Source: Phycisphaeraceae bacterium
Lineage (GTDB): Bacteria > Planctomycetota > Phycisphaerae > Phycisphaerales > Phycisphaeraceae
Assembly: GCA_029260655.1 (NCBI GenBank)
Contig: JAJDCU010000022.1
Location: 1-46,429, forward strand
Length of the DNA: 46,429 nucleotides
Direction: 5' to 3'
Notes under the pieces: model-generated
Told to the model about the DNA's origin: nothing
What the model saw: the letters and a program-made list of their open reading frames with translations, nothing else
The model's database searches: none
Made by a program: the position numbers and the translations under genes
In this document: piece after piece, positions 1-46,429 of the stretch
How positions within the stretch are numbered: the first letter of the stretch is position 1
How the letters are laid out: each line of letters opens with the position of its first letter

Positions 1-431
1 ACAAGGGCGAGTGGTACACGGTCGGCAACAGCGCGTTTGTCTTCGGCCGTGACAACAAGTTGCTGGCTCAGATCAACGACCCCTGTGTCTCTCGCAAACA
101 CATGGAGGTCCGTAAGGAGTCCAGCGACAATTGCTACTACGCCGTGGATATGGGCAGCCACAACGGCGTGTTTGTAAACGGCGAGCGGGTCGTTAAGTTC
201 AAGATGCTGCACGAGGGGGACGCGATCCACATCGGCCACACCCTCATGGGGTTTACACTCGACGAGTTTGATGACGACCTCCAGGCACGTCGGTACCAGC
301 ATAACTGCGAGAAGAAGTTCCACGGCCAGATCGAACACCTCAAGCAGGACGAGGCCGACCGCCGCGAGGAGATCTCCGGCGCCACGTTGGGCTTACGGGC
401 CCTCCTGCCCTTCGGGAAGCGGCGTAAATAA
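1..431 (+). CDS. FHA-domain protein, 5' end missing
   Basis: The frame is open from base 3 of the window and ends at 431, so the true start lies upstream. FHA domains bind phosphothreonine peptides. The visible part has the family landmarks in order: a GRD-type glycine-arginine strand near the left edge, SRKH (the phosphopeptide-binding Ser-Arg-x-His), and GSHNGVFVNG with the conserved Asn-Gly. After the FHA fold comes a charged helical tail ending in a basic stretch (FGKRRK). A start at base 60 (TTG) would cut off the first FHA strands and is unlikely. The partner kinase and role are unknown. The gene converges on the terminase gene, and no clear terminator is seen between them. Confidence 0.8.
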   Translation, partial: KGEWYTVGNSAFVFGRDNKLLAQINDPCVSRKHMEVRKESSDNCYYAVDMGSHNGVFVNGERVVKFKMLHEGDAIHIGHTLMGFTLDEFDDDLQARRYQHNCEKKFHGQIEHLKQDEADRREEISGATLGLRALLPFGKRRK

Positions 432-481
432 CCCGTCAGAATATGTTCATAGCCCCTGCGCTTTCTCGTGGATAGATGCAG

Positions 482-2023
482 TTACAGGTAGCTTGCGGTC
501 GTGAGCCCCCCGCTGCCGGCTTCGAGATTGATGATCATGTACCGAAGCGCATCACACAGGTGGTCAGGCCCATCCTTGACCGGCTCCTGTTTCTGTGGTC
601 GCTCGACATCAAAGTGATAACGCCTCACGGCTTCGATCAGCCGGGTGCATCGCGGATGGATCCGTAACGTCTGACGATCCAGGCGACGCCGGACACGCTC
701 GATCCCGTCTCTAAGGCTTGATCGCCTGGCCTTGACGGTGTAGCCCTGCTTGCGAAGCACCTGCACGTCGCTGACTCCCGTGTGGCTGCTGCGCTGATGA
801 CCGGCCGGGTCGACGCCCAACCAGTCGGGGTGGGGCCATCCGTGCATTGAGCCCTGACTCTGGATCGAATCCATGTGCTGATGCAGTGTCAGGCCACGCT
901 CGGCATATTCATCGACCACATGCAAAACCTGACCGACCTGGGCGTCCGCCGACTTGTATAGCCGGGCCCAAAGCATCACCGTCGGGCTTCGCAAACCAAA
1001 ATCCATCCCACCGATCCAGCCGTCATTGTCGTGGGCCTCGTCTTCCCGGACATGCTTCGCCGGGTCGAACTCCGGGTACACGCAATCGCTGACCTCGGGC
1101 TGCCGACACATCATCTCCACAGACCATGACCGCCGGCTCGTCCTGCGCCACTGCTGAACCAGATCGTCGACCGGGATAAACCCGTTGGCATGTTTGGCCT
1201 TGCCCTCGCAATCCTCCCACAGAACACACCCCGCGCATGGACGGGCTTGCGGGCACCGCTCGATCACATCGATAGCTGTCCATTTGAATAACCTGGCAGA
1301 GTCGAGTCCCTCATCACTCGAGGGTTCGCCGTCGACCGCAGAAGTATCGTCGATACACTGCCCGATGATCTTCGCCATCAGACCGAACGGACGGTGCATC
1401 GTGGACAGCGCTTCCACCGCGCCGCGGACGTTTTTCTCGCCGCACGGGCCGGACCGGGTCACCATCTGAGCCGCCTCCCACACCTCCGACTGAATCTCCT
1501 CGACTTCGTCACACCGCAGCTTATGTACACGCACACCCCGCACCGAGCGCTGTGACCCCGCCAACAACTCGGCCCGGCTGCCGTTGACCAGGGCCACGCG
1601 GCGCTGTGTCGGCTGACCTTCCAAAAGACCACGAAACCAGGGACGGTCCAACAGCGAAACCAGATGCTCATACATCTTGGACGATTGTTCGAGCGACCCG
1701 CCGAGGATCCTAACCTGAACTCCGGGCTTGAATAACAGGTCCAGTAGTGTCGCGGCCGCGCCCAGCATCGTCTTACCGCCGCCTCGGTTGGCCCAGACGA
1801 TCGCGTCTTTCCCGGCGGCACCACAGGAGTCGCGCGCAGACTCGAAGTAAGCATGAACCAGGTAGTCAAACGGCGCGCTGCTGCCGACGACCAACGGCTC
1901 ACGTGGCATGCTCAGCCCCAGGGCCACTTTGACGAAGCGATGCAACTCGTCCGGCGTCCTGGGCTCGAGCGTCATCACTCGTCTTAGGTGTTCAGGTGAT
2001 CTGGGTCGGTCGTGTTTAACCAT
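482..2023 (-). CDS. terL: Phage terminase large subunit (ATPase-nuclease)
   Basis: 513 residues, full length for the family. TerL pumps DNA into a prohead through the portal and cuts the concatemer. The N-terminal ATPase has a Walker A-like ANRGGGKT at about 78-85 and a Walker B LRCDE at about 169-173. The C-terminal RNase H-like nuclease has its acidic residues at about D341 (GGMDFG), D405 (GVDPAG) and D487/D491 (DHLCDALRY). A four-cysteine cluster (C257, C263, C266, C272) between the two domains may bind a metal. It is the last gene of the leftward packaging operon, and its start overlaps the end of the small subunit by 8 bases. The catalytic residues look intact, so the protein is not obviously decayed. 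Confidence 0.9.
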   Translation of the reverse strand: MVKHDRPRSPEHLRRVMTLEPRTPDELHRFVKVALGLSMPREPLVVGSSAPFDYLVHAYFESARDSCGAAGKDAIVWANRGGGKTMLGAAATLLDLLFKPGVQVRILGGSLEQSSKMYEHLVSLLDRPWFRGLLEGQPTQRRVALVNGSRAELLAGSQRSVRGVRVHKLRCDEVEEIQSEVWEAAQMVTRSGPCGEKNVRGAVEALSTMHRPFGLMAKIIGQCIDDTSAVDGEPSSDEGLDSARLFKWTAIDVIERCPQARPCAGCVLWEDCEGKAKHANGFIPVDDLVQQWRRTSRRSWSVEMMCRQPEVSDCVYPEFDPAKHVREDEAHDNDGWIGGMDFGLRSPTVMLWARLYKSADAQVGQVLHVVDEYAERGLTLHQHMDSIQSQGSMHGWPHPDWLGVDPAGHQRSSHTGVSDVQVLRKQGYTVKARRSSLRDGIERVRRRLDRQTLRIHPRCTRLIEAVRRYHFDVERPQKQEPVKDGPDHLCDALRYMIINLEAGSGGLTTASYL

Positions 2024-2498
2024 CTGGTTGGTCGGCCATCTCCTGGTCGGTACTTAGTCCCAAGGGCGATTGCGTGCTGGTCTGGGCGTAGAGAAGTTCG
2101 CGCAACCCAGCCACGCCGTCTTCGCTATCAGCAAGCCTGCTCAGCCCAGTTGACTCGGACGTGATATCGGCCCGCTTCAGGTCGAGCTTCAGCAGGTCCA
2201 CACACGCACGCCGGGCACTGTCCAGGCCGCCCTTGCTTTCGTCGACCGTGGCAGTAGCCAATTCGATCAGACGACCCGCGGCGACCATTCGGAAACGGCT
2301 TAACAAGATCTGTGTCTGGAGATCCGCGAGTACGCAGAGCCCGGCCAAACACCGGTGGTTGTTTTCATCCTGAATCCACTGTGCCAGGCTGTCCGGCGAA
2401 AGCGAATACTTTTCATGCAGCGCGGTAAGGTCAACATCCGAATTGATCAGGTCGCGAATTAAGGCGGCGCGTCGCTTGGCGCTGATCCGTCGGGCCAT
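2016..2498 (-). CDS. terS: Probable phage terminase small subunit
   Basis: 160 residues from the ATG at 2498, chosen because AGGAG lies about 7 bases upstream (complement of 2505-2509). An upstream in-frame start at 2531 adds 11 residues but lacks a better ribosome site. The N-terminus is basic and reads as a helix-turn-helix (about residues 5-45, MARRISAKRR then an SPDSLAQW-type helix), followed by a helical region, as in DNA-recognising small terminases. The assignment rests mainly on the position directly before terL with an 8-base overlap. An HTH regulator is the alternative. Confidence 0.65.
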   Translation of the reverse strand: MARRISAKRRAALIRDLINSDVDLTALHEKYSLSPDSLAQWIQDENNHRCLAGLCVLADLQTQILLSRFRMVAAGRLIELATATVDESKGGLDSARRACVDLLKLDLKRADITSESTGLSRLADSEDGVAGLRELLYAQTSTQSPLGLSTDQEMADQPDG

Positions 2499-2541
2499 GG
2501 AGATCTCCTGGGTAGTGGCGTGATACGCCACCTCTGGTAAG

Positions 2542-3177
2542 TCAGTTTGTGGATGGACTCTCTTGCAGTTGGCCGTGTAGGCTCAACAGCTTCATCAACG
2601 CCTGCTCGCGTGTACCACCGATCTCTTTCAGTGTTTTTTCGAGCCGGGCCTTGTGTTTGGGGAGGAGGAAGAAATGTACGACTAAGGGCATCTGTTCGAT
2701 CGGCTGTGGGGGGCGAATCTGCGGTGGTTTGGCGTTGATTTCCAGGAGCTTCTTGATTTGTTCGCGGCGCTCGGGAAGCATCCCGGCTATTGCCGAAAGA
2801 TTGTACGAACTGGCCAACGCCCCAACCAGCGCCGCACGCTTACGCGGGTCGTCCTGACCCTGAAGGCGGTTGAGGGTGGCCAGAAGGACCAATGCCTCCT
2901 GGTCATCCGCCTGCCACACGATGCAATCCGCGTGACGGCGATCCAGCTTGCGCAGCGCTTGTGCTCGGTGATGGCCATCAAGGATTTGATAGGTTTGTAG
3001 CGGTGCTGCCCCCTGGTCATGATCATTGCATAACGTGATAGGCCGGACAATCAGCGGGGGATATCTCGCGCTGGCGGCGATGTGATCGGCGAGTTTGGAC
3101 AGCAGGCGATCGGGCATAACGTTGCTGTTGGCAGGGTGCGGCATGAGCCTGTCGAGTTCAATCGCAAGGATGTTCAT
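2542..3177 (-). CDS. ParB/Srx-fold nuclease-like protein
   Basis: 211 residues. The N-terminal half has the ParB-like fold: a substrate loop (PPLIVRP) and ILDGHHRAQAL at about 66-76, equivalent to the ParB box II GERR/GHHR motif. The C-terminal half is helical and basic. ParB-like proteins of this size occur in phages and next to terminase genes, where they may act in DNA recognition, as CTP-dependent clamps or as nucleases; the exact role here is not known. It lies between the GNAT gene and terS, with gaps of 7 and about 43 bases, so it is probably cotranscribed. No parA is present, so a chromosome-partition role is unlikely. Confidence 0.75.
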   Translation of the reverse strand: MNILAIELDRLMPHPANSNVMPDRLLSKLADHIAASARYPPLIVRPITLCNDHDQGAAPLQTYQILDGHHRAQALRKLDRRHADCIVWQADDQEALVLLATLNRLQGQDDPRKRAALVGALASSYNLSAIAGMLPERREQIKKLLEINAKPPQIRPPQPIEQMPLVVHFFLLPKHKARLEKTLKEIGGTREQALMKLLSLHGQLQESPSTN

Positions 3178-3184
3178 TGGCGTC

Positions 3185-3994
3185 CTACGGATTCGGTGTA
3201 ATCGTGCCTGCGGCCAGATTGTCGTGCAGGTAATACACGGGTTCGAGCATCAGGCGCTCCCTGGCGATTCGAAGGTGTGTCAACGGATCGGTGCTATGTA
3301 TGGTGCTTCGCCCTCCGTTTTGGCGGTACCACCGATAGAGTTCCTTCAGCAGCCATCGTCGTTGAAGGCCGTCAAGCGCCTCGATCCTGGCCCATAACGC
3401 ATCGAGCGCAGCCAGATCACACGGCGTAAATCCCACTGACCGCATCGCGTCAACAAGACGCTGGTCGTATGCGTGTGGCGGCCTGCTGTAGGCGGTCATC
3501 CCCGCACGCTCGAAAAACGGGTTGACCCGTCCCATCGCCGCGAGGGCCTCGGTGTAAACAGTGGTGGGTTTCGCCAGCGCTGCGCGGACCAGCTGAACGG
3601 CCAAACCTAATCCACGCCACTGGGGGTGGACAACCACACGGCTGATCACGCGCACTTCACGGTTCAGAAGTTTTCCACGCTGAGCCGGGCACAACCAACT
3701 CCCGTACCGATCGTTCAGTGCCCAGTTTCGCATCCGGCAACTGAGGCTCGGAAGCGACTCCACCAGCACCGCCACCACCTGTGTTTTCGAGCGTTTGCTT
3801 AGAAACCGACCGACAGCCGACTCGCTGTTGCGCTTCAGTACCAGAACACGTGTGGCGGTTGCCGGCCTGCGTGCGCGGTAGTGATGCTCGCCGAGACTTG
3901 TGTAGTCGGCTGATGTGCCTTCTGCCAGCTCAAGGCCATCCACCAGCCCCAGCCCACGCGGGGCCTTGAAGCGATTCTGCAGCGGTGTCGACAT
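3185..3994 (-). CDS. GNAT-like acetyltransferase partner of the adjacent ABC ATPase
   Basis: 269 residues from the ATG at 3994; a TTG one codon earlier is possible. The stop of the ABC gene and this start overlap as TGATG, which implies translational coupling. The centre contains a GNAT-like acetyl-CoA loop (ISRVVVHPQWRGLGLA, about residues 112-127). The C-terminal third is helical, and its target is unknown. COG2401 describes proteins in which an ABC-type ATPase is fused to an acetyltransferase domain. Here the two halves look like separate, coupled genes. The role is unproven; the position upstream of terminase suggests phage-genome metabolism. Confidence 0.65.
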   Translation of the reverse strand: MSTPLQNRFKAPRGLGLVDGLELAEGTSADYTSLGEHHYRARRPATATRVLVLKRNSESAVGRFLSKRSKTQVVAVLVESLPSLSCRMRNWALNDRYGSWLCPAQRGKLLNREVRVISRVVVHPQWRGLGLAVQLVRAALAKPTTVYTEALAAMGRVNPFFERAGMTAYSRPPHAYDQRLVDAMRSVGFTPCDLAALDALWARIEALDGLQRRWLLKELYRWYRQNGGRSTIHSTDPLTHLRIARERLMLEPVYYLHDNLAAGTITPNP

Positions 3995-4668
3995 CAAGCG
4001 GGCCTCTCGACAACGTCGATCGATTCGCCCAGGTGCTTTTCGATGAGGACATCCGGATCAAGCGCCTCCAAGAGATCGTCGTGCGTGGTGGCTGCGATCA
4101 AGCACACACCCGAAGCGGTGACCCACCGGCGGACGTTCTGGGCGATGACCTTGGCGGTTACACGGTCCAGGGTGGCGCCGAACTCATCAGCGAGGACGAC
4201 CTTCAGCAGGCTGGGCATGATGTTCGATTCGACCATAGCCATCGTCTGCGCCAGTTTCAGACGGTAGCGCTGGCCGTCGGATAACTGCGACGGTTTACGC
4301 AGCATGACAAATGCGTCGTTAAGACCCGCCAGGCTTAACAGGCGCAGCGTCTGATCAAGCGTACGATTGGGGAAACAATCGACCAGCGGTAGGTCCGGGA
4401 TCGGTGGGAGCCGATCGAAGTTCAGCACATAGGCGTCATCGCGGTCACTGAGTTCTGTTTCGATCAGTCGGAGGATCGTGGACTTGCCGCTGCCGCTGGC
4501 CCCGGTGACGAAGACGAGTCGCCCGGCTCCTATGTCCACCTCGGTGGGGGGGATCAGCTTGATCTGCCGGTCCTGCTCAATCCCCAGCCCGAACATCCCG
4601 GCGACTTCAAGGACATTGGGCGATGCCTGAACCGCGGTGGGGACGGTGTGAGACAGCTTGATCCGCAT
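3994..4668 (-). CDS. ABC-type ATPase, soluble (COG2401-like half)
   Basis: 224 residues from the ATG at 4668, chosen because AGGAGT lies about 4-8 bases upstream (complement of 4672-4677). The longer frame to 4734 has no such site. It has Walker A GASGSGKST, a signature-like QLSDGQRYR and Walker B VVLADEFGATLD, followed by an H-loop-like ATTHDD. There is no transmembrane segment and no permease gene beside it, so it is not a transporter. Coupling to the GNAT gene and the position in a packaging operon favour a DNA-associated role like other soluble ABC ATPases, but this is inference. Confidence 0.75.
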   Translation of the reverse strand: MRIKLSHTVPTAVQASPNVLEVAGMFGLGIEQDRQIKLIPPTEVDIGAGRLVFVTGASGSGKSTILRLIETELSDRDDAYVLNFDRLPPIPDLPLVDCFPNRTLDQTLRLLSLAGLNDAFVMLRKPSQLSDGQRYRLKLAQTMAMVESNIMPSLLKVVLADEFGATLDRVTAKVIAQNVRRWVTASGVCLIAATTHDDLLEALDPDVLIEKHLGESIDVVERPA

Positions 4669-4779
4669 AGACACTCCTGAAATATTCAATAAACGCTGAA
4701 GTCTGAGCTCAGGCTGAGCGATGGGCTTTATCACGTATCTGCCCCCGACCTCTCGGGTCAGTCAGAGGCTGGACCGTGT

Positions 4780-5196
4780 CTAAGAAAACAGTCTTGCCGT
4801 CACATGAACCGTGTTCATGTGCTGGCGTGTCCTATGAAGAGATTGGCCTGAGATCTCGGCCGTATCCCGGAGGCTCAGACCGTGGAGGACCACGAGCCTG
4901 GCTGTAAGCCGAACATCGCTTGGCAAAGCGTCTGCGCGGACCGCGACAAACTTAAACAGTTGTTGCGACAGACGTTTAAGTATTGCTCCCGCCCGCCGCT
5001 GCAGACATCGAGCGGGCCTGCGAGACATCCTGGCGATCTTCGCGATCGGCTGGCCGTTGAGAAGCACCTGCTCGATGAGCATCCGGTCGGCATCGGGCAG
5101 GTACTCGGCCAACAACAGCAACTCATCGATCCGCTGGCGATTCAACTGCCGTCGTTGAATCGCCAATGTGGAAATCTTCTCCAAAACGTCAGGCAT
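4780..5196 (-). CDS. Two-HTH regulator resembling sigma factor region 4
   Basis: 138 residues from the ATG at 5196 (MPDVLEKI). The frame extends to 5349, but that extension crosses the transposon end at 5244 and cannot be original. Two helix-turn-helix blocks are visible: one around residues 40-75 (LNGQPIAKIARMSRRPARCLQRR, close to sigma-70 region 4), and a second at the C-terminus (LHGLSLRDTAEISGQSLHRTRQH). No region 2 is present, so it is not a complete sigma factor. It is the first gene of the packaging operon and a likely regulator of it. Its promoter has been split by the transposon. Confidence 0.6.
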   Translation of the reverse strand: MPDVLEKISTLAIQRRQLNRQRIDELLLLAEYLPDADRMLIEQVLLNGQPIAKIARMSRRPARCLQRRAGAILKRLSQQLFKFVAVRADALPSDVRLTARLVVLHGLSLRDTAEISGQSLHRTRQHMNTVHVTARLFS

Positions 5197-5233
5197 GAGG
5201 TTGCACCCGGTTAATGTATGGTATATGTTAGGT

Positions 5234-5239
5234 ATTAGA
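5234..5239 (-). promoter_or_regulatory. -10 element of the interrupted packaging-operon promoter
   Basis: On the minus strand these bases read TCTAAT, 5 of 6 matches to TATAAT, placed about 37 bases before the ATG at 5196. The sequence now at the right distance for a -35 belongs to the transposon end (CTCAAA) and fits poorly. If the transposon and one target copy are removed, TTGACA from 8863-8868 lies exactly 17 bases upstream. Confidence 0.55.
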
Positions 5240-5243
5240 CCGC
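5236..5243. repeat. Target site duplication, left copy
   Basis: TAGACCGC directly abuts the left inverted repeat and is repeated in the same orientation at 8842-8849. Eight bases is within the range made by IS1-family transposases. Confidence 0.9.
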
Positions 5244-5261
5244 GGTAGTGGTTCACTTTGA
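5244..5261 (+). repeat. Left terminal inverted repeat of the transposon
   Basis: GGTAGTGGTTCACTTTGA. It is the exact reverse complement of 8824-8841, 18 of 18 bases. It starts with GGT as IS1 ends do. Confidence 0.92.
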
Positions 5262-5342
5262 GAAATGCCCCGATTGGATCGGATTTTCCCTTGCATCCGT
5301 TTATCCGGATGGTAGGATAGATTGGCCGAGGTCGGATTATGT

Positions 5343-5371
5343 TTGGCAATCCAACCTGCCGATACTATGAT
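5343..5371 (+). promoter_or_regulatory. Promoter of the antitoxin-toxin pair
   Basis: TTGGCA (5343-5348), a 17-bp spacer, then TATGAT (5366-5371); each box matches the housekeeping sigma consensus at 5 of 6 positions. A start site near 5378 would leave a leader of about 28 bases before the ATG at 5406. The promoter lies inside the transposon, so the cargo is independently expressed. Confidence 0.55.
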
Positions 5372-5405
5372 TAATAAAGTACTTGACACATGGGGGGAAG
5401 CATTT

Positions 5406-5966
5406 ATGAGCGCATTTGATCCAATCAAGACCACGCAAGCGGCTGGATTACTAATCTCGCTTCATGGTGGCAACATAACTAGGTTGAGGCTCTTAAAACT
5501 TCTCTACATCGCAGACAGGGAATGCTTGGCCGAAACGCTTAGGCCCATCACGTGGGACTCTGCCGTTGCAATGGACAATGGTCCGGTGTTGTCCAACACA
5601 TACGACCTAATCAAAGGAACGGGGCCATCTGGCGGCGACTGGGATCGCCACATACGAGCCTTGGGCTCGCGGTGCATGACGCTGGTTTCAGATGCCGACG
5701 TAGACCGCCTATCCCGACACGAAATGAACAAACTAAGGGATGTTGCCAAGCGATTTGACGAGTTAGATGACTATGAGCTTGCCGACTATACACATGATTT
5801 CCAAGAGTGGATACAGAACAAGCCTGACAAGGGAACTTGCAACCCAATTTCATTTGACGACCGTTTGGCGGGCGCTGGCCTTGGCGATGATGAAAAACAG
5901 CGAATCATTCGTGACCGCACCGAGGATATTGCGTTTGCGCAAATGATCCAAGAGGTGCGCGCATAG
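5406..5966 (+). CDS. Panacea-domain (SocA/DUF4065-like) antitoxin
   Basis: 186 residues from the ATG at 5406, with a GGGGGAAG ribosome site just upstream; the longer frame from 5322 overlaps the promoter. The N-terminus shows the Panacea pattern: a helix with LLKLLYIADRECLAE, then a WDSAVAMDNGPVLSNTYDLI segment (Gly-Pro-Val before the next helix). Panacea domains occur in antitoxins that neutralise many unrelated toxin folds. The charged C-terminal extension (about residues 120-186) may contact the partner. The next gene starts directly after the TAG stop with no gap, as in two-gene toxin-antitoxin operons. Confidence 0.75.
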   Translation: MSAFDPIKTTQAAGLLISLHGGNITRLRLLKLLYIADRECLAETLRPITWDSAVAMDNGPVLSNTYDLIKGTGPSGGDWDRHIRALGSRCMTLVSDADVDRLSRHEMNKLRDVAKRFDELDDYELADYTHDFQEWIQNKPDKGTCNPISFDDRLAGAGLGDDEKQRIIRDRTEDIAFAQMIQEVRA

Positions 5967-6374
5967 ATGAAGTCTGGGGACACTTTTATACTGCCCAAAT
6001 CAGCCGAAGCCCACACTTGGTTTGTCATATCAGATACGGCCAATCATCCTGACACGGTCCTATGCGTTAATGTGACCTCAAAAGATCGGTTTTCCGATAC
6101 GGCTTGTGTCTTGAATGCCGGGGACCACCCAATCGTAAAGCACCCGTCATCTATAAATTATGACCGCGCTAAGATAGCCACGCTAGAAGAGTGGGATAAA
6201 CTTGAGAAGGCCGGTTTTATAAAATTGTTACAGCCTGTATCACGTGAAGTTTTGCAAGAGATCCGCGATGGCGCGGGCAGATCGGCCCGTATCAGCAACG
6301 GCGACCTTCAAATACTGCAAGAACAGGGTGTTCTCACTAGGCGCGAAGAAGATGACAGCTCTGATCCAATGTGA
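5967..6374 (+). CDS. Probable toxin partner of the Panacea antitoxin
   Basis: 135 residues, beginning at the base after the antitoxin stop. The N-terminus (KSGDTFILP, then HTWFVISD, VLCVNVTS and ACVLNAGDHPIVKHPSSINYDRA) has the look of a small beta-barrel of the MazF/PemK type: a short Gly-Asp loop, a hydrophobic strand with His-x-Trp, and a later basic loop with His and Ser. This would suggest an RNA-cleaving toxin, but the fold is inferred from pattern only, and no catalytic residue can be confirmed. The C-terminal 50 residues are helical and charged. Gene order and AT-rich composition support a pair with the upstream gene. Confidence 0.55.
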   Translation: MKSGDTFILPKSAEAHTWFVISDTANHPDTVLCVNVTSKDRFSDTACVLNAGDHPIVKHPSSINYDRAKIATLEEWDKLEKAGFIKLLQPVSREVLQEIRDGAGRSARISNGDLQILQEQGVLTRREEDDSSDPM

Positions 6375-6379
6375 GGATA

Positions 6380-7264
6380 TTAGCCTTGTGATGGCAGATA
6401 ATCAGTAATCCGACCACCAATCCGGGATTCTTCTTCCTCAATCATCTTCACCAGATCAAGCATCGTCCAGGCACGGTTAGCGATCCCCGATGCCACGGCT
6501 GGGGTCGTCTTGAGGGTCATGTGCTTGCGTATGAAGTTGTAGTGGACGAAATGCAGCGCTACGGCGTGGGCGTGGTTATCGAATCGCTTACTAAATGCGT
6601 TGGTTAGCCGCGTGAAGCGCCGCATCCCCATGCGCATCGTGAGGTTTTGCCGCTCGACATAGCTTGTATTGATATGCGTGGGGTTCGGCTTGCCCGTGAT
6701 GGGCTTGGGCTCAGCGCCTTGGCACTCGCCGGGGCTGTACCGGGCTTCCGGCCCCTTGTTACCCCTAGGCTTGCTGTACAGTTTGATGAGCTGCGCGTAA
6801 TCCACGTTGCCGCCAAATGCCCGCTCTACAGCATCCAAGTAGACCTGCCAGCCATCGCTGGTAAGTTGTACCCGGTTCTCAAGCCGATCCGCCATATCCT
6901 TGACGAACTCCCGGCCGTACTCGGAATCCCGGCCCCCCATCGTCCAGTTGATGATTAGTTTGCTGTCGGCGTCGATACTGACCCACGTCCAGACATCCCC
7001 GTGGCCCTTGCCCCAATTAGCGGGCTTCACATTCCGGGCCTTGGAGTGACAAAATGACCATATCTCATCGACCTGGACCCGCTTGGTGGGCAGGTTGCGG
7101 ACGAATAGGTCGTGGAATTGGGCGCAGAACGTCCCAGCGTCTGCCAAGAGCCTCAAAACGGTGATCTTGGAGCATCCGCACATGCGGGCGGTGGCGTTGA
7201 TGCTACTGCCTTCCACCAAAGCGTTTAGGATTAACGCCCGCTTCTCAGTACTTAGCTTTCTCAT
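6380..7264 (-). CDS. IS1-family transposase (DDE)
   Basis: 294 residues in a single reading frame, with no programmed frameshift visible. It starts with an HTH (EGSSINATARMCGCSKITVLRLL, about 14-36). The catalytic core follows: VDEIWSF (first Asp), TSDGWQVYLDA (second Asp), and SYVERQNLTMRMGMRRFTR with the catalytic Glu, a signature shared by single-ORF members of the IS1 group. It lies in the centre of the 5244-8841 element rather than next to an end. The stop is only 5 bases from the toxin stop, so the two genes converge. Confidence 0.88.
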   Translation of the reverse strand: MRKLSTEKRALILNALVEGSSINATARMCGCSKITVLRLLADAGTFCAQFHDLFVRNLPTKRVQVDEIWSFCHSKARNVKPANWGKGHGDVWTWVSIDADSKLIINWTMGGRDSEYGREFVKDMADRLENRVQLTSDGWQVYLDAVERAFGGNVDYAQLIKLYSKPRGNKGPEARYSPGECQGAEPKPITGKPNPTHINTSYVERQNLTMRMGMRRFTRLTNAFSKRFDNHAHAVALHFVHYNFIRKHMTLKTTPAVASGIANRAWTMLDLVKMIEEEESRIGGRITDYLPSQG

Positions 7265-7291
7265 GATCGAACTCCGATATTACTATTTAAT

Positions 7292-7320
7292 ACAATATCA
7301 AATTTCGATTTGAAAGTCAA
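7292..7320 (-). promoter_or_regulatory. Possible transposase promoter
   Basis: On the minus strand, TTGACT (7320-7315), a 17-bp spacer and TATTGT (7297-7292). It overlaps the oppositely directed fic promoter, so the two may interfere. The -10 is weak (4 of 6). Confidence 0.35.
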
Positions 7321-7337
7321 GTCAATTTATGTATAAT
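7310..7337 (+). promoter_or_regulatory. Promoter of the Fic gene
   Basis: TTGAAA (7310-7315), a 16-bp spacer and a perfect TATAAT (7332-7337), 31 bases before the ATG at 7369. AGGAG at 7358-7362 is a good ribosome site. Confidence 0.6.
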
Positions 7338-7368
7338 GTCGATATTGGGAATAAGCTAGGAGCAAAAA

Positions 7369-8574
7369 ATGGATTACGAAGCATTCCGAAATAGCGTTTG
7401 CCCGGGAAAACTTGAAGCAACAGTATTCACCGAAAAGCGGTTCTCGGGAGGCTCAGTAGCTTATACAGATGTCTCTGGCTACGGCTTTGTGCCGGACGAT
7501 CTTCCTCCATCTCTAGATCTGGGACAACTTTTAATTGAAACCCAAGCGGCAATATTGGAGGCCGAGCGCAACCTAACACAGCTTGACACGATTGCGCGTG
7601 ATCTTGAAAACCCCTACATGCTGATCGGTCCGTTTATCACAAGAGAGGCGAAGCTATCATCAGCCATTGAGAACACCTTTGCGTCAGCCAAGCAAATTGC
7701 TCTGTTTGACTCAGACCCATCGGCTGTTGAAACAGAAAACCGGCAGGAAGTACAAGAGGTTAGAAATTACGTTCAAGCGATGAATCACGGCTATAAATCC
7801 AACCTGCCAATCAGCCCACGTTTGGTATTGGAGATGCACAAAATACTGCTGACGGATGTTAGGCGGGATGCGGGTGTGCCTGGAAAGTTTAGAACAACGC
7901 AAAACGCCATAGGTAATCGCTCAACTAGTTTTGAGGATGCGAAATTTGTCCCTACGCCGCCCCGGTTCATTGACGATAGCATTAGCGCTCTCATGAAGTT
8001 CATTCATGATACGGAGAGCGAGATTCCTAGATTGATACGTTTTGCACTTTCTCACTATCAGTTTGAGTGTATACACCCATTCGATGATGGAAATGGTCGC
8101 TTGGGCCGGTTATTGGTATCGCTCCAGTTGTGTAGCCAGGCCCAGCTTGCAGCGCCGCTGGTTTACGTCAGCGGATTCTTTGAACAGCACCGAGAGAGCT
8201 ATTACAGCCTGCTATACAATGTGAGCGCTAAGGGAGAATGGATGCCTTGGGTAAACTTTTTCCTTTCTGCAATAGCAACTCAGGCGGACGACGCTTTTGA
8301 TCGTGCGCGGCGATTACTCCAACTGCGCCAAAAATACCTTGATGCTGTGCGAGAAAAACGCGCATCGGCATTACTGCCAAAATTGGTGGATAGATTATTT
8401 GAGCATCCGGCGATGACCGTATCTATGGCTTCTATGCTCACAGAAACCACCCCGCAAACTGCTGGAAAGCTAGTACAAAAATTGTGCGAAAAGAAAATAC
8501 TGTCTGAAGTGACCGGCAGAAAGAGCCACCGGGTGTATATTGCGCCCGAAATTCTCGAGGCAATCGAATCCTAA
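7369..8574 (+). CDS. Fic-domain adenylyltransferase with built-in inhibitory helix
   Basis: 401 residues. Fic proteins transfer AMP (or related groups) from nucleotides to target hydroxyls. The complete catalytic loop HPFDDGNGRLGR is at about 236-247, with the essential His and the Arg-finger. The N-terminal domain carries the inhibitory motif (S/T)xxxE(G/N) as SSAIEN at about 97-102, which marks a self-inhibited, class II-type Fic that needs no separate antitoxin. The C-terminal 70-80 residues read as a winged helix (MTVSMASMLTETTPQTAGKLVQKL). It is transposon cargo with its own promoter. The target is unknown; stress response, addiction or defence are all possible. Confidence 0.88.
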   Translation: MDYEAFRNSVCPGKLEATVFTEKRFSGGSVAYTDVSGYGFVPDDLPPSLDLGQLLIETQAAILEAERNLTQLDTIARDLENPYMLIGPFITREAKLSSAIENTFASAKQIALFDSDPSAVETENRQEVQEVRNYVQAMNHGYKSNLPISPRLVLEMHKILLTDVRRDAGVPGKFRTTQNAIGNRSTSFEDAKFVPTPPRFIDDSISALMKFIHDTESEIPRLIRFALSHYQFECIHPFDDGNGRLGRLLVSLQLCSQAQLAAPLVYVSGFFEQHRESYYSLLYNVSAKGEWMPWVNFFLSAIATQADDAFDRARRLLQLRQKYLDAVREKRASALLPKLVDRLFEHPAMTVSMASMLTETTPQTAGKLVQKLCEKKILSEVTGRKSHRVYIAPEILEAIES

Positions 8575-8580
8575 GATCGA

Positions 8581-8775
8581 CTACCGCCGCCCAGACGCCC
8601 GCCCCGCCTCAAAAGCAGCCCTAAGCAGCGTCATCCCCCGTTCATCCACGTTCTGGATGCTCTTCGACCACTCCTCCCAGGCCGATTCCAGGTCTGCCGG
8701 GAGGGGTTTGTCCGCGCCAGTCGCCTCACCGGCGATCCGGGCGGCATTCACGTTGGGGTCTGATTGGCTTTCCAT
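8581..8775 (-). CDS. Small hypothetical protein at the transposon right end
   Basis: 64 residues, charged and mostly helical, with an AWEEWSKSI segment and an ERGMTLLRAAFEAGRASG tail. It faces fic with a 6-base gap and is more GC-rich than the other cargo. The amphipathic pattern is protein-like rather than random, but no family is recognised. It lies within the inverted repeats and is therefore part of the mobile element. Confidence 0.45.
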   Translation of the reverse strand: MESQSDPNVNAARIAGEATGADKPLPADLESAWEEWSKSIQNVDERGMTLLRAAFEAGRASGRR

Positions 8776-8823
8776 GCCCCTATTGTACGCCCGGGAGCCC
8801 CGGCCTTAAAGACCTCCCCAGAA

Positions 8824-8841
8824 TCAAAGTGAACCACTACC
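8824..8841 (-). repeat. Right terminal inverted repeat of the transposon
   Basis: TCAAAGTGAACCACTACC on the plus strand, an exact inverse of 5244-5261. Confidence 0.92.
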
Positions 8842-8849
8842 TAGACCGC
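8842..8849. repeat. Target site duplication, right copy
   Basis: TAGACCGC, identical and in the same orientation as 5236-5243, directly outside the right inverted repeat. Confidence 0.9.
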
Positions 8850-8852
8850 ATC

Positions 8853-8881
8853 TTGATACAAGTGTCAAGGGTTAGTTCAAT
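8853..8881 (+). promoter_or_regulatory. Possible promoter of the LexA-like repressor
   Basis: TTGATA (8853-8858), a 17-bp spacer and TTCAAT (8876-8881, 4 of 6). The -10 overlaps the inverted repeat at 8874-8893, which fits autorepression. GAGG at 8901-8904 precedes the ATG at 8910. Confidence 0.4.
8863..8868 (-). promoter_or_regulatory. -35 element stranded from the packaging-operon promoter
   Basis: On the minus strand this is a perfect TTGACA. In the present sequence it is followed by the transposon and has no -10. Without the transposon and one target copy, TCTAAT (5234-5239) lies exactly 17 bases downstream. Confidence 0.55.
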
Positions 8882-8893
8882 AAACAGTGAACT
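8874..8893. promoter_or_regulatory. Likely operator of the LexA-like repressor
   Basis: Inverted repeat AGTTCA, 8 bases, TGAACT. It covers the proposed repressor -10 and lies 5 bases upstream of the stranded -35 of the divergent packaging promoter. This is a position from which a bound dimer could repress its own gene and affect the other promoter. Confidence 0.5.
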
Positions 8894-8909
8894 TCTTTTT
8901 GAGGCCAGA

Positions 8910-9764
8910 ATGCAGACGGTGGGACAGATCATCCGGGAACACAGGCTCGGGCTGGGGCTGACGTTGTCGGCGCTTGCTCAGTCGGTGGGGGTTGCCAAGA
9001 GCTACCTTTCGATGATCGAGAACCATCGGGTGGTGAACCCGCCGTCCGGAGAGTTGCTTGTGGCGATGGAGCGGGCGCTTGAGATCGAGAGTGGTCAATT
9101 GAGTTTGGCCGGGGACTGGGCGCGTGCGCCCCAAGCGGTGCGTGAGCAGGTCCAGCGTTTGTCCGGGGACGCCGAACGTGGCCGAGAGCTGGCCCGGTTC
9201 CTCAAGGAGGCGGCCACGGCTTCTGGCGGAGCTGGCGGGGGGAACCTGGATGATTTGTATCGCAGCGGTCAACTCCGAAGACGGATCGAGCAGGCGCTGG
9301 GGCCGGTGGAGGGGTCGTCTGACGACCAAGCCGCCGTGAACGCCGTGGCGGCCGAGACTCCGCCGTTGTATCGCATCCCACTGATCAACAAGGTGGCCGC
9401 GGGATATCCCACAGGTTTCACCGATCTGGACTATCCAGCCCGGGTCGCTGACAGCTACCTCAGCTGCCCGGGCTTGAACGACCCCGACGCTTTCGCAGCG
9501 ACCGTGGTTGGCGACTCGATGATGCCGGACTACCGCGAGGGGGATATCGTGGTTTTCTCCCCTGCGGCGGATGTCGGCGATGGCTGCGATTGTTTTGTGA
9601 GGCTTGAACCGGATCATGAAACGACTTTCAAACGTGTTTTTTTTGACGAGGGGGGTGCGGTGGTCCGTATGCAGCCGTTGAACCCGCAGTTTCCACCGAC
9701 GCTGCGGGCCCGCGAGCAGGTCGCTGGCCTGTACCGCGCGGTCTGGCGGTATTCGAAACTGTGA
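8910..9764 (+). CDS. XRE-HTH / S24 peptidase repressor, LexA/CI-like
   Basis: 284 residues from the ATG at 8910 (MQTVGQIIRE), after a GAGG site. An open frame back to 8829 crosses the transposon end and is not original. The N-terminal XRE helix-turn-helix (about 4-60, TLSALAQSVGVAKSYLSMIEN) binds DNA. A linker leads to a C-terminal S24 domain with an Ala-Gly cleavage site (VAAGYP, A164-G165), the catalytic Ser (GDSMMP, S203) and Lys (TFKRVF, K241). The self-cleavage apparatus is therefore intact, and DNA damage through RecA is the expected inducer. It was originally directly divergent from the packaging operon, as with phage repressors; a general host regulator is the alternative. Confidence 0.88.
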   Translation: MQTVGQIIREHRLGLGLTLSALAQSVGVAKSYLSMIENHRVVNPPSGELLVAMERALEIESGQLSLAGDWARAPQAVREQVQRLSGDAERGRELARFLKEAATASGGAGGGNLDDLYRSGQLRRRIEQALGPVEGSSDDQAAVNAVAAETPPLYRIPLINKVAAGYPTGFTDLDYPARVADSYLSCPGLNDPDAFAATVVGDSMMPDYREGDIVVFSPAADVGDGCDCFVRLEPDHETTFKRVFFDEGGAVVRMQPLNPQFPPTLRAREQVAGLYRAVWRYSKL

Positions 9765-10205
9765 GGGTTTGTCTGACCAACGCCTTCATGTTTGTCTCGT
9801 AGTGCCTCTGTGCCGGGCCGCGGTGGTACACCTGTTTGGCCCAGCGGGTGTGTACGCACGCTCTACTAAGGGACGAAAAGTCGCGTCTGCGCGCACGGCT
9901 GAGTCGCGGGGGCCGGCCAGAACGTGTGTAAATGGTTCCGTAACAAGGGATAAGATTAATTGGCTTTAGTCACCATTTTTCGTGCTGAATCATGCCGTTT
10001 TGTGCGCACAATGACAGCTTTTTTTTTACTTCAGATCAAGACGGAATGGGGGCTGTGTTTGAACCGAAAGGGTGTGGCGGGGGTGGGTGCTGTGGCTTAG
10101 ACCGATAACGTCACAGGGCGTATTAGGATTGATCAGTGCGTGTGAATCCGACCCTAAAAAAGAACGATAAGGACTGAAGTTGCATTACCGATAGGAGCGA
10201 ATACG
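9765..10205. other. Gene-free stretch before the pseudopilin gene
   Basis: 441 bases without a convincing ORF. It contains an 8-base T tract near 10019-10027 and a short AT-rich patch near 9950-9965, but no strong hairpin or promoter could be assigned. AGGAG at 10193-10197 is the ribosome site of the next gene. Confidence 0.5.
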
Positions 10206-10664
10206 GTGTTGACTCTCACAAGGATAGAACGACGACACACGGGGTTTACGCTGGTTGAGTTGATGATCGTGGTCAGTATCCTGGGGATCCTCGCTGCTTT
10301 GGTTGTGCCGAAGTTCACCAACGCCAGCGAACAGGCCCTGGTCGCCTCGACGAAGGATCAACTCCGGTTGATGCGCGTGGCCTTGGAGCGCTACAAGCTG
10401 GATCACGACGACGCCTACCCCGCTATCGGAACTTTTTGGAGCTTGCTGACTGGCAAGACCGATCGGGACGGGACGATCAATGCCGCGGGAGACTACGGCC
10501 CGTACCTCAAATCCGCTGCAAAAAACCCGTATACAAGCAGTTCGACGGTCGTCGCCATCGGCGCCGGCACAGCAACCGATGGGTGGGAATATGACTCGGT
10601 CTCTCCGGTGATATTCACCGCCGTCGGCTTCAATGAGACAACCGGGGTCTTCACTTCGCCTTGA
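10206..10664 (+). CDS. Type II secretion-like pseudopilin (GspG-like)
   Basis: 152 residues from the GTG at 10206, set by AGGAG about 8 bases upstream. The short basic leader ends in a prepilin peptidase site (HTG before FTLVELMIVV), with the Glu at mature position 5, followed by a hydrophobic helix to about residue 35. The rest (KDQLRLMRVALERYKLDHDDAYPAIG) matches the G-type major pseudopilin pattern. No other secretion gene is nearby. Isolated G-type pseudopilin-like proteins are common in Planctomycetota, so it may not belong to a true secretion machine. Confidence 0.8.
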   Translation: MLTLTRIERRHTGFTLVELMIVVSILGILAALVVPKFTNASEQALVASTKDQLRLMRVALERYKLDHDDAYPAIGTFWSLLTGKTDRDGTINAAGDYGPYLKSAAKNPYTSSSTVVAIGAGTATDGWEYDSVSPVIFTAVGFNETTGVFTSP

Positions 10665-10683
10665 CGGCCCGATCGCACGCCCG

Positions 10684-11892
10684 TCATCTGAGCTTGATCG
10701 TGGCCAACGCGATCGCGGTCAACATCGCGCTGATCAACCAGAACCGGACGACGACCTGCTGCTCGGTCCAGCCCGAGAGGTGGAAATGGTGATGGATGGG
10801 TGCGCACTTGAAGATGCGCTTGCCGCCGGTCGACTTGAAGTAACCCACCTGCAAGACAACGCTGAGGGCCTCAATCAGAAAGACTCCGCCGATGACCATC
10901 AGCAGGAACTCCTGACGGATGACCACGGCGATGTAGCCGATCAATCCGCCAAGGGGCAATGAGCCGGAGTCCCCCATGAACACCTGGGCAGGGCTGCAGT
11001 TAAACCACAAGAACCCCAGGCATGAACCGACCATCGCCCCGGCGATGATCGCCAACTCGTCACTGAAGGGGATGTACGGGACCAGCAGTTTCTTGGCCAG
11101 CACGAACTCGCCATCGGTGTACCCCGCAATGATGCACAGGACCATGAACGCGAACGCGACGATCGCCATCACGCCCCCAGCCAGACCGTCCATCCCGTCG
11201 GTAAGGTTCACCGCGTTCGACGAGTAAGTGATAATGAAAATCGTCAGCAGGACGAACGGCCAGGTCTTCAGAACGATCAGGTGCGGTGAAGGGATATACG
11301 AGCCGTCCTGAAAGACCCAGGTCTTTAATAGCGGCAGGGTCAGGCTGTGGCTCATTAATCGCTCGTCGGGGTCTGGGTACAATACGCTGTTTTGTCCCCA
11401 ATGGTGGATGAACAGCCCGAGCACGACGGCGAGCCCCAACTGCAGCAGCAGCTTCTCGGCAGAGTACAGGCCGTGGCGAGACCCCGGTTTGCGCCGTGCG
11501 GTCGTCAGCTTCAGCCAGTCGTCGGCCAGGCCCAGCGCAAACAGCCAACTCAGACACACCATCGCCATGATGATGTAGAAGTTGGTCAGGTCGGCCAACA
11601 GCACGGTCGAAACCACGATCGCCAACACGATCAGCATCCCCCCCATCGTGGGCGTGTTGGTCTTGCGCTTCATCAGCTGATCGAGGTCTTTGTGGTCGAA
11701 GCTGGGGTTGTCTCCGATCTTCTGTTTGATCAGCCAGCGGATCGTCCGCTTGGCGAACAGCACCACGATCAGAAAGCTGATCACGATAGCGAACACCGCT
11801 CGAAACTCGATCCATCGGAACACGCCCAGAGGCCCAAGCAGGGTGCTCTGGTCGATCGCGTCCTGGAACTTGTTAACCAACAGATAAATCAT
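10684..11892 (-). CDS. mraY: Phospho-N-acetylmuramoyl-pentapeptide transferase
   Basis: 402 residues, with about ten membrane helices. MraY transfers phospho-MurNAc-pentapeptide to undecaprenyl phosphate, making lipid I. Family motifs are visible: DGMDGLAGG, FMGDSGSLPLGG, and the C-terminal HHHFHLSGW. It is slightly longer than typical (about 360) because of inserted loops in the first half. It follows murE and murF in the usual dcw order on the same strand, 72 bases after murF. Downstream dcw genes (murD, ftsW, murG) are absent here. Confidence 0.95.
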   Translation of the reverse strand: MIYLLVNKFQDAIDQSTLLGPLGVFRWIEFRAVFAIVISFLIVVLFAKRTIRWLIKQKIGDNPSFDHKDLDQLMKRKTNTPTMGGMLIVLAIVVSTVLLADLTNFYIIMAMVCLSWLFALGLADDWLKLTTARRKPGSRHGLYSAEKLLLQLGLAVVLGLFIHHWGQNSVLYPDPDERLMSHSLTLPLLKTWVFQDGSYIPSPHLIVLKTWPFVLLTIFIITYSSNAVNLTDGMDGLAGGVMAIVAFAFMVLCIIAGYTDGEFVLAKKLLVPYIPFSDELAIIAGAMVGSCLGFLWFNCSPAQVFMGDSGSLPLGGLIGYIAVVIRQEFLLMVIGGVFLIEALSVVLQVGYFKSTGGKRIFKCAPIHHHFHLSGWTEQQVVVRFWLISAMLTAIALATIKLR

Positions 11893-11964
11893 GGCGGCGC
11901 AGTTTGATCGCTAGGGTCCACCGATGCAAGTCCCGGCGTCGAAAACACGGAGAAGAGCCATGAT

Positions 11965-13398
11965 TCAGCCGGCGGGTGGTTGGACGAATCGGTCTGCGAT
12001 GGCGGGTAGCAACCGTTCGAGTTGCACGCCGCGTGAGCCTTTGATCAGGACAACATCGTTTGATCGCAGCTCCTTGGCGATACTTGTAGCCGTATCGCTG
12101 CTTGCCTCTACGTAGTGGTTGATTCTGCATTCCGATGGCGTATGAGCGAGTTCATCGACCGCTTGGTCCATCATCGGGCCGATCAGCGAGATCTGTTGGA
12201 TGGCATCCGCTTGACATAGTCGGCCCAGGGCCTTTCCCAGGTCGCGGTGGGCCGGGACCGAGGCGTCGCCTAACTCGAGCATGTCGCCCAACACCGCGAC
12301 ACGCCTACCGCCAGGCTTGACAGGAAACGCCGCCAATACGTCAAGCGCAGCCTGGGCCGAGTCGGGATTGGCGTTGTAGGTATCGTCGATCACGGTCACC
12401 AGCCCAAACCGCTTGACCTCAAGCCTCCCAGGCATCGGACGGATGGATTCGAGGGCTCTCTTGATCTGGCTGTCTCCCACGCCCATCGACCTCCCCACAG
12501 CGATTGCGCCTTGGGCGTTGTTGATGTCGTGCGGTGCGATCAGGGGCAGGTCGATCAGCATGTCTTTGTTGATTGCAAATCGTTGGCGCTCACCAAGGCA
12601 CTGGCGATTGCTGGCGGTAGACTTTGCACCCCAGCCGAAGACAACCGGCGCCTCGATGTGCTTGATGTCTGGCAAATCGCTAAGCCATCCGTATGCGTCT
12701 TTCTCAACGAAAACACCACCTGTACTTGGGATGAACCTCAAGATGGAGGCTTCTTCCCTGGCGACGCCGTGAAGGTCGCCAAAGAATTCCAGGTGCTCCC
12801 GCCCGATACAGGTGACGACGGCCGCGTCTGGCTGCAGCAGTTCACCCAGCTCAGCGACTTCCCCGGGGTGGTTCGTCCCGACTTCGGCTACTACAAAATC
12901 GTCACGGGGGTCCGCATTCAAAAGGGTCAGCGGCACCCCGAGGTGGTTGTTGAAACTCTTGGGGGACTGGGTCCCCTTGAACTTGGCGGAAAGCACGGCG
13001 TGGATCATGTGACGCGTGGTGGTCTTGCCGTTGGACCCCACGACAGCAATGACCTTGCAGTTGTTCTGACGGAGTATCTGGCGTTGGGCTCGTGCGATTC
13101 GGTGTAAGGCTTTGATCGTGTCGTCGACGCGGAGTATCTTTGCTGGCGGCGTTGCTCGATCATCGGGGTGGCGCTCGACGATCGCCATCGCCGCCCCCGC
13201 GTTCAGGGCCGAAGCCACGAAGTCATGCCCGTCGAACCGCTCGCCTTTGACCGCAATGAATAGCTGACCGGCCTTAACCACACGCGAATCGATACTTGAC
13301 CCGGACAGCCTAGCCCCAGCATCGGGCGCGTCGCCTAGCCAGTGCCCGCGGGTGACGGCCTGGATCCCCGCTGGCGTCCAGAGCGATGAATCAGTCAT
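11965..13398 (-). CDS. murF: UDP-MurNAc-tripeptide D-Ala-D-Ala ligase
   Basis: 477 residues from the ATG at 13398, 5 bases after murE ends; upstream in-frame starts overlap murE. MurF adds D-Ala-D-Ala to the UDP-MurNAc-tripeptide. The ATP loop VVGSNGKTTT is at about 119-128, the central Mur ligase region has VAEVGTNHPGEV, and the C-terminal domain has VIDDTYNANPDS with the family Asn-Ala-Asn-Pro. Its length is normal. Confidence 0.95.
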   Translation of the reverse strand: MTDSSLWTPAGIQAVTRGHWLGDAPDAGARLSGSSIDSRVVKAGQLFIAVKGERFDGHDFVASALNAGAAMAIVERHPDDRATPPAKILRVDDTIKALHRIARAQRQILRQNNCKVIAVVGSNGKTTTRHMIHAVLSAKFKGTQSPKSFNNHLGVPLTLLNADPRDDFVVAEVGTNHPGEVAELGELLQPDAAVVTCIGREHLEFFGDLHGVAREEASILRFIPSTGGVFVEKDAYGWLSDLPDIKHIEAPVVFGWGAKSTASNRQCLGERQRFAINKDMLIDLPLIAPHDINNAQGAIAVGRSMGVGDSQIKRALESIRPMPGRLEVKRFGLVTVIDDTYNANPDSAQAALDVLAAFPVKPGGRRVAVLGDMLELGDASVPAHRDLGKALGRLCQADAIQQISLIGPMMDQAVDELAHTPSECRINHYVEASSDTATSIAKELRSNDVVLIKGSRGVQLERLLPAIADRFVQPPAG

Positions 13399-13403
13399 GT
13401 CGC

Positions 13404-14948
13404 TTACCGGCATGATGCTGCTCTTTGCCGGGGCCATTCTTCCAGGGCGCTCGCCGCATGCTCCCGGTCATCGAAATGGATGTTGTCTTCTCCGATTGTC
13501 TGGTAATCTTCGTGCCCTTTGCCCGCCAACAGCACGGTATCATCCGGTCCACCATCGAATACACTGGCGCGGATAGCCTCGGCGCGGTCGGGGATCACGG
13601 TCAAAGCGCCCTTCTTGGATGCCGGGATACCGGCCATCGCGTCCTGGATGATCGACCGGGGGTCCTCGGTCCGGGGGTTGTCCGAGGTGAGGAAGACCCT
13701 GTCCGCCCACCGGCAGGCCGCCTGCGCCATCTTGGGCCGTTTGGTTCTGTCCCGGTCTCCCCCGCAACCGAACATCACGATCAGTCGGCCGGACGTGACC
13801 GGTCGGAGGGCGCTTAATGCATTTTCCAAAGCATCGGGTGTGTGCGCGTAGTCAACCAGCACCGTGGGTGGTTCTGCCGCGCCGGTCTGACCGCCGTGCG
13901 GGCAGGTTTCATCCCGGTGTGTCGGAACGATGCGCTCAAGCCGGCCGGGGACCTGCGGGATCGCTTCGAGTGTTTCCCGCAGCCCCTTCGACATGTCGAT
14001 AATCGTGTGCGATGCGGTGATGGCTTGGAGGGTATTACACACGTTGTGTTTGCCGATCAACGGCAGATGCGCTTCCTCACGCCCCCAAGGACCGACGAAG
14101 CGGGCGGAGCTGGTGTCGGGGCCGAGATCAAGTATCTCTGCCTGGCATACCGTACCGTCGTTTTCTCCCGTAGACCCGGTCAATGTCGTCCAGAACACCG
14201 AGCCGGAGAATCCACCGAGTACCTGCTTAGCATGCGGGTCGTCGGCATTGACCACCGCATGACCGTCGTCGGTTATCTGTTGAAACAGCGCCGACTTGGC
14301 CTTGGCATACGCGTCCATTGACTGGTGGTAATCCAGATGGTCCTGGCTGAGGTTGGTGAACACCGCGGTGTGGAACCGAAGGGCTCCGGCCCGGCCCTGA
14401 TCTAAAGCGTGGCTGGAGATCTCAGCCACGACCGCTTTGCAGCCTGCGTCAGCCATGCGGGAAAGGTGGTAGGAAAACTCGATCGCACCCGGTGTCGTGA
14501 GTTCGGTCGGACGCCTGCCGCCGGGCGAGCCATCATCGACGTAAACAGTCCCGATCACACCGGTCTGGATGCCGGCGGCGTCAAGCAAGTACTGGATCAG
14601 TAGCGCGGTCGTGGTCTTGCCATTGGTTCCCGTGATACCGATCAGCGCAAGTCGTTTGCTGGGGTCACCAAAGAAACGTTCGGCCAGCAGACCGGCCGCA
14701 GCCTGATCAACTCGCTCTCGGGTGAACCAGCAAACATGCTTGGGCACCGTTAACGGCTCGGCCGAGCTCGAAAACACGACCGATGCTCCCTTCGCCATCG
14801 CATCATCGACGTATTCGTCACAACGCGCAACAAACGCCCACCCGTTTCGAACCTTGCGTGAGTCATCGGTCAAGCCACGTACCACTGCATCGCAGGGACC
14901 GGCCCTGTGGATAAACCCCAAACCGCTGACAAGCTCGTCTGCTCTCAT
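13404..14948 (-). CDS. murE: UDP-MurNAc-tripeptide synthetase
   Basis: 514 residues from the ATG at 14948 (MRADELVSGL); an ATG at 14957 is nearly as good, and the frame is open to 15020. The ATP loop ITGTNGKTTT is at about 105-114. The C-terminal domain has TSDNPRTEDP: the DNPR form is the signature of ligases adding meso-diaminopimelate rather than lysine, so the peptidoglycan is predicted to be DAP-type. It is the first gene of the murE-murF-mraY run. ftsI, which often precedes murE, is not upstream. Confidence 0.95.
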   Translation of the reverse strand: MRADELVSGLGFIHRAGPCDAVVRGLTDDSRKVRNGWAFVARCDEYVDDAMAKGASVVFSSSAEPLTVPKHVCWFTRERVDQAAAGLLAERFFGDPSKRLALIGITGTNGKTTTALLIQYLLDAAGIQTGVIGTVYVDDGSPGGRRPTELTTPGAIEFSYHLSRMADAGCKAVVAEISSHALDQGRAGALRFHTAVFTNLSQDHLDYHQSMDAYAKAKSALFQQITDDGHAVVNADDPHAKQVLGGFSGSVFWTTLTGSTGENDGTVCQAEILDLGPDTSSARFVGPWGREEAHLPLIGKHNVCNTLQAITASHTIIDMSKGLRETLEAIPQVPGRLERIVPTHRDETCPHGGQTGAAEPPTVLVDYAHTPDALENALSALRPVTSGRLIVMFGCGGDRDRTKRPKMAQAACRWADRVFLTSDNPRTEDPRSIIQDAMAGIPASKKGALTVIPDRAEAIRASVFDGGPDDTVLLAGKGHEDYQTIGEDNIHFDDREHAASALEEWPRQRAASCR

Positions 14949-15225
14949 AACCCTCATAACCTTCGTAACCCAGACTCCGGGACGAAACAGGTTAACGCGT
15001 CTAACCCTCAGAGAGGGCACCTAGGCGTATGTTATCGTCTCAAACTCCATTTGCCGGATACTTTGCGGTTGACACGAAAGTCAGTGGGGATGGCCGCAAC
15101 ACCAAAGTCCGCTGTGATTGACGCCGATATCTGTGATGGGATCAGGTGGCTCGGGGCTGCAGGTCTAGCAGGCTTGATGCCCCGGCTGAGGACCAAGTGG
15201 GGATTATGTCACAACGAGTAAATAT

Positions 15226-16398
15226 ATGAGCTCTTTCGATCACACACCCATCGAAACCATCCGGATCAATGACCGGGAAAACCGCAGGATCGTCGATGAG
15301 ATCCGGGCCCGCAGATCCGAATCCAAGGGGCCGGCACGCGGCATCCGTGTTAACTACGCCAACACCTCTGTGACGGTCACGATCACTAACCCGGGCGGGA
15401 ATACAGCCAACTATACGGTGATCGCGAAGAATCTCAGCCGCAGGGGGATCGGGTTTTTTCACGGGCGGTTCATCTACCCCGATAGCCCCTGCAAGGTCGT
15501 CATCCCGACACTCGATGACGAGAGCATAACAATGGAAGGCAAGATCGCCCGGTGTCAACACGTCACCGGCACGATCCATGAGGTCGGGGTGATATTTGAC
15601 TCTCCGCTTGACCTGACACTATTTACCCAGATGACGGCCAAAGAAATAGATACACACCTCGAAGAGCATTCCGACGATGTGGCCAGTGGCGAGATCAACA
15701 GCCAGCCAACCGAGAAAGGGAAACTGCTCCTGGTCGACCCAAGCAAGCTCGATAGGGCCCTGTGCGTGACTTTCCTGGGGCAGGTCGGCCTTTGCGGTTA
15801 CGAGTCGGCTGACGCGGAAGAGGCCCGTCAGGTGACGGGGTTCATGGAGGTGGATGCGGCGATTATAGATGTCAGCCGTGAGCCGGAGTACGGGTTCGAT
15901 CTGATCAAAGAGATGCGTCAAGCGGGATTCAACGGCCCGATCCTGGCGATCTCCATCGAGGATGACGAGCAGACCCAATCCTTGGCGATCGAATCAGGCG
16001 CTAGCGAGTTCCTCCCAAAGCCGATCGACTCTGACTCCCTGCATCAGGTCCTCGACAGCCTAATGGGCCTGGGTATCTCGGACGGTTCCGTCGAGGATCC
16101 GATCTACAGTACGTTTGGGGATGACAAGGCCATGCGGCCGCTGCTTCGGGAGTTTGTAAACAACATCAAGGACACCCCGGGGGAGCTAAAAAAGTCGCTG
16201 CAAGCATCAGACCAAGACCGTATCCGGATAATCTGTCGCCAGCTAAAGGGGGCCGGAGGCGGATATGGTTACGACGAAGTGACATCGGGGGCTCAAGAGG
16301 TCCTAGAGTCCCTGGAAGATGCCCAGTCCGACGTTGAGGGGCTTCGTGCCACCGTCGATGAGTTGATCGGCATCCTCCATCGTGTCAGCATCGAGTGA
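15226..16398 (+). CDS. PilZ-REC-Hpt fusion with altered Hpt site
   Basis: 390 residues, read as three domains. A PilZ-like domain (about 35-140) has the c-di-GMP box (D/N)xSxxG as NLSRRG at 69-74, but the upstream arginine motif is imperfect (RGIR). A receiver domain (about 165-285) has phosphoacceptor Asp 215 (IIDVSRE) and Lys 265 (LPKPID), with a reduced acidic pair (LLLVDPS). A C-terminal Hpt-like four-helix part (about 295-388) follows, where the expected His-x-Leu-Lys-Gly reads CRQLKG, so Arg 338 replaces the phospho-accepting His (a single-base CAC to CGC change would explain it). The protein could link c-di-GMP and phosphorelay signals, but its Hpt part probably cannot carry phosphate. 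Confidence 0.8.
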   Translation: MSSFDHTPIETIRINDRENRRIVDEIRARRSESKGPARGIRVNYANTSVTVTITNPGGNTANYTVIAKNLSRRGIGFFHGRFIYPDSPCKVVIPTLDDESITMEGKIARCQHVTGTIHEVGVIFDSPLDLTLFTQMTAKEIDTHLEEHSDDVASGEINSQPTEKGKLLLVDPSKLDRALCVTFLGQVGLCGYESADAEEARQVTGFMEVDAAIIDVSREPEYGFDLIKEMRQAGFNGPILAISIEDDEQTQSLAIESGASEFLPKPIDSDSLHQVLDSLMGLGISDGSVEDPIYSTFGDDKAMRPLLREFVNNIKDTPGELKKSLQASDQDRIRIICRQLKGAGGGYGYDEVTSGAQEVLESLEDAQSDVEGLRATVDELIGILHRVSIE

Positions 16399-16590
16399 TC
16401 TGTCGGCCCAACTGAGATAAGGGCCCGCTAGATCGTATTCCCCAAGTTTGTTGATGCCGATCCAGAGCGTCGTGTCTCCGACACGAACGGACGGATATCC
16501 GACCCTGTTGCAAGCCCTCGGATGTCGGTGGGACCAGCCATGGGTCAAACAGCCCATTAGCAGGACACAGGATCTTGATCAATGCGTTGT

Positions 16591-16788
16591 TTACGCAGAG
16601 ATGCGGGTGATGCTAGCCGGAGAGTCCCCCCTTCGGACCCACACACTTGTTCGGCCGCGGTTGCCCTGAACGGTCGTCAAGCGGCACAGGTAGGTCTGTA
16701 GAGCTTCCTCGTCGAACTTGAGAAGGAACTCGTTCGAAGCCGAGCGGTTGCGTTCCTGGATCTTGTCGATCATCTGCTGCTTGCTCAT
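16591..16788 (-). CDS. Small basic-acidic hypothetical protein
   Basis: 65 residues from the ATG at 16788, with a purine-rich AGGGAGCAGG site upstream. The sequence starts with MSKQQMIDKIQERNRSA, then a helix (EFLLKFDEEALQTYLCRL) and a basic tail. The composition and ribosome site are gene-like, but no family is recognised. It is divergent from the FKBP gene. Confidence 0.55.
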   Translation of the reverse strand: MSKQQMIDKIQERNRSASNEFLLKFDEEALQTYLCRLTTVQGNRGRTSVWVRRGDSPASITRISA

Positions 16789-17052
16789 GCCTGCTCCCTG
16801 TGACGTGGCCGGGCTTGTAACCCAATGCTATGTGGTGATGTCTTCTGGTTGCCCGCCTTGGATCGGAAAGGTAGAGGCCCTTGCTTGAGGGTGTAACTTC
16901 AGTGGACCCAAACGTTAGTCGATAGTGGTGAGTTGAACTGTTCGGGGGTCTATCCAAATATATGCTTTGCCTCCACGTGTTTTGCCGACATCTTTCGGTT
17001 GGCGGTTCGTGTTCCGCCCGGCACCAGACGAGTCACACTGGAGCGAAGCAGC

Positions 17053-18282
17053 ATGTCGATCATCGTCCACAGCCCGTACGACGGCCGGCCCGTCAAGGTC
17101 CGTGACCAGGACCTTCAGAGGGCCGTGCGCGACGCTGAGGGACGGATCTTTTACGCCGTAGAGCGCAGTGACGGGCAGGGCTACTACGGCTCCCCGACAC
17201 GGGTATGGTCCCTGAAAGAAGAGCAGCGCTACCTGCAGATGTTGGAAAAGACCCAGCGTGCACGCGAGGTCGGCGCGGAGCTTTCCGCCCAGCAGATCCA
17301 CGACGCCACTGGCCAACGATCAGGCACGCCGGTAATTCGCTGGCTTTTTCTATTGCTTGTATTGATCGCGATGGCCGCAGGCGCCTGGTTCTGGATGAAG
17401 CCCGATAATCCAACCGGCGAATCTGGCAGGCCACCCACGGGAGAGCAGACGCCCGATAACACAGACCCAGGCGGGGGATCGGCTGACGGCGATGTTGACC
17501 GCAGCACCAGAAAACATGGAGACGTGATCAATGGGGAGACGCACCCTGATCGTGCTACGGTGCAGCAGCTAACACGCGGCTACATCGGAACGTCCTCGGG
17601 TTTGCGATACACGATCCTGCGTGCCGGAACGGGTGAAACCGCCGTTGCCAGCAGGTACGTCCAGATTCATTACACCGCTTCAACCCTGGGTGGCCGACTG
17701 ATCGATGCGTCTGCCCCTGACCATCCGGTGGGGTTTGTGTTGTGGTCGGGCCAGGCACCAAGGGGTTGGGACGAGGGGATAGCAGGGATGCGCGTCGGCG
17801 AGAAGCGGCGCATGGTGCTGACGCCCGATCTGCTGTACGGCCGATACCCGGGCAAGAAGCCGTTGCCCGAGACCACGCTTCAATTCGATATCGAACTGGC
17901 CGGCGTGCTGCCGGGTGTGCGATACACGACAGACACGCCAGGCACCGGGACGATCGCCCGCCCAGGCGATACGGTCCGTGTGCATTATCGGGCCTATATC
18001 GGCAAAGACCAGTCAGCCTACGACAGCACTTACGGCCGAGGCGACCCGATCGAGTTCCGTATCGGCGCCGGCCAGGTCATCCCGGGCTGGGAGCTTGGTG
18101 TGATCGGGATGTCCGAGGGCGAGCGGCGGACGATCACCATCCCGCCGTACCTGGGCTACGGCGAACGCGGCGCAGCGGGGGTCATCCCGCCCGGCGCAAC
18201 TCTCCGCTACACCGTTGAACTGGTCCAAGTCACAGGCCCCGCCTCACGCCACGCCGATGTCGGGCTCAACCTGGCCGGCTGA
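17053..18282 (+). CDS. Membrane-anchored double FKBP peptidyl-prolyl isomerase
   Basis: 409 residues from the ATG at 17053 (MSIIVHSPYDGRPVKV); the frame is open to 16933 but the extension looks non-coding. The N-terminal 95 residues are cytoplasmic and soluble. A membrane helix (WLFLLLVLIAMAAGAWFW) lies at about 97-114, then a Pro/Gly-rich linker. Two FKBP domains follow, outside the membrane: the first has GWDEGIAGMRVGEKRRM, the second GWELGVIGMSEGERRTITIPPYLGYGERG. Both resemble active FKBP folds that speed proline isomerisation. The N-terminal part is unusual for FKBPs and may sense or dock something inside the cell. Confidence 0.85.
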   Translation: MSIIVHSPYDGRPVKVRDQDLQRAVRDAEGRIFYAVERSDGQGYYGSPTRVWSLKEEQRYLQMLEKTQRAREVGAELSAQQIHDATGQRSGTPVIRWLFLLLVLIAMAAGAWFWMKPDNPTGESGRPPTGEQTPDNTDPGGGSADGDVDRSTRKHGDVINGETHPDRATVQQLTRGYIGTSSGLRYTILRAGTGETAVASRYVQIHYTASTLGGRLIDASAPDHPVGFVLWSGQAPRGWDEGIAGMRVGEKRRMVLTPDLLYGRYPGKKPLPETTLQFDIELAGVLPGVRYTTDTPGTGTIARPGDTVRVHYRAYIGKDQSAYDSTYGRGDPIEFRIGAGQVIPGWELGVIGMSEGERRTITIPPYLGYGERGAAGVIPPGATLRYTVELVQVTGPASRHADVGLNLAG

Positions 18283-18399
18283 ACCCTCTCACGGCACCGC
18301 GGTCAGACCTTATCGGTCTACCCCTGGGTTTAAGCCGCCACAGCCTGCTGCATCTGTCCCTGGCTGCTCCGGTCCCCGACACGGGTTACACTCTTGGGC

Positions 18400-20163
18400 A
18401 TGGTTAAGCGGATCTTCGGCCTGATTTTTCTGATGTTCGCCATCCCCATCCTGATAGGGGGGTTCAGTGACCCACAGCCCAAGGCTGACTTCGTTTTCTC
18501 CACCACGACCGAGCACAACAACCGCGACCCGCAGCGGATGACGTACCTGCACGACATCCGCCTTACCCATGCTTTGTTCGAGACGCTGGTCATACTGGAC
18601 TTCAACGACATGCAGACCCACCCCGGTGTGGCCCGGGCGTGGGAGATATCCGACGATGGGCTGACGTACACGTTCTACCTACGCGACAACGCACGCTGGT
18701 CCAACGGCGATCCGGTCACGGCACACGACTTCGTATACAGCTGGCGCAGGGCCATGCTCCCCGATACCGCTTCGGGGTACGGCCATTTCATGTTCTTCAT
18801 CAAGGGCGCCCGCGAGTTCTTTCATTGGCGGGCACAGCAACTCGAACAATATGTGCAGGCCTTCGGCGAAGGTGGTGGGTCAGAGGCGGCGGCGCGTGAA
18901 TACTGGGCCCGCACCGAAGAAAAGTTTGCCGAGATGGTCGGCCTGTCCGCCCCCAATGAGCGAACCCTGGTCATCCACCTCAACCGACGCACCGAATATT
19001 TCCTGGACATGCTGGCGTTTGCGACATTCATGCCCGTGCACCCGCCCAGCGTCCGGGCCGGTGTCGTATTCAACGCGGATACCGGCGGCCTGATGGACGA
19101 CCCGATGTACTGGACCGACCCCGATCGGCTGATCACCAACGGCCCCTACATCCTCAAAGACCGTAAATACCGCAGGTACAACTACCTCGTCGCCAACGAA
19201 TATTACTGGGACCGAGCATCGATGAAGAACAACTCGGTGCTGGAGATGATTGTCAGCAATGAACAGTCGCAACTGCTGGCTTATGAGTTCGGTGATATCG
19301 ACTATGTCCCGGTTGTGATCCCGGATATCGCGTTCGACCTGATCCAACAAGACCGCAACGACGTGCACGCCGTGCCGATGGCGGGAACGTATTTCTACAA
19401 CTTCAACTGCTCGCCGACACTCAACAACGGCCAGCCCAACGCACTGGTCGATTGGCGTGTGCGCAGAGCGTTGGCGATGGCGGTCGATCGAAGCCAGATC
19501 GTTCAGTATGTCATGCGTCTGGATCAACCCCCGGCTTACAGCTTCGTCCCCCCCGCCTCGATGAACTTCTACACACCGCCGGTGGAAGTCGGGCCGCGGT
19601 TCGATCCCCAGGCCGCGAAGGAGTTGTTGGCCGAGGCCGGGTACGAAGACGGCGGCGAACTGAAAGGCATGTCCATCCTCTACAACACTAACGGGGGACA
19701 CGAGAACACCGCCCAGGCGATCAAGAGCATGTGGGAGGAGCACCTGGGCGTGGTCGTAACGCTTGAGGGTGTGGAATCGAAGATCAGCGCCGACCGTGGC
19801 CGGAGCCTGGATTACACCATCCGACGTGCCGGGTGGTATGGGGACTATGCCGACCCGACAACTTGGCTGGACATCCGTCGTAGCGACGATGAAAATAACA
19901 CCACGAAGTGGATGAACAGCGAGTACGACCGGCTCCTGGATCAGGCTGCCGACGCGACCGACCCCGACAGCCGCCTGGAGCTGTTGAGGCAGGCCGAATC
20001 GATCCTGGTGAAAGAATCGCCGATGGTGCTGATTTTCCACCCGGTCGAGGTCGCGTTGTACGACCCGGACCGTGTCAAGGGCTTGGGGATTAACGGCTGG
20101 AGCCGTATCCGATTCGAGCGTGTGTCCGTGGACAAGAAACCGTCGGCCGGCAAAGGACAGTAA
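18400..20163 (+). CDS. oppA: Oligopeptide ABC transporter substrate-binding protein
   Basis: 587 residues from the ATG at 18400; a TTG two codons earlier is possible. An N-terminal hydrophobic segment (IFGLIFLMFAIPILIGG) acts as export signal or anchor, with no lipobox Cys. The SBP family 5 pattern follows: HALFETLV, WEISDDGLTYTFYLRDNARWSNGDPVTAHDFVYSW, and later the lobe with RRALAMAVDR. This matches OppA/peptide-binding proteins; the substrate is not determined. The permease gene begins 10 bases after the stop. Confidence 0.88.
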   Translation: MVKRIFGLIFLMFAIPILIGGFSDPQPKADFVFSTTTEHNNRDPQRMTYLHDIRLTHALFETLVILDFNDMQTHPGVARAWEISDDGLTYTFYLRDNARWSNGDPVTAHDFVYSWRRAMLPDTASGYGHFMFFIKGAREFFHWRAQQLEQYVQAFGEGGGSEAAAREYWARTEEKFAEMVGLSAPNERTLVIHLNRRTEYFLDMLAFATFMPVHPPSVRAGVVFNADTGGLMDDPMYWTDPDRLITNGPYILKDRKYRRYNYLVANEYYWDRASMKNNSVLEMIVSNEQSQLLAYEFGDIDYVPVVIPDIAFDLIQQDRNDVHAVPMAGTYFYNFNCSPTLNNGQPNALVDWRVRRALAMAVDRSQIVQYVMRLDQPPAYSFVPPASMNFYTPPVEVGPRFDPQAAKELLAEAGYEDGGELKGMSILYNTNGGHENTAQAIKSMWEEHLGVVVTLEGVESKISADRGRSLDYTIRRAGWYGDYADPTTWLDIRRSDDENNTTKWMNSEYDRLLDQAADATDPDSRLELLRQAESILVKESPMVLIFHPVEVALYDPDRVKGLGINGWSRIRFERVSVDKKPSAGKGQ

Positions 20164-20173
20164 AGGGCCAACG

Positions 20174-21115
20174 ATGTTGCGACTGATTTTCTGGCGACTG
20201 GTGCAGTTCCCGCTGATCCTGGCGGTGATCTTCGTGGTGACGCTGCTGCTGGCGTGGGTCGTGCCGGGGGACCCCTTGAGCACGGACGACGGCCGGGAGG
20301 TCAAGCCGGAGATCAGGGCCGCGATGCAGCGGCAATACAACCTCGACAAAGGCGCGATTCACTTTGGGATCAGTTATCTCAAGGGTGTGGTGCTTGGGAC
20401 GGACCGCGCCTGGCCCGATTTTGGCCCTTCGCTGCACCATCAGGACGAGCGGGTGTCCGGCATCATCGGTGACAGCCTGCCGGTGAGCGTGATGCTCGGA
20501 TCGGCGGCGCTGGCGGTGGCGCTTTTTGTCGGGACCCTGGCGGGCGTGATCGGCGCGCTTCGGCCCGGCGGGCTGCTGGACCTGTCTAGCCTGGGTGTTG
20601 CTCTGGTCGGCATCAGCCTGCCCAACTTCGTCACCGGGTCGGTTCTGTTGGCTGTATTCGCGGGGATGTTCAGGTGGTTCCCGGTCTCCGGATGGGGTTC
20701 GCCGATGCACGTCTTCCTCCCGGCGGTGACCCTGGGGCTGGTGCCGGCGGCATACATCGCCCGGTTAGTCCGGCTGGGCCTGGCGGACATCATGTCCAGC
20801 GATTACATCCGAACCGCACGCGCCAAGGGCCTGTCACGACACACCGCGCTCTTCGAGCATGCTCTGAAGGTCGCCTACCTCCCCGTCCTGAGCTTTATGG
20901 GGCCCGCCGCCGCCAGCGTCATGACCGGGTCGTTCGTCGTCGAAAAGCTCTTCAACATCCCAGGCATGGGCGATCATTTCGTCAACTCCGTTATCAACAA
21001 GGACCAGTTCCTGATCCTCGGCGTTGTGCTGACCTATTCAACCATGCTCGTGTTGTTCAACCTAGTCGTCGACGTAGCCTATGCATGGATCGACCCAAGG
21101 ATTGAGTTAGGGTAA
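20174..21115 (+). CDS. oppB: Oligopeptide ABC transporter permease, OppB/DppB type
   Basis: 313 residues from the ATG at 20174 (MLRLIFWRLVQFPLIL). It has about six membrane helices and the inner-membrane permease loop SSDYIRTARAKGLSRHTALFEHALK, the EAA-like contact for the ATPase. It is in an operon with oppA. The second permease (OppC) and the ATPases (OppD/F) are not next to it; lgt follows on the other strand. The transporter must be completed by genes elsewhere. Confidence 0.88.
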   Translation: MLRLIFWRLVQFPLILAVIFVVTLLLAWVVPGDPLSTDDGREVKPEIRAAMQRQYNLDKGAIHFGISYLKGVVLGTDRAWPDFGPSLHHQDERVSGIIGDSLPVSVMLGSAALAVALFVGTLAGVIGALRPGGLLDLSSLGVALVGISLPNFVTGSVLLAVFAGMFRWFPVSGWGSPMHVFLPAVTLGLVPAAYIARLVRLGLADIMSSDYIRTARAKGLSRHTALFEHALKVAYLPVLSFMGPAAASVMTGSFVVEKLFNIPGMGDHFVNSVINKDQFLILGVVLTYSTMLVLFNLVVDVAYAWIDPRIELG

Positions 21116-21187
21116 TAGAGCCACGGATGGGGGGGATAGGCCCGAAAGAAGTGAGGGGGGCGAACCGGTGCCCCAGAACAGCCGCGG

Positions 21188-22210
21188 TTATCCGCGTTCA
21201 TCTCTGTTCGATTGTGGCCTTCTCCACCCGCCCATCGGCGAGGTCTTGCGTTTCATCGCTACCGTCAGCAACACTACGCCCACGAGAAACAACAGGCCGC
21301 TTAGCCATTGTCCGCGCGTAACGTGCAGCGTGGCGAATTCCTTGTCCAAGAGGTGGGCGTCGGGCATCCTGAAAAACTCGTCGGCGATCCGCATCAGCGC
21401 GTAGACCATCCCGAACAGCCCGGCGATCATGCCCGGCTTGCGCGGCCTAACCCAAACAGCCGCCAGCACCGCCAAGACGATCAGCCCCTCCATAACCCCG
21501 GCGTAAAGCTGAGACGGGTGCCGTGTCGTGAGCAACGGCTCGACCGCATTAGTGATCATCCGATTGCCTTGCTGGATCAAACCGACCACGGTTTCGGCTT
21601 TCCACATCACCAGGCCCGGCACGACGGAACCCGGCGCGGGCAATGCCTCAAACACCGCATTCAATTTCATGGCCGGGAGGTCAAACAACTCCTGCGGAAA
21701 CTTAACCGCCAGGGGAAATCCCGGGTCGCAGGGCCGGCCTAGCAGCTCGCCGTTGATAAAGTTGGCGACCCGGCCGAAGAACACGCCCAACGGCGCGGCG
21801 AACGCAAACAGATCGATCAGATGCAGGACGTCGTGCTTGTGTCGACGGGCGAAATACAGGCATCCGAGCATGCCGCCGACCATCCCGCCGTGGCTGGCCA
21901 TCCCGCCGTTGTTGATCGCCAACACGCCCCAGAACGGAACCGATTTCGAAAAATCCACGATCAACGAAGGTTGGTACAGCAGGACATACCCGAGCCGACC
22001 ACCGAGGACGATCCCGATGGCGAGCGCGACGACCAGGTCTGCGGCGTGTTCGGGCTTGAGCGTTGATAGACCCGCCCGGCAGACGCGCTTGATCAGTAGA
22101 TAGGCCACGTAGAAGCCGGCCAGGTATGACAAGCCGTACCATCGGATCGGGATCGGCCCCAGTTGAAGGAACACCGGATCGAGGTTGTGCAGCCATACGG
22201 CGAGGGTCAT
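21188..22210 (-). CDS. lgt: Prolipoprotein diacylglyceryl transferase
   Basis: 340 residues, several membrane helices. Lgt transfers diacylglycerol to the lipobox Cys of prolipoproteins. Motifs include IRWYGLSYLAGF near the N-terminus, HGGMVGGMLG, and GRVANFINGELLGRP (the Lgt signature). It contains an extra segment around 180-220 (VFEALPAPGS), making it longer than the E. coli enzyme (about 290). It lies 48 bases downstream of rnr on the same strand, so the two may be cotranscribed. Confidence 0.93.
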   Translation of the reverse strand: MTLAVWLHNLDPVFLQLGPIPIRWYGLSYLAGFYVAYLLIKRVCRAGLSTLKPEHAADLVVALAIGIVLGGRLGYVLLYQPSLIVDFSKSVPFWGVLAINNGGMASHGGMVGGMLGCLYFARRHKHDVLHLIDLFAFAAPLGVFFGRVANFINGELLGRPCDPGFPLAVKFPQELFDLPAMKLNAVFEALPAPGSVVPGLVMWKAETVVGLIQQGNRMITNAVEPLLTTRHPSQLYAGVMEGLIVLAVLAAVWVRPRKPGMIAGLFGMVYALMRIADEFFRMPDAHLLDKEFATLHVTRGQWLSGLLFLVGVVLLTVAMKRKTSPMGGWRRPQSNRDERG

Positions 22211-22258
22211 GATTCGTTGGGGTGGGGTTTGGGTGGCCGACCGATCAACACAGCCTGC

Positions 22259-24637
22259 TCAGCGTCGACGTGCGGAACGGGTGTTGCGTTTGCTGGCTGT
22301 TTTTTTGGCCCTGGCCTTGGTTTTAGCTTTGGTTTTAGCCTTGGGCTTCTTGCCGGTCTTCGGAATTTTGCCCTTCGGCACGCCGCTCTTCTTCTTTTTG
22401 CCGCTAGTCCGGCCCTCGACGACGACCAACTCCATCATCCGCCTGCCCAGGTCAACCGAGGCGACCCGGACGGTGAATGTGCTCCCGATCGAGATGGTCT
22501 TGCCCGATCGCTGGGCGACCAGTGCGCCGGTCTTGGGGTTGTGCTTCCAGCGGTCGTTCGATGCGCCGGGCAGGTCGTTGCTGTGGACAAACCCGTCGAT
22601 CAGGTATTTGTCGATCTGAATGTAGACCCCAGCCCCGGTGACGCCGGTGACGGTCCCGTCGAAGTCCTCTCCGAGGTGATCCGCCAGCAGTTGCAGCACC
22701 AGGAAGTTGCGCAACTCACGTTCGGCGCGCTCGGAGTTTCGCTCCGTCGCCGAGCAGTGTTTTCCCAGTTCACGGAGTTGCTCCTCATCCGGGACACGGT
22801 CGTCGGACGCCAATCTCGCACCGATCTTTTTGGCGGAGGCGCGCCCGCCTTTCACCCCCGCGGCGTGCTCGAGGTAGGCATCGATCCCGCGGTGGACGAT
22901 CAGGTCGGGGTAGCGGCGGATCGGGCTGGTGAAGTGCGTGTAATGATCGCTGGCCAGTGCGAAGTGGCCGACCAGTATCGGCGCGTACTCGGCCTTGCTG
23001 AGCGTTCTGAGTACGGCCATGTGGATCGAGCGCTGCGCCGGCTTACCTCGGACGGAGTCGAGCAAGGTCTGCAGTTGTTTTCGGCTTGGCCGAGCGGGGA
23101 TGTTGTATCCGGCGACGCGTGCGAACATCCGCAGGTCGTTGATCCCGTGCGCATCGGGGTCGGGGTGGACTCGGCGGATCATCGGCACGCCGATACGGTC
23201 GAACAGCCGGGCCGCCGCTTCATTCGCCTCGACCATGAACATCTCGATCAGTGTGTGAGTGAACGCGTCGTCCTCGGGCTGGGCGTCGATGACCCGGCCC
23301 GTGTCGTTAAAGACTAACTCGACCTCCGGCAACCCCAACACTATCATCCCCTGCTTCTGGCGCCGCGAGCGGATACGCTTAGCCAGACCATCAAGTTGCT
23401 CAAGCGCCTTGACCAGAGGTTTGGGGTATTTCGGTTCGGTCTGAGCTTGCTTGCAGGCTTCCCGCAGGTCACCGTCTATCAGGGCCTGGGCTTCGAGGTA
23501 GTTCATCCGCTTGTCAGATCGGATGACGGTACGTGCAAACCGTTCGCCCAGCACCTTGCCGTCGGCGGCATATTTCAGGAAGCACGATTTAGCGTAGCGA
23601 TTGACGCCTTCCTGGAGCGAACAGACGCCGTTGCTGAGTATCTCCGGAAGCATCGGCACAACCAGCCGGGGGAGGTAGGTGCTGTTGCCTCTTGCGTAGG
23701 CTTGATCGTCTAACGCCGAACCCGGCGTGACGAAATGCGCGACGTCGGCGATATGCACACCCAATTCGGTAACGGTTTCGCCGTTTTCCTCGTAGGACCG
23801 GATCGAGATGGCGTCGTCGTAGTCTTTAGCGGTGGGGGGGTCGATGGTCAGCGTCAGCACGCCGGTGAGGTCTTCGCGGTCATCGGGGACGGTGTCGGTA
23901 TCGAACGCCCGTGAAACCTTCCTCGCCTCCTCGAGAACATTCGGCAGAAACTTCTCTGCCAGGCTGTAAGCACGGATCACCGAGAGCGTTTCGATCTCCG
24001 GCTCGCCACCTTCGCCCAAGACCTCGGTGATAACCCCCTCAGCAACATCGTTAGGCCCCTGGGGATACTCGACGATATCGATCACGACCTTATCGCCAAC
24101 GCGGGCGTTTTTAACCCCGGGATCGCGGATGACGACCGGGTCCTGCATCACCCGCCCGTCGACTTGTACGACGTGTAAACGGCCACGTTTGAGCAGCGTT
24201 CCGACGTACTGACGGTCGGCGCGTTCGATCACCTCAATGATTTTTCCGACGAAAGGCGACTTCCCGGTCGTGGCTCGTTTTCGCTCGTGGATCACCTTGG
24301 CGCGGACACGGTCGCCGGTCATGGCATCACCGGTCGAGCCCGGGGGGATGAACAAGTCGCCGTGCTGGGTCAGCTCGTCGGGCTGGATAAAACCGAAACC
24401 CTTCTCGTGGCCTCGGAAGACCCCGATCATCTCCTTGCCTGGAGGGGGCAGGGCGATCGTGTCGGACGTGCCCAGGATGACCTCACCGTCTGCGAGCAGG
24501 CGTTCGGCGGCCTCTTTGAACGGGTCGAGTTCGGCATTGTCCACGCCCAGGTCCTGAGCCAATTGATGAAGCGTACGGGGCTCGTACCGGGTGTTGGCTA
24601 TGTGGCGTAGGATGCGGTTGGCGTATCGTGAAGGCAT
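22259..24637 (-). CDS. rnr: Ribonuclease R (3'-5' exoribonuclease)
   Basis: 792 residues from the ATG at 24637 (MPSRYANRIL); the frame is open to 24748. It degrades structured RNA. Domains in order: an N-terminal winged helix, two cold-shock OB domains (GKEMIGVFRGHEKGFGF near 75), the RNB catalytic domain with the Asp cluster (TIDPPTAKDYDDAIS) and HIADVAHFV, an S1 domain, and a very basic Lys/Ala-rich tail of about 45 residues. Such tails help RNase R bind structured RNA or ribosomes. Confidence 0.95.
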   Translation of the reverse strand: MPSRYANRILRHIANTRYEPRTLHQLAQDLGVDNAELDPFKEAAERLLADGEVILGTSDTIALPPPGKEMIGVFRGHEKGFGFIQPDELTQHGDLFIPPGSTGDAMTGDRVRAKVIHERKRATTGKSPFVGKIIEVIERADRQYVGTLLKRGRLHVVQVDGRVMQDPVVIRDPGVKNARVGDKVVIDIVEYPQGPNDVAEGVITEVLGEGGEPEIETLSVIRAYSLAEKFLPNVLEEARKVSRAFDTDTVPDDREDLTGVLTLTIDPPTAKDYDDAISIRSYEENGETVTELGVHIADVAHFVTPGSALDDQAYARGNSTYLPRLVVPMLPEILSNGVCSLQEGVNRYAKSCFLKYAADGKVLGERFARTVIRSDKRMNYLEAQALIDGDLREACKQAQTEPKYPKPLVKALEQLDGLAKRIRSRRQKQGMIVLGLPEVELVFNDTGRVIDAQPEDDAFTHTLIEMFMVEANEAAARLFDRIGVPMIRRVHPDPDAHGINDLRMFARVAGYNIPARPSRKQLQTLLDSVRGKPAQRSIHMAVLRTLSKAEYAPILVGHFALASDHYTHFTSPIRRYPDLIVHRGIDAYLEHAAGVKGGRASAKKIGARLASDDRVPDEEQLRELGKHCSATERNSERAERELRNFLVLQLLADHLGEDFDGTVTGVTGAGVYIQIDKYLIDGFVHSNDLPGASNDRWKHNPKTGALVAQRSGKTISIGSTFTVRVASVDLGRRMMELVVVEGRTSGKKKKSGVPKGKIPKTGKKPKAKTKAKTKARAKKTASKRNTRSARRR

Positions 24638-24785
24638 GAGGTTTGTGGATCGAGGGATATCCCACTGAAAGGGCCAGGGGTCCCGGTCGCGGGGTCTTGG
24701 GTCTGCCGAGCGTCTATGACTCGGCCCGGCTATGCTACCGTAGATCATACACAGGCGACAGGTTCCCCCAAAAAGCGAGGCCCCG

Positions 24786-25205
24786 ATGGCGACCGACGAT
24801 CAGATTACACAAGCGGCAATAAAACTCGGCGGAATGCTTAGCGAGCACCCCAAGGTCAGCCGGCTTGAAGGCGCGATCAAGAAACTCAAGGGCGATACCG
24901 AGGCGCAGCGGGCCCTGAACGACTTCAACCGCCGCCTCAGTGAGATCGCCGAGAAGGAGATGGCCGGTCAACCGATCGAGGTGTCGGAAAAGCGGCAGCT
25001 CCAGGATTTACAGAACGCGGTCGTCCACAACCTGGTGCTCCGCGAGTTTCAGCTTGCCCAGATGGACTACGTCGATCTGGTCCGTCGGCTGGACGACGCG
25101 ATGTACGGCCGCAGCGCCGCCGCCGCATCGGTCGGTGTGGTACAGCAGGGGGACGAGGCCATCGCCGCAGCGCCGCTGTCGAATCAGGCGGACGCTACGC
25201 CATAG
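24786..25205 (+). CDS. YlbF/YmcA-family protein
   Basis: 139 residues. Helical, with the family pattern of a central ALNDFNRRLSEIAEKEMAGQPIEVSEKRQLQDLQNAVVHN and a later LREFQLAQMDYVDLVRRLDDAM. In Bacillus, YlbF and YmcA form a complex that steers RNase Y and mRNA processing; a similar RNA-related role here is only inferred. It is divergent from rnr, with about 150 bases between starts. Confidence 0.75.
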   Translation: MATDDQITQAAIKLGGMLSEHPKVSRLEGAIKKLKGDTEAQRALNDFNRRLSEIAEKEMAGQPIEVSEKRQLQDLQNAVVHNLVLREFQLAQMDYVDLVRRLDDAMYGRSAAAASVGVVQQGDEAIAAAPLSNQADATP

Positions 25206-25281
25206 CTTAGCGAAGTGGTTTTTATGGGCCCAGCCGGGTCTACGACCCATACCTTCGAAATCTAACACAAATCCGGGCGGA

Positions 25282-26355
25282 TCAGTCTGCGTCCGCTTGT
25301 TCCACCGATAACTGATCGTCGGTGAAGTTAAACGGTGGTTCCTTCAGCATTTCGCGCCAGCGGTCCGCAGAGACCCGTAATTCGGCGGCGATCTTCGTGT
25401 CGGCCAGCTGAGGCGGGGTCAGTTTTGCGACTTCTTTAGCCACGTCATCCATTACACGGCCGCAGATCGAGGCCATCCAACTCTTGTCTTCCCTAACCTC
25501 TTCGTCTTCTTCATCGTCATTGTTTGGGTCTTCCTCGTCTAGTTGATCGGCTATCAAAGCGTAGTACCGAAATGCGATCCGCGCCAACTCAAACTGTTCC
25601 TTATCGACCCTATTCTTACTGTCCGACCTCAGCTCGATCAGCTTGCTCCAGAGCTGTTCCATCCCGCCGCGGACCGGCTTGAAGTGGGCTGTGGGGTTTT
25701 GCTTGTGGAACGTGACGCGGCTGTTGAGCCCCTCCAGGACCTTGCGGAGGGCCTCAGGCAACTCGATCTCCGCCATAGCCAGCATCACCTGCTCAAGCAC
25801 CAGAGAAGCCTCCTCAAGTTTTAGACGCTTAGCCAGCACATCCAGAGCCTTGCGCTGCGCTTGCTTATCCTTGAGATGACCTTCCCGGATCGCGCCGCCG
25901 ACGGCCTTGGCGATCCAATAACGTACGGCCGGGCTGGGGTCATCCGCACCGGCTTCGAGGACCAGGATCAGGTTATCGCCGGTGAGTTTGGCGCTGATGA
26001 TCGCCACGTTCAGCCGTGTCATCAGGGCCTGATCGGGCACTAGCAGCGGCACGACCCGGTTCGTGATCGCCTGGCCGTAGTATTCGAGGAAGTCCGAGGA
26101 GGTGCTGAGGCTGAATTGCTCGACCAATCTCGCCCGTCCTTCGGCGACCTGCTGGGGATCCTGGCTTTGGAGCTTTTGGACCTGTGCATCGACAAAGGCA
26201 TCGACGGTTGCCTTTTCTTGAGAGGTCAGTGGCGCAGAGGCCTGCAGGATGGTCGGAGTAAGCGAGTCCTGACCTAGGACAGGTTGGCCACCTAGCCCAA
26301 GTACGGCGCCAAAGCAGGCCGTCAAGAGCCAGAGCGGGCATCGGCTGAATCTCAT
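25282..26355 (-). CDS. Exported helical-repeat protein of unknown function
   Basis: 357 residues from the ATG at 26355 (MRFSRCPLWLL), with GAGAGGA upstream. The N-terminus is a Sec signal (about 1-29, ending near VLGQ). The mature part is entirely helical and suggests HEAT-like pairs around 100-200 (DDPSPAVRYWIAKAVGGAIREG). A very acidic stretch (EEDPNNDDEEDEEVREDK) lies at about 272-290. Probably periplasmic. No enzyme motif is visible. Confidence 0.65.
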   Translation of the reverse strand: MRFSRCPLWLLTACFGAVLGLGGQPVLGQDSLTPTILQASAPLTSQEKATVDAFVDAQVQKLQSQDPQQVAEGRARLVEQFSLSTSSDFLEYYGQAITNRVVPLLVPDQALMTRLNVAIISAKLTGDNLILVLEAGADDPSPAVRYWIAKAVGGAIREGHLKDKQAQRKALDVLAKRLKLEEASLVLEQVMLAMAEIELPEALRKVLEGLNSRVTFHKQNPTAHFKPVRGGMEQLWSKLIELRSDSKNRVDKEQFELARIAFRYYALIADQLDEEDPNNDDEEDEEVREDKSWMASICGRVMDDVAKEVAKLTPPQLADTKIAAELRVSADRWREMLKEPPFNFTDDQLSVEQADAD

Positions 26356-26532
26356 CAGAATCCTCTCAGGCAGGCAGGGAAGCAAACCATCCGTCCGCCG
26401 CGGAGGACGCGGCCAGACCAGACCTGCAAAAGCTAGCATCGGCCCGGAAATCTGTCAAGCATCCTGGCCCGGTGGCAGATGCTCAAATGCTGGCAAGATC
26501 ACGTGTTGTGGCAGGACCGCGAAAAGTTGGAC

Positions 26533-27006
26533 CTAGCGCGTCGAGATGATCCCGGGAAAGTCATTCGGACGCAATAGCATGACGAAGATCGACGCAACAT
26601 AGAGCCCAAGCCCCAGCACCGTCAGCACGATCGCGACGCGGTAGAACCGAGTCTTTCGGTCCCGGTAAGCCAGTGTGTGGTCAAGCCACTGCTCGATCTG
26701 ACCGCCGGGATGCTGTGTCAACCACCTCAGGTGCAGCACGCCGTAGCAAACGACCGTGGCAGCCGCCATCACCAGCGCGACCCCGCTGATGATCAGACCT
26801 TGGGCCAGCGCGTTGGTTCCTGCGATCAGTCGGCCCGAGAACCCGGTCGTCGTAATCACGATCCCCGACAGACCCAGCAGGACTTGAGATCGGTGGTGAA
26901 GGACCATGAACTGGCGCTCGATCAGCTCCATCACCGATCGCACATCGTCTCGGCCGTAGATCTGGAGGATCTTCTGGGCTTCGGTATGTCGGGCTGATGC
27001 TGGCAT
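26533..27006 (-). CDS. Small three-helix membrane protein
   Basis: 157 residues. A soluble helical N-terminus (about 1-40) leads to three hydrophobic helices at roughly 42-62, 68-92 and 122-146, with a loop containing HPGGQIEQWLDHTLAYRDRK before the last. The pattern of a charged helix followed directly by a short double membrane pass (ERQFMVLHHRSQVLLGLSGI) loosely resembles DUF5706/Pycsar effector membrane proteins, but no cyclase is nearby and the match is weak. Best treated as a hypothetical membrane protein. Confidence 0.6.
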   Translation of the reverse strand: MPASARHTEAQKILQIYGRDDVRSVMELIERQFMVLHHRSQVLLGLSGIVITTTGFSGRLIAGTNALAQGLIISGVALVMAAATVVCYGVLHLRWLTQHPGGQIEQWLDHTLAYRDRKTRFYRVAIVLTVLGLGLYVASIFVMLLRPNDFPGIISTR

Positions 27007-27174
27007 ACGTGTATCATAACAGGCTGTTGAGAGGTGGGGCGAGGTAAAGATTCATACCCCACACCTAGGCTTGCTGAAACAGGTCTGACGGTTGTGGCGG
27101 TCACCGAGCCCCGATGTTTCAGAAAGATCGCTCTATTGTCAACGACTGAAGGAAGGCCTACCGATACTTGGAGT

Positions 27175-27768
27175 ATGCCTTTGACGGATCGCAGCTCCGA
27201 ACACATTCACGTCATCGCGGAGCCGGCGAAGGGCATCTGCAGTGGCTACCTGTCAGGGCTGTATCGTTTCGTTCGGCGGTGGTCCTTGTGCCGCGGAATC
27301 CGCGCCATCATCACGATCCGCGCAACCCCACAGCAGATCGCCCTGGGCGTTGCGGTTGGGGCATTCATTGCTTTCTCACCGCTGATCGGCATCCAGACAA
27401 TACTGGCTGCGCTGGCCGCCTCGGTGTTGGGCGCCTCTCGGAAAGCGGCGATGATCGCGGTCTGGATCAGTAACCCGGTCACGATGGGGCCGATCTTCGC
27501 CATCACCTATCAAATCGGCCGGGCTCTCGGTGACAGTACCGGCACGGCGGCCGCGTCCTGGGAAGTTGCCGGCCAGGCTGTGAACGCACCGATGAGGAGC
27601 CAGGGACTTGGCCAATTCGTTCAGGCCAGTGGCGGTGTGATCGGACCGATGTTTCTGGGCGGCGCGGTACTTGGATTGCTCGCTGCGGTCATCGCGTACC
27701 GCCTGACACATCGCGGCGTCGCAGCATTCCAGGGCACCTCTTACAGACGGCGTGCATTCGCCGGCTAA
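27175..27768 (+). CDS. DUF2062 membrane protein, first copy
   Basis: 197 residues from the ATG at 27175, with GGAG close upstream. The DUF2062 region has ATPQQIALGVAVGAFIAFSPLIGIQTILA, then WISNPVTMGPIFAITYQIGRALG. Three membrane helices are likely. Its function is unknown; DUF2062 often accompanies envelope or glycan genes. A second copy starts 82 bases after its end. Confidence 0.75.
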   Translation: MPLTDRSSEHIHVIAEPAKGICSGYLSGLYRFVRRWSLCRGIRAIITIRATPQQIALGVAVGAFIAFSPLIGIQTILAALAASVLGASRKAAMIAVWISNPVTMGPIFAITYQIGRALGDSTGTAAASWEVAGQAVNAPMRSQGLGQFVQASGGVIGPMFLGGAVLGLLAAVIAYRLTHRGVAAFQGTSYRRRAFAG

Positions 27769-27849
27769 ACCTATGCATGGTCCGGATAACGGGTCCGGTG
27801 GTTAGATATCTGCCTATCTCTATCCCCCTGGCGCTATTATCGTAAAACC

Positions 27850-28548
27850 ATGTCGCTTCATGCCGATATCACCGGCATGAGTAGTCCGCGCATACCGCTG
27901 CTTCGCCGATACGGCTATCGACTGTCGGGGCTGGACAAGGCCTCGTTGCGGCGCTCACTGCGTGTCTTGTTCCCTATCCAGCTGAGTTCGAAAAAAGTAG
28001 CGCTGGGTGTGGCGATCGGTGTCCTCGTCGCATTCTCACCCACGATTGGATTTCAGATGGGCTTGGCAATGGTGATCGCAACGATCCTTAATGCCTCGCG
28101 ATTGGCGGCGGTCTCTTGTGTCTGGATTACAAATCCGTTGACCATGGGGCCTGTCTTTGCCTTCACCTATCAGGTGGGGCATCCATTCTGGTTTTCATCA
28201 CCCGAAGTAAGTATTTCGCAGATGAGCCAGATGATCAGTGCCGGCCACAGCCCATACAGCATCGGCGCCGTCTTCTATGGGCTACAGAACATGCTCGGTT
28301 CCGGCGTGGGGGGGGTTATGCCCCTGCTATTAGGCGGCTTAATCATTGGGTCCGTCGCGGCCTGCTTGAGCTACCCCTTAGCCTGGGTGGCCGCATCAAG
28401 CTATCTGCGATCTCGCCGCCGCAGATTACGACCCTCTCATCGTAAGCGTGTCGATCGGCGTACCGTGGGGCAAGTTGATCCAGTTGGCTGCGCGATCTCA
28501 CGCAGCGCCAAAGCTGTATCCGACGAGGCCCGACGGCGCGCTGCTTAA
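27850..28548 (+). CDS. DUF2062 membrane protein, second copy
   Basis: 232 residues. It shares the core with the gene before it (KKVALGVAIGVLVAFSPTIGFQMGLA; WITNPLTMGPVFAFTYQVG), so the pair arose by tandem duplication and has since diverged. Three helices are predicted, followed by a long, strongly basic tail (about 190-232, RSRRRRLRPSHRKR) that the first copy lacks. An ATG at 27877 is an alternative start. Confidence 0.75.
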   Translation: MSLHADITGMSSPRIPLLRRYGYRLSGLDKASLRRSLRVLFPIQLSSKKVALGVAIGVLVAFSPTIGFQMGLAMVIATILNASRLAAVSCVWITNPLTMGPVFAFTYQVGHPFWFSSPEVSISQMSQMISAGHSPYSIGAVFYGLQNMLGSGVGGVMPLLLGGLIIGSVAACLSYPLAWVAASSYLRSRRRRLRPSHRKRVDRRTVGQVDPVGCAISRSAKAVSDEARRRAA

Positions 28549-28698
28549 TACAGCCGCCGTATTGCCAAGATCTTCTAGCTTAGGACTGTAGCTGTTCTAC
28601 GGCTCACCGTTGAAACCCACGTGAAGTAGCACATAAACATGTGAGGCTTGACAGAGGCGGCCTCAGACTCCATGCACCGGTGGAGGATTTGAAGTGTG

Positions 28699-30306
28699 TT
28701 ACTCGATCGGTTCGATCCCCAGGTCTTTGACTTTCTTGTTCAGTGTGTTGCGGTTGATCCCCAGGAAGTCGGCGGTACGGACTTTCACACCACTGTTGTA
28801 ATCGAGGGATTCACGGATCAGTTGCCTTTCAACTTCCCCGATCACCAGATCGTAGACCCGGCCCTCGCATGACTGGTATTCTTTGACGGCGTGTTCGGCG
28901 AGCCGTGCCGCTAGAGACTCGATCGATGTGTCGGTCGCGTCGCTGCGGGTCTGCTTGGAGAACAGCCCGATCTGAAGCGGCAGCAGATCAACGGTAAACT
29001 CATCGCCTGTTGAAAGCACGACCGCCCGCTCCATAGCGTTCTCCAGCTCGCGTACATTGCCCGGCCAAGGGTAGCGAAGAAGCGTGTTCAGAACATCTCG
29101 GCTGATCTTGCGCAAGCTGCGCTGGTTCTCCTTGTTGTATTTATCCAGGAAGAAGTCGATCAACCTGGGGATGTCTTCCCGGCGTTTGCGCAATGGCGGG
29201 AGATTGATCTGGACCACGTTCAGGCGGTAATACAGGTCCTCTCGGAAGTTACCCTTCCTGACTTCTTCCTCCAAGTCCAGGTTGGTCGCCGCAATGACCC
29301 GGGCGTCGACTTTGATCGTTTGGTGGTCGCCGACACGCTCAAACTCTCGCTCCTGCAACACGCGCAGCAACTTGACCTGAAGTTGGGGGTCTAGCGTTCC
29401 AACTTCGTCCAGGAACAGCGTGCCGCCCTCCGCGGCTTCGAACCGGCCGACCTTGTCTCTGACGGCCCCGGTAAACGCGCCCTTGACATGGCCAAACAGT
29501 TCCGACTCCAGTAGCTGTGGTGACAGTGCGCCGCAGTTGACTCGGATCAACGGCTTGTCGACTCTGGGGGAGTTGTAGTGGATCGCCTTGGCGATAAGCT
29601 CTTTACCGCAACCGGTTTCGCCCAGCAGAAGCACGGTAGCGCGGCTACTGGCGACCTGACCGATGGTGGCCAGCACGTCCAGCATCACCGGACTCGAGCC
29701 AATAATGTTGTCAAACCGATACTTGCCTCGGAGGTTGTCTCTGAGCAACCGCGTCTCTTGCAGCCAGTGGTCCTTTTCCACCTGGATCAGATGATGGATG
29801 CGGATCGTCTGCGCGATAGACCCTGCGATAATCGTCAACAGCCGGGCGTCGGCCTGTAGCTGAGCATCGTCTATGTAGGGCTTGTCGATACCGATGGCCC
29901 CGACCGTCCGGCCCCCATCGTGTACGGGCACACAGATAAAGCTCGTCGGCGTGGGGGCTTCACCGGCTTCATCCAAATCTCGGCTGCGGGTGCGGTTTAA
30001 AAACGCGGGGTGCTTGGCGATGTCTTGAATCACTGCGGCTTTCCCGGTCTCCAAGACCTGACCCGTCACGCCTTCACCCGCCGCATATCGCCCACGCTGC
30101 TGTTCAGCAGCACTGAGTCCAACGCTGGCGATGATGCGCAGCTGGTCAGTCGCTTCGTCCCATAAAACCAGTGATGCACGTTGGATATGTAAGCGATCAC
30201 GAAGCTGAGCCATGGCGCGTTGAAAGACCTGGCTCAATTCAAGCCCATCGCCAAGAATTTGGCTGATCTGCTCAAGGATGTCTAATTCTCGTTCAGCTTG
30301 ACTCAC
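28699..30306 (-). CDS. GAF-domain sigma-54-dependent activator
   Basis: 535 residues. An N-terminal GAF sensor (about 20-175) is followed by an AAA+ domain with Walker [11 protein letters not shown] (228-236), the sigma-54 contact loop GAFTGA (276-281), and Walker [12 protein letters not shown], then a Fis-type HTH (about 500-530, [21 protein letters not shown]). This is the NifA-like layout, but no nitrogen fixation gene is near, so the ligand and target are open. It is divergent from the portal locus with 267 bases between; no clear -24/-12 promoter was found there. Confidence 0.9.
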
Positions 30307-30573
30307 AGCCTGCTAATTAAATCACCAGCTGGAAGCAGATGCAAGGGGCGACCGACGTATTCGTGCGCACAAAACCGAACAGTTCACAAACAAAAAGCGC
30401 CCAGAATCACACTTTTTCTTCTCCTTTGTCGTTGTGTCACTTAAGGCAAAAAATGGAAGCCCCAGCGTCATGATCGTGCGCCGATTCGTGTCGTTTGGCC
30501 CAAGGGTGGAGGGCCGGCTCATGACGGACCGGATTGGATCATCTGTCCCGGCGACTGCCAACGCCTAAGAGCA

Positions 30574-31449
30574 ATGTTCACCATGACGACCCACGCAACC
30601 AATCAACAAGCCCTGACCACGATCGAGCCAAGCCTGCTGGACCTGCTCCTCGAGGAGCACCGCAGTGAAACCGAACCCAAACTCCGTCGCCTGTGGGATT
30701 ACTACCGCAACCCGACCAGGCGTCATGCTTCTGGCCGTCGCGGTCGTTTGGCGCAGGAGGACGGACTGCCTACGCGCTTGACCAACTCCAATTCAAACAG
30801 TCAAGCCGACAAAGAGATCGTCATCGAGAACGATATCGCCTGGCGGATGAACACCATTGTCAACTTCATGTTCGGTAAGCCGCTGGCGATCCAGAGCACG
30901 GCCAAGAACCCCGAGCGGGCTGGAATCATCCAGCGGTTTTTACACGACGTGTTCAAGGCCAACGGCGGCGACCGCTTCTTCCAGGACCTGGGACTGCTCG
31001 GGTCTGTTTACGGCTACGTGGATATCCTGCTCCGCGTTTCCGATCAGCCCGAGCTTCTCGGGAGCAAGCATGTACAACACTCGGCCCAGCGGTTTGTCCT
31101 TGAAACCGTCGAAGCCCCACGGGCGATCCCCCTTCTTAGCCAGCATGACTACCGTCGACTCGATGCCTACGCCCTGCACTTCCGCCAGAGAACTTCACAG
31201 GTCGAACAAAGCCACTTCCTCTCACGGGTTCGCAACCGCGTTCTCGGCGGGGCGGGGCGTAGGCAACGGACGGTAATTGAACATACGCAGGTCTGGACCC
31301 CCGATAGGTTCCACAGCTATACGAGCAAGCCCGGCTCCCTCGGCGGGGGGCGGACGCTCGTTGAAGAAAGCGTCAACCCGCTCGGTCGGATCCCGGTCGT
31401 TCATATCCAGAACCTCTCGCAGCCGTTCTTTTACGAAGGGCTACCTTGA
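30574..31449 (+). CDS. Phage portal protein, C-terminally truncated
   Basis: 291 residues; an ATG three codons later is also possible. It has the pattern of SPP1-type portals: an N-terminal helical segment, KEIVIENDIAWRMNTIVNFMFGKPL, a conserved GSVYGYVDILLRV strand, and IPVVHIQNLSQPFFYEGL. Family members continue beyond this point for another 150-250 residues forming the stem and crown, but here a TGA stops the frame at 31447. The following 530 bases encode a different protein in another frame. A portal of this length would not be expected to form a channel. Confidence 0.7.
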   Translation: MFTMTTHATNQQALTTIEPSLLDLLLEEHRSETEPKLRRLWDYYRNPTRRHASGRRGRLAQEDGLPTRLTNSNSNSQADKEIVIENDIAWRMNTIVNFMFGKPLAIQSTAKNPERAGIIQRFLHDVFKANGGDRFFQDLGLLGSVYGYVDILLRVSDQPELLGSKHVQHSAQRFVLETVEAPRAIPLLSQHDYRRLDAYALHFRQRTSQVEQSHFLSRVRNRVLGGAGRRQRTVIEHTQVWTPDRFHSYTSKPGSLGGGRTLVEESVNPLGRIPVVHIQNLSQPFFYEGLP

Positions 31450-31972
31450 CCCGCCGACACTCCCGCCGGCGTTCCTTGCTGCGGCGAAGGCTGGCTCAGC
31501 GCGTGTGCGTGTGACCGCCAGCCTGATGAGCCCGCACCGGGTTGAATTGCAGCGGTGGCGTGGTAATGCCTTTACCGGCAAACTTCCGCCTCGCGTGGCC
31601 GATCTGGCGGGGGTCTTCCGCTTCCAACGGGTAGACGAAAAGAGCATCCACCAGGCGAAGATTCTGACCGGTGAGCTTCAGGCGGACGAGTTGGATCAAA
31701 CCAATCAGATGCTCGCCTGGCTGATCGAAAGAATGATGCGGCACGAGCAGGGCGGTGAGCCTAATGACGGACGGGCGACATTGGAACTGGCCGGCTCCTG
31801 GCCTCTGCTGAGGCCAGGCGACAGGTTGTTTGAAGTCCGTGGCGCGGGGATCGGGGTGGGTGGTCGGGCGCAAGCGTTGACCCGCCGTGCCGCCCACATC
31901 CGATCGGTCGAGACACGGTTTGCGCCGCGCCACGGCAAAGGCCTGACGACAACCGCAGAGTTGTCTTTCTAA
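31442..31972 (+). pseudogene. C-terminal fragment of a phage tail/baseplate-like protein
   Basis: About 177 residues without their own start, in the frame one step from the truncated portal. The end (SWPLLRPGDRLFEV then a glycine-rich turn, RSVETRF, TTTAELSF) reads like the beta-rich end of a baseplate hub or late-control type tail protein. The middle is helical (ELDQTNQMLAWLIERMMRHEQ). It begins directly where the portal stops. The simplest explanation is an internal deletion joining two genes; a single-base frameshift in one gene is less likely because portals do not end in such a domain. Confidence 0.55.
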
Positions 31973-31992
31973 GCGGTAGCCCGGAGGCGGAT

Positions 31993-32265
31993 ATGCCGGC
32001 CGAACTATTTCAGTACCTGACTCAATTCGGGGTTGCCGGGCTTATGGGTCTGCTGTGGGTCTGGGAACGTTTTATGTCTCGTAAGCGTGAGGCCCAACTC
32101 AATGAGACCCATCGCCACCTGACGGATCAGCAGCAGGAACTGCGTGTGCTGGTCAAACTTGTTCGCCAAAACACCCGTGCGATGGTCCGGTTCGACCAGA
32201 CACAGACCCAGCTCAAAGAACTCCTGGAGAAGATGCATCATGAGATCGACAGACGCGCCGTGTAG
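31993..32265 (+). CDS. Small membrane protein with coiled coil, phage-associated
   Basis: 90 residues. One N-terminal membrane helix (FGVAGLMGLLWVWERFM, about 10-28) is followed by a basic patch and a long coiled-coil tail (ETHRHLTDQQQELRVLVKLV). The layout matches many small phage proteins near lysis genes, but it is too unspecific to name. The stop overlaps the start of the lipoprotein gene. Confidence 0.6.
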   Translation: MPAELFQYLTQFGVAGLMGLLWVWERFMSRKREAQLNETHRHLTDQQQELRVLVKLVRQNTRAMVRFDQTQTQLKELLEKMHHEIDRRAV

Positions 32266-32725
32266 CCGTTTCATGTCACGAATCGCTGTGGTGACGGCGC
32301 TGCTGATCGGTGGCTGTACGTCTCCCCCGTCGGTTACGCCGCTATTGAGGATCAGCTCGCAAGCGCTGACCCGTGAGGCCGCCCGGCTTGACGAGGACGC
32401 CACCCGTGACGCCCAGCATGTCCGTCAGTCACTGAGCCTGCTTGATAACGCCTTCGATCAAGACCTTGACCAAACCGACACCTTGACCCCCGACTGGGTT
32501 CGTGAGGCAACGAGGGTATACATCGCGGCGCGTGAGGCATTGGTGCTTCACGGGCAAGCGCTGACTGCCGAGCGAAGGGCCCGGGCGGACAACCTCCATG
32601 CCGCGGCGTCGGCCACTCGGCGCGCTATCGAGTTAATCGAACAACAAGACAGATTGCTGAACGGCGTTGCTGGCGGCGATGTTCGCCGTCTGCTCACCGG
32701 CCAGCCATTAACCGATCAGGAGTAG
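32240..32725 (+). CDS. Small lipoprotein, helical
   Basis: 161 residues from the ATG at 32240 (GGAGA about 11 bases upstream); an ATG at 32273 is the other choice. The signal ends in the lipobox LIGGC, giving a lipid-modified Cys. The mature part is a long helical region (LTREAARLDEDATRDAQHVRQSL). It overlaps the previous gene by 26 bases, so it belongs to the same transcript. A two-component spanin-like role with the upstream membrane protein is possible but unproven. Confidence 0.55.
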   Translation: MRSTDAPCSRFMSRIAVVTALLIGGCTSPPSVTPLLRISSQALTREAARLDEDATRDAQHVRQSLSLLDNAFDQDLDQTDTLTPDWVREATRVYIAAREALVLHGQALTAERRARADNLHAAASATRRAIELIEQQDRLLNGVAGGDVRRLLTGQPLTDQE

Positions 32726-32730
32726 ACCCC

Positions 32731-32988
32731 GTGACCACAGAAGATTTACGAAGCATGGTCAGCGACAAGATCAATGGCCGTTGGTCGAAATGGGCCCAGA
32801 GACACCCCCACCTGGCGCAGGTCATCGACCACACACGCCTGGTGGAATCAGCGGTCGAACGCTTGCGGGATGACCCACGATTCATTCGGGCGATGCAGGA
32901 GGCGGACCTCGACGACGCCAGGCTTTCGGCCGCCGCCAAGATTCTTGAGAGAGCCGATCAGGTTATCCGCGATACGCTACCGCTGTGA
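32731..32988 (+). CDS. Small helical hypothetical protein
   Basis: 85 residues from a GTG at 32731, 5 bases after the lipoprotein stop. The sequence is soluble and amphipathic (VESAVERLRDDPRFIRAMQEADLDDARLS, then AAAKILERADQVIRDTL). Operon position is the main reason to believe it. Confidence 0.55.
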   Translation: MTTEDLRSMVSDKINGRWSKWAQRHPHLAQVIDHTRLVESAVERLRDDPRFIRAMQEADLDDARLSAAAKILERADQVIRDTLPL

Positions 32989-33058
32989 TCGTGGCCTCAA
33001 AATTCTGATGCTTTGGCGCCCGCTCACGCTTTCTCACCTATTCCAAGGAAATACTAAT

Positions 33059-33304
33059 ATGCAGGAAACACCCGCCCCGCGATCGCGTTGGGCAAGCCGT
33101 AAGTTCATCGTAGCTGTGTCAGCCCAGATCACCGCCCTGATCGTGCTGATGTGGCCCGGGCAAGAACACGAGATCATAGAGGCATCCAGATCGATCACAT
33201 CGCTTGTGGTGGTGTTGGCGACCTCGTTGGGTTACATCGTGGCAGAAGCGTCGATCGACGCCCGTAAGGCGTCAGCGGACTCGGGCCAGGACGCTCAACC
33301 TTGA
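33059..33304 (+). CDS. Holin-like small membrane protein
   Basis: 81 residues from the ATG at 33059, with AAGGA upstream. A basic start (RSRWASRKF) precedes two hydrophobic helices (about 13-31 and 44-62) and a charged tail, the common class II holin layout. The last base of its stop is the first base of the next start (TGATG), so translation is coupled. No endolysin gene is nearby. Confidence 0.55.
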   Translation: MQETPAPRSRWASRKFIVAVSAQITALIVLMWPGQEHEIIEASRSITSLVVVLATSLGYIVAEASIDARKASADSGQDAQP

Positions 33305-33879
33305 TGATTGGCCCCGGTCGGTCTATCTTCTCAACCGTGACCCTGACACGCGGGCTACATCTTGTGAGGCGGATGATGGCAGGCGCCTCGGTGGTGCTTT
33401 GCCTTTGGCTGCTCTCTGGCTGTGAGTTCAAGGCCGTCGAGCCGACGACAACTGTTCAGCGGGCAGACTCCGTTGACAGCTATTGGCGGCCCGCACCGGT
33501 CAGGATCCGCGTCTACCCGTCTACTCAGTTCATTAAGGAGTCCGGGCGTGCGATTTTGGAAGCTCGGGTTGAACTGTTTGATGAAATGGGCGACCCGGTC
33601 AAGTACGCCGGCAGTTTCAGGGTCGAACTGTATAGCGTCGACGAAGCCATGGGAAATGCGCCGCGCCGCCTGTTGTATACCTGGGATGCCCAAGTGATGA
33701 CACTCGAACATCAGCGGGAACATTACGACCCGATCACACGGGGGTATCTGTTCCGCCTGGGTGTGGATGACCTGCGAATCGCTAAACAGGCCTCCTTGTT
33801 GCGTATTACGTTCACACCGGTCGATCGGCCTCGCTTCGACGCGGAGTCGGTGATCCGGTCTGACTGGTTATCGCAGTGA
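33304..33879 (+). CDS. Lipoprotein with a beta-sandwich-like domain
   Basis: 191 residues from the ATG at 33304. A 40-residue leader ends in LLSGC (lipobox). The mature part has alternating strands (RIRVYPSTQFIKESGRAILEARVELFDEMGDPVKYAGSFRVELY, later LLRITFTPVDRPRFDAESVI), as in an Ig- or C2-like sandwich. Coupled to the holin-like gene by TGATG. It could be a host lipoprotein captured in the operon. Confidence 0.6.
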   Translation: MIGPGRSIFSTVTLTRGLHLVRRMMAGASVVLCLWLLSGCEFKAVEPTTTVQRADSVDSYWRPAPVRIRVYPSTQFIKESGRAILEARVELFDEMGDPVKYAGSFRVELYSVDEAMGNAPRRLLYTWDAQVMTLEHQREHYDPITRGYLFRLGVDDLRIAKQASLLRITFTPVDRPRFDAESVIRSDWLSQ

Positions 33880-33918
33880 TGTGTTTTTCTAGCCCTCAGA
33901 ACGTGTCGCCGCCCGCCA

Positions 33919-35286
33919 TCAAGCCAGGCCGAGCACACTGCGCACCTCATTGACGAGCGATTGAGCCTGTTCTTCCTGCGCGGCTTCGGCGATGATCCGA
34001 ATGATCGGTTCGGTATTGCTTGGCCGGACATGGACCCAACGATCGGGCCAATCGACGCGCATACCGTCTTGCGTGTCGAGTTTCTGGTCGATGTACTTCT
34101 CTTTGAGTTTCTCCCCGATCTGATCCAGTAGCGACTGGCTGACCGCTGCCTTGTCTTTGACGATGGCATAGGCGGGGGTCTGCTTGACCAAACCACTTAG
34201 AGGCAAGTCCCGCTTGGCGAGCATCTCCAACATCAGCGCCATGCCGACCAGGCTGTCACGGACGCCGCAGACCTTGGGCCAGATCACCCCGCCGTTGCCT
34301 TCCCCGCCAAGGGCCGCCTGTTGTTGCGTCATAACCGAGGCGACATTGGCCTCGCCCACCGGTGTCCGCAGGACCGAGGCGCCTGCTTTCTCGGCGATGT
34401 CATCGACCATCCGGCTGGTGGAGAGGTTGGTCACAACCTTGTCGCCCGAGCCCAGCAGGTGCATCGCCGACAGAGCGAGCGTGTACTCCTCACCGATGTA
34501 CACACCTTGCTCATCCACCACCGCGAGGCGGTCCGCGTCCGGGTCCTGGGCGAACCCGATGGCTGCGCCGTGTTGTTTTACTTTGTCGCACAACTCGGTC
34601 AGGTTTTCCCGTGTCGGCTCGGGTGTATGCGGGAACAATCCGGTCGGCTCGGGGTACATATGGATCAACTCGACGCCGAGATTCTCCAGCAGCGCCCGCG
34701 CTTCTTCGCCGCCCGCCCCGTTAACGCTGTCCACAACCGCCTTGAGCTTTGCAGCGCGGATCGAATCGACATCGACATGCGGAAGGATCCGGTTAAGGTG
34801 GACCTGCACGCCGGTCATGTCCTCTTCGCAGGGCTGCAGCGCGTCGACTCCGAGGTAATCGATGTCATCTGATTTGAATCGTTCGATGATTTGTCTGGCC
34901 TGGTCCGCGGGGGGCGCGGCGCCGTCGTGCCGAAGCGCCTTGATCCCGTTCCAAATGATCGGGTTGTGGCTGGCGGTGATGACCATGCCGCCGTCGGCCT
35001 GGTGGTGCCCGGCCATGATCGCCACACCGGGGGTGCTCAGCACACCCAGCCGAGTAACCCGGCACCCCGCCGCGATCAGCCCTGAAGCGGCGGCCATTTC
35101 GAACATCTGCCCCGACGGGCGCGAATCCCGGCCAAGCACCACGTGCGGCGACCGGCCGGAGATCGACTGACGCAGCCAGCTGCCGAAAGCCGCCGCGAAT
35201 CGGGCCGCCACCGGGGGTGTCAGCGATTGGCCTACCAGGCCCCGCATCCCGCTGACACTCAACATCAAGGGCGATTCGTTATTCAT
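33919..35286 (-). CDS. glmM: Phosphoglucosamine mutase / phosphohexomutase
   Basis: 455 residues from the ATG at 35286 (MNNESPLMLSVSGMRG); the frame is open to 35367. The four site motifs are present: TASHNP with the phosphoserine (about S106), the metal loop DPDADR, the sugar loop GEGNGG, and the phosphate loop RPSNTEP. GEGNGG is closer to archaeal-type phosphohexomutases than to the E. coli GlmM loop, so phosphoglucomutase or phosphomannomutase activity is possible. Supplying GlcN-1-P for peptidoglycan would fit the neighbourhood. Confidence 0.85.
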   Translation of the reverse strand: MNNESPLMLSVSGMRGLVGQSLTPPVAARFAAAFGSWLRQSISGRSPHVVLGRDSRPSGQMFEMAAASGLIAAGCRVTRLGVLSTPGVAIMAGHHQADGGMVITASHNPIIWNGIKALRHDGAAPPADQARQIIERFKSDDIDYLGVDALQPCEEDMTGVQVHLNRILPHVDVDSIRAAKLKAVVDSVNGAGGEEARALLENLGVELIHMYPEPTGLFPHTPEPTRENLTELCDKVKQHGAAIGFAQDPDADRLAVVDEQGVYIGEEYTLALSAMHLLGSGDKVVTNLSTSRMVDDIAEKAGASVLRTPVGEANVASVMTQQQAALGGEGNGGVIWPKVCGVRDSLVGMALMLEMLAKRDLPLSGLVKQTPAYAIVKDKAAVSQSLLDQIGEKLKEKYIDQKLDTQDGMRVDWPDRWVHVRPSNTEPIIRIIAEAAQEEQAQSLVNEVRSVLGLA

Positions 35287-35388
35287 TGCATCCCATCTCG
35301 ATGGCTCGTGCTCTTGCACACAATCCGCTTGACCGGCGTACATGACCGATCGTGATGGCCCGGTCATGGATCCTACCGCGTCTACACA

Positions 35389-36075
35389 TCAGCCTCCGCC
35401 GTTGAACCACTGCCTGAGTGTCGCAAGCGTAACGCCTTCCAATCCGGATTCCACGCGGTGCGCTCGGGTCAGTGACGAGGCGGGCCCCGTGGTGGTGATA
35501 CCCAGGGTCATCAGCCCCGCGCCCCGGGCGGACTCGATGCCCGCCGCGGTATCCTCGATCGCCAGGCAGCTTCCCGGAGTCAGGCCCGCTTCCGGGTATC
35601 TTTCGGCGAGCTGCTGGACCGCCATCCGGTAGGTCGTGGGGTCGGGCTTGGACCTGCTGACGTGGTCGGCGGAAACGATGACCTCGAAACAGTCCCGCCT
35701 GCCCAGCCCCATGAGCATCAACTCGATATCCAGCGTGGTTGCGCCGCTGCCGATGGCGATCGGTAGCTGGCCGAAGACTTCGTCGACTAACTCAAGAGCC
35801 CCGGGGATCGCCGCGGCACCCTGGCTGACCAGACGCTCGAACACATCCTGCTTCTGCCGGCATAATTCGGCGATGTGCGTGGCTTCCGTGGGCATACCCG
35901 CCGCTTCAAGCATGGTCTTGATCGCGTCTCGGTCGTCATAACCGATGTAATGCAGCAGGTAGTGCTGGTAATCGAACGCGACTCCCAGCCCCTTGCCTAT
36001 TTCCATAAACGCCTGGTAATGAACCGGCTCGGAGTCGGCCACCACGCCGTCAAAATCAAACACGATCGCCTTCAT
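35389..36075 (-). CDS. HAD-superfamily phosphatase (beta-PGM-like)
   Basis: 228 residues from the ATG at 36075; an adjacent ATG adds one residue. Motif I DFDGVVADSE (nucleophile and acid Asp at 7 and 9), motif II GSGAT, motif III Lys in SRSKPDP, and motif IV IEDTAAGIESA. The cap is helical, as in beta-phosphoglucomutase and phosphoglycolate phosphatase. A longer frame to 36651 runs into moeA on the other strand and is not real. Substrate unknown. Confidence 0.9.
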   Translation of the reverse strand: MKAIVFDFDGVVADSEPVHYQAFMEIGKGLGVAFDYQHYLLHYIGYDDRDAIKTMLEAAGMPTEATHIAELCRQKQDVFERLVSQGAAAIPGALELVDEVFGQLPIAIGSGATTLDIELMLMGLGRRDCFEVIVSADHVSRSKPDPTTYRMAVQQLAERYPEAGLTPGSCLAIEDTAAGIESARGAGLMTLGITTTGPASSLTRAHRVESGLEGVTLATLRQWFNGGG

Positions 36076-36162
36076 CATGTCGAGAGTGTAGGGCGATGCG
36101 GGCCTAGCGGCAACGGCAAGACCCAAGCGATCATCAGCACTGCGATGCCGTATGATGTCAAC

Positions 36163-37410
36163 ATGAAGCTGACAGACCCATCCCTTGCTTTGCCGGACTA
36201 CGACCGGGCATTGGGCGAAGTGTTGCGGCGCGTATCGCGGCTCGGTCATGAGGTTGTGCCTGTAGGCGAAGCTTCGGGCCGTGTGTTGCGAGAAGACATC
36301 ACAGCCGACCGTGACCAGCCCCCATTTAACCGATCGGCGATGGACGGCTACGCGGTCCGCAGTTGCGAAGTCCGTCCAGGTGCTTGGCTTGAGGTGGTTA
36401 CCACGATCGCGGCGGGCGCGGCGGCGGATCGCTCGGTGGATTTGAAAAAAGGGGCTGCCCGTATCGCAACGGGCGCTTCGGTGCCGGACGCATACGACGC
36501 GGTGATCCGGCTTGAGCAAGCGGAGGAAGTAGACGGCCGAGTCAGGTTCACGTTGGACAGTGTCGAGCCGGGCGCCAGTATCCACAAACGAGGCGCAGAC
36601 GCGCAGGCGAATCGGTTGGTCGTGCGATCCGGATCTGTACTTGGCCCCCAACTCGTCGGTGTCGCCGCGGGGTTAGGCCAAGCGGAGGTCCGGGTTACAA
36701 GACGGCCATCGGTGTCGCTGATCACGACCGGCGACGAGGTACGACCCCCCGCAACACCGACCAAGGACCTTTCGCCCCAGCAGATACGAAACAGCAACGG
36801 CCCGATGATCGATGCGCTGCTGCGCGGGTTGGGCGTGGAAATGATGGATCACATCCACGTAGTTGACGACCCGCAAGCGACCCTGGCCGCGGCGCGTGAG
36901 GCGCTGGGTAAATCGGACCTGGTCGTGACGGTCGGCGGGATCAGCGCCGGCCAACGCGATTTCCTGCCGGGGGTCTGGCGTGAGTTGGGGCTTGAAACGG
37001 TGGTCCAGGGTGTTGCGATGCAGCCGGGCAAACCGGTGTTGGTGGCTCAAGAAGAAGCGTCCAAGAGGCTGGTTATTGGGCTGCCTGGCAACCCGGTGAG
37101 CGTGCTGACGACGGCCCATCTGTTTGTCTGGCCGGTGATCCGCGGGATGCTGGGTTTGTCTCCCGCGTTACCCTGGCGCCGTGTCTGGCTATCTGAGCCT
37201 GTCAAAGCGAACGCCCGCCGTGAGGCTTTCCGATCCGCCAGGCTTCTCGGTGAGACACGTGATCAGGCGCAGGTCATCGGCTGGCACGGGTCGGGGGACC
37301 TTGTCCATACGTGCGCCGCCGATGGGTTGGTTCGCCTGCCACAGCGTGCAGAGCCGTTGGATGCCGGCGAGGCCTTGCCGTTCCTGCCATTGATCGGAGG
37401 GTTGCTGTGA
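36163..37410 (+). CDS. moeA: Molybdopterin molybdenumtransferase
   Basis: 415 residues from the ATG at 36163 (MKLTDPSLAL); an in-frame ATG at 36145 is also possible. MoeA inserts molybdate into MPT-AMP. The N-terminal part has QPPFNRSAMDGYAV, then the central domain with SLITTGDEV, VTVGGISAG and the C-terminal GLPGNPVS. It is divergent from the HAD gene, with under 90 bases between starts. It overlaps moaD by 4 bases. Confidence 0.93.
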   Translation: MKLTDPSLALPDYDRALGEVLRRVSRLGHEVVPVGEASGRVLREDITADRDQPPFNRSAMDGYAVRSCEVRPGAWLEVVTTIAAGAAADRSVDLKKGAARIATGASVPDAYDAVIRLEQAEEVDGRVRFTLDSVEPGASIHKRGADAQANRLVVRSGSVLGPQLVGVAAGLGQAEVRVTRRPSVSLITTGDEVRPPATPTKDLSPQQIRNSNGPMIDALLRGLGVEMMDHIHVVDDPQATLAAAREALGKSDLVVTVGGISAGQRDFLPGVWRELGLETVVQGVAMQPGKPVLVAQEEASKRLVIGLPGNPVSVLTTAHLFVWPVIRGMLGLSPALPWRRVWLSEPVKANARREAFRSARLLGETRDQAQVIGWHGSGDLVHTCAADGLVRLPQRAEPLDAGEALPFLPLIGGLL

Positions 37411-37652
37411 CTATCCGTGTACGATTGTTCGCGTCGCTAGCTCAAGTGGTCGGCCAAAACGAGTTGGACCTGACACTGTCCGATAACGCCACCGTAGGCG
37501 ATGCGGTCGAAAGGCTTTCAGAATTGCACCCACCGCTTAACGCTCACCAATCTCACCTGGCGACAGCGGTCAACCTTGATTACGTGGGATCCGAGCACCG
37601 CTTGTGTAACGGGGATGAACTTGCACTGATCCCCCCCGTCTCCGGCGGCTAA
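37407..37652 (+). CDS. moaD: Molybdopterin synthase small subunit
   Basis: 81 residues from the GTG at 37407, which overlaps the moeA stop (GTGA). It has the ubiquitin-like fold pattern starting IRVRLFASLAQVVG and ends in PPVSGG, the double-Gly tail that carries the thiocarboxylate sulfur for MPT synthase. moaE is not adjacent. Confidence 0.9.
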   Translation: MTIRVRLFASLAQVVGQNELDLTLSDNATVGDAVERLSELHPPLNAHQSHLATAVNLDYVGSEHRLCNGDELALIPPVSGG

Positions 37653-37848
37653 CGCCCCACCAAGTCTTTTTTCTCCGATAAAGATAGACTTTTCGGCGTC
37701 TGTGACGGTCCGGCGACCGGTTATATGGCGCATGCGCTTTTTACTTCTGTGACGCCTTAATCATCTGACATGCTTAGCCGATGTATCCACTGTCGGGCGC
37801 TTGACGGGGCGTTTGGCAGGAGCGATCCAGGAGAAAGGTGATCAGCGT
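37653..37848. other. Intergenic region with several possible RNA hairpins
   Basis: Three self-complementary units occur in about 100 bases: AAGTCT (37662-37667) with AGACTT (37686-37691) followed by a short T run; CGGTC-CGGC-GACCG (37706-37719); and an outer pair GGCGTC (37695-37700) with GACGCC (37751-37756) that would enclose the second hairpin and a GCGCATGCGC palindrome. This may be the moaD terminator plus a structured leader of the following regulator. No known riboswitch consensus is recognised. Confidence 0.35.
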
Positions 37849-38427
37849 ATGCCCAGGCAAAAAGATATCCTGACCACGGGTGAGGTTGCAAAGATTTGCA
37901 ACGTCGCCCCCAGAACAGTCAGCAAGTGGTTTGATTCCGGTCAACTGCGGGGCTACCGCATACCGGGATCGAAGGACAGGCGTATCCCACTGAATGCGCT
38001 GATTAAGTTCATGAAGGTGCATAGCATCCCACTGGACGGCCTGCAGTCAGGGCAGATGAGGATACTCATCGTTGACGGCGAGTCCGAGACGGTCGAGGTG
38101 CTGGAGAAAGTCCTGACCGAGCAGGCCAACTACGAGGTGCGGATCGCACACTCGGGTTTCTCCTGCGGCGTGGAATGTGAAAAGTTCCGCCCGCACGTCA
38201 TGCTCCTGGACATGCACTTAGGTGACGTCAAGGGCGAGGACGTGCTCAAGCTCATCCGTTCAAACGATGACCTGCAACTGACCAAGGTCGTCGCGATGAG
38301 CGGGAAGCTGACCGACGGCCAGGCCCAGCATCTTGTCCAGAACGGATTTGACAGCTACCTGAAGAAACCTTTCCACGTCCGCCAGGTTATCGAGGCGATC
38401 GAGGAAGTTACCGCGATCGTGTATTGA
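37849..38427 (+). CDS. HTH-REC response regulator
   Basis: 192 residues from the ATG at 37849, after AAAGGTGA. The N-terminal 60 residues are an excisionase/MerR-like HTH (DILTTGEVAKICNVAPRTVSKWFDSGQLRGYRIPGSKDRRIP). A receiver domain follows (about 75-190) with phosphoacceptor Asp in LLDMHLGD, Ser in AMSGK and Lys in YLKKPF. One residue of the acidic pair is changed (ILIVDGES). This reversed order (DNA-binding first, receiver second) differs from OmpR/NarL types. No kinase gene is adjacent. Confidence 0.85.
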   Translation: MPRQKDILTTGEVAKICNVAPRTVSKWFDSGQLRGYRIPGSKDRRIPLNALIKFMKVHSIPLDGLQSGQMRILIVDGESETVEVLEKVLTEQANYEVRIAHSGFSCGVECEKFRPHVMLLDMHLGDVKGEDVLKLIRSNDDLQLTKVVAMSGKLTDGQAQHLVQNGFDSYLKKPFHVRQVIEAIEEVTAIVY

Positions 38428-38455
38428 CCGCCCGCTAATCGGGGAAGAGAACGAG

Positions 38456-38486
38456 GCCGGGTCGGCGAAAGTCGACTCGGCTTTTT
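38456..38486 (+). terminator. Intrinsic terminator of the HTH-REC gene
   Basis: An 11-bp stem (38456-38466 with 38471-38481, two G-U pairs), a GAAA tetraloop, then five T residues (38482-38486), 29 bases after the stop codon. Confidence 0.85.
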
Positions 38487-38585
38487 CTATTGGATCGACG
38501 ACCCGACGCAGCTTGGGTGATTAACCAGAGGGCTCGGGGCGGCCGTTTGTGGGTATACTGACGGTCTCGTCATTGGGGGCCGATC

Positions 38586-41084
38586 TTGAGTTCACCGCAG
38601 ATTAAACCCATCTTTGGCCGCGACAAGGACGCGGCGCACCTCTTAGACCGGGTCAAGAAACCCGGCGTAACGGTGCTGTCCGCGCGGCCCCAACAGGGCA
38701 AGACCCGCCTGTTCGAGCAGTTACGCGACACTTTGCGCTCACCCGCCGGGAAGGAGCGGGCCTATGTGGTCGGTTACTACGAAGGCCGTAAAGAGGTGAC
38801 CGACCTGTTGCTTCGCGCGATCGAGAACCTCTATGTGGATTGGCTGTCTGACAGCACCTTCTTCGAGCAGGCTAAGATTGTCGCCCGACAGCATGAGGGG
38901 CGATGGATCGAACTGCTGGGGGGGGCGGGAAAACAATTGGCCCAGCTACTCAAGGCCCAGGAACCCTCGGGCACGCTCACCAAAGGTGTCGAGGGATGGT
39001 TCAGTGGGTTGGTCAAGGCCAATCAGGACCTGACGACGGGCGGGCTGAATCTGTCGCGTCTCAGCTATGAGCAGGCCCGGGATGTGCTGAAGCTGGTCAA
39101 CGGGGTGACCAATAAACCTGCGGTGCTGATCCTCGATGCCGCAGAGCAGTTGCAGAAGCCGGCAGAGCAACTGAATAATCTCCAGCGGTACCTCACCCGG
39201 GTGGATGATTGGCCCCCGGTGCACTTCCTCTTCGCCTGCCGCGAACCGGCACAAGGCGAAGCTGAGGATGCGGCTTACCAGACGGCACAAGAGCTAGATG
39301 CGGACTCCGTACGGGTCAAAATCATGCTGCTGGGGGGGATGGACCTGTCAGACTTGGCCGAACGAGACCGGCTCTGGCAATACCTGTCTGAGAAAGTCCC
39401 GGCAGCCAGGCAGATGAAGTCAGACGTCATATTCGAGCTGCTGGAGGCTTACCCCGGCACACTCCACCGCTGGGTGGACGACACCCCGGCGACGCCGGGT
39501 GAGATGCGCCAACTTGCTTTGGATGCCAAGGACAGGCTGTACCGGGAGCTTAAACCCACCTTCGAGAAACTGCACGAAGATAACGAAGGTCTTTTCGATG
39601 TCGCGGCAAGGATGGCCTTGTTGCCGGAATCCAAGTACTGCGGGCCGGAGGATACCTACGACGCGATCGCGCTCAACGGACAGCCCGCCGACTCTTTTGA
39701 CCGGCTGGTCCGTTGCGGGCTGTTGTTGCGTGACAGCCACGGCGTCCGTTGCTCCTTCGGCCTGACCAGCCGGTACGAACGGGCCCAGGCCGCGTTCCTG
39801 GAGCATCAAGTCTGGTCAGCCCGACGCAGCGCCATTGGTGAAGGGTTGGTCTCCGCGTTGGCGGCCCAGGCGCGGGTCGGACACATGAGCGAGTTTCCCT
39901 TCGTCACCGCGTTGGCGTTGCTGTCGCCGGTTGCTGGCCGGGTCAATCTAAGTGACAGCGTCGCAGCCTACTGCCGATGGGTGGTTCTGGGCCTTTCCAT
40001 CGATTCGTGGGGGGACGACGACAGAGATCTTATCGATTGTGTCAGGCCGTATATCAATAAGAATCCTTCTTCGGCCCCATTGGCGGCGATGATGCTGTTC
40101 AACACGCTTAACAACGCGAAGGAGGAAGGTGACACCGAGCACCGGGACGTCCTGCTGGACGAGTTGCGTGTTCTGGCGTCGTCGAACCGGGAGGACGCGG
40201 CGGTGCGTCAGCAGCTTGCGATGGGGCTGTTCAACACGCTGAACCACGCGAAGGAGGAGGGTGACACCGCGCGCCGGGACGCCCTGCTGGAGGAGTTGCG
40301 TGCTCTGTCATCTTCGAATCCGGAGGACGCGGCGGTGCGGGAGCGGCTGGCGAACGGGTTGGTCAACACGCTGGTCTACGCGAAGGAGGAGGGTGACACC
40401 GATCACCGGGACGCCCTGCTGGACGAGTTGCGGGCTCTGGCGTCGTCGCACCCTGACGACGCGGCGGTGCGGGAGCAGCTGGCGAACGGGCTGGTCAACA
40501 CGCTGGTCGACGCGAAGGAGGAGGGTGACACCGCGCGCCGGGACGCCCTGCTGGAGGAGTTGCGGGCTCTGGCGTCGTCGAACAGGGAGGACACAGCGGT
40601 GCGGGAGCAGTTGGCGAACGGGCTGTTCAACACGCAGGTTGACGCGAAGGAGGAGGGTGACACCGAGCGCCGGGACGCCCTGCTGAAAGAGTTACGCGTT
40701 CTGTCGTCGTCGCACCCTGACGACGCGGCTGTGCGGGAACGGCTGGCGAAAGGGCTACTCAGCACGCTTATGGACTTGAAGGAGGAGGGTGACACCGAGC
40801 GCCAGGACGATCTGTTAGAAGAGCTGCGTGTTCTGTCATCGTCAAACCCTGACGATTCGGCGGTGCGGGGGGCGCTGGCAAGAGGGCTGGTCCTTGAGGC
40901 GACGATTCGGATGTTACAGTCTGACGACCAGACCGCGTGCGCGTTGTTGTCGGAGGCGGAGCAGATCATCGAGCCGCATCTCGATGAACCTGGTATGGAG
41001 GAGTTGGCGCAGATCGCTGCAAAGATACGTATGAAGATGGACGATGGGGCGGGTAATGCGGACCAGACGAACAAGGACGGATAG
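38586..41084 (+). CDS. STAND-like ATPase with six near-identical 44-residue repeats
   Basis: 832 residues from a TTG at 38586; no ATG fits. The N-terminal NTPase has FGRDKDAAHLL, a Walker A variant SARPQQGKT (32-40, with Ala at the usual first Gly), Walker B PAVLILDAAEQL (about 177-188) and a LFACREP sensor-like Arg, followed by a winged-helix-like region near 330-400. Residues 504-767 are six tandem 44-residue helical repeats sharing AKEEGDT, RRDALLEELR and AAVREQLANG. This is the layout of STAND switches, where repeats sense a ligand and ATP-driven assembly triggers a response. No N-terminal effector domain is visible, so a partner would be needed. Function unknown; defence or signalling are both possible. 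Confidence 0.75.
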   Translation: MSSPQIKPIFGRDKDAAHLLDRVKKPGVTVLSARPQQGKTRLFEQLRDTLRSPAGKERAYVVGYYEGRKEVTDLLLRAIENLYVDWLSDSTFFEQAKIVARQHEGRWIELLGGAGKQLAQLLKAQEPSGTLTKGVEGWFSGLVKANQDLTTGGLNLSRLSYEQARDVLKLVNGVTNKPAVLILDAAEQLQKPAEQLNNLQRYLTRVDDWPPVHFLFACREPAQGEAEDAAYQTAQELDADSVRVKIMLLGGMDLSDLAERDRLWQYLSEKVPAARQMKSDVIFELLEAYPGTLHRWVDDTPATPGEMRQLALDAKDRLYRELKPTFEKLHEDNEGLFDVAARMALLPESKYCGPEDTYDAIALNGQPADSFDRLVRCGLLLRDSHGVRCSFGLTSRYERAQAAFLEHQVWSARRSAIGEGLVSALAAQARVGHMSEFPFVTALALLSPVAGRVNLSDSVAAYCRWVVLGLSIDSWGDDDRDLIDCVRPYINKNPSSAPLAAMMLFNTLNNAKEEGDTEHRDVLLDELRVLASSNREDAAVRQQLAMGLFNTLNHAKEEGDTARRDALLEELRALSSSNPEDAAVRERLANGLVNTLVYAKEEGDTDHRDALLDELRALASSHPDDAAVREQLANGLVNTLVDAKEEGDTARRDALLEELRALASSNREDTAVREQLANGLFNTQVDAKEEGDTERRDALLKELRVLSSSHPDDAAVRERLAKGLLSTLMDLKEEGDTERQDDLLEELRVLSSSNPDDSAVRGALARGLVLEATIRMLQSDDQTACALLSEAEQIIEPHLDEPGMEELAQIAAKIRMKMDDGAGNADQTNKDG
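40095..40886 (+). repeat. Six tandem 132-bp coding repeats
   Basis: Units start at 40095, 40227, 40359, 40491, 40623 and 40755, all exactly 132 bases and in frame. The central segment (GCGAAGGAGGAGGGTGACAC and following) is almost unchanged at the DNA level between units 2-5, including third codon positions. This points to recent duplication or gene conversion. Confidence 0.9.
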
Positions 41085-41123
41085 CCAATGCGTCTCGTGA
41101 GGCGTGGTTGGTCTGATTCGGGA

Positions 41124-42116
41124 TTACCGCGGCGGGCCCAGGATCGGGCGTAGCTGACCGTTGTGCTCGTCGAGAAGACGGTTGGCCTGCTCGGCGCCGA
41201 TACCCATGCGCTCCATCACCAGCGCGGTCTTGACCATCCCGTCGGCCCGGACAAGCAGCTCGGCGGCCTGCTTGCGATTCAGGTCGGTCTGCGAGCAGAT
41301 GATCCGGATCGCCCGGTCCTGGAGCTTGACGTTTGAGGCCCGCAGGTCAACCATCAGGTTGCCCCAGACCTTGCCCAGTTGGACCATGGCGATGGTGGTG
41401 ATCTTGTTCAGCGCGAGTTTGGTGGCGGTGCCGGCCTTGAGGCGTGTTGAGCCGGTGACCACTTCGGGCCCGACGATCAACTCGATAGCGTGGTCGACCG
41501 GTGCGGGCAGGCTCGGGGCCGGGGGCACATCGACCGTACGGTTCGCCGCGACGACCTGGGCCTTGGGCCGGACCATCAGGCTCTTGACCGGGACACAGCA
41601 GATCAGGCTCGTGGTCGCGCCGCGGGTCTTGGCGAAGTGGATGGCGCCCCAGACATAGGGGGTGGTTCCACCGGCGGCGATCCCGATCAGGGTGTCGTTG
41701 GGGCCCAACTCCAGTCGCTGCAACTCCGGCTTGGCGCCATCGAAGTCGTCCTCCATGCCCTCACTGCTCTTACGCAAGGAGCGGTCACCGCCGGCAATGA
41801 TCCCAACGACCTGGCCCGGGTCGGCCTGGAAGGTGGGTGGGACCTCGCTGGCGTCGAGCACGCCCAGCCGGCCCGATGTTCCCGCGCCGACGTAGATCAA
41901 CCGACCACCACGGCGCATCCCCCTGACCACCACGTCGACCACCCGTGCGATCGAGGGGATGGCTTCGCGGACAGCCACCGCCACGTCCATGTCCTGGGCG
42001 TTCATCATCCGCAGGGCCTGTTCGGTGGAAAGCGCATCCAGCGCCGCCGAGGCCGGGCTGCGTTGCTCGGTGGTAAGGTGCCCGCGGTTAGGTAATTCGC
42101 TGACTTTCTGGTTCAT
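41124..42116 (-). CDS. murQ: N-acetylmuramic acid 6-phosphate etherase
   Basis: 330 residues. MurQ splits the lactyl ether of MurNAc-6-P to give GlcNAc-6-P. The SIS domain has YVGAGTSGRLGVLDASEVPPTF and later IAAGGTTPYV; the C-terminus has the helical region LVRADGMVKTALVMERMGIG. It starts inside the end of anmK (ATGA overlap, 42113-42116), so the two are translationally coupled. Confidence 0.95.
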   Translation of the reverse strand: MNQKVSELPNRGHLTTEQRSPASAALDALSTEQALRMMNAQDMDVAVAVREAIPSIARVVDVVVRGMRRGGRLIYVGAGTSGRLGVLDASEVPPTFQADPGQVVGIIAGGDRSLRKSSEGMEDDFDGAKPELQRLELGPNDTLIGIAAGGTTPYVWGAIHFAKTRGATTSLICCVPVKSLMVRPKAQVVAANRTVDVPPAPSLPAPVDHAIELIVGPEVVTGSTRLKAGTATKLALNKITTIAMVQLGKVWGNLMVDLRASNVKLQDRAIRIICSQTDLNRKQAAELLVRADGMVKTALVMERMGIGAEQANRLLDEHNGQLRPILGPPR

Positions 42117-43252
42117 GGCCTACTTGCTCCTGGGAAAACCCAGTGTCCCGCCACCCCGGGGGCCGTAGAACCTGTGATCTGGGGCAAAGAAATCGGCACG
42201 CCGTCCTGGCACAACGCCCCAAGAACCGCAAAACCCATGGACTCTCTGGCCTCGACCGGCACCCCAAATGCATCGGACAGCATGACGTGCCGTTGCCCCA
42301 TGGCGGTCCGGATACGCTCGACCAGGACAGGGTTCCTGGCGCCGCCCCCAGCCAGGACCACGTCTTGTGTCTCACTGGGGCAGGCACGACCGATCAGCCG
42401 GGCCGCCGCCTCGACCGCACCTGCGAGGATATCGGCCACAGGCATCCGAGACGACAGGCTGTTGACCAGCTTAAGGACCCACGCGCTTGTGAAATCCTCA
42501 CGCCCGAGCGAGGGGTTGGTCTGGTCACAGATTGCCGGATGATCCTTCACCAAGTCATATACCTCCGGGTTGACCCGCCCTTGCCGGGCGATCTCGCCGT
42601 CGATGTCGATCCGCCGGTCGGGTAGCAGATGACGGACCACGCCATCGATCAGTAGGTTGCAAGGCCCGACGTCCCTGCCCGTGACCTGATCCGGCGTCCC
42701 GTCGGCCGGCAGGAAGGTCACGTTGCTGATCCCACCAAGGTTGACGATCAGCCGGTTACGCGACGGATGACGGAACATCACCCAATCGCTGATCGGCGTG
42801 ATCGGAGCTCCTTCTCCACCTGCGATCAGATCAGCCTGCCGCAGGTCATAACACATCGCTACGCCCAGCCGTCGTACCACCGGCTGAGGGTCCATCAACT
42901 GCCAACTCACCCCTTGGCCGGGGGCGTGCCAGACCGTTTGCCCATGGGCGACGGCCATATCCAACGACACGCCCGGCGGCAGGTGCTGCCGGCAAAGATC
43001 CTCAAGGGCATCGGCGTGCAACTCACCGAGCTGCCTGGCTGCAAGCACATACGCCATAGCCGTTTGCGGTTCGCCCTGGGCCATCAACTTCAGCACGTCG
43101 CAAAGGTCACCCAGCGGCCGGTTGACCGTCCCAACCAAGCGGGCCGACATACCAAGTCCTTCGCGGGCGATCTTAACAAGTGACGCGTCCAAGCCATCAA
43201 GGCTCGTGCCGGTCATACACCCCGCTACCCATCTGGGTTTCGACGTACTCAT
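42113..43252 (-). CDS. anmK: Anhydro-N-acetylmuramic acid kinase
   Basis: 379 residues. AnmK opens and phosphorylates 1,6-anhydroMurNAc to MurNAc-6-P, the MurQ substrate. The phosphate loop GCMTGTSLDGLDASL is at 11-25, followed by VAHGQTVWH and a NLGGISNVTFL motif. It is the first gene of a two-gene peptidoglycan recycling operon. Confidence 0.95.
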   Translation of the reverse strand: MSTSKPRWVAGCMTGTSLDGLDASLVKIAREGLGMSARLVGTVNRPLGDLCDVLKLMAQGEPQTAMAYVLAARQLGELHADALEDLCRQHLPPGVSLDMAVAHGQTVWHAPGQGVSWQLMDPQPVVRRLGVAMCYDLRQADLIAGGEGAPITPISDWVMFRHPSRNRLIVNLGGISNVTFLPADGTPDQVTGRDVGPCNLLIDGVVRHLLPDRRIDIDGEIARQGRVNPEVYDLVKDHPAICDQTNPSLGREDFTSAWVLKLVNSLSSRMPVADILAGAVEAAARLIGRACPSETQDVVLAGGGARNPVLVERIRTAMGQRHVMLSDAFGVPVEARESMGFAVLGALCQDGVPISLPQITGSTAPGVAGHWVFPGASRP

Positions 43253-43669
43253 TCAGCCCCTTTAGTATACACTTATATTCTATAATTTGAAACCCGGAAT
43301 AGGGATATCCCCGGGTATTTTTAGCATGAGAATGGCGGTGAAAGTATCCGTTTTCACTGGATTAGGCAACAGGAGCGGGTTTGCGGCCGAGCGTATAACA
43401 AGTTGTTCCACAACAACATGGATGCATAGGGCCGCTGATCATACGCCCTGTGGTACCCCCTGGAGCATCACACCACCCATAATAGTGAACCTGCCCGGCA
43501 TGGCCATGCTGGCCGCAAGCCGTGTAACACACACTGCCCATATGGACCCTGCCGAGCTAAGTGGGCCAGATATGGGCATCAACCCGGGATTCTAAGGCAA
43601 CCCGGGACCGACTTGTTGCTCGAACGGGTCGTTGCGGCTAACCCCGATTGGATGAACTAAGAGAAGCTG
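43253..43669. other. Gene-free region between anmK and the AsmA-like gene
   Basis: 417 bases. An AT-rich patch at 43262-43290 probably holds the anmK promoter. Next to it is a hairpin ACCCGG (43292-43297) with CCGGGT (43311-43316) followed by ATTTTT, and a second hairpin GTGAAA (43338-43343) with TTTCAC (43352-43357). AACCCGGG motifs recur near 43580-43606. A 102-codon frame at 43287-43595 has no ribosome site or family pattern and is not called as a gene. Confidence 0.45.
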
Positions 43670-44581
43670 CTATTCCTGACTCTTGGGGGCTTCGTCCTTG
43701 TCAGAGCCGAAGAGTCCTCCCAGGCCTTCACCCAGCTTGTCGACCGCTTCATTGACTTCTTCGCCGACCTGCTGCGCCGCTTCCCCGGCCTGCTCCACGC
43801 CTTCGCCGAGTTGTTCCGCGGCCTGGCCGGCGATCTCGCCCGCCTGGGTGGAGACGTCGCCGATGACCTGCATCCCGAAGTCGCCCAGATCACCCACCGC
43901 GGCAAGCCCGCCCTGCAAGCCCTCCCCGATCCCTGCGGGTAATACGTCCCCGGCCTGCTGCACAACCGTCGCCATGATCGCCGTCACGATGATCCCGGCG
44001 AGGTCTTTCATCAACACGCCCTTGTCGCTGTCGCTGCCGATATCCGTCAGCCGGATTTCCGGGATGTAGATCGGCACAGACACCCCGCCGATCACCTCGG
44101 CCTTGACGTTCACCTCCGTGATCACCAGTTCATTGATCACAAACCTCTTTCCTTCGGTTTCCTCGGCCGGTGGGGCCTCGCCGCTGCTGAGCTTGGCAAG
44201 GTTGTCGAGGATCACCTGGTAATTGGCTTTGCCCCCGTCTTTTTCAAGCGCCATGTCGATATCGTTAAGCGCCAGCCTGGGGATCTCGACCTTATCACCC
44301 ATCAGCGAGCCAAGCGACACCTCGACGCTGCCGTCACCCAGGCTCAGGAAGTGGTCGGACTTGAAACCCTCGGGGTTGGCGACCGATAGCCCGTCCATCG
44401 ACACGCTCCCGGACAACAGGCCCAGGTGGATGCCGTCGAGCTTGGTTTCTACGCCCATCGCGTAGGTGCCACCCTGCTCGATCCCGGCCTTGGTGATCTT
44501 GTCGATCGCGACATACCCGATCACCCCGACGACCACGACCACAACGACCAGCAGCACGACGATCCGTTTGACCCATTTCAT
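43670..44581 (-). CDS. AsmA-like membrane-anchored protein
   Basis: 303 residues. An N-terminal membrane helix (VVLLVVVVVVVGVIGYVAI, about 8-26) is followed by a region with AsmA/TamB-like strands (LDGIHLGLLSGSVSMDGLSVANPEGFKSDHFLSLG). The C-terminal 100 residues are an Ala/Gly/Glu-rich helix (AGEIAGQAAEQLGEGVEQAGEAA). AsmA-like proteins act in the envelope, some in lipid transport. Likely periplasmic. Confidence 0.7.
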   Translation of the reverse strand: MKWVKRIVVLLVVVVVVVGVIGYVAIDKITKAGIEQGGTYAMGVETKLDGIHLGLLSGSVSMDGLSVANPEGFKSDHFLSLGDGSVEVSLGSLMGDKVEIPRLALNDIDMALEKDGGKANYQVILDNLAKLSSGEAPPAEETEGKRFVINELVITEVNVKAEVIGGVSVPIYIPEIRLTDIGSDSDKGVLMKDLAGIIVTAIMATVVQQAGDVLPAGIGEGLQGGLAAVGDLGDFGMQVIGDVSTQAGEIAGQAAEQLGEGVEQAGEAAQQVGEEVNEAVDKLGEGLGGLFGSDKDEAPKSQE

Positions 44582-44643
44582 GATTAAGCCCCTTATCGCC
44601 CCGGGTAGATGGTGAGTTACGTCCCTAACTATATCATGTGGCC

Positions 44644-45771
44644 ATGCCGGATGAAGTATTCATGCGTGAGGCCTTGCGGCTGGCCCGTCGGGGCGAGGGG
44701 TTTGTCGAGCCTAACCCGATGGTCGGCGCGGTGATCGTGCAGGACGGCCGTGTGGTGGCGGGGGGGTTCCACGAACGTTTTGGCGGTCTGCACGCCGAAG
44801 CCCAGGCCCTGCGCGACTGCCGGGACAAGGGCATCGACCCGGCCGGTCTTACGATCTACGTCACCCTCGAACCTTGTTCTCACCACGGCAAGCAGCCGCC
44901 CTGCGCCCAGGCGGTGATTGATGCCGGGATCAAGCGCGTCGTCGTGGCGATACCCGACCCCTTCGAGCCGGTCGCCGGCAAGGGCGTGCCGATGTTGCGC
45001 GACGCAGGCGTCGAGGTCGACCTGGGCGTGTGCCGGGAAGAGGCCCAGCGGTTGGCAGAGCCATACATCAAGCGCGGGCGCACCGGCCTGCCCTGGGTCA
45101 TCGCCAAGTGGGCACAGACCCTCGACGGCAAGACCGCCACCCGCACCGGCGACAGCAAGTGGATCAGCAACGAACTCTCTCGCCGGCGCGTCCACGAGCT
45201 GCGCGCGAGGGTTGACGCGATCATCGTCGGCGTTGGCACGATAAGAGCCGACGACCCAACCCTCACCGCACGCGAGGTCGATGTCAAGCGCATCGCCAGG
45301 CGGGTCGTGGTCGATCCCAAGCTCTCCCTGCCCGACGGATGCAAGCTGATTCAAACCATCGATCAGGCGCCGTTGACGATCGCAATCAACGAACGCCTCT
45401 TCGATGACGAGCCCGACCGGCTGAAGAAGTTAGCCGGCCTGGGCATCGAACTGCTTGGTCTGCCAACCGTCAGCAAAAACCAACTCGACCTCCGCCCGCT
45501 CTTTGAGCATTTAGCCCAGACCCACGCCGCAAGCAACGTCCTGACCGAAGGCGGAGCACACCTGACCGGGGCGCTGCTGAAGCAGGGGTTCGCCGATCAG
45601 GTGCTGGCGTTCGTCGCGCCGAGGGTGGTTGGGGATAAAAGCGCGTTGGACTCGGTGGTTGGGTTGTCCCACGAAAGCATCGCCGATGCGACACGGCTGA
45701 CGCTGTGTGCGGTCGAAAAGCTCGGGGAAGACGTGTTGTTGGATTACCGGGTAACGCCGGATCAGGCCTGA
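44644..45771 (+). CDS. ribD: Bifunctional riboflavin deaminase-reductase
   Basis: 375 residues from the ATG at 44644; a GTG two codons earlier is possible. The N-terminal deaminase has the zinc site HAE (50-52) and PCSHHGKQPPC (Cys 78 and 87). The C-terminal reductase has GVGTIRADDPTLTAR and VLTEGGAHLTGALL. Together they do the second and third steps of riboflavin synthesis. No other rib gene is in the window. It ends converging on, and overlapping by 10 bases, the NfeD-like gene. Confidence 0.95.
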   Translation: MPDEVFMREALRLARRGEGFVEPNPMVGAVIVQDGRVVAGGFHERFGGLHAEAQALRDCRDKGIDPAGLTIYVTLEPCSHHGKQPPCAQAVIDAGIKRVVVAIPDPFEPVAGKGVPMLRDAGVEVDLGVCREEAQRLAEPYIKRGRTGLPWVIAKWAQTLDGKTATRTGDSKWISNELSRRRVHELRARVDAIIVGVGTIRADDPTLTAREVDVKRIARRVVVDPKLSLPDGCKLIQTIDQAPLTIAINERLFDDEPDRLKKLAGLGIELLGLPTVSKNQLDLRPLFEHLAQTHAASNVLTEGGAHLTGALLKQGFADQVLAFVAPRVVGDKSALDSVVGLSHESIADATRLTLCAVEKLGEDVLLDYRVTPDQA

Positions 45772-46429
45772 CCGGCCTGATCCACCACGATCCGGCTGCC
45801 GTGGACCTCGACGACCTTGACGGGTTTACCGGCGTCGATGAAGGGGCCGATGCTGACGACGTCGACGTTGTGTTCACCAAAGCGTGCCGTGCCGGACGGG
45901 CGCAGCTCGGTGACGGCCTTGCCTGTGACCCCGACCTCGACCACGCCGACGCCCAATACCTCATCGCCGCTGACGTGTATCTGCCTGCCTGCGGCGTCAA
46001 GCGCGATCGCCGACGCCGAGGCCTGCTCCGTGCGTAGGATCAATCGGCTGAGCCCGGGGATCCTGCCGAAGTGTTTGGTGATGAAGTAGAACCCGACACC
46101 GCTCACAAGCAGCCCCAGCAGCGTGTAGAACATCGACGCGATCATCCGGTCCCACATCTCCGGCGGGGGCAACCAACCCACGCCCCGGCCGCCGACGCCC
46201 CGGCTCGATGGCACGACGCTTAACACCACGCCCATGAACATCATCAGCAGCCCGCCGACACCCAAAAGCCCGAACGTCGGGGTAAACACGATCTCCGTGA
46301 TCAGCAGGACAAAGCCCAGGATAAACAGCAGGATGTGCCAGACCTCAGCAAGCCCGATGATAAACGGCGCGCCGATCAGCGCAATCAGCGCCACCGCAGC
46401 GATCGCCCCCGGCACGCTCAGCCCCGGGG
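45762..46429 (-). CDS. NfeD-family membrane protein, 5' part outside window
   Basis: The frame is open through the right edge (codons before the GTG at 46415 read PGLS), so the call starts outside the window. Membrane helices follow PGAIAAVALIALIGAPF, then the NfeD membrane part (ILGFVLLITEIVFTPTFGLLGVGG), and a C-terminal OB-like domain (GVTGKAVTELRPSGTARFGEHNVDVVSIG). Long NfeD proteins have an N-terminal ClpP-like serine protease; whether this one does cannot be seen. Confidence 0.85.
   Translation of the reverse strand, partial: PGLSVPGAIAAVALIALIGAPFIIGLAEVWHILLFILGFVLLITEIVFTPTFGLLGVGGLLMMFMGVVLSVVPSSRGVGGRGVGWLPPPEMWDRMIASMFYTLLGLLVSGVGFYFITKHFGRIPGLSRLILRTEQASASAIALDAAGRQIHVSGDEVLGVGVVEVGVTGKAVTELRPSGTARFGEHNVDVVSIGPFIDAGKPVKVVEVHGSRIVVDQAGQA

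Follow-up and report, generated by a model that had tools for sequence, protein, structure and literature searches.

Gene transfer agents (GTAs) of the RcGTA type, known from Alphaproteobacteria, occupy more than one locus, as does the Phycisphaerae system described here, and encapsulins have a shell protein of the HK97 type. Few GTAs are known experimentally outside Alphaproteobacteria; excerpts of one review (PMC11841831) name verified GTAs in Alphaproteobacteria, Brachyspira, Desulfovibrio, and Methanococcus, and the title of a reference cited there describes VSH-1 of Brachyspira as a divided GTA genome, with its genes over separate loci. Putative GTAs with a PF05065 capsid appear in the partial text of PMC8346489, and in that of PMC7947584 the terminase of a prophage in Zavarzinella formosa lies near RcGTA-like terminases. 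Here, we analyzed a stretch of 46,429 nucleotides from a Phycisphaeraceae bacterium (assembly GCA_029260655.1, contig JAJDCU010000022.1), referred to as the window, in which a broken gene copy exposes a likely unreported system that would pack DNA into virus-like particles.

Like RcGTA, this system has a vertically inherited, phage-derived head-tail cluster with a terminase, but it differs in its other genes, in the LexA-like repressor beside the terminase, and in the occurrence of tail-less variants. Since its capsid belongs to the SU10_MCP family, and not to the PF05065 type (partial text of PMC8346489), the system is not RcGTA-like. The division of genes over separate loci is shared with VSH-1, but the phylum is different, and the likeness is one of locus arrangement. 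As in encapsulins, a phage-capsid-derived shell protein is kept by the hosts; unlike in encapsulins, the capsid adjoins portal and scaffold genes and co-occurs with a terminase, which argues for DNA packaging rather than enzyme cargo. The Zavarzinella formosa case, the one planctomycete example encountered, shares the planctomycete host and a terminase near the GTA theme, but, as described in the partial text of PMC7947584, it is a predicted intact prophage, and it belongs to another class. Among the literature matches listed, with subscription papers and preprints mostly outside the scope, we found no Phycisphaerae GTA or domesticated phage; the two-locus system is likely unreported and a candidate new GTA family of Phycisphaerae.

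In the window, two stumps of structural genes meet at a junction (Table 1). An earlier note on this DNA had read the first frame as a portal gene ending right after a conserved segment and the second, with its stop at 31972, as the C-terminal end of a different structural protein, and both readings stand. The 291-aa frame matches Pfam SPP1_portal (E 1e-9, profile positions 4 to 195 of 416) and the portal family PHROG 64 (E 9.4e-12), and it ends directly after VHIQNLSQPFFYEGL, a segment conserved in relatives. The second frame matches residues 416 to 591 of a 591-aa protein in G005, a genome of the same genus (E 3e-65, 61% identity). An AlphaFold model of this full partner protein (26 sequences; mean pLDDT, 83.7; pTM, 0.57) resembles PDB structures of tail and baseplate hub proteins, with a best E of 4.5e-9 and 40 chains at E ≤ 0.001, including VgrG, Mu gp44, T4 gp27, and hubs of contractile injection systems. 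By predicted fold, the partner of the portal stump is a tail or baseplate hub, so the label of a tail-protein end was right. Portal homology extends through GGGCTA and hub homology begins at TAC, so that few bases are common to both sides of the junction.

Table 1. Features of the two loci and their surroundings in the window
Feature	Coordinates	Strand	Observation
Terminase large subunit TerL, intact	482..2023	-	Terminase_6C E 8e-10, PHROG 2 and others; motifs kept
Candidate terminase small subunit	2016..2531	-	Adjoins TerL in most loci; no family match
ParB-like protein	2542..3177	-	PHROG 723 E 5e-9; syntenic
GNAT-type protein of phage family PHROG 886	3185..3997	-	E 6.6e-14; syntenic
ABC-class ATPase of phage family PHROG 293	3994..4734	-	E 1.1e-27; syntenic
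Small HTH/sigma-like gene heading the module	4780..5349	-	Weak PHROG 11138 match, E 3e-4; conserved position
Transposon, about 3.6 kb	5244..8841	.	18-bp inverted ends; 8-bp flanking repeats TAGACCGC
LexA/CI-like repressor (HTH + S24 peptidase)	8829..9764	+	Peptidase_S24 E 2.5e-14; Ala-Gly site, Ser, Lys; likely start near 8910
Left flank, GAF/sigma-54 activator gene	28699..30306	-	Also kept in genomes without the operon
Truncated portal protein	30574..31449	+	291 aa; about 495 aa in G005
Deletion junction	31440..31445	.	Homology on either side
Tail hub protein, C-terminal 176 residues	31442..31972	+	Homology to G005 protein; hub fold predicted
90-aa membrane/coiled-coil protein c13	31993..32265	+	Weak spanin-like match, PHROG 89 E 1e-4; adjoins operon in relatives
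Putative lipoprotein c18	32240..32725	+	Lipobox by eye; homologues in same place
85-aa protein	32731..32988	+	Homologues in same place
79- to 81-aa membrane protein	33059..33304	+	Resembles a holin in position alone; PHROG holin match not significant (E 0.095)
Lipoprotein c8	33361..33879	+	Stays at site even where operon is otherwise gone
Right flank, presumed phosphohexomutase-like gene	33919..35367	-	Same neighbor in 18 genomes of families f1 and f6, window included

Because neither frame is interrupted by a stop on its side of the junction and the stumps seem to remain under constraint, they might be read as one functional gene, a frameshifted portal-hub fusion. This is highly improbable, since its parts come from genes 8 to 9 kb apart in relatives and the two-frame arrangement, which the earlier note had named as refuting its reading if seen in homologues as one functional gene, occurs at none of the examined loci of other portal-bearing genomes.

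Relatives with the full region, for which that note had proposed to look, do exist. The operon is complete on one contig in two genomes of the same genus, G004 and G005, and in pieces with the same flanking genes in two more (two contigs in G003 and three in G001). Its order in G005 is portal, scaffold-like gene, SU10-type major capsid, g4, g5, g6, g7, a LamG-domain protein, a 714-residue protein, hub, and the small genes still present in the window, all between the sigma-54 activator gene on the left and, on the right, the gene that we take to be phosphohexomutase-like, as in the window. The major capsid protein matches Pfam at E 7e-87, with PF17236 (SU10_MCP) as the sole family at E ≤ 1; matches of the scaffold-like protein to PHROGs are weak, that of the 714-residue protein to TIGR03790 is below threshold, and the fold model of g4 (pLDDT, 93) has no PDB match at E ≤ 0.001. 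Portal and hub lie 8 to 9 kb apart in the same-genus relatives, with scaffold, capsid, and tail genes between them, and the window lacks any counterpart to about 9.0 kb of G005 and about 8.3 kb of G004. Searches of the window's own assembly (83 contigs; genome 95% complete) returned no match to the capsid or the 714-aa gene and nothing of the hub beyond the piece at the junction.

Since the assembly contains neither the capsid nor the rest of the hub, the best reading is the one that the earlier note had offered, an internal deletion of capsid and tail genes, here in an operon domesticated over the long term; we give it a probability of about 0.8, the junction being known from the assembled contig alone. 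If about 8 to 9 kb was deleted from this vertically inherited structural operon of phage origin, the loss would have included 40% of the portal at its C terminus, the scaffold and capsid genes, the following head and tail genes, and the first 415 residues of the hub, and the junction would be the scar where the two stumps were joined in different frames. Taken by itself, the junction is a case of ordinary decay by deletion, and, judging from the genes lost, heads can presumably no longer be made in this genome. The further claim that only the two ends of the operon are left was right for the stumps and too narrow for the rest, as five small downstream genes and a terminase module about 25 kb upstream also remain.

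An assembly or binning artefact would produce the same picture if the true ends of an intact operon had been joined and the middle 8 to 9 kb dropped. Loss of the operon's middle in this way does occur, for in G002, of the same genus (79% complete), a portal piece of 228 aa and a hub piece of 61 aa both end at contig ends; with no capsid match either, that genome cannot arbitrate the deletion question. The stumps in the window also carry no clear mark of decay. However, the join lies inside one contig, with the genes in the right order and orientation and no repeat at the junction, the missing genes are on none of the contigs by the searches made, and related losses are seen in other genomes, which makes an artefact quite improbable. 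Clear relaxation of selection on the stumps was not seen in the portal piece (218 codons, synonymous sites near saturation), and this counts against our best explanation. The ratio of dN between G000 and G003 to dN between G003 and G005 is 1.5 for the portal piece versus 1.9 and 2.1 for the two flanks, and dN/dS of the piece is 0.18 to 0.22 in pairs with the window versus 0.12 to 0.15 in other pairs. As the piece shows no clear acceleration over the flanks, the deletion either happened recently on this branch or, with lower probability, is an artefact.

Mapping the operon across relatives, we found portal matches in 38 of 61 genomes (own included), capsid matches, some partial, in 36 (own not included), and hub matches in 21, or 20 by profile with one of them weak. 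A capsid profile matches 92 of 198 genomes of the class, a few weakly or partially, and 23 of 148 of the phylum, where six strong matches lie outside the class. A scan of named genomes gave 287 stretches coding for a relative, and the best 80 of the 287 bear planctomycete names except one, titled Vicinamibacteraceae. Viral contigs gave nine matches, three at about 60% identity, and of these L154 alone shows the surrounding operon. In the phage collection, the nearest portal is 23% identical over 80% of its length.

To the left of the portal, 17 genomes of family f1 have the sigma-54 gene, and the presumed mutase gene is shared on the right (Table 1); these flanks were not seen in families f2, f4, and f5, which counts against our best explanation. 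No conserved sigma-54 promoter was found between the activator gene and the portal in 16 loci, which also counts against our best explanation, and we claim no regulatory link between the two. For 26 genomes from five families, a tree built on portal and capsid together follows the RpoB tree (Mantel r = 0.852, none of 2,000 permutations as high, 13 of 23 splits common), and so does the portal alone (r = 0.875, 12 splits). The capsid alone agrees less well (r = 0.568, 9 of 23 splits), another point against our best explanation. Values of dN/dS in same-genus pairs are 0.036 to 0.073 for the capsid, 0.074 to 0.101 for the portal, 0.127 to 0.152 for the hub, and 0.036 to 0.20 overall where computable, synonymous sites being near saturation and some pairs not computable; these values place the operon under purifying selection.

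Portal, capsid, terminase, and hub are all phage families, as they would be in the ordinary remnant of a recently integrated prophage. Such an origin is very hard to reconcile with an operon that sits at the same site in many genomes of the family, agrees with the RpoB tree, is spread class-wide under purifying selection, and has its nearest free-phage capsid in the phage collection at 31% identity; the sporadic, host-independent distribution of a prophage was not what we found. Thus, with the portal in 38 of 61 genomes, a tree that follows RpoB, and purifying selection, the operon is not an ordinary prophage; on sequence evidence, it is a vertically inherited, phage-derived cluster preserved by many relatives.

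The second locus pairs the terminase module with the repressor. TerL was found first by PHROG 2 and then by a profile of its own family; PF03237 alone misses it, matching 17 of 61 genomes with the window's own not among them. The acidic residues that we take to be of Walker type and nuclease type are invariant in 17 TerL sequences, window included. At E below 1e-50, 40 of 61 genomes match the TerL-family profile; 37 of these also have the portal, and 20 genomes have neither (Fisher p 5.5e-12, relatedness of genomes ignored); in many relatives, terminase and portal share a contig. Two kinds of exception count against our best explanation: G009 has the portal without a TerL of this family, and the terminase is present in G023, G027, and G057, where neither portal nor capsid gave a match. 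Among 20 loci chosen by terminase match, all six module genes are found in 15, in the same order in 14, and the ParB gene is missing in four, three of which also lack the small-subunit candidate; the G049 copy is broken, and some terminase genes are split. In L105 and L144, from other lineages, no more than 7 kb separates module genes from the portal. The small-subunit candidate has no family match in Pfam, PHROGs, or NCBIfam. Small terminase subunits without a detectable DNA-binding domain are a GTA trend according to the excerpts of PMC11841831, and an HTH-like stretch seen by eye in the candidate would argue against its fitting that trend. PADLOC matches to the module genes are all weak. 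No self-mobility genes (integrase or replication) occur among the operon and module genes scanned. A fragment at positions 3 to 431, FHA-like by eye, adjoins the terminase and is 81 to 84% identical and adjacent in all five same-genus genomes.

In 19 of 20 loci, the module is adjoined by a repressor that combines an HTH with an S24 peptidase domain. Its Ala-Gly site and Ser are present in 20 of 20 aligned sequences, window included, and its Lys in 19, the remaining one being cut by a contig end. Within the genus, ATGTTAGGTATTA is conserved in the gap between repressor and module. As a shared operator, no convincing common word was found between this gap and the portal upstream region in 17 genomes, which counts against our best explanation. 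Elsewhere the gap is about 0.1 to 0.4 kb (16 relatives measured), versus the transposon of about 3.6 kb that occupies it in the window. The inner 16-bp ends of the transposon lie at 5246 and 8839, the 18-bp ends and 8-bp repeats having been extended by eye, and its cargo is a Fic gene plus an IS1-like transposase. The likely true start of the HTH/sigma-like gene is near 5196, since the transposon begins at about 5244. The terminase and repressor of the window still look intact.

From its genes, we tentatively propose that the intact system could be a GTA. Phage-derived head and tail genes (portal, capsid, and hub) are present in intact relatives, a terminase is available for packaging at a separate locus, inheritance with the host is vertical, more weakly for the capsid alone, and selection is purifying, with dS near saturation. 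The system would comprise a terminase module beside a LexA/CI-like repressor and a separate head-tail operon, at a distance of about 25 kb in this genus. On DNA damage, the repressor would cleave itself, heads of portal, scaffold, and capsid would assemble, the terminase would fill them with DNA, hub and tail proteins would then be added, and small membrane proteins and lipoproteins may help release the particles. The particles, the packaging of host DNA, SOS induction, repressor control of the distant operon, and release are all steps that we infer. The whole would amount to an ancient two-locus Phycisphaerae GTA, in a phylum for which we came across no described GTA, with a LexA-like repressor switch, tail-less lineages with DNA-packaging heads, and serine-recombinase satellite-like elements in the capsid gene, the window being a recent capsid loss with motor and repressor apparently intact, a picture to which we assign somewhat less than an even chance. 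A class-wide candidate in Planctomycetota with a recognizable terminase and repressor provides a concrete gene set testable in cultured species.

The distribution of the hub is uneven. It has no match in 19 of 36 capsid-bearing genomes, including all six of family f2 and all six of f5 in the set, and, at the inspected loci of f2, f5, and G010, the head genes are followed by ones that, by the names we presume for them, do not look phage-like. Both observations favor a head-only device (for example, for DNA or cargo storage or for defense) in which the tail is dispensable and which is not a GTA. We regard this as unlikely, since purifying selection maintains the hub and the other tail genes in the genomes that have them and the hub-less genomes, some of which lie on short contigs, may hold tail genes of another family elsewhere.

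Deletion and loss recur among relatives. G031 has an independent internal deletion that removes the capsid from residue 50 plus g4, g5, and g6, together with a stop in the terminase. Among 12 loci around the sigma-54 gene fetched from genomes without a portal match, four (G008, G020, G035, and G036) show a near-empty site, with the last lipoprotein 124 to 323 bp from the sigma-54 gene; two hold other genes between the sigma-54 gene and the lipoprotein, and six, some on short contigs, have no such lipoprotein in the stretch. Loss of the system can thus be followed stepwise, from the intact state (G004 and G005) through hub-less genomes and capsid deletion (window and G031) to terminase without portal and the near-empty site.

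In several genomes, satellite-like elements seem to use the capsid gene as an attachment site. This gene is interrupted at codons 58 to 62 in five genomes of four families (f1 twice, f6, f59, and f3), at loci L024 (G012), L049/L050 (G026), L034/L060 (G049), L211 (G197), and L210 (G305), and at about codon 322 in a sixth, of family f9 (L212 in G330). The interrupting elements carry a related large serine recombinase, and five of the six have a gpT-type capsid gene. In G026 the capsid halves are on two contigs, and in G049 the region is also rearranged. In G046, the portal is split near residue 322 to 325, with about 67 kb between the halves (contig C1, about 3226100 to 3294750). Elsewhere in the window, an 832-aa gene at 38586 to 41084, for which PADLOC gave weak matches only, contains 5.9 copies of a 132-bp (44-codon) repeat at 40094 to 40869 with 84% matches. 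Capsid relatives also occur in other classes of the phylum, at loci L216 to L220 (G076, G093, G121, G133, and G143), where the operon's portal profile found nothing; in L220, a partial terminase-profile match lies nearby.
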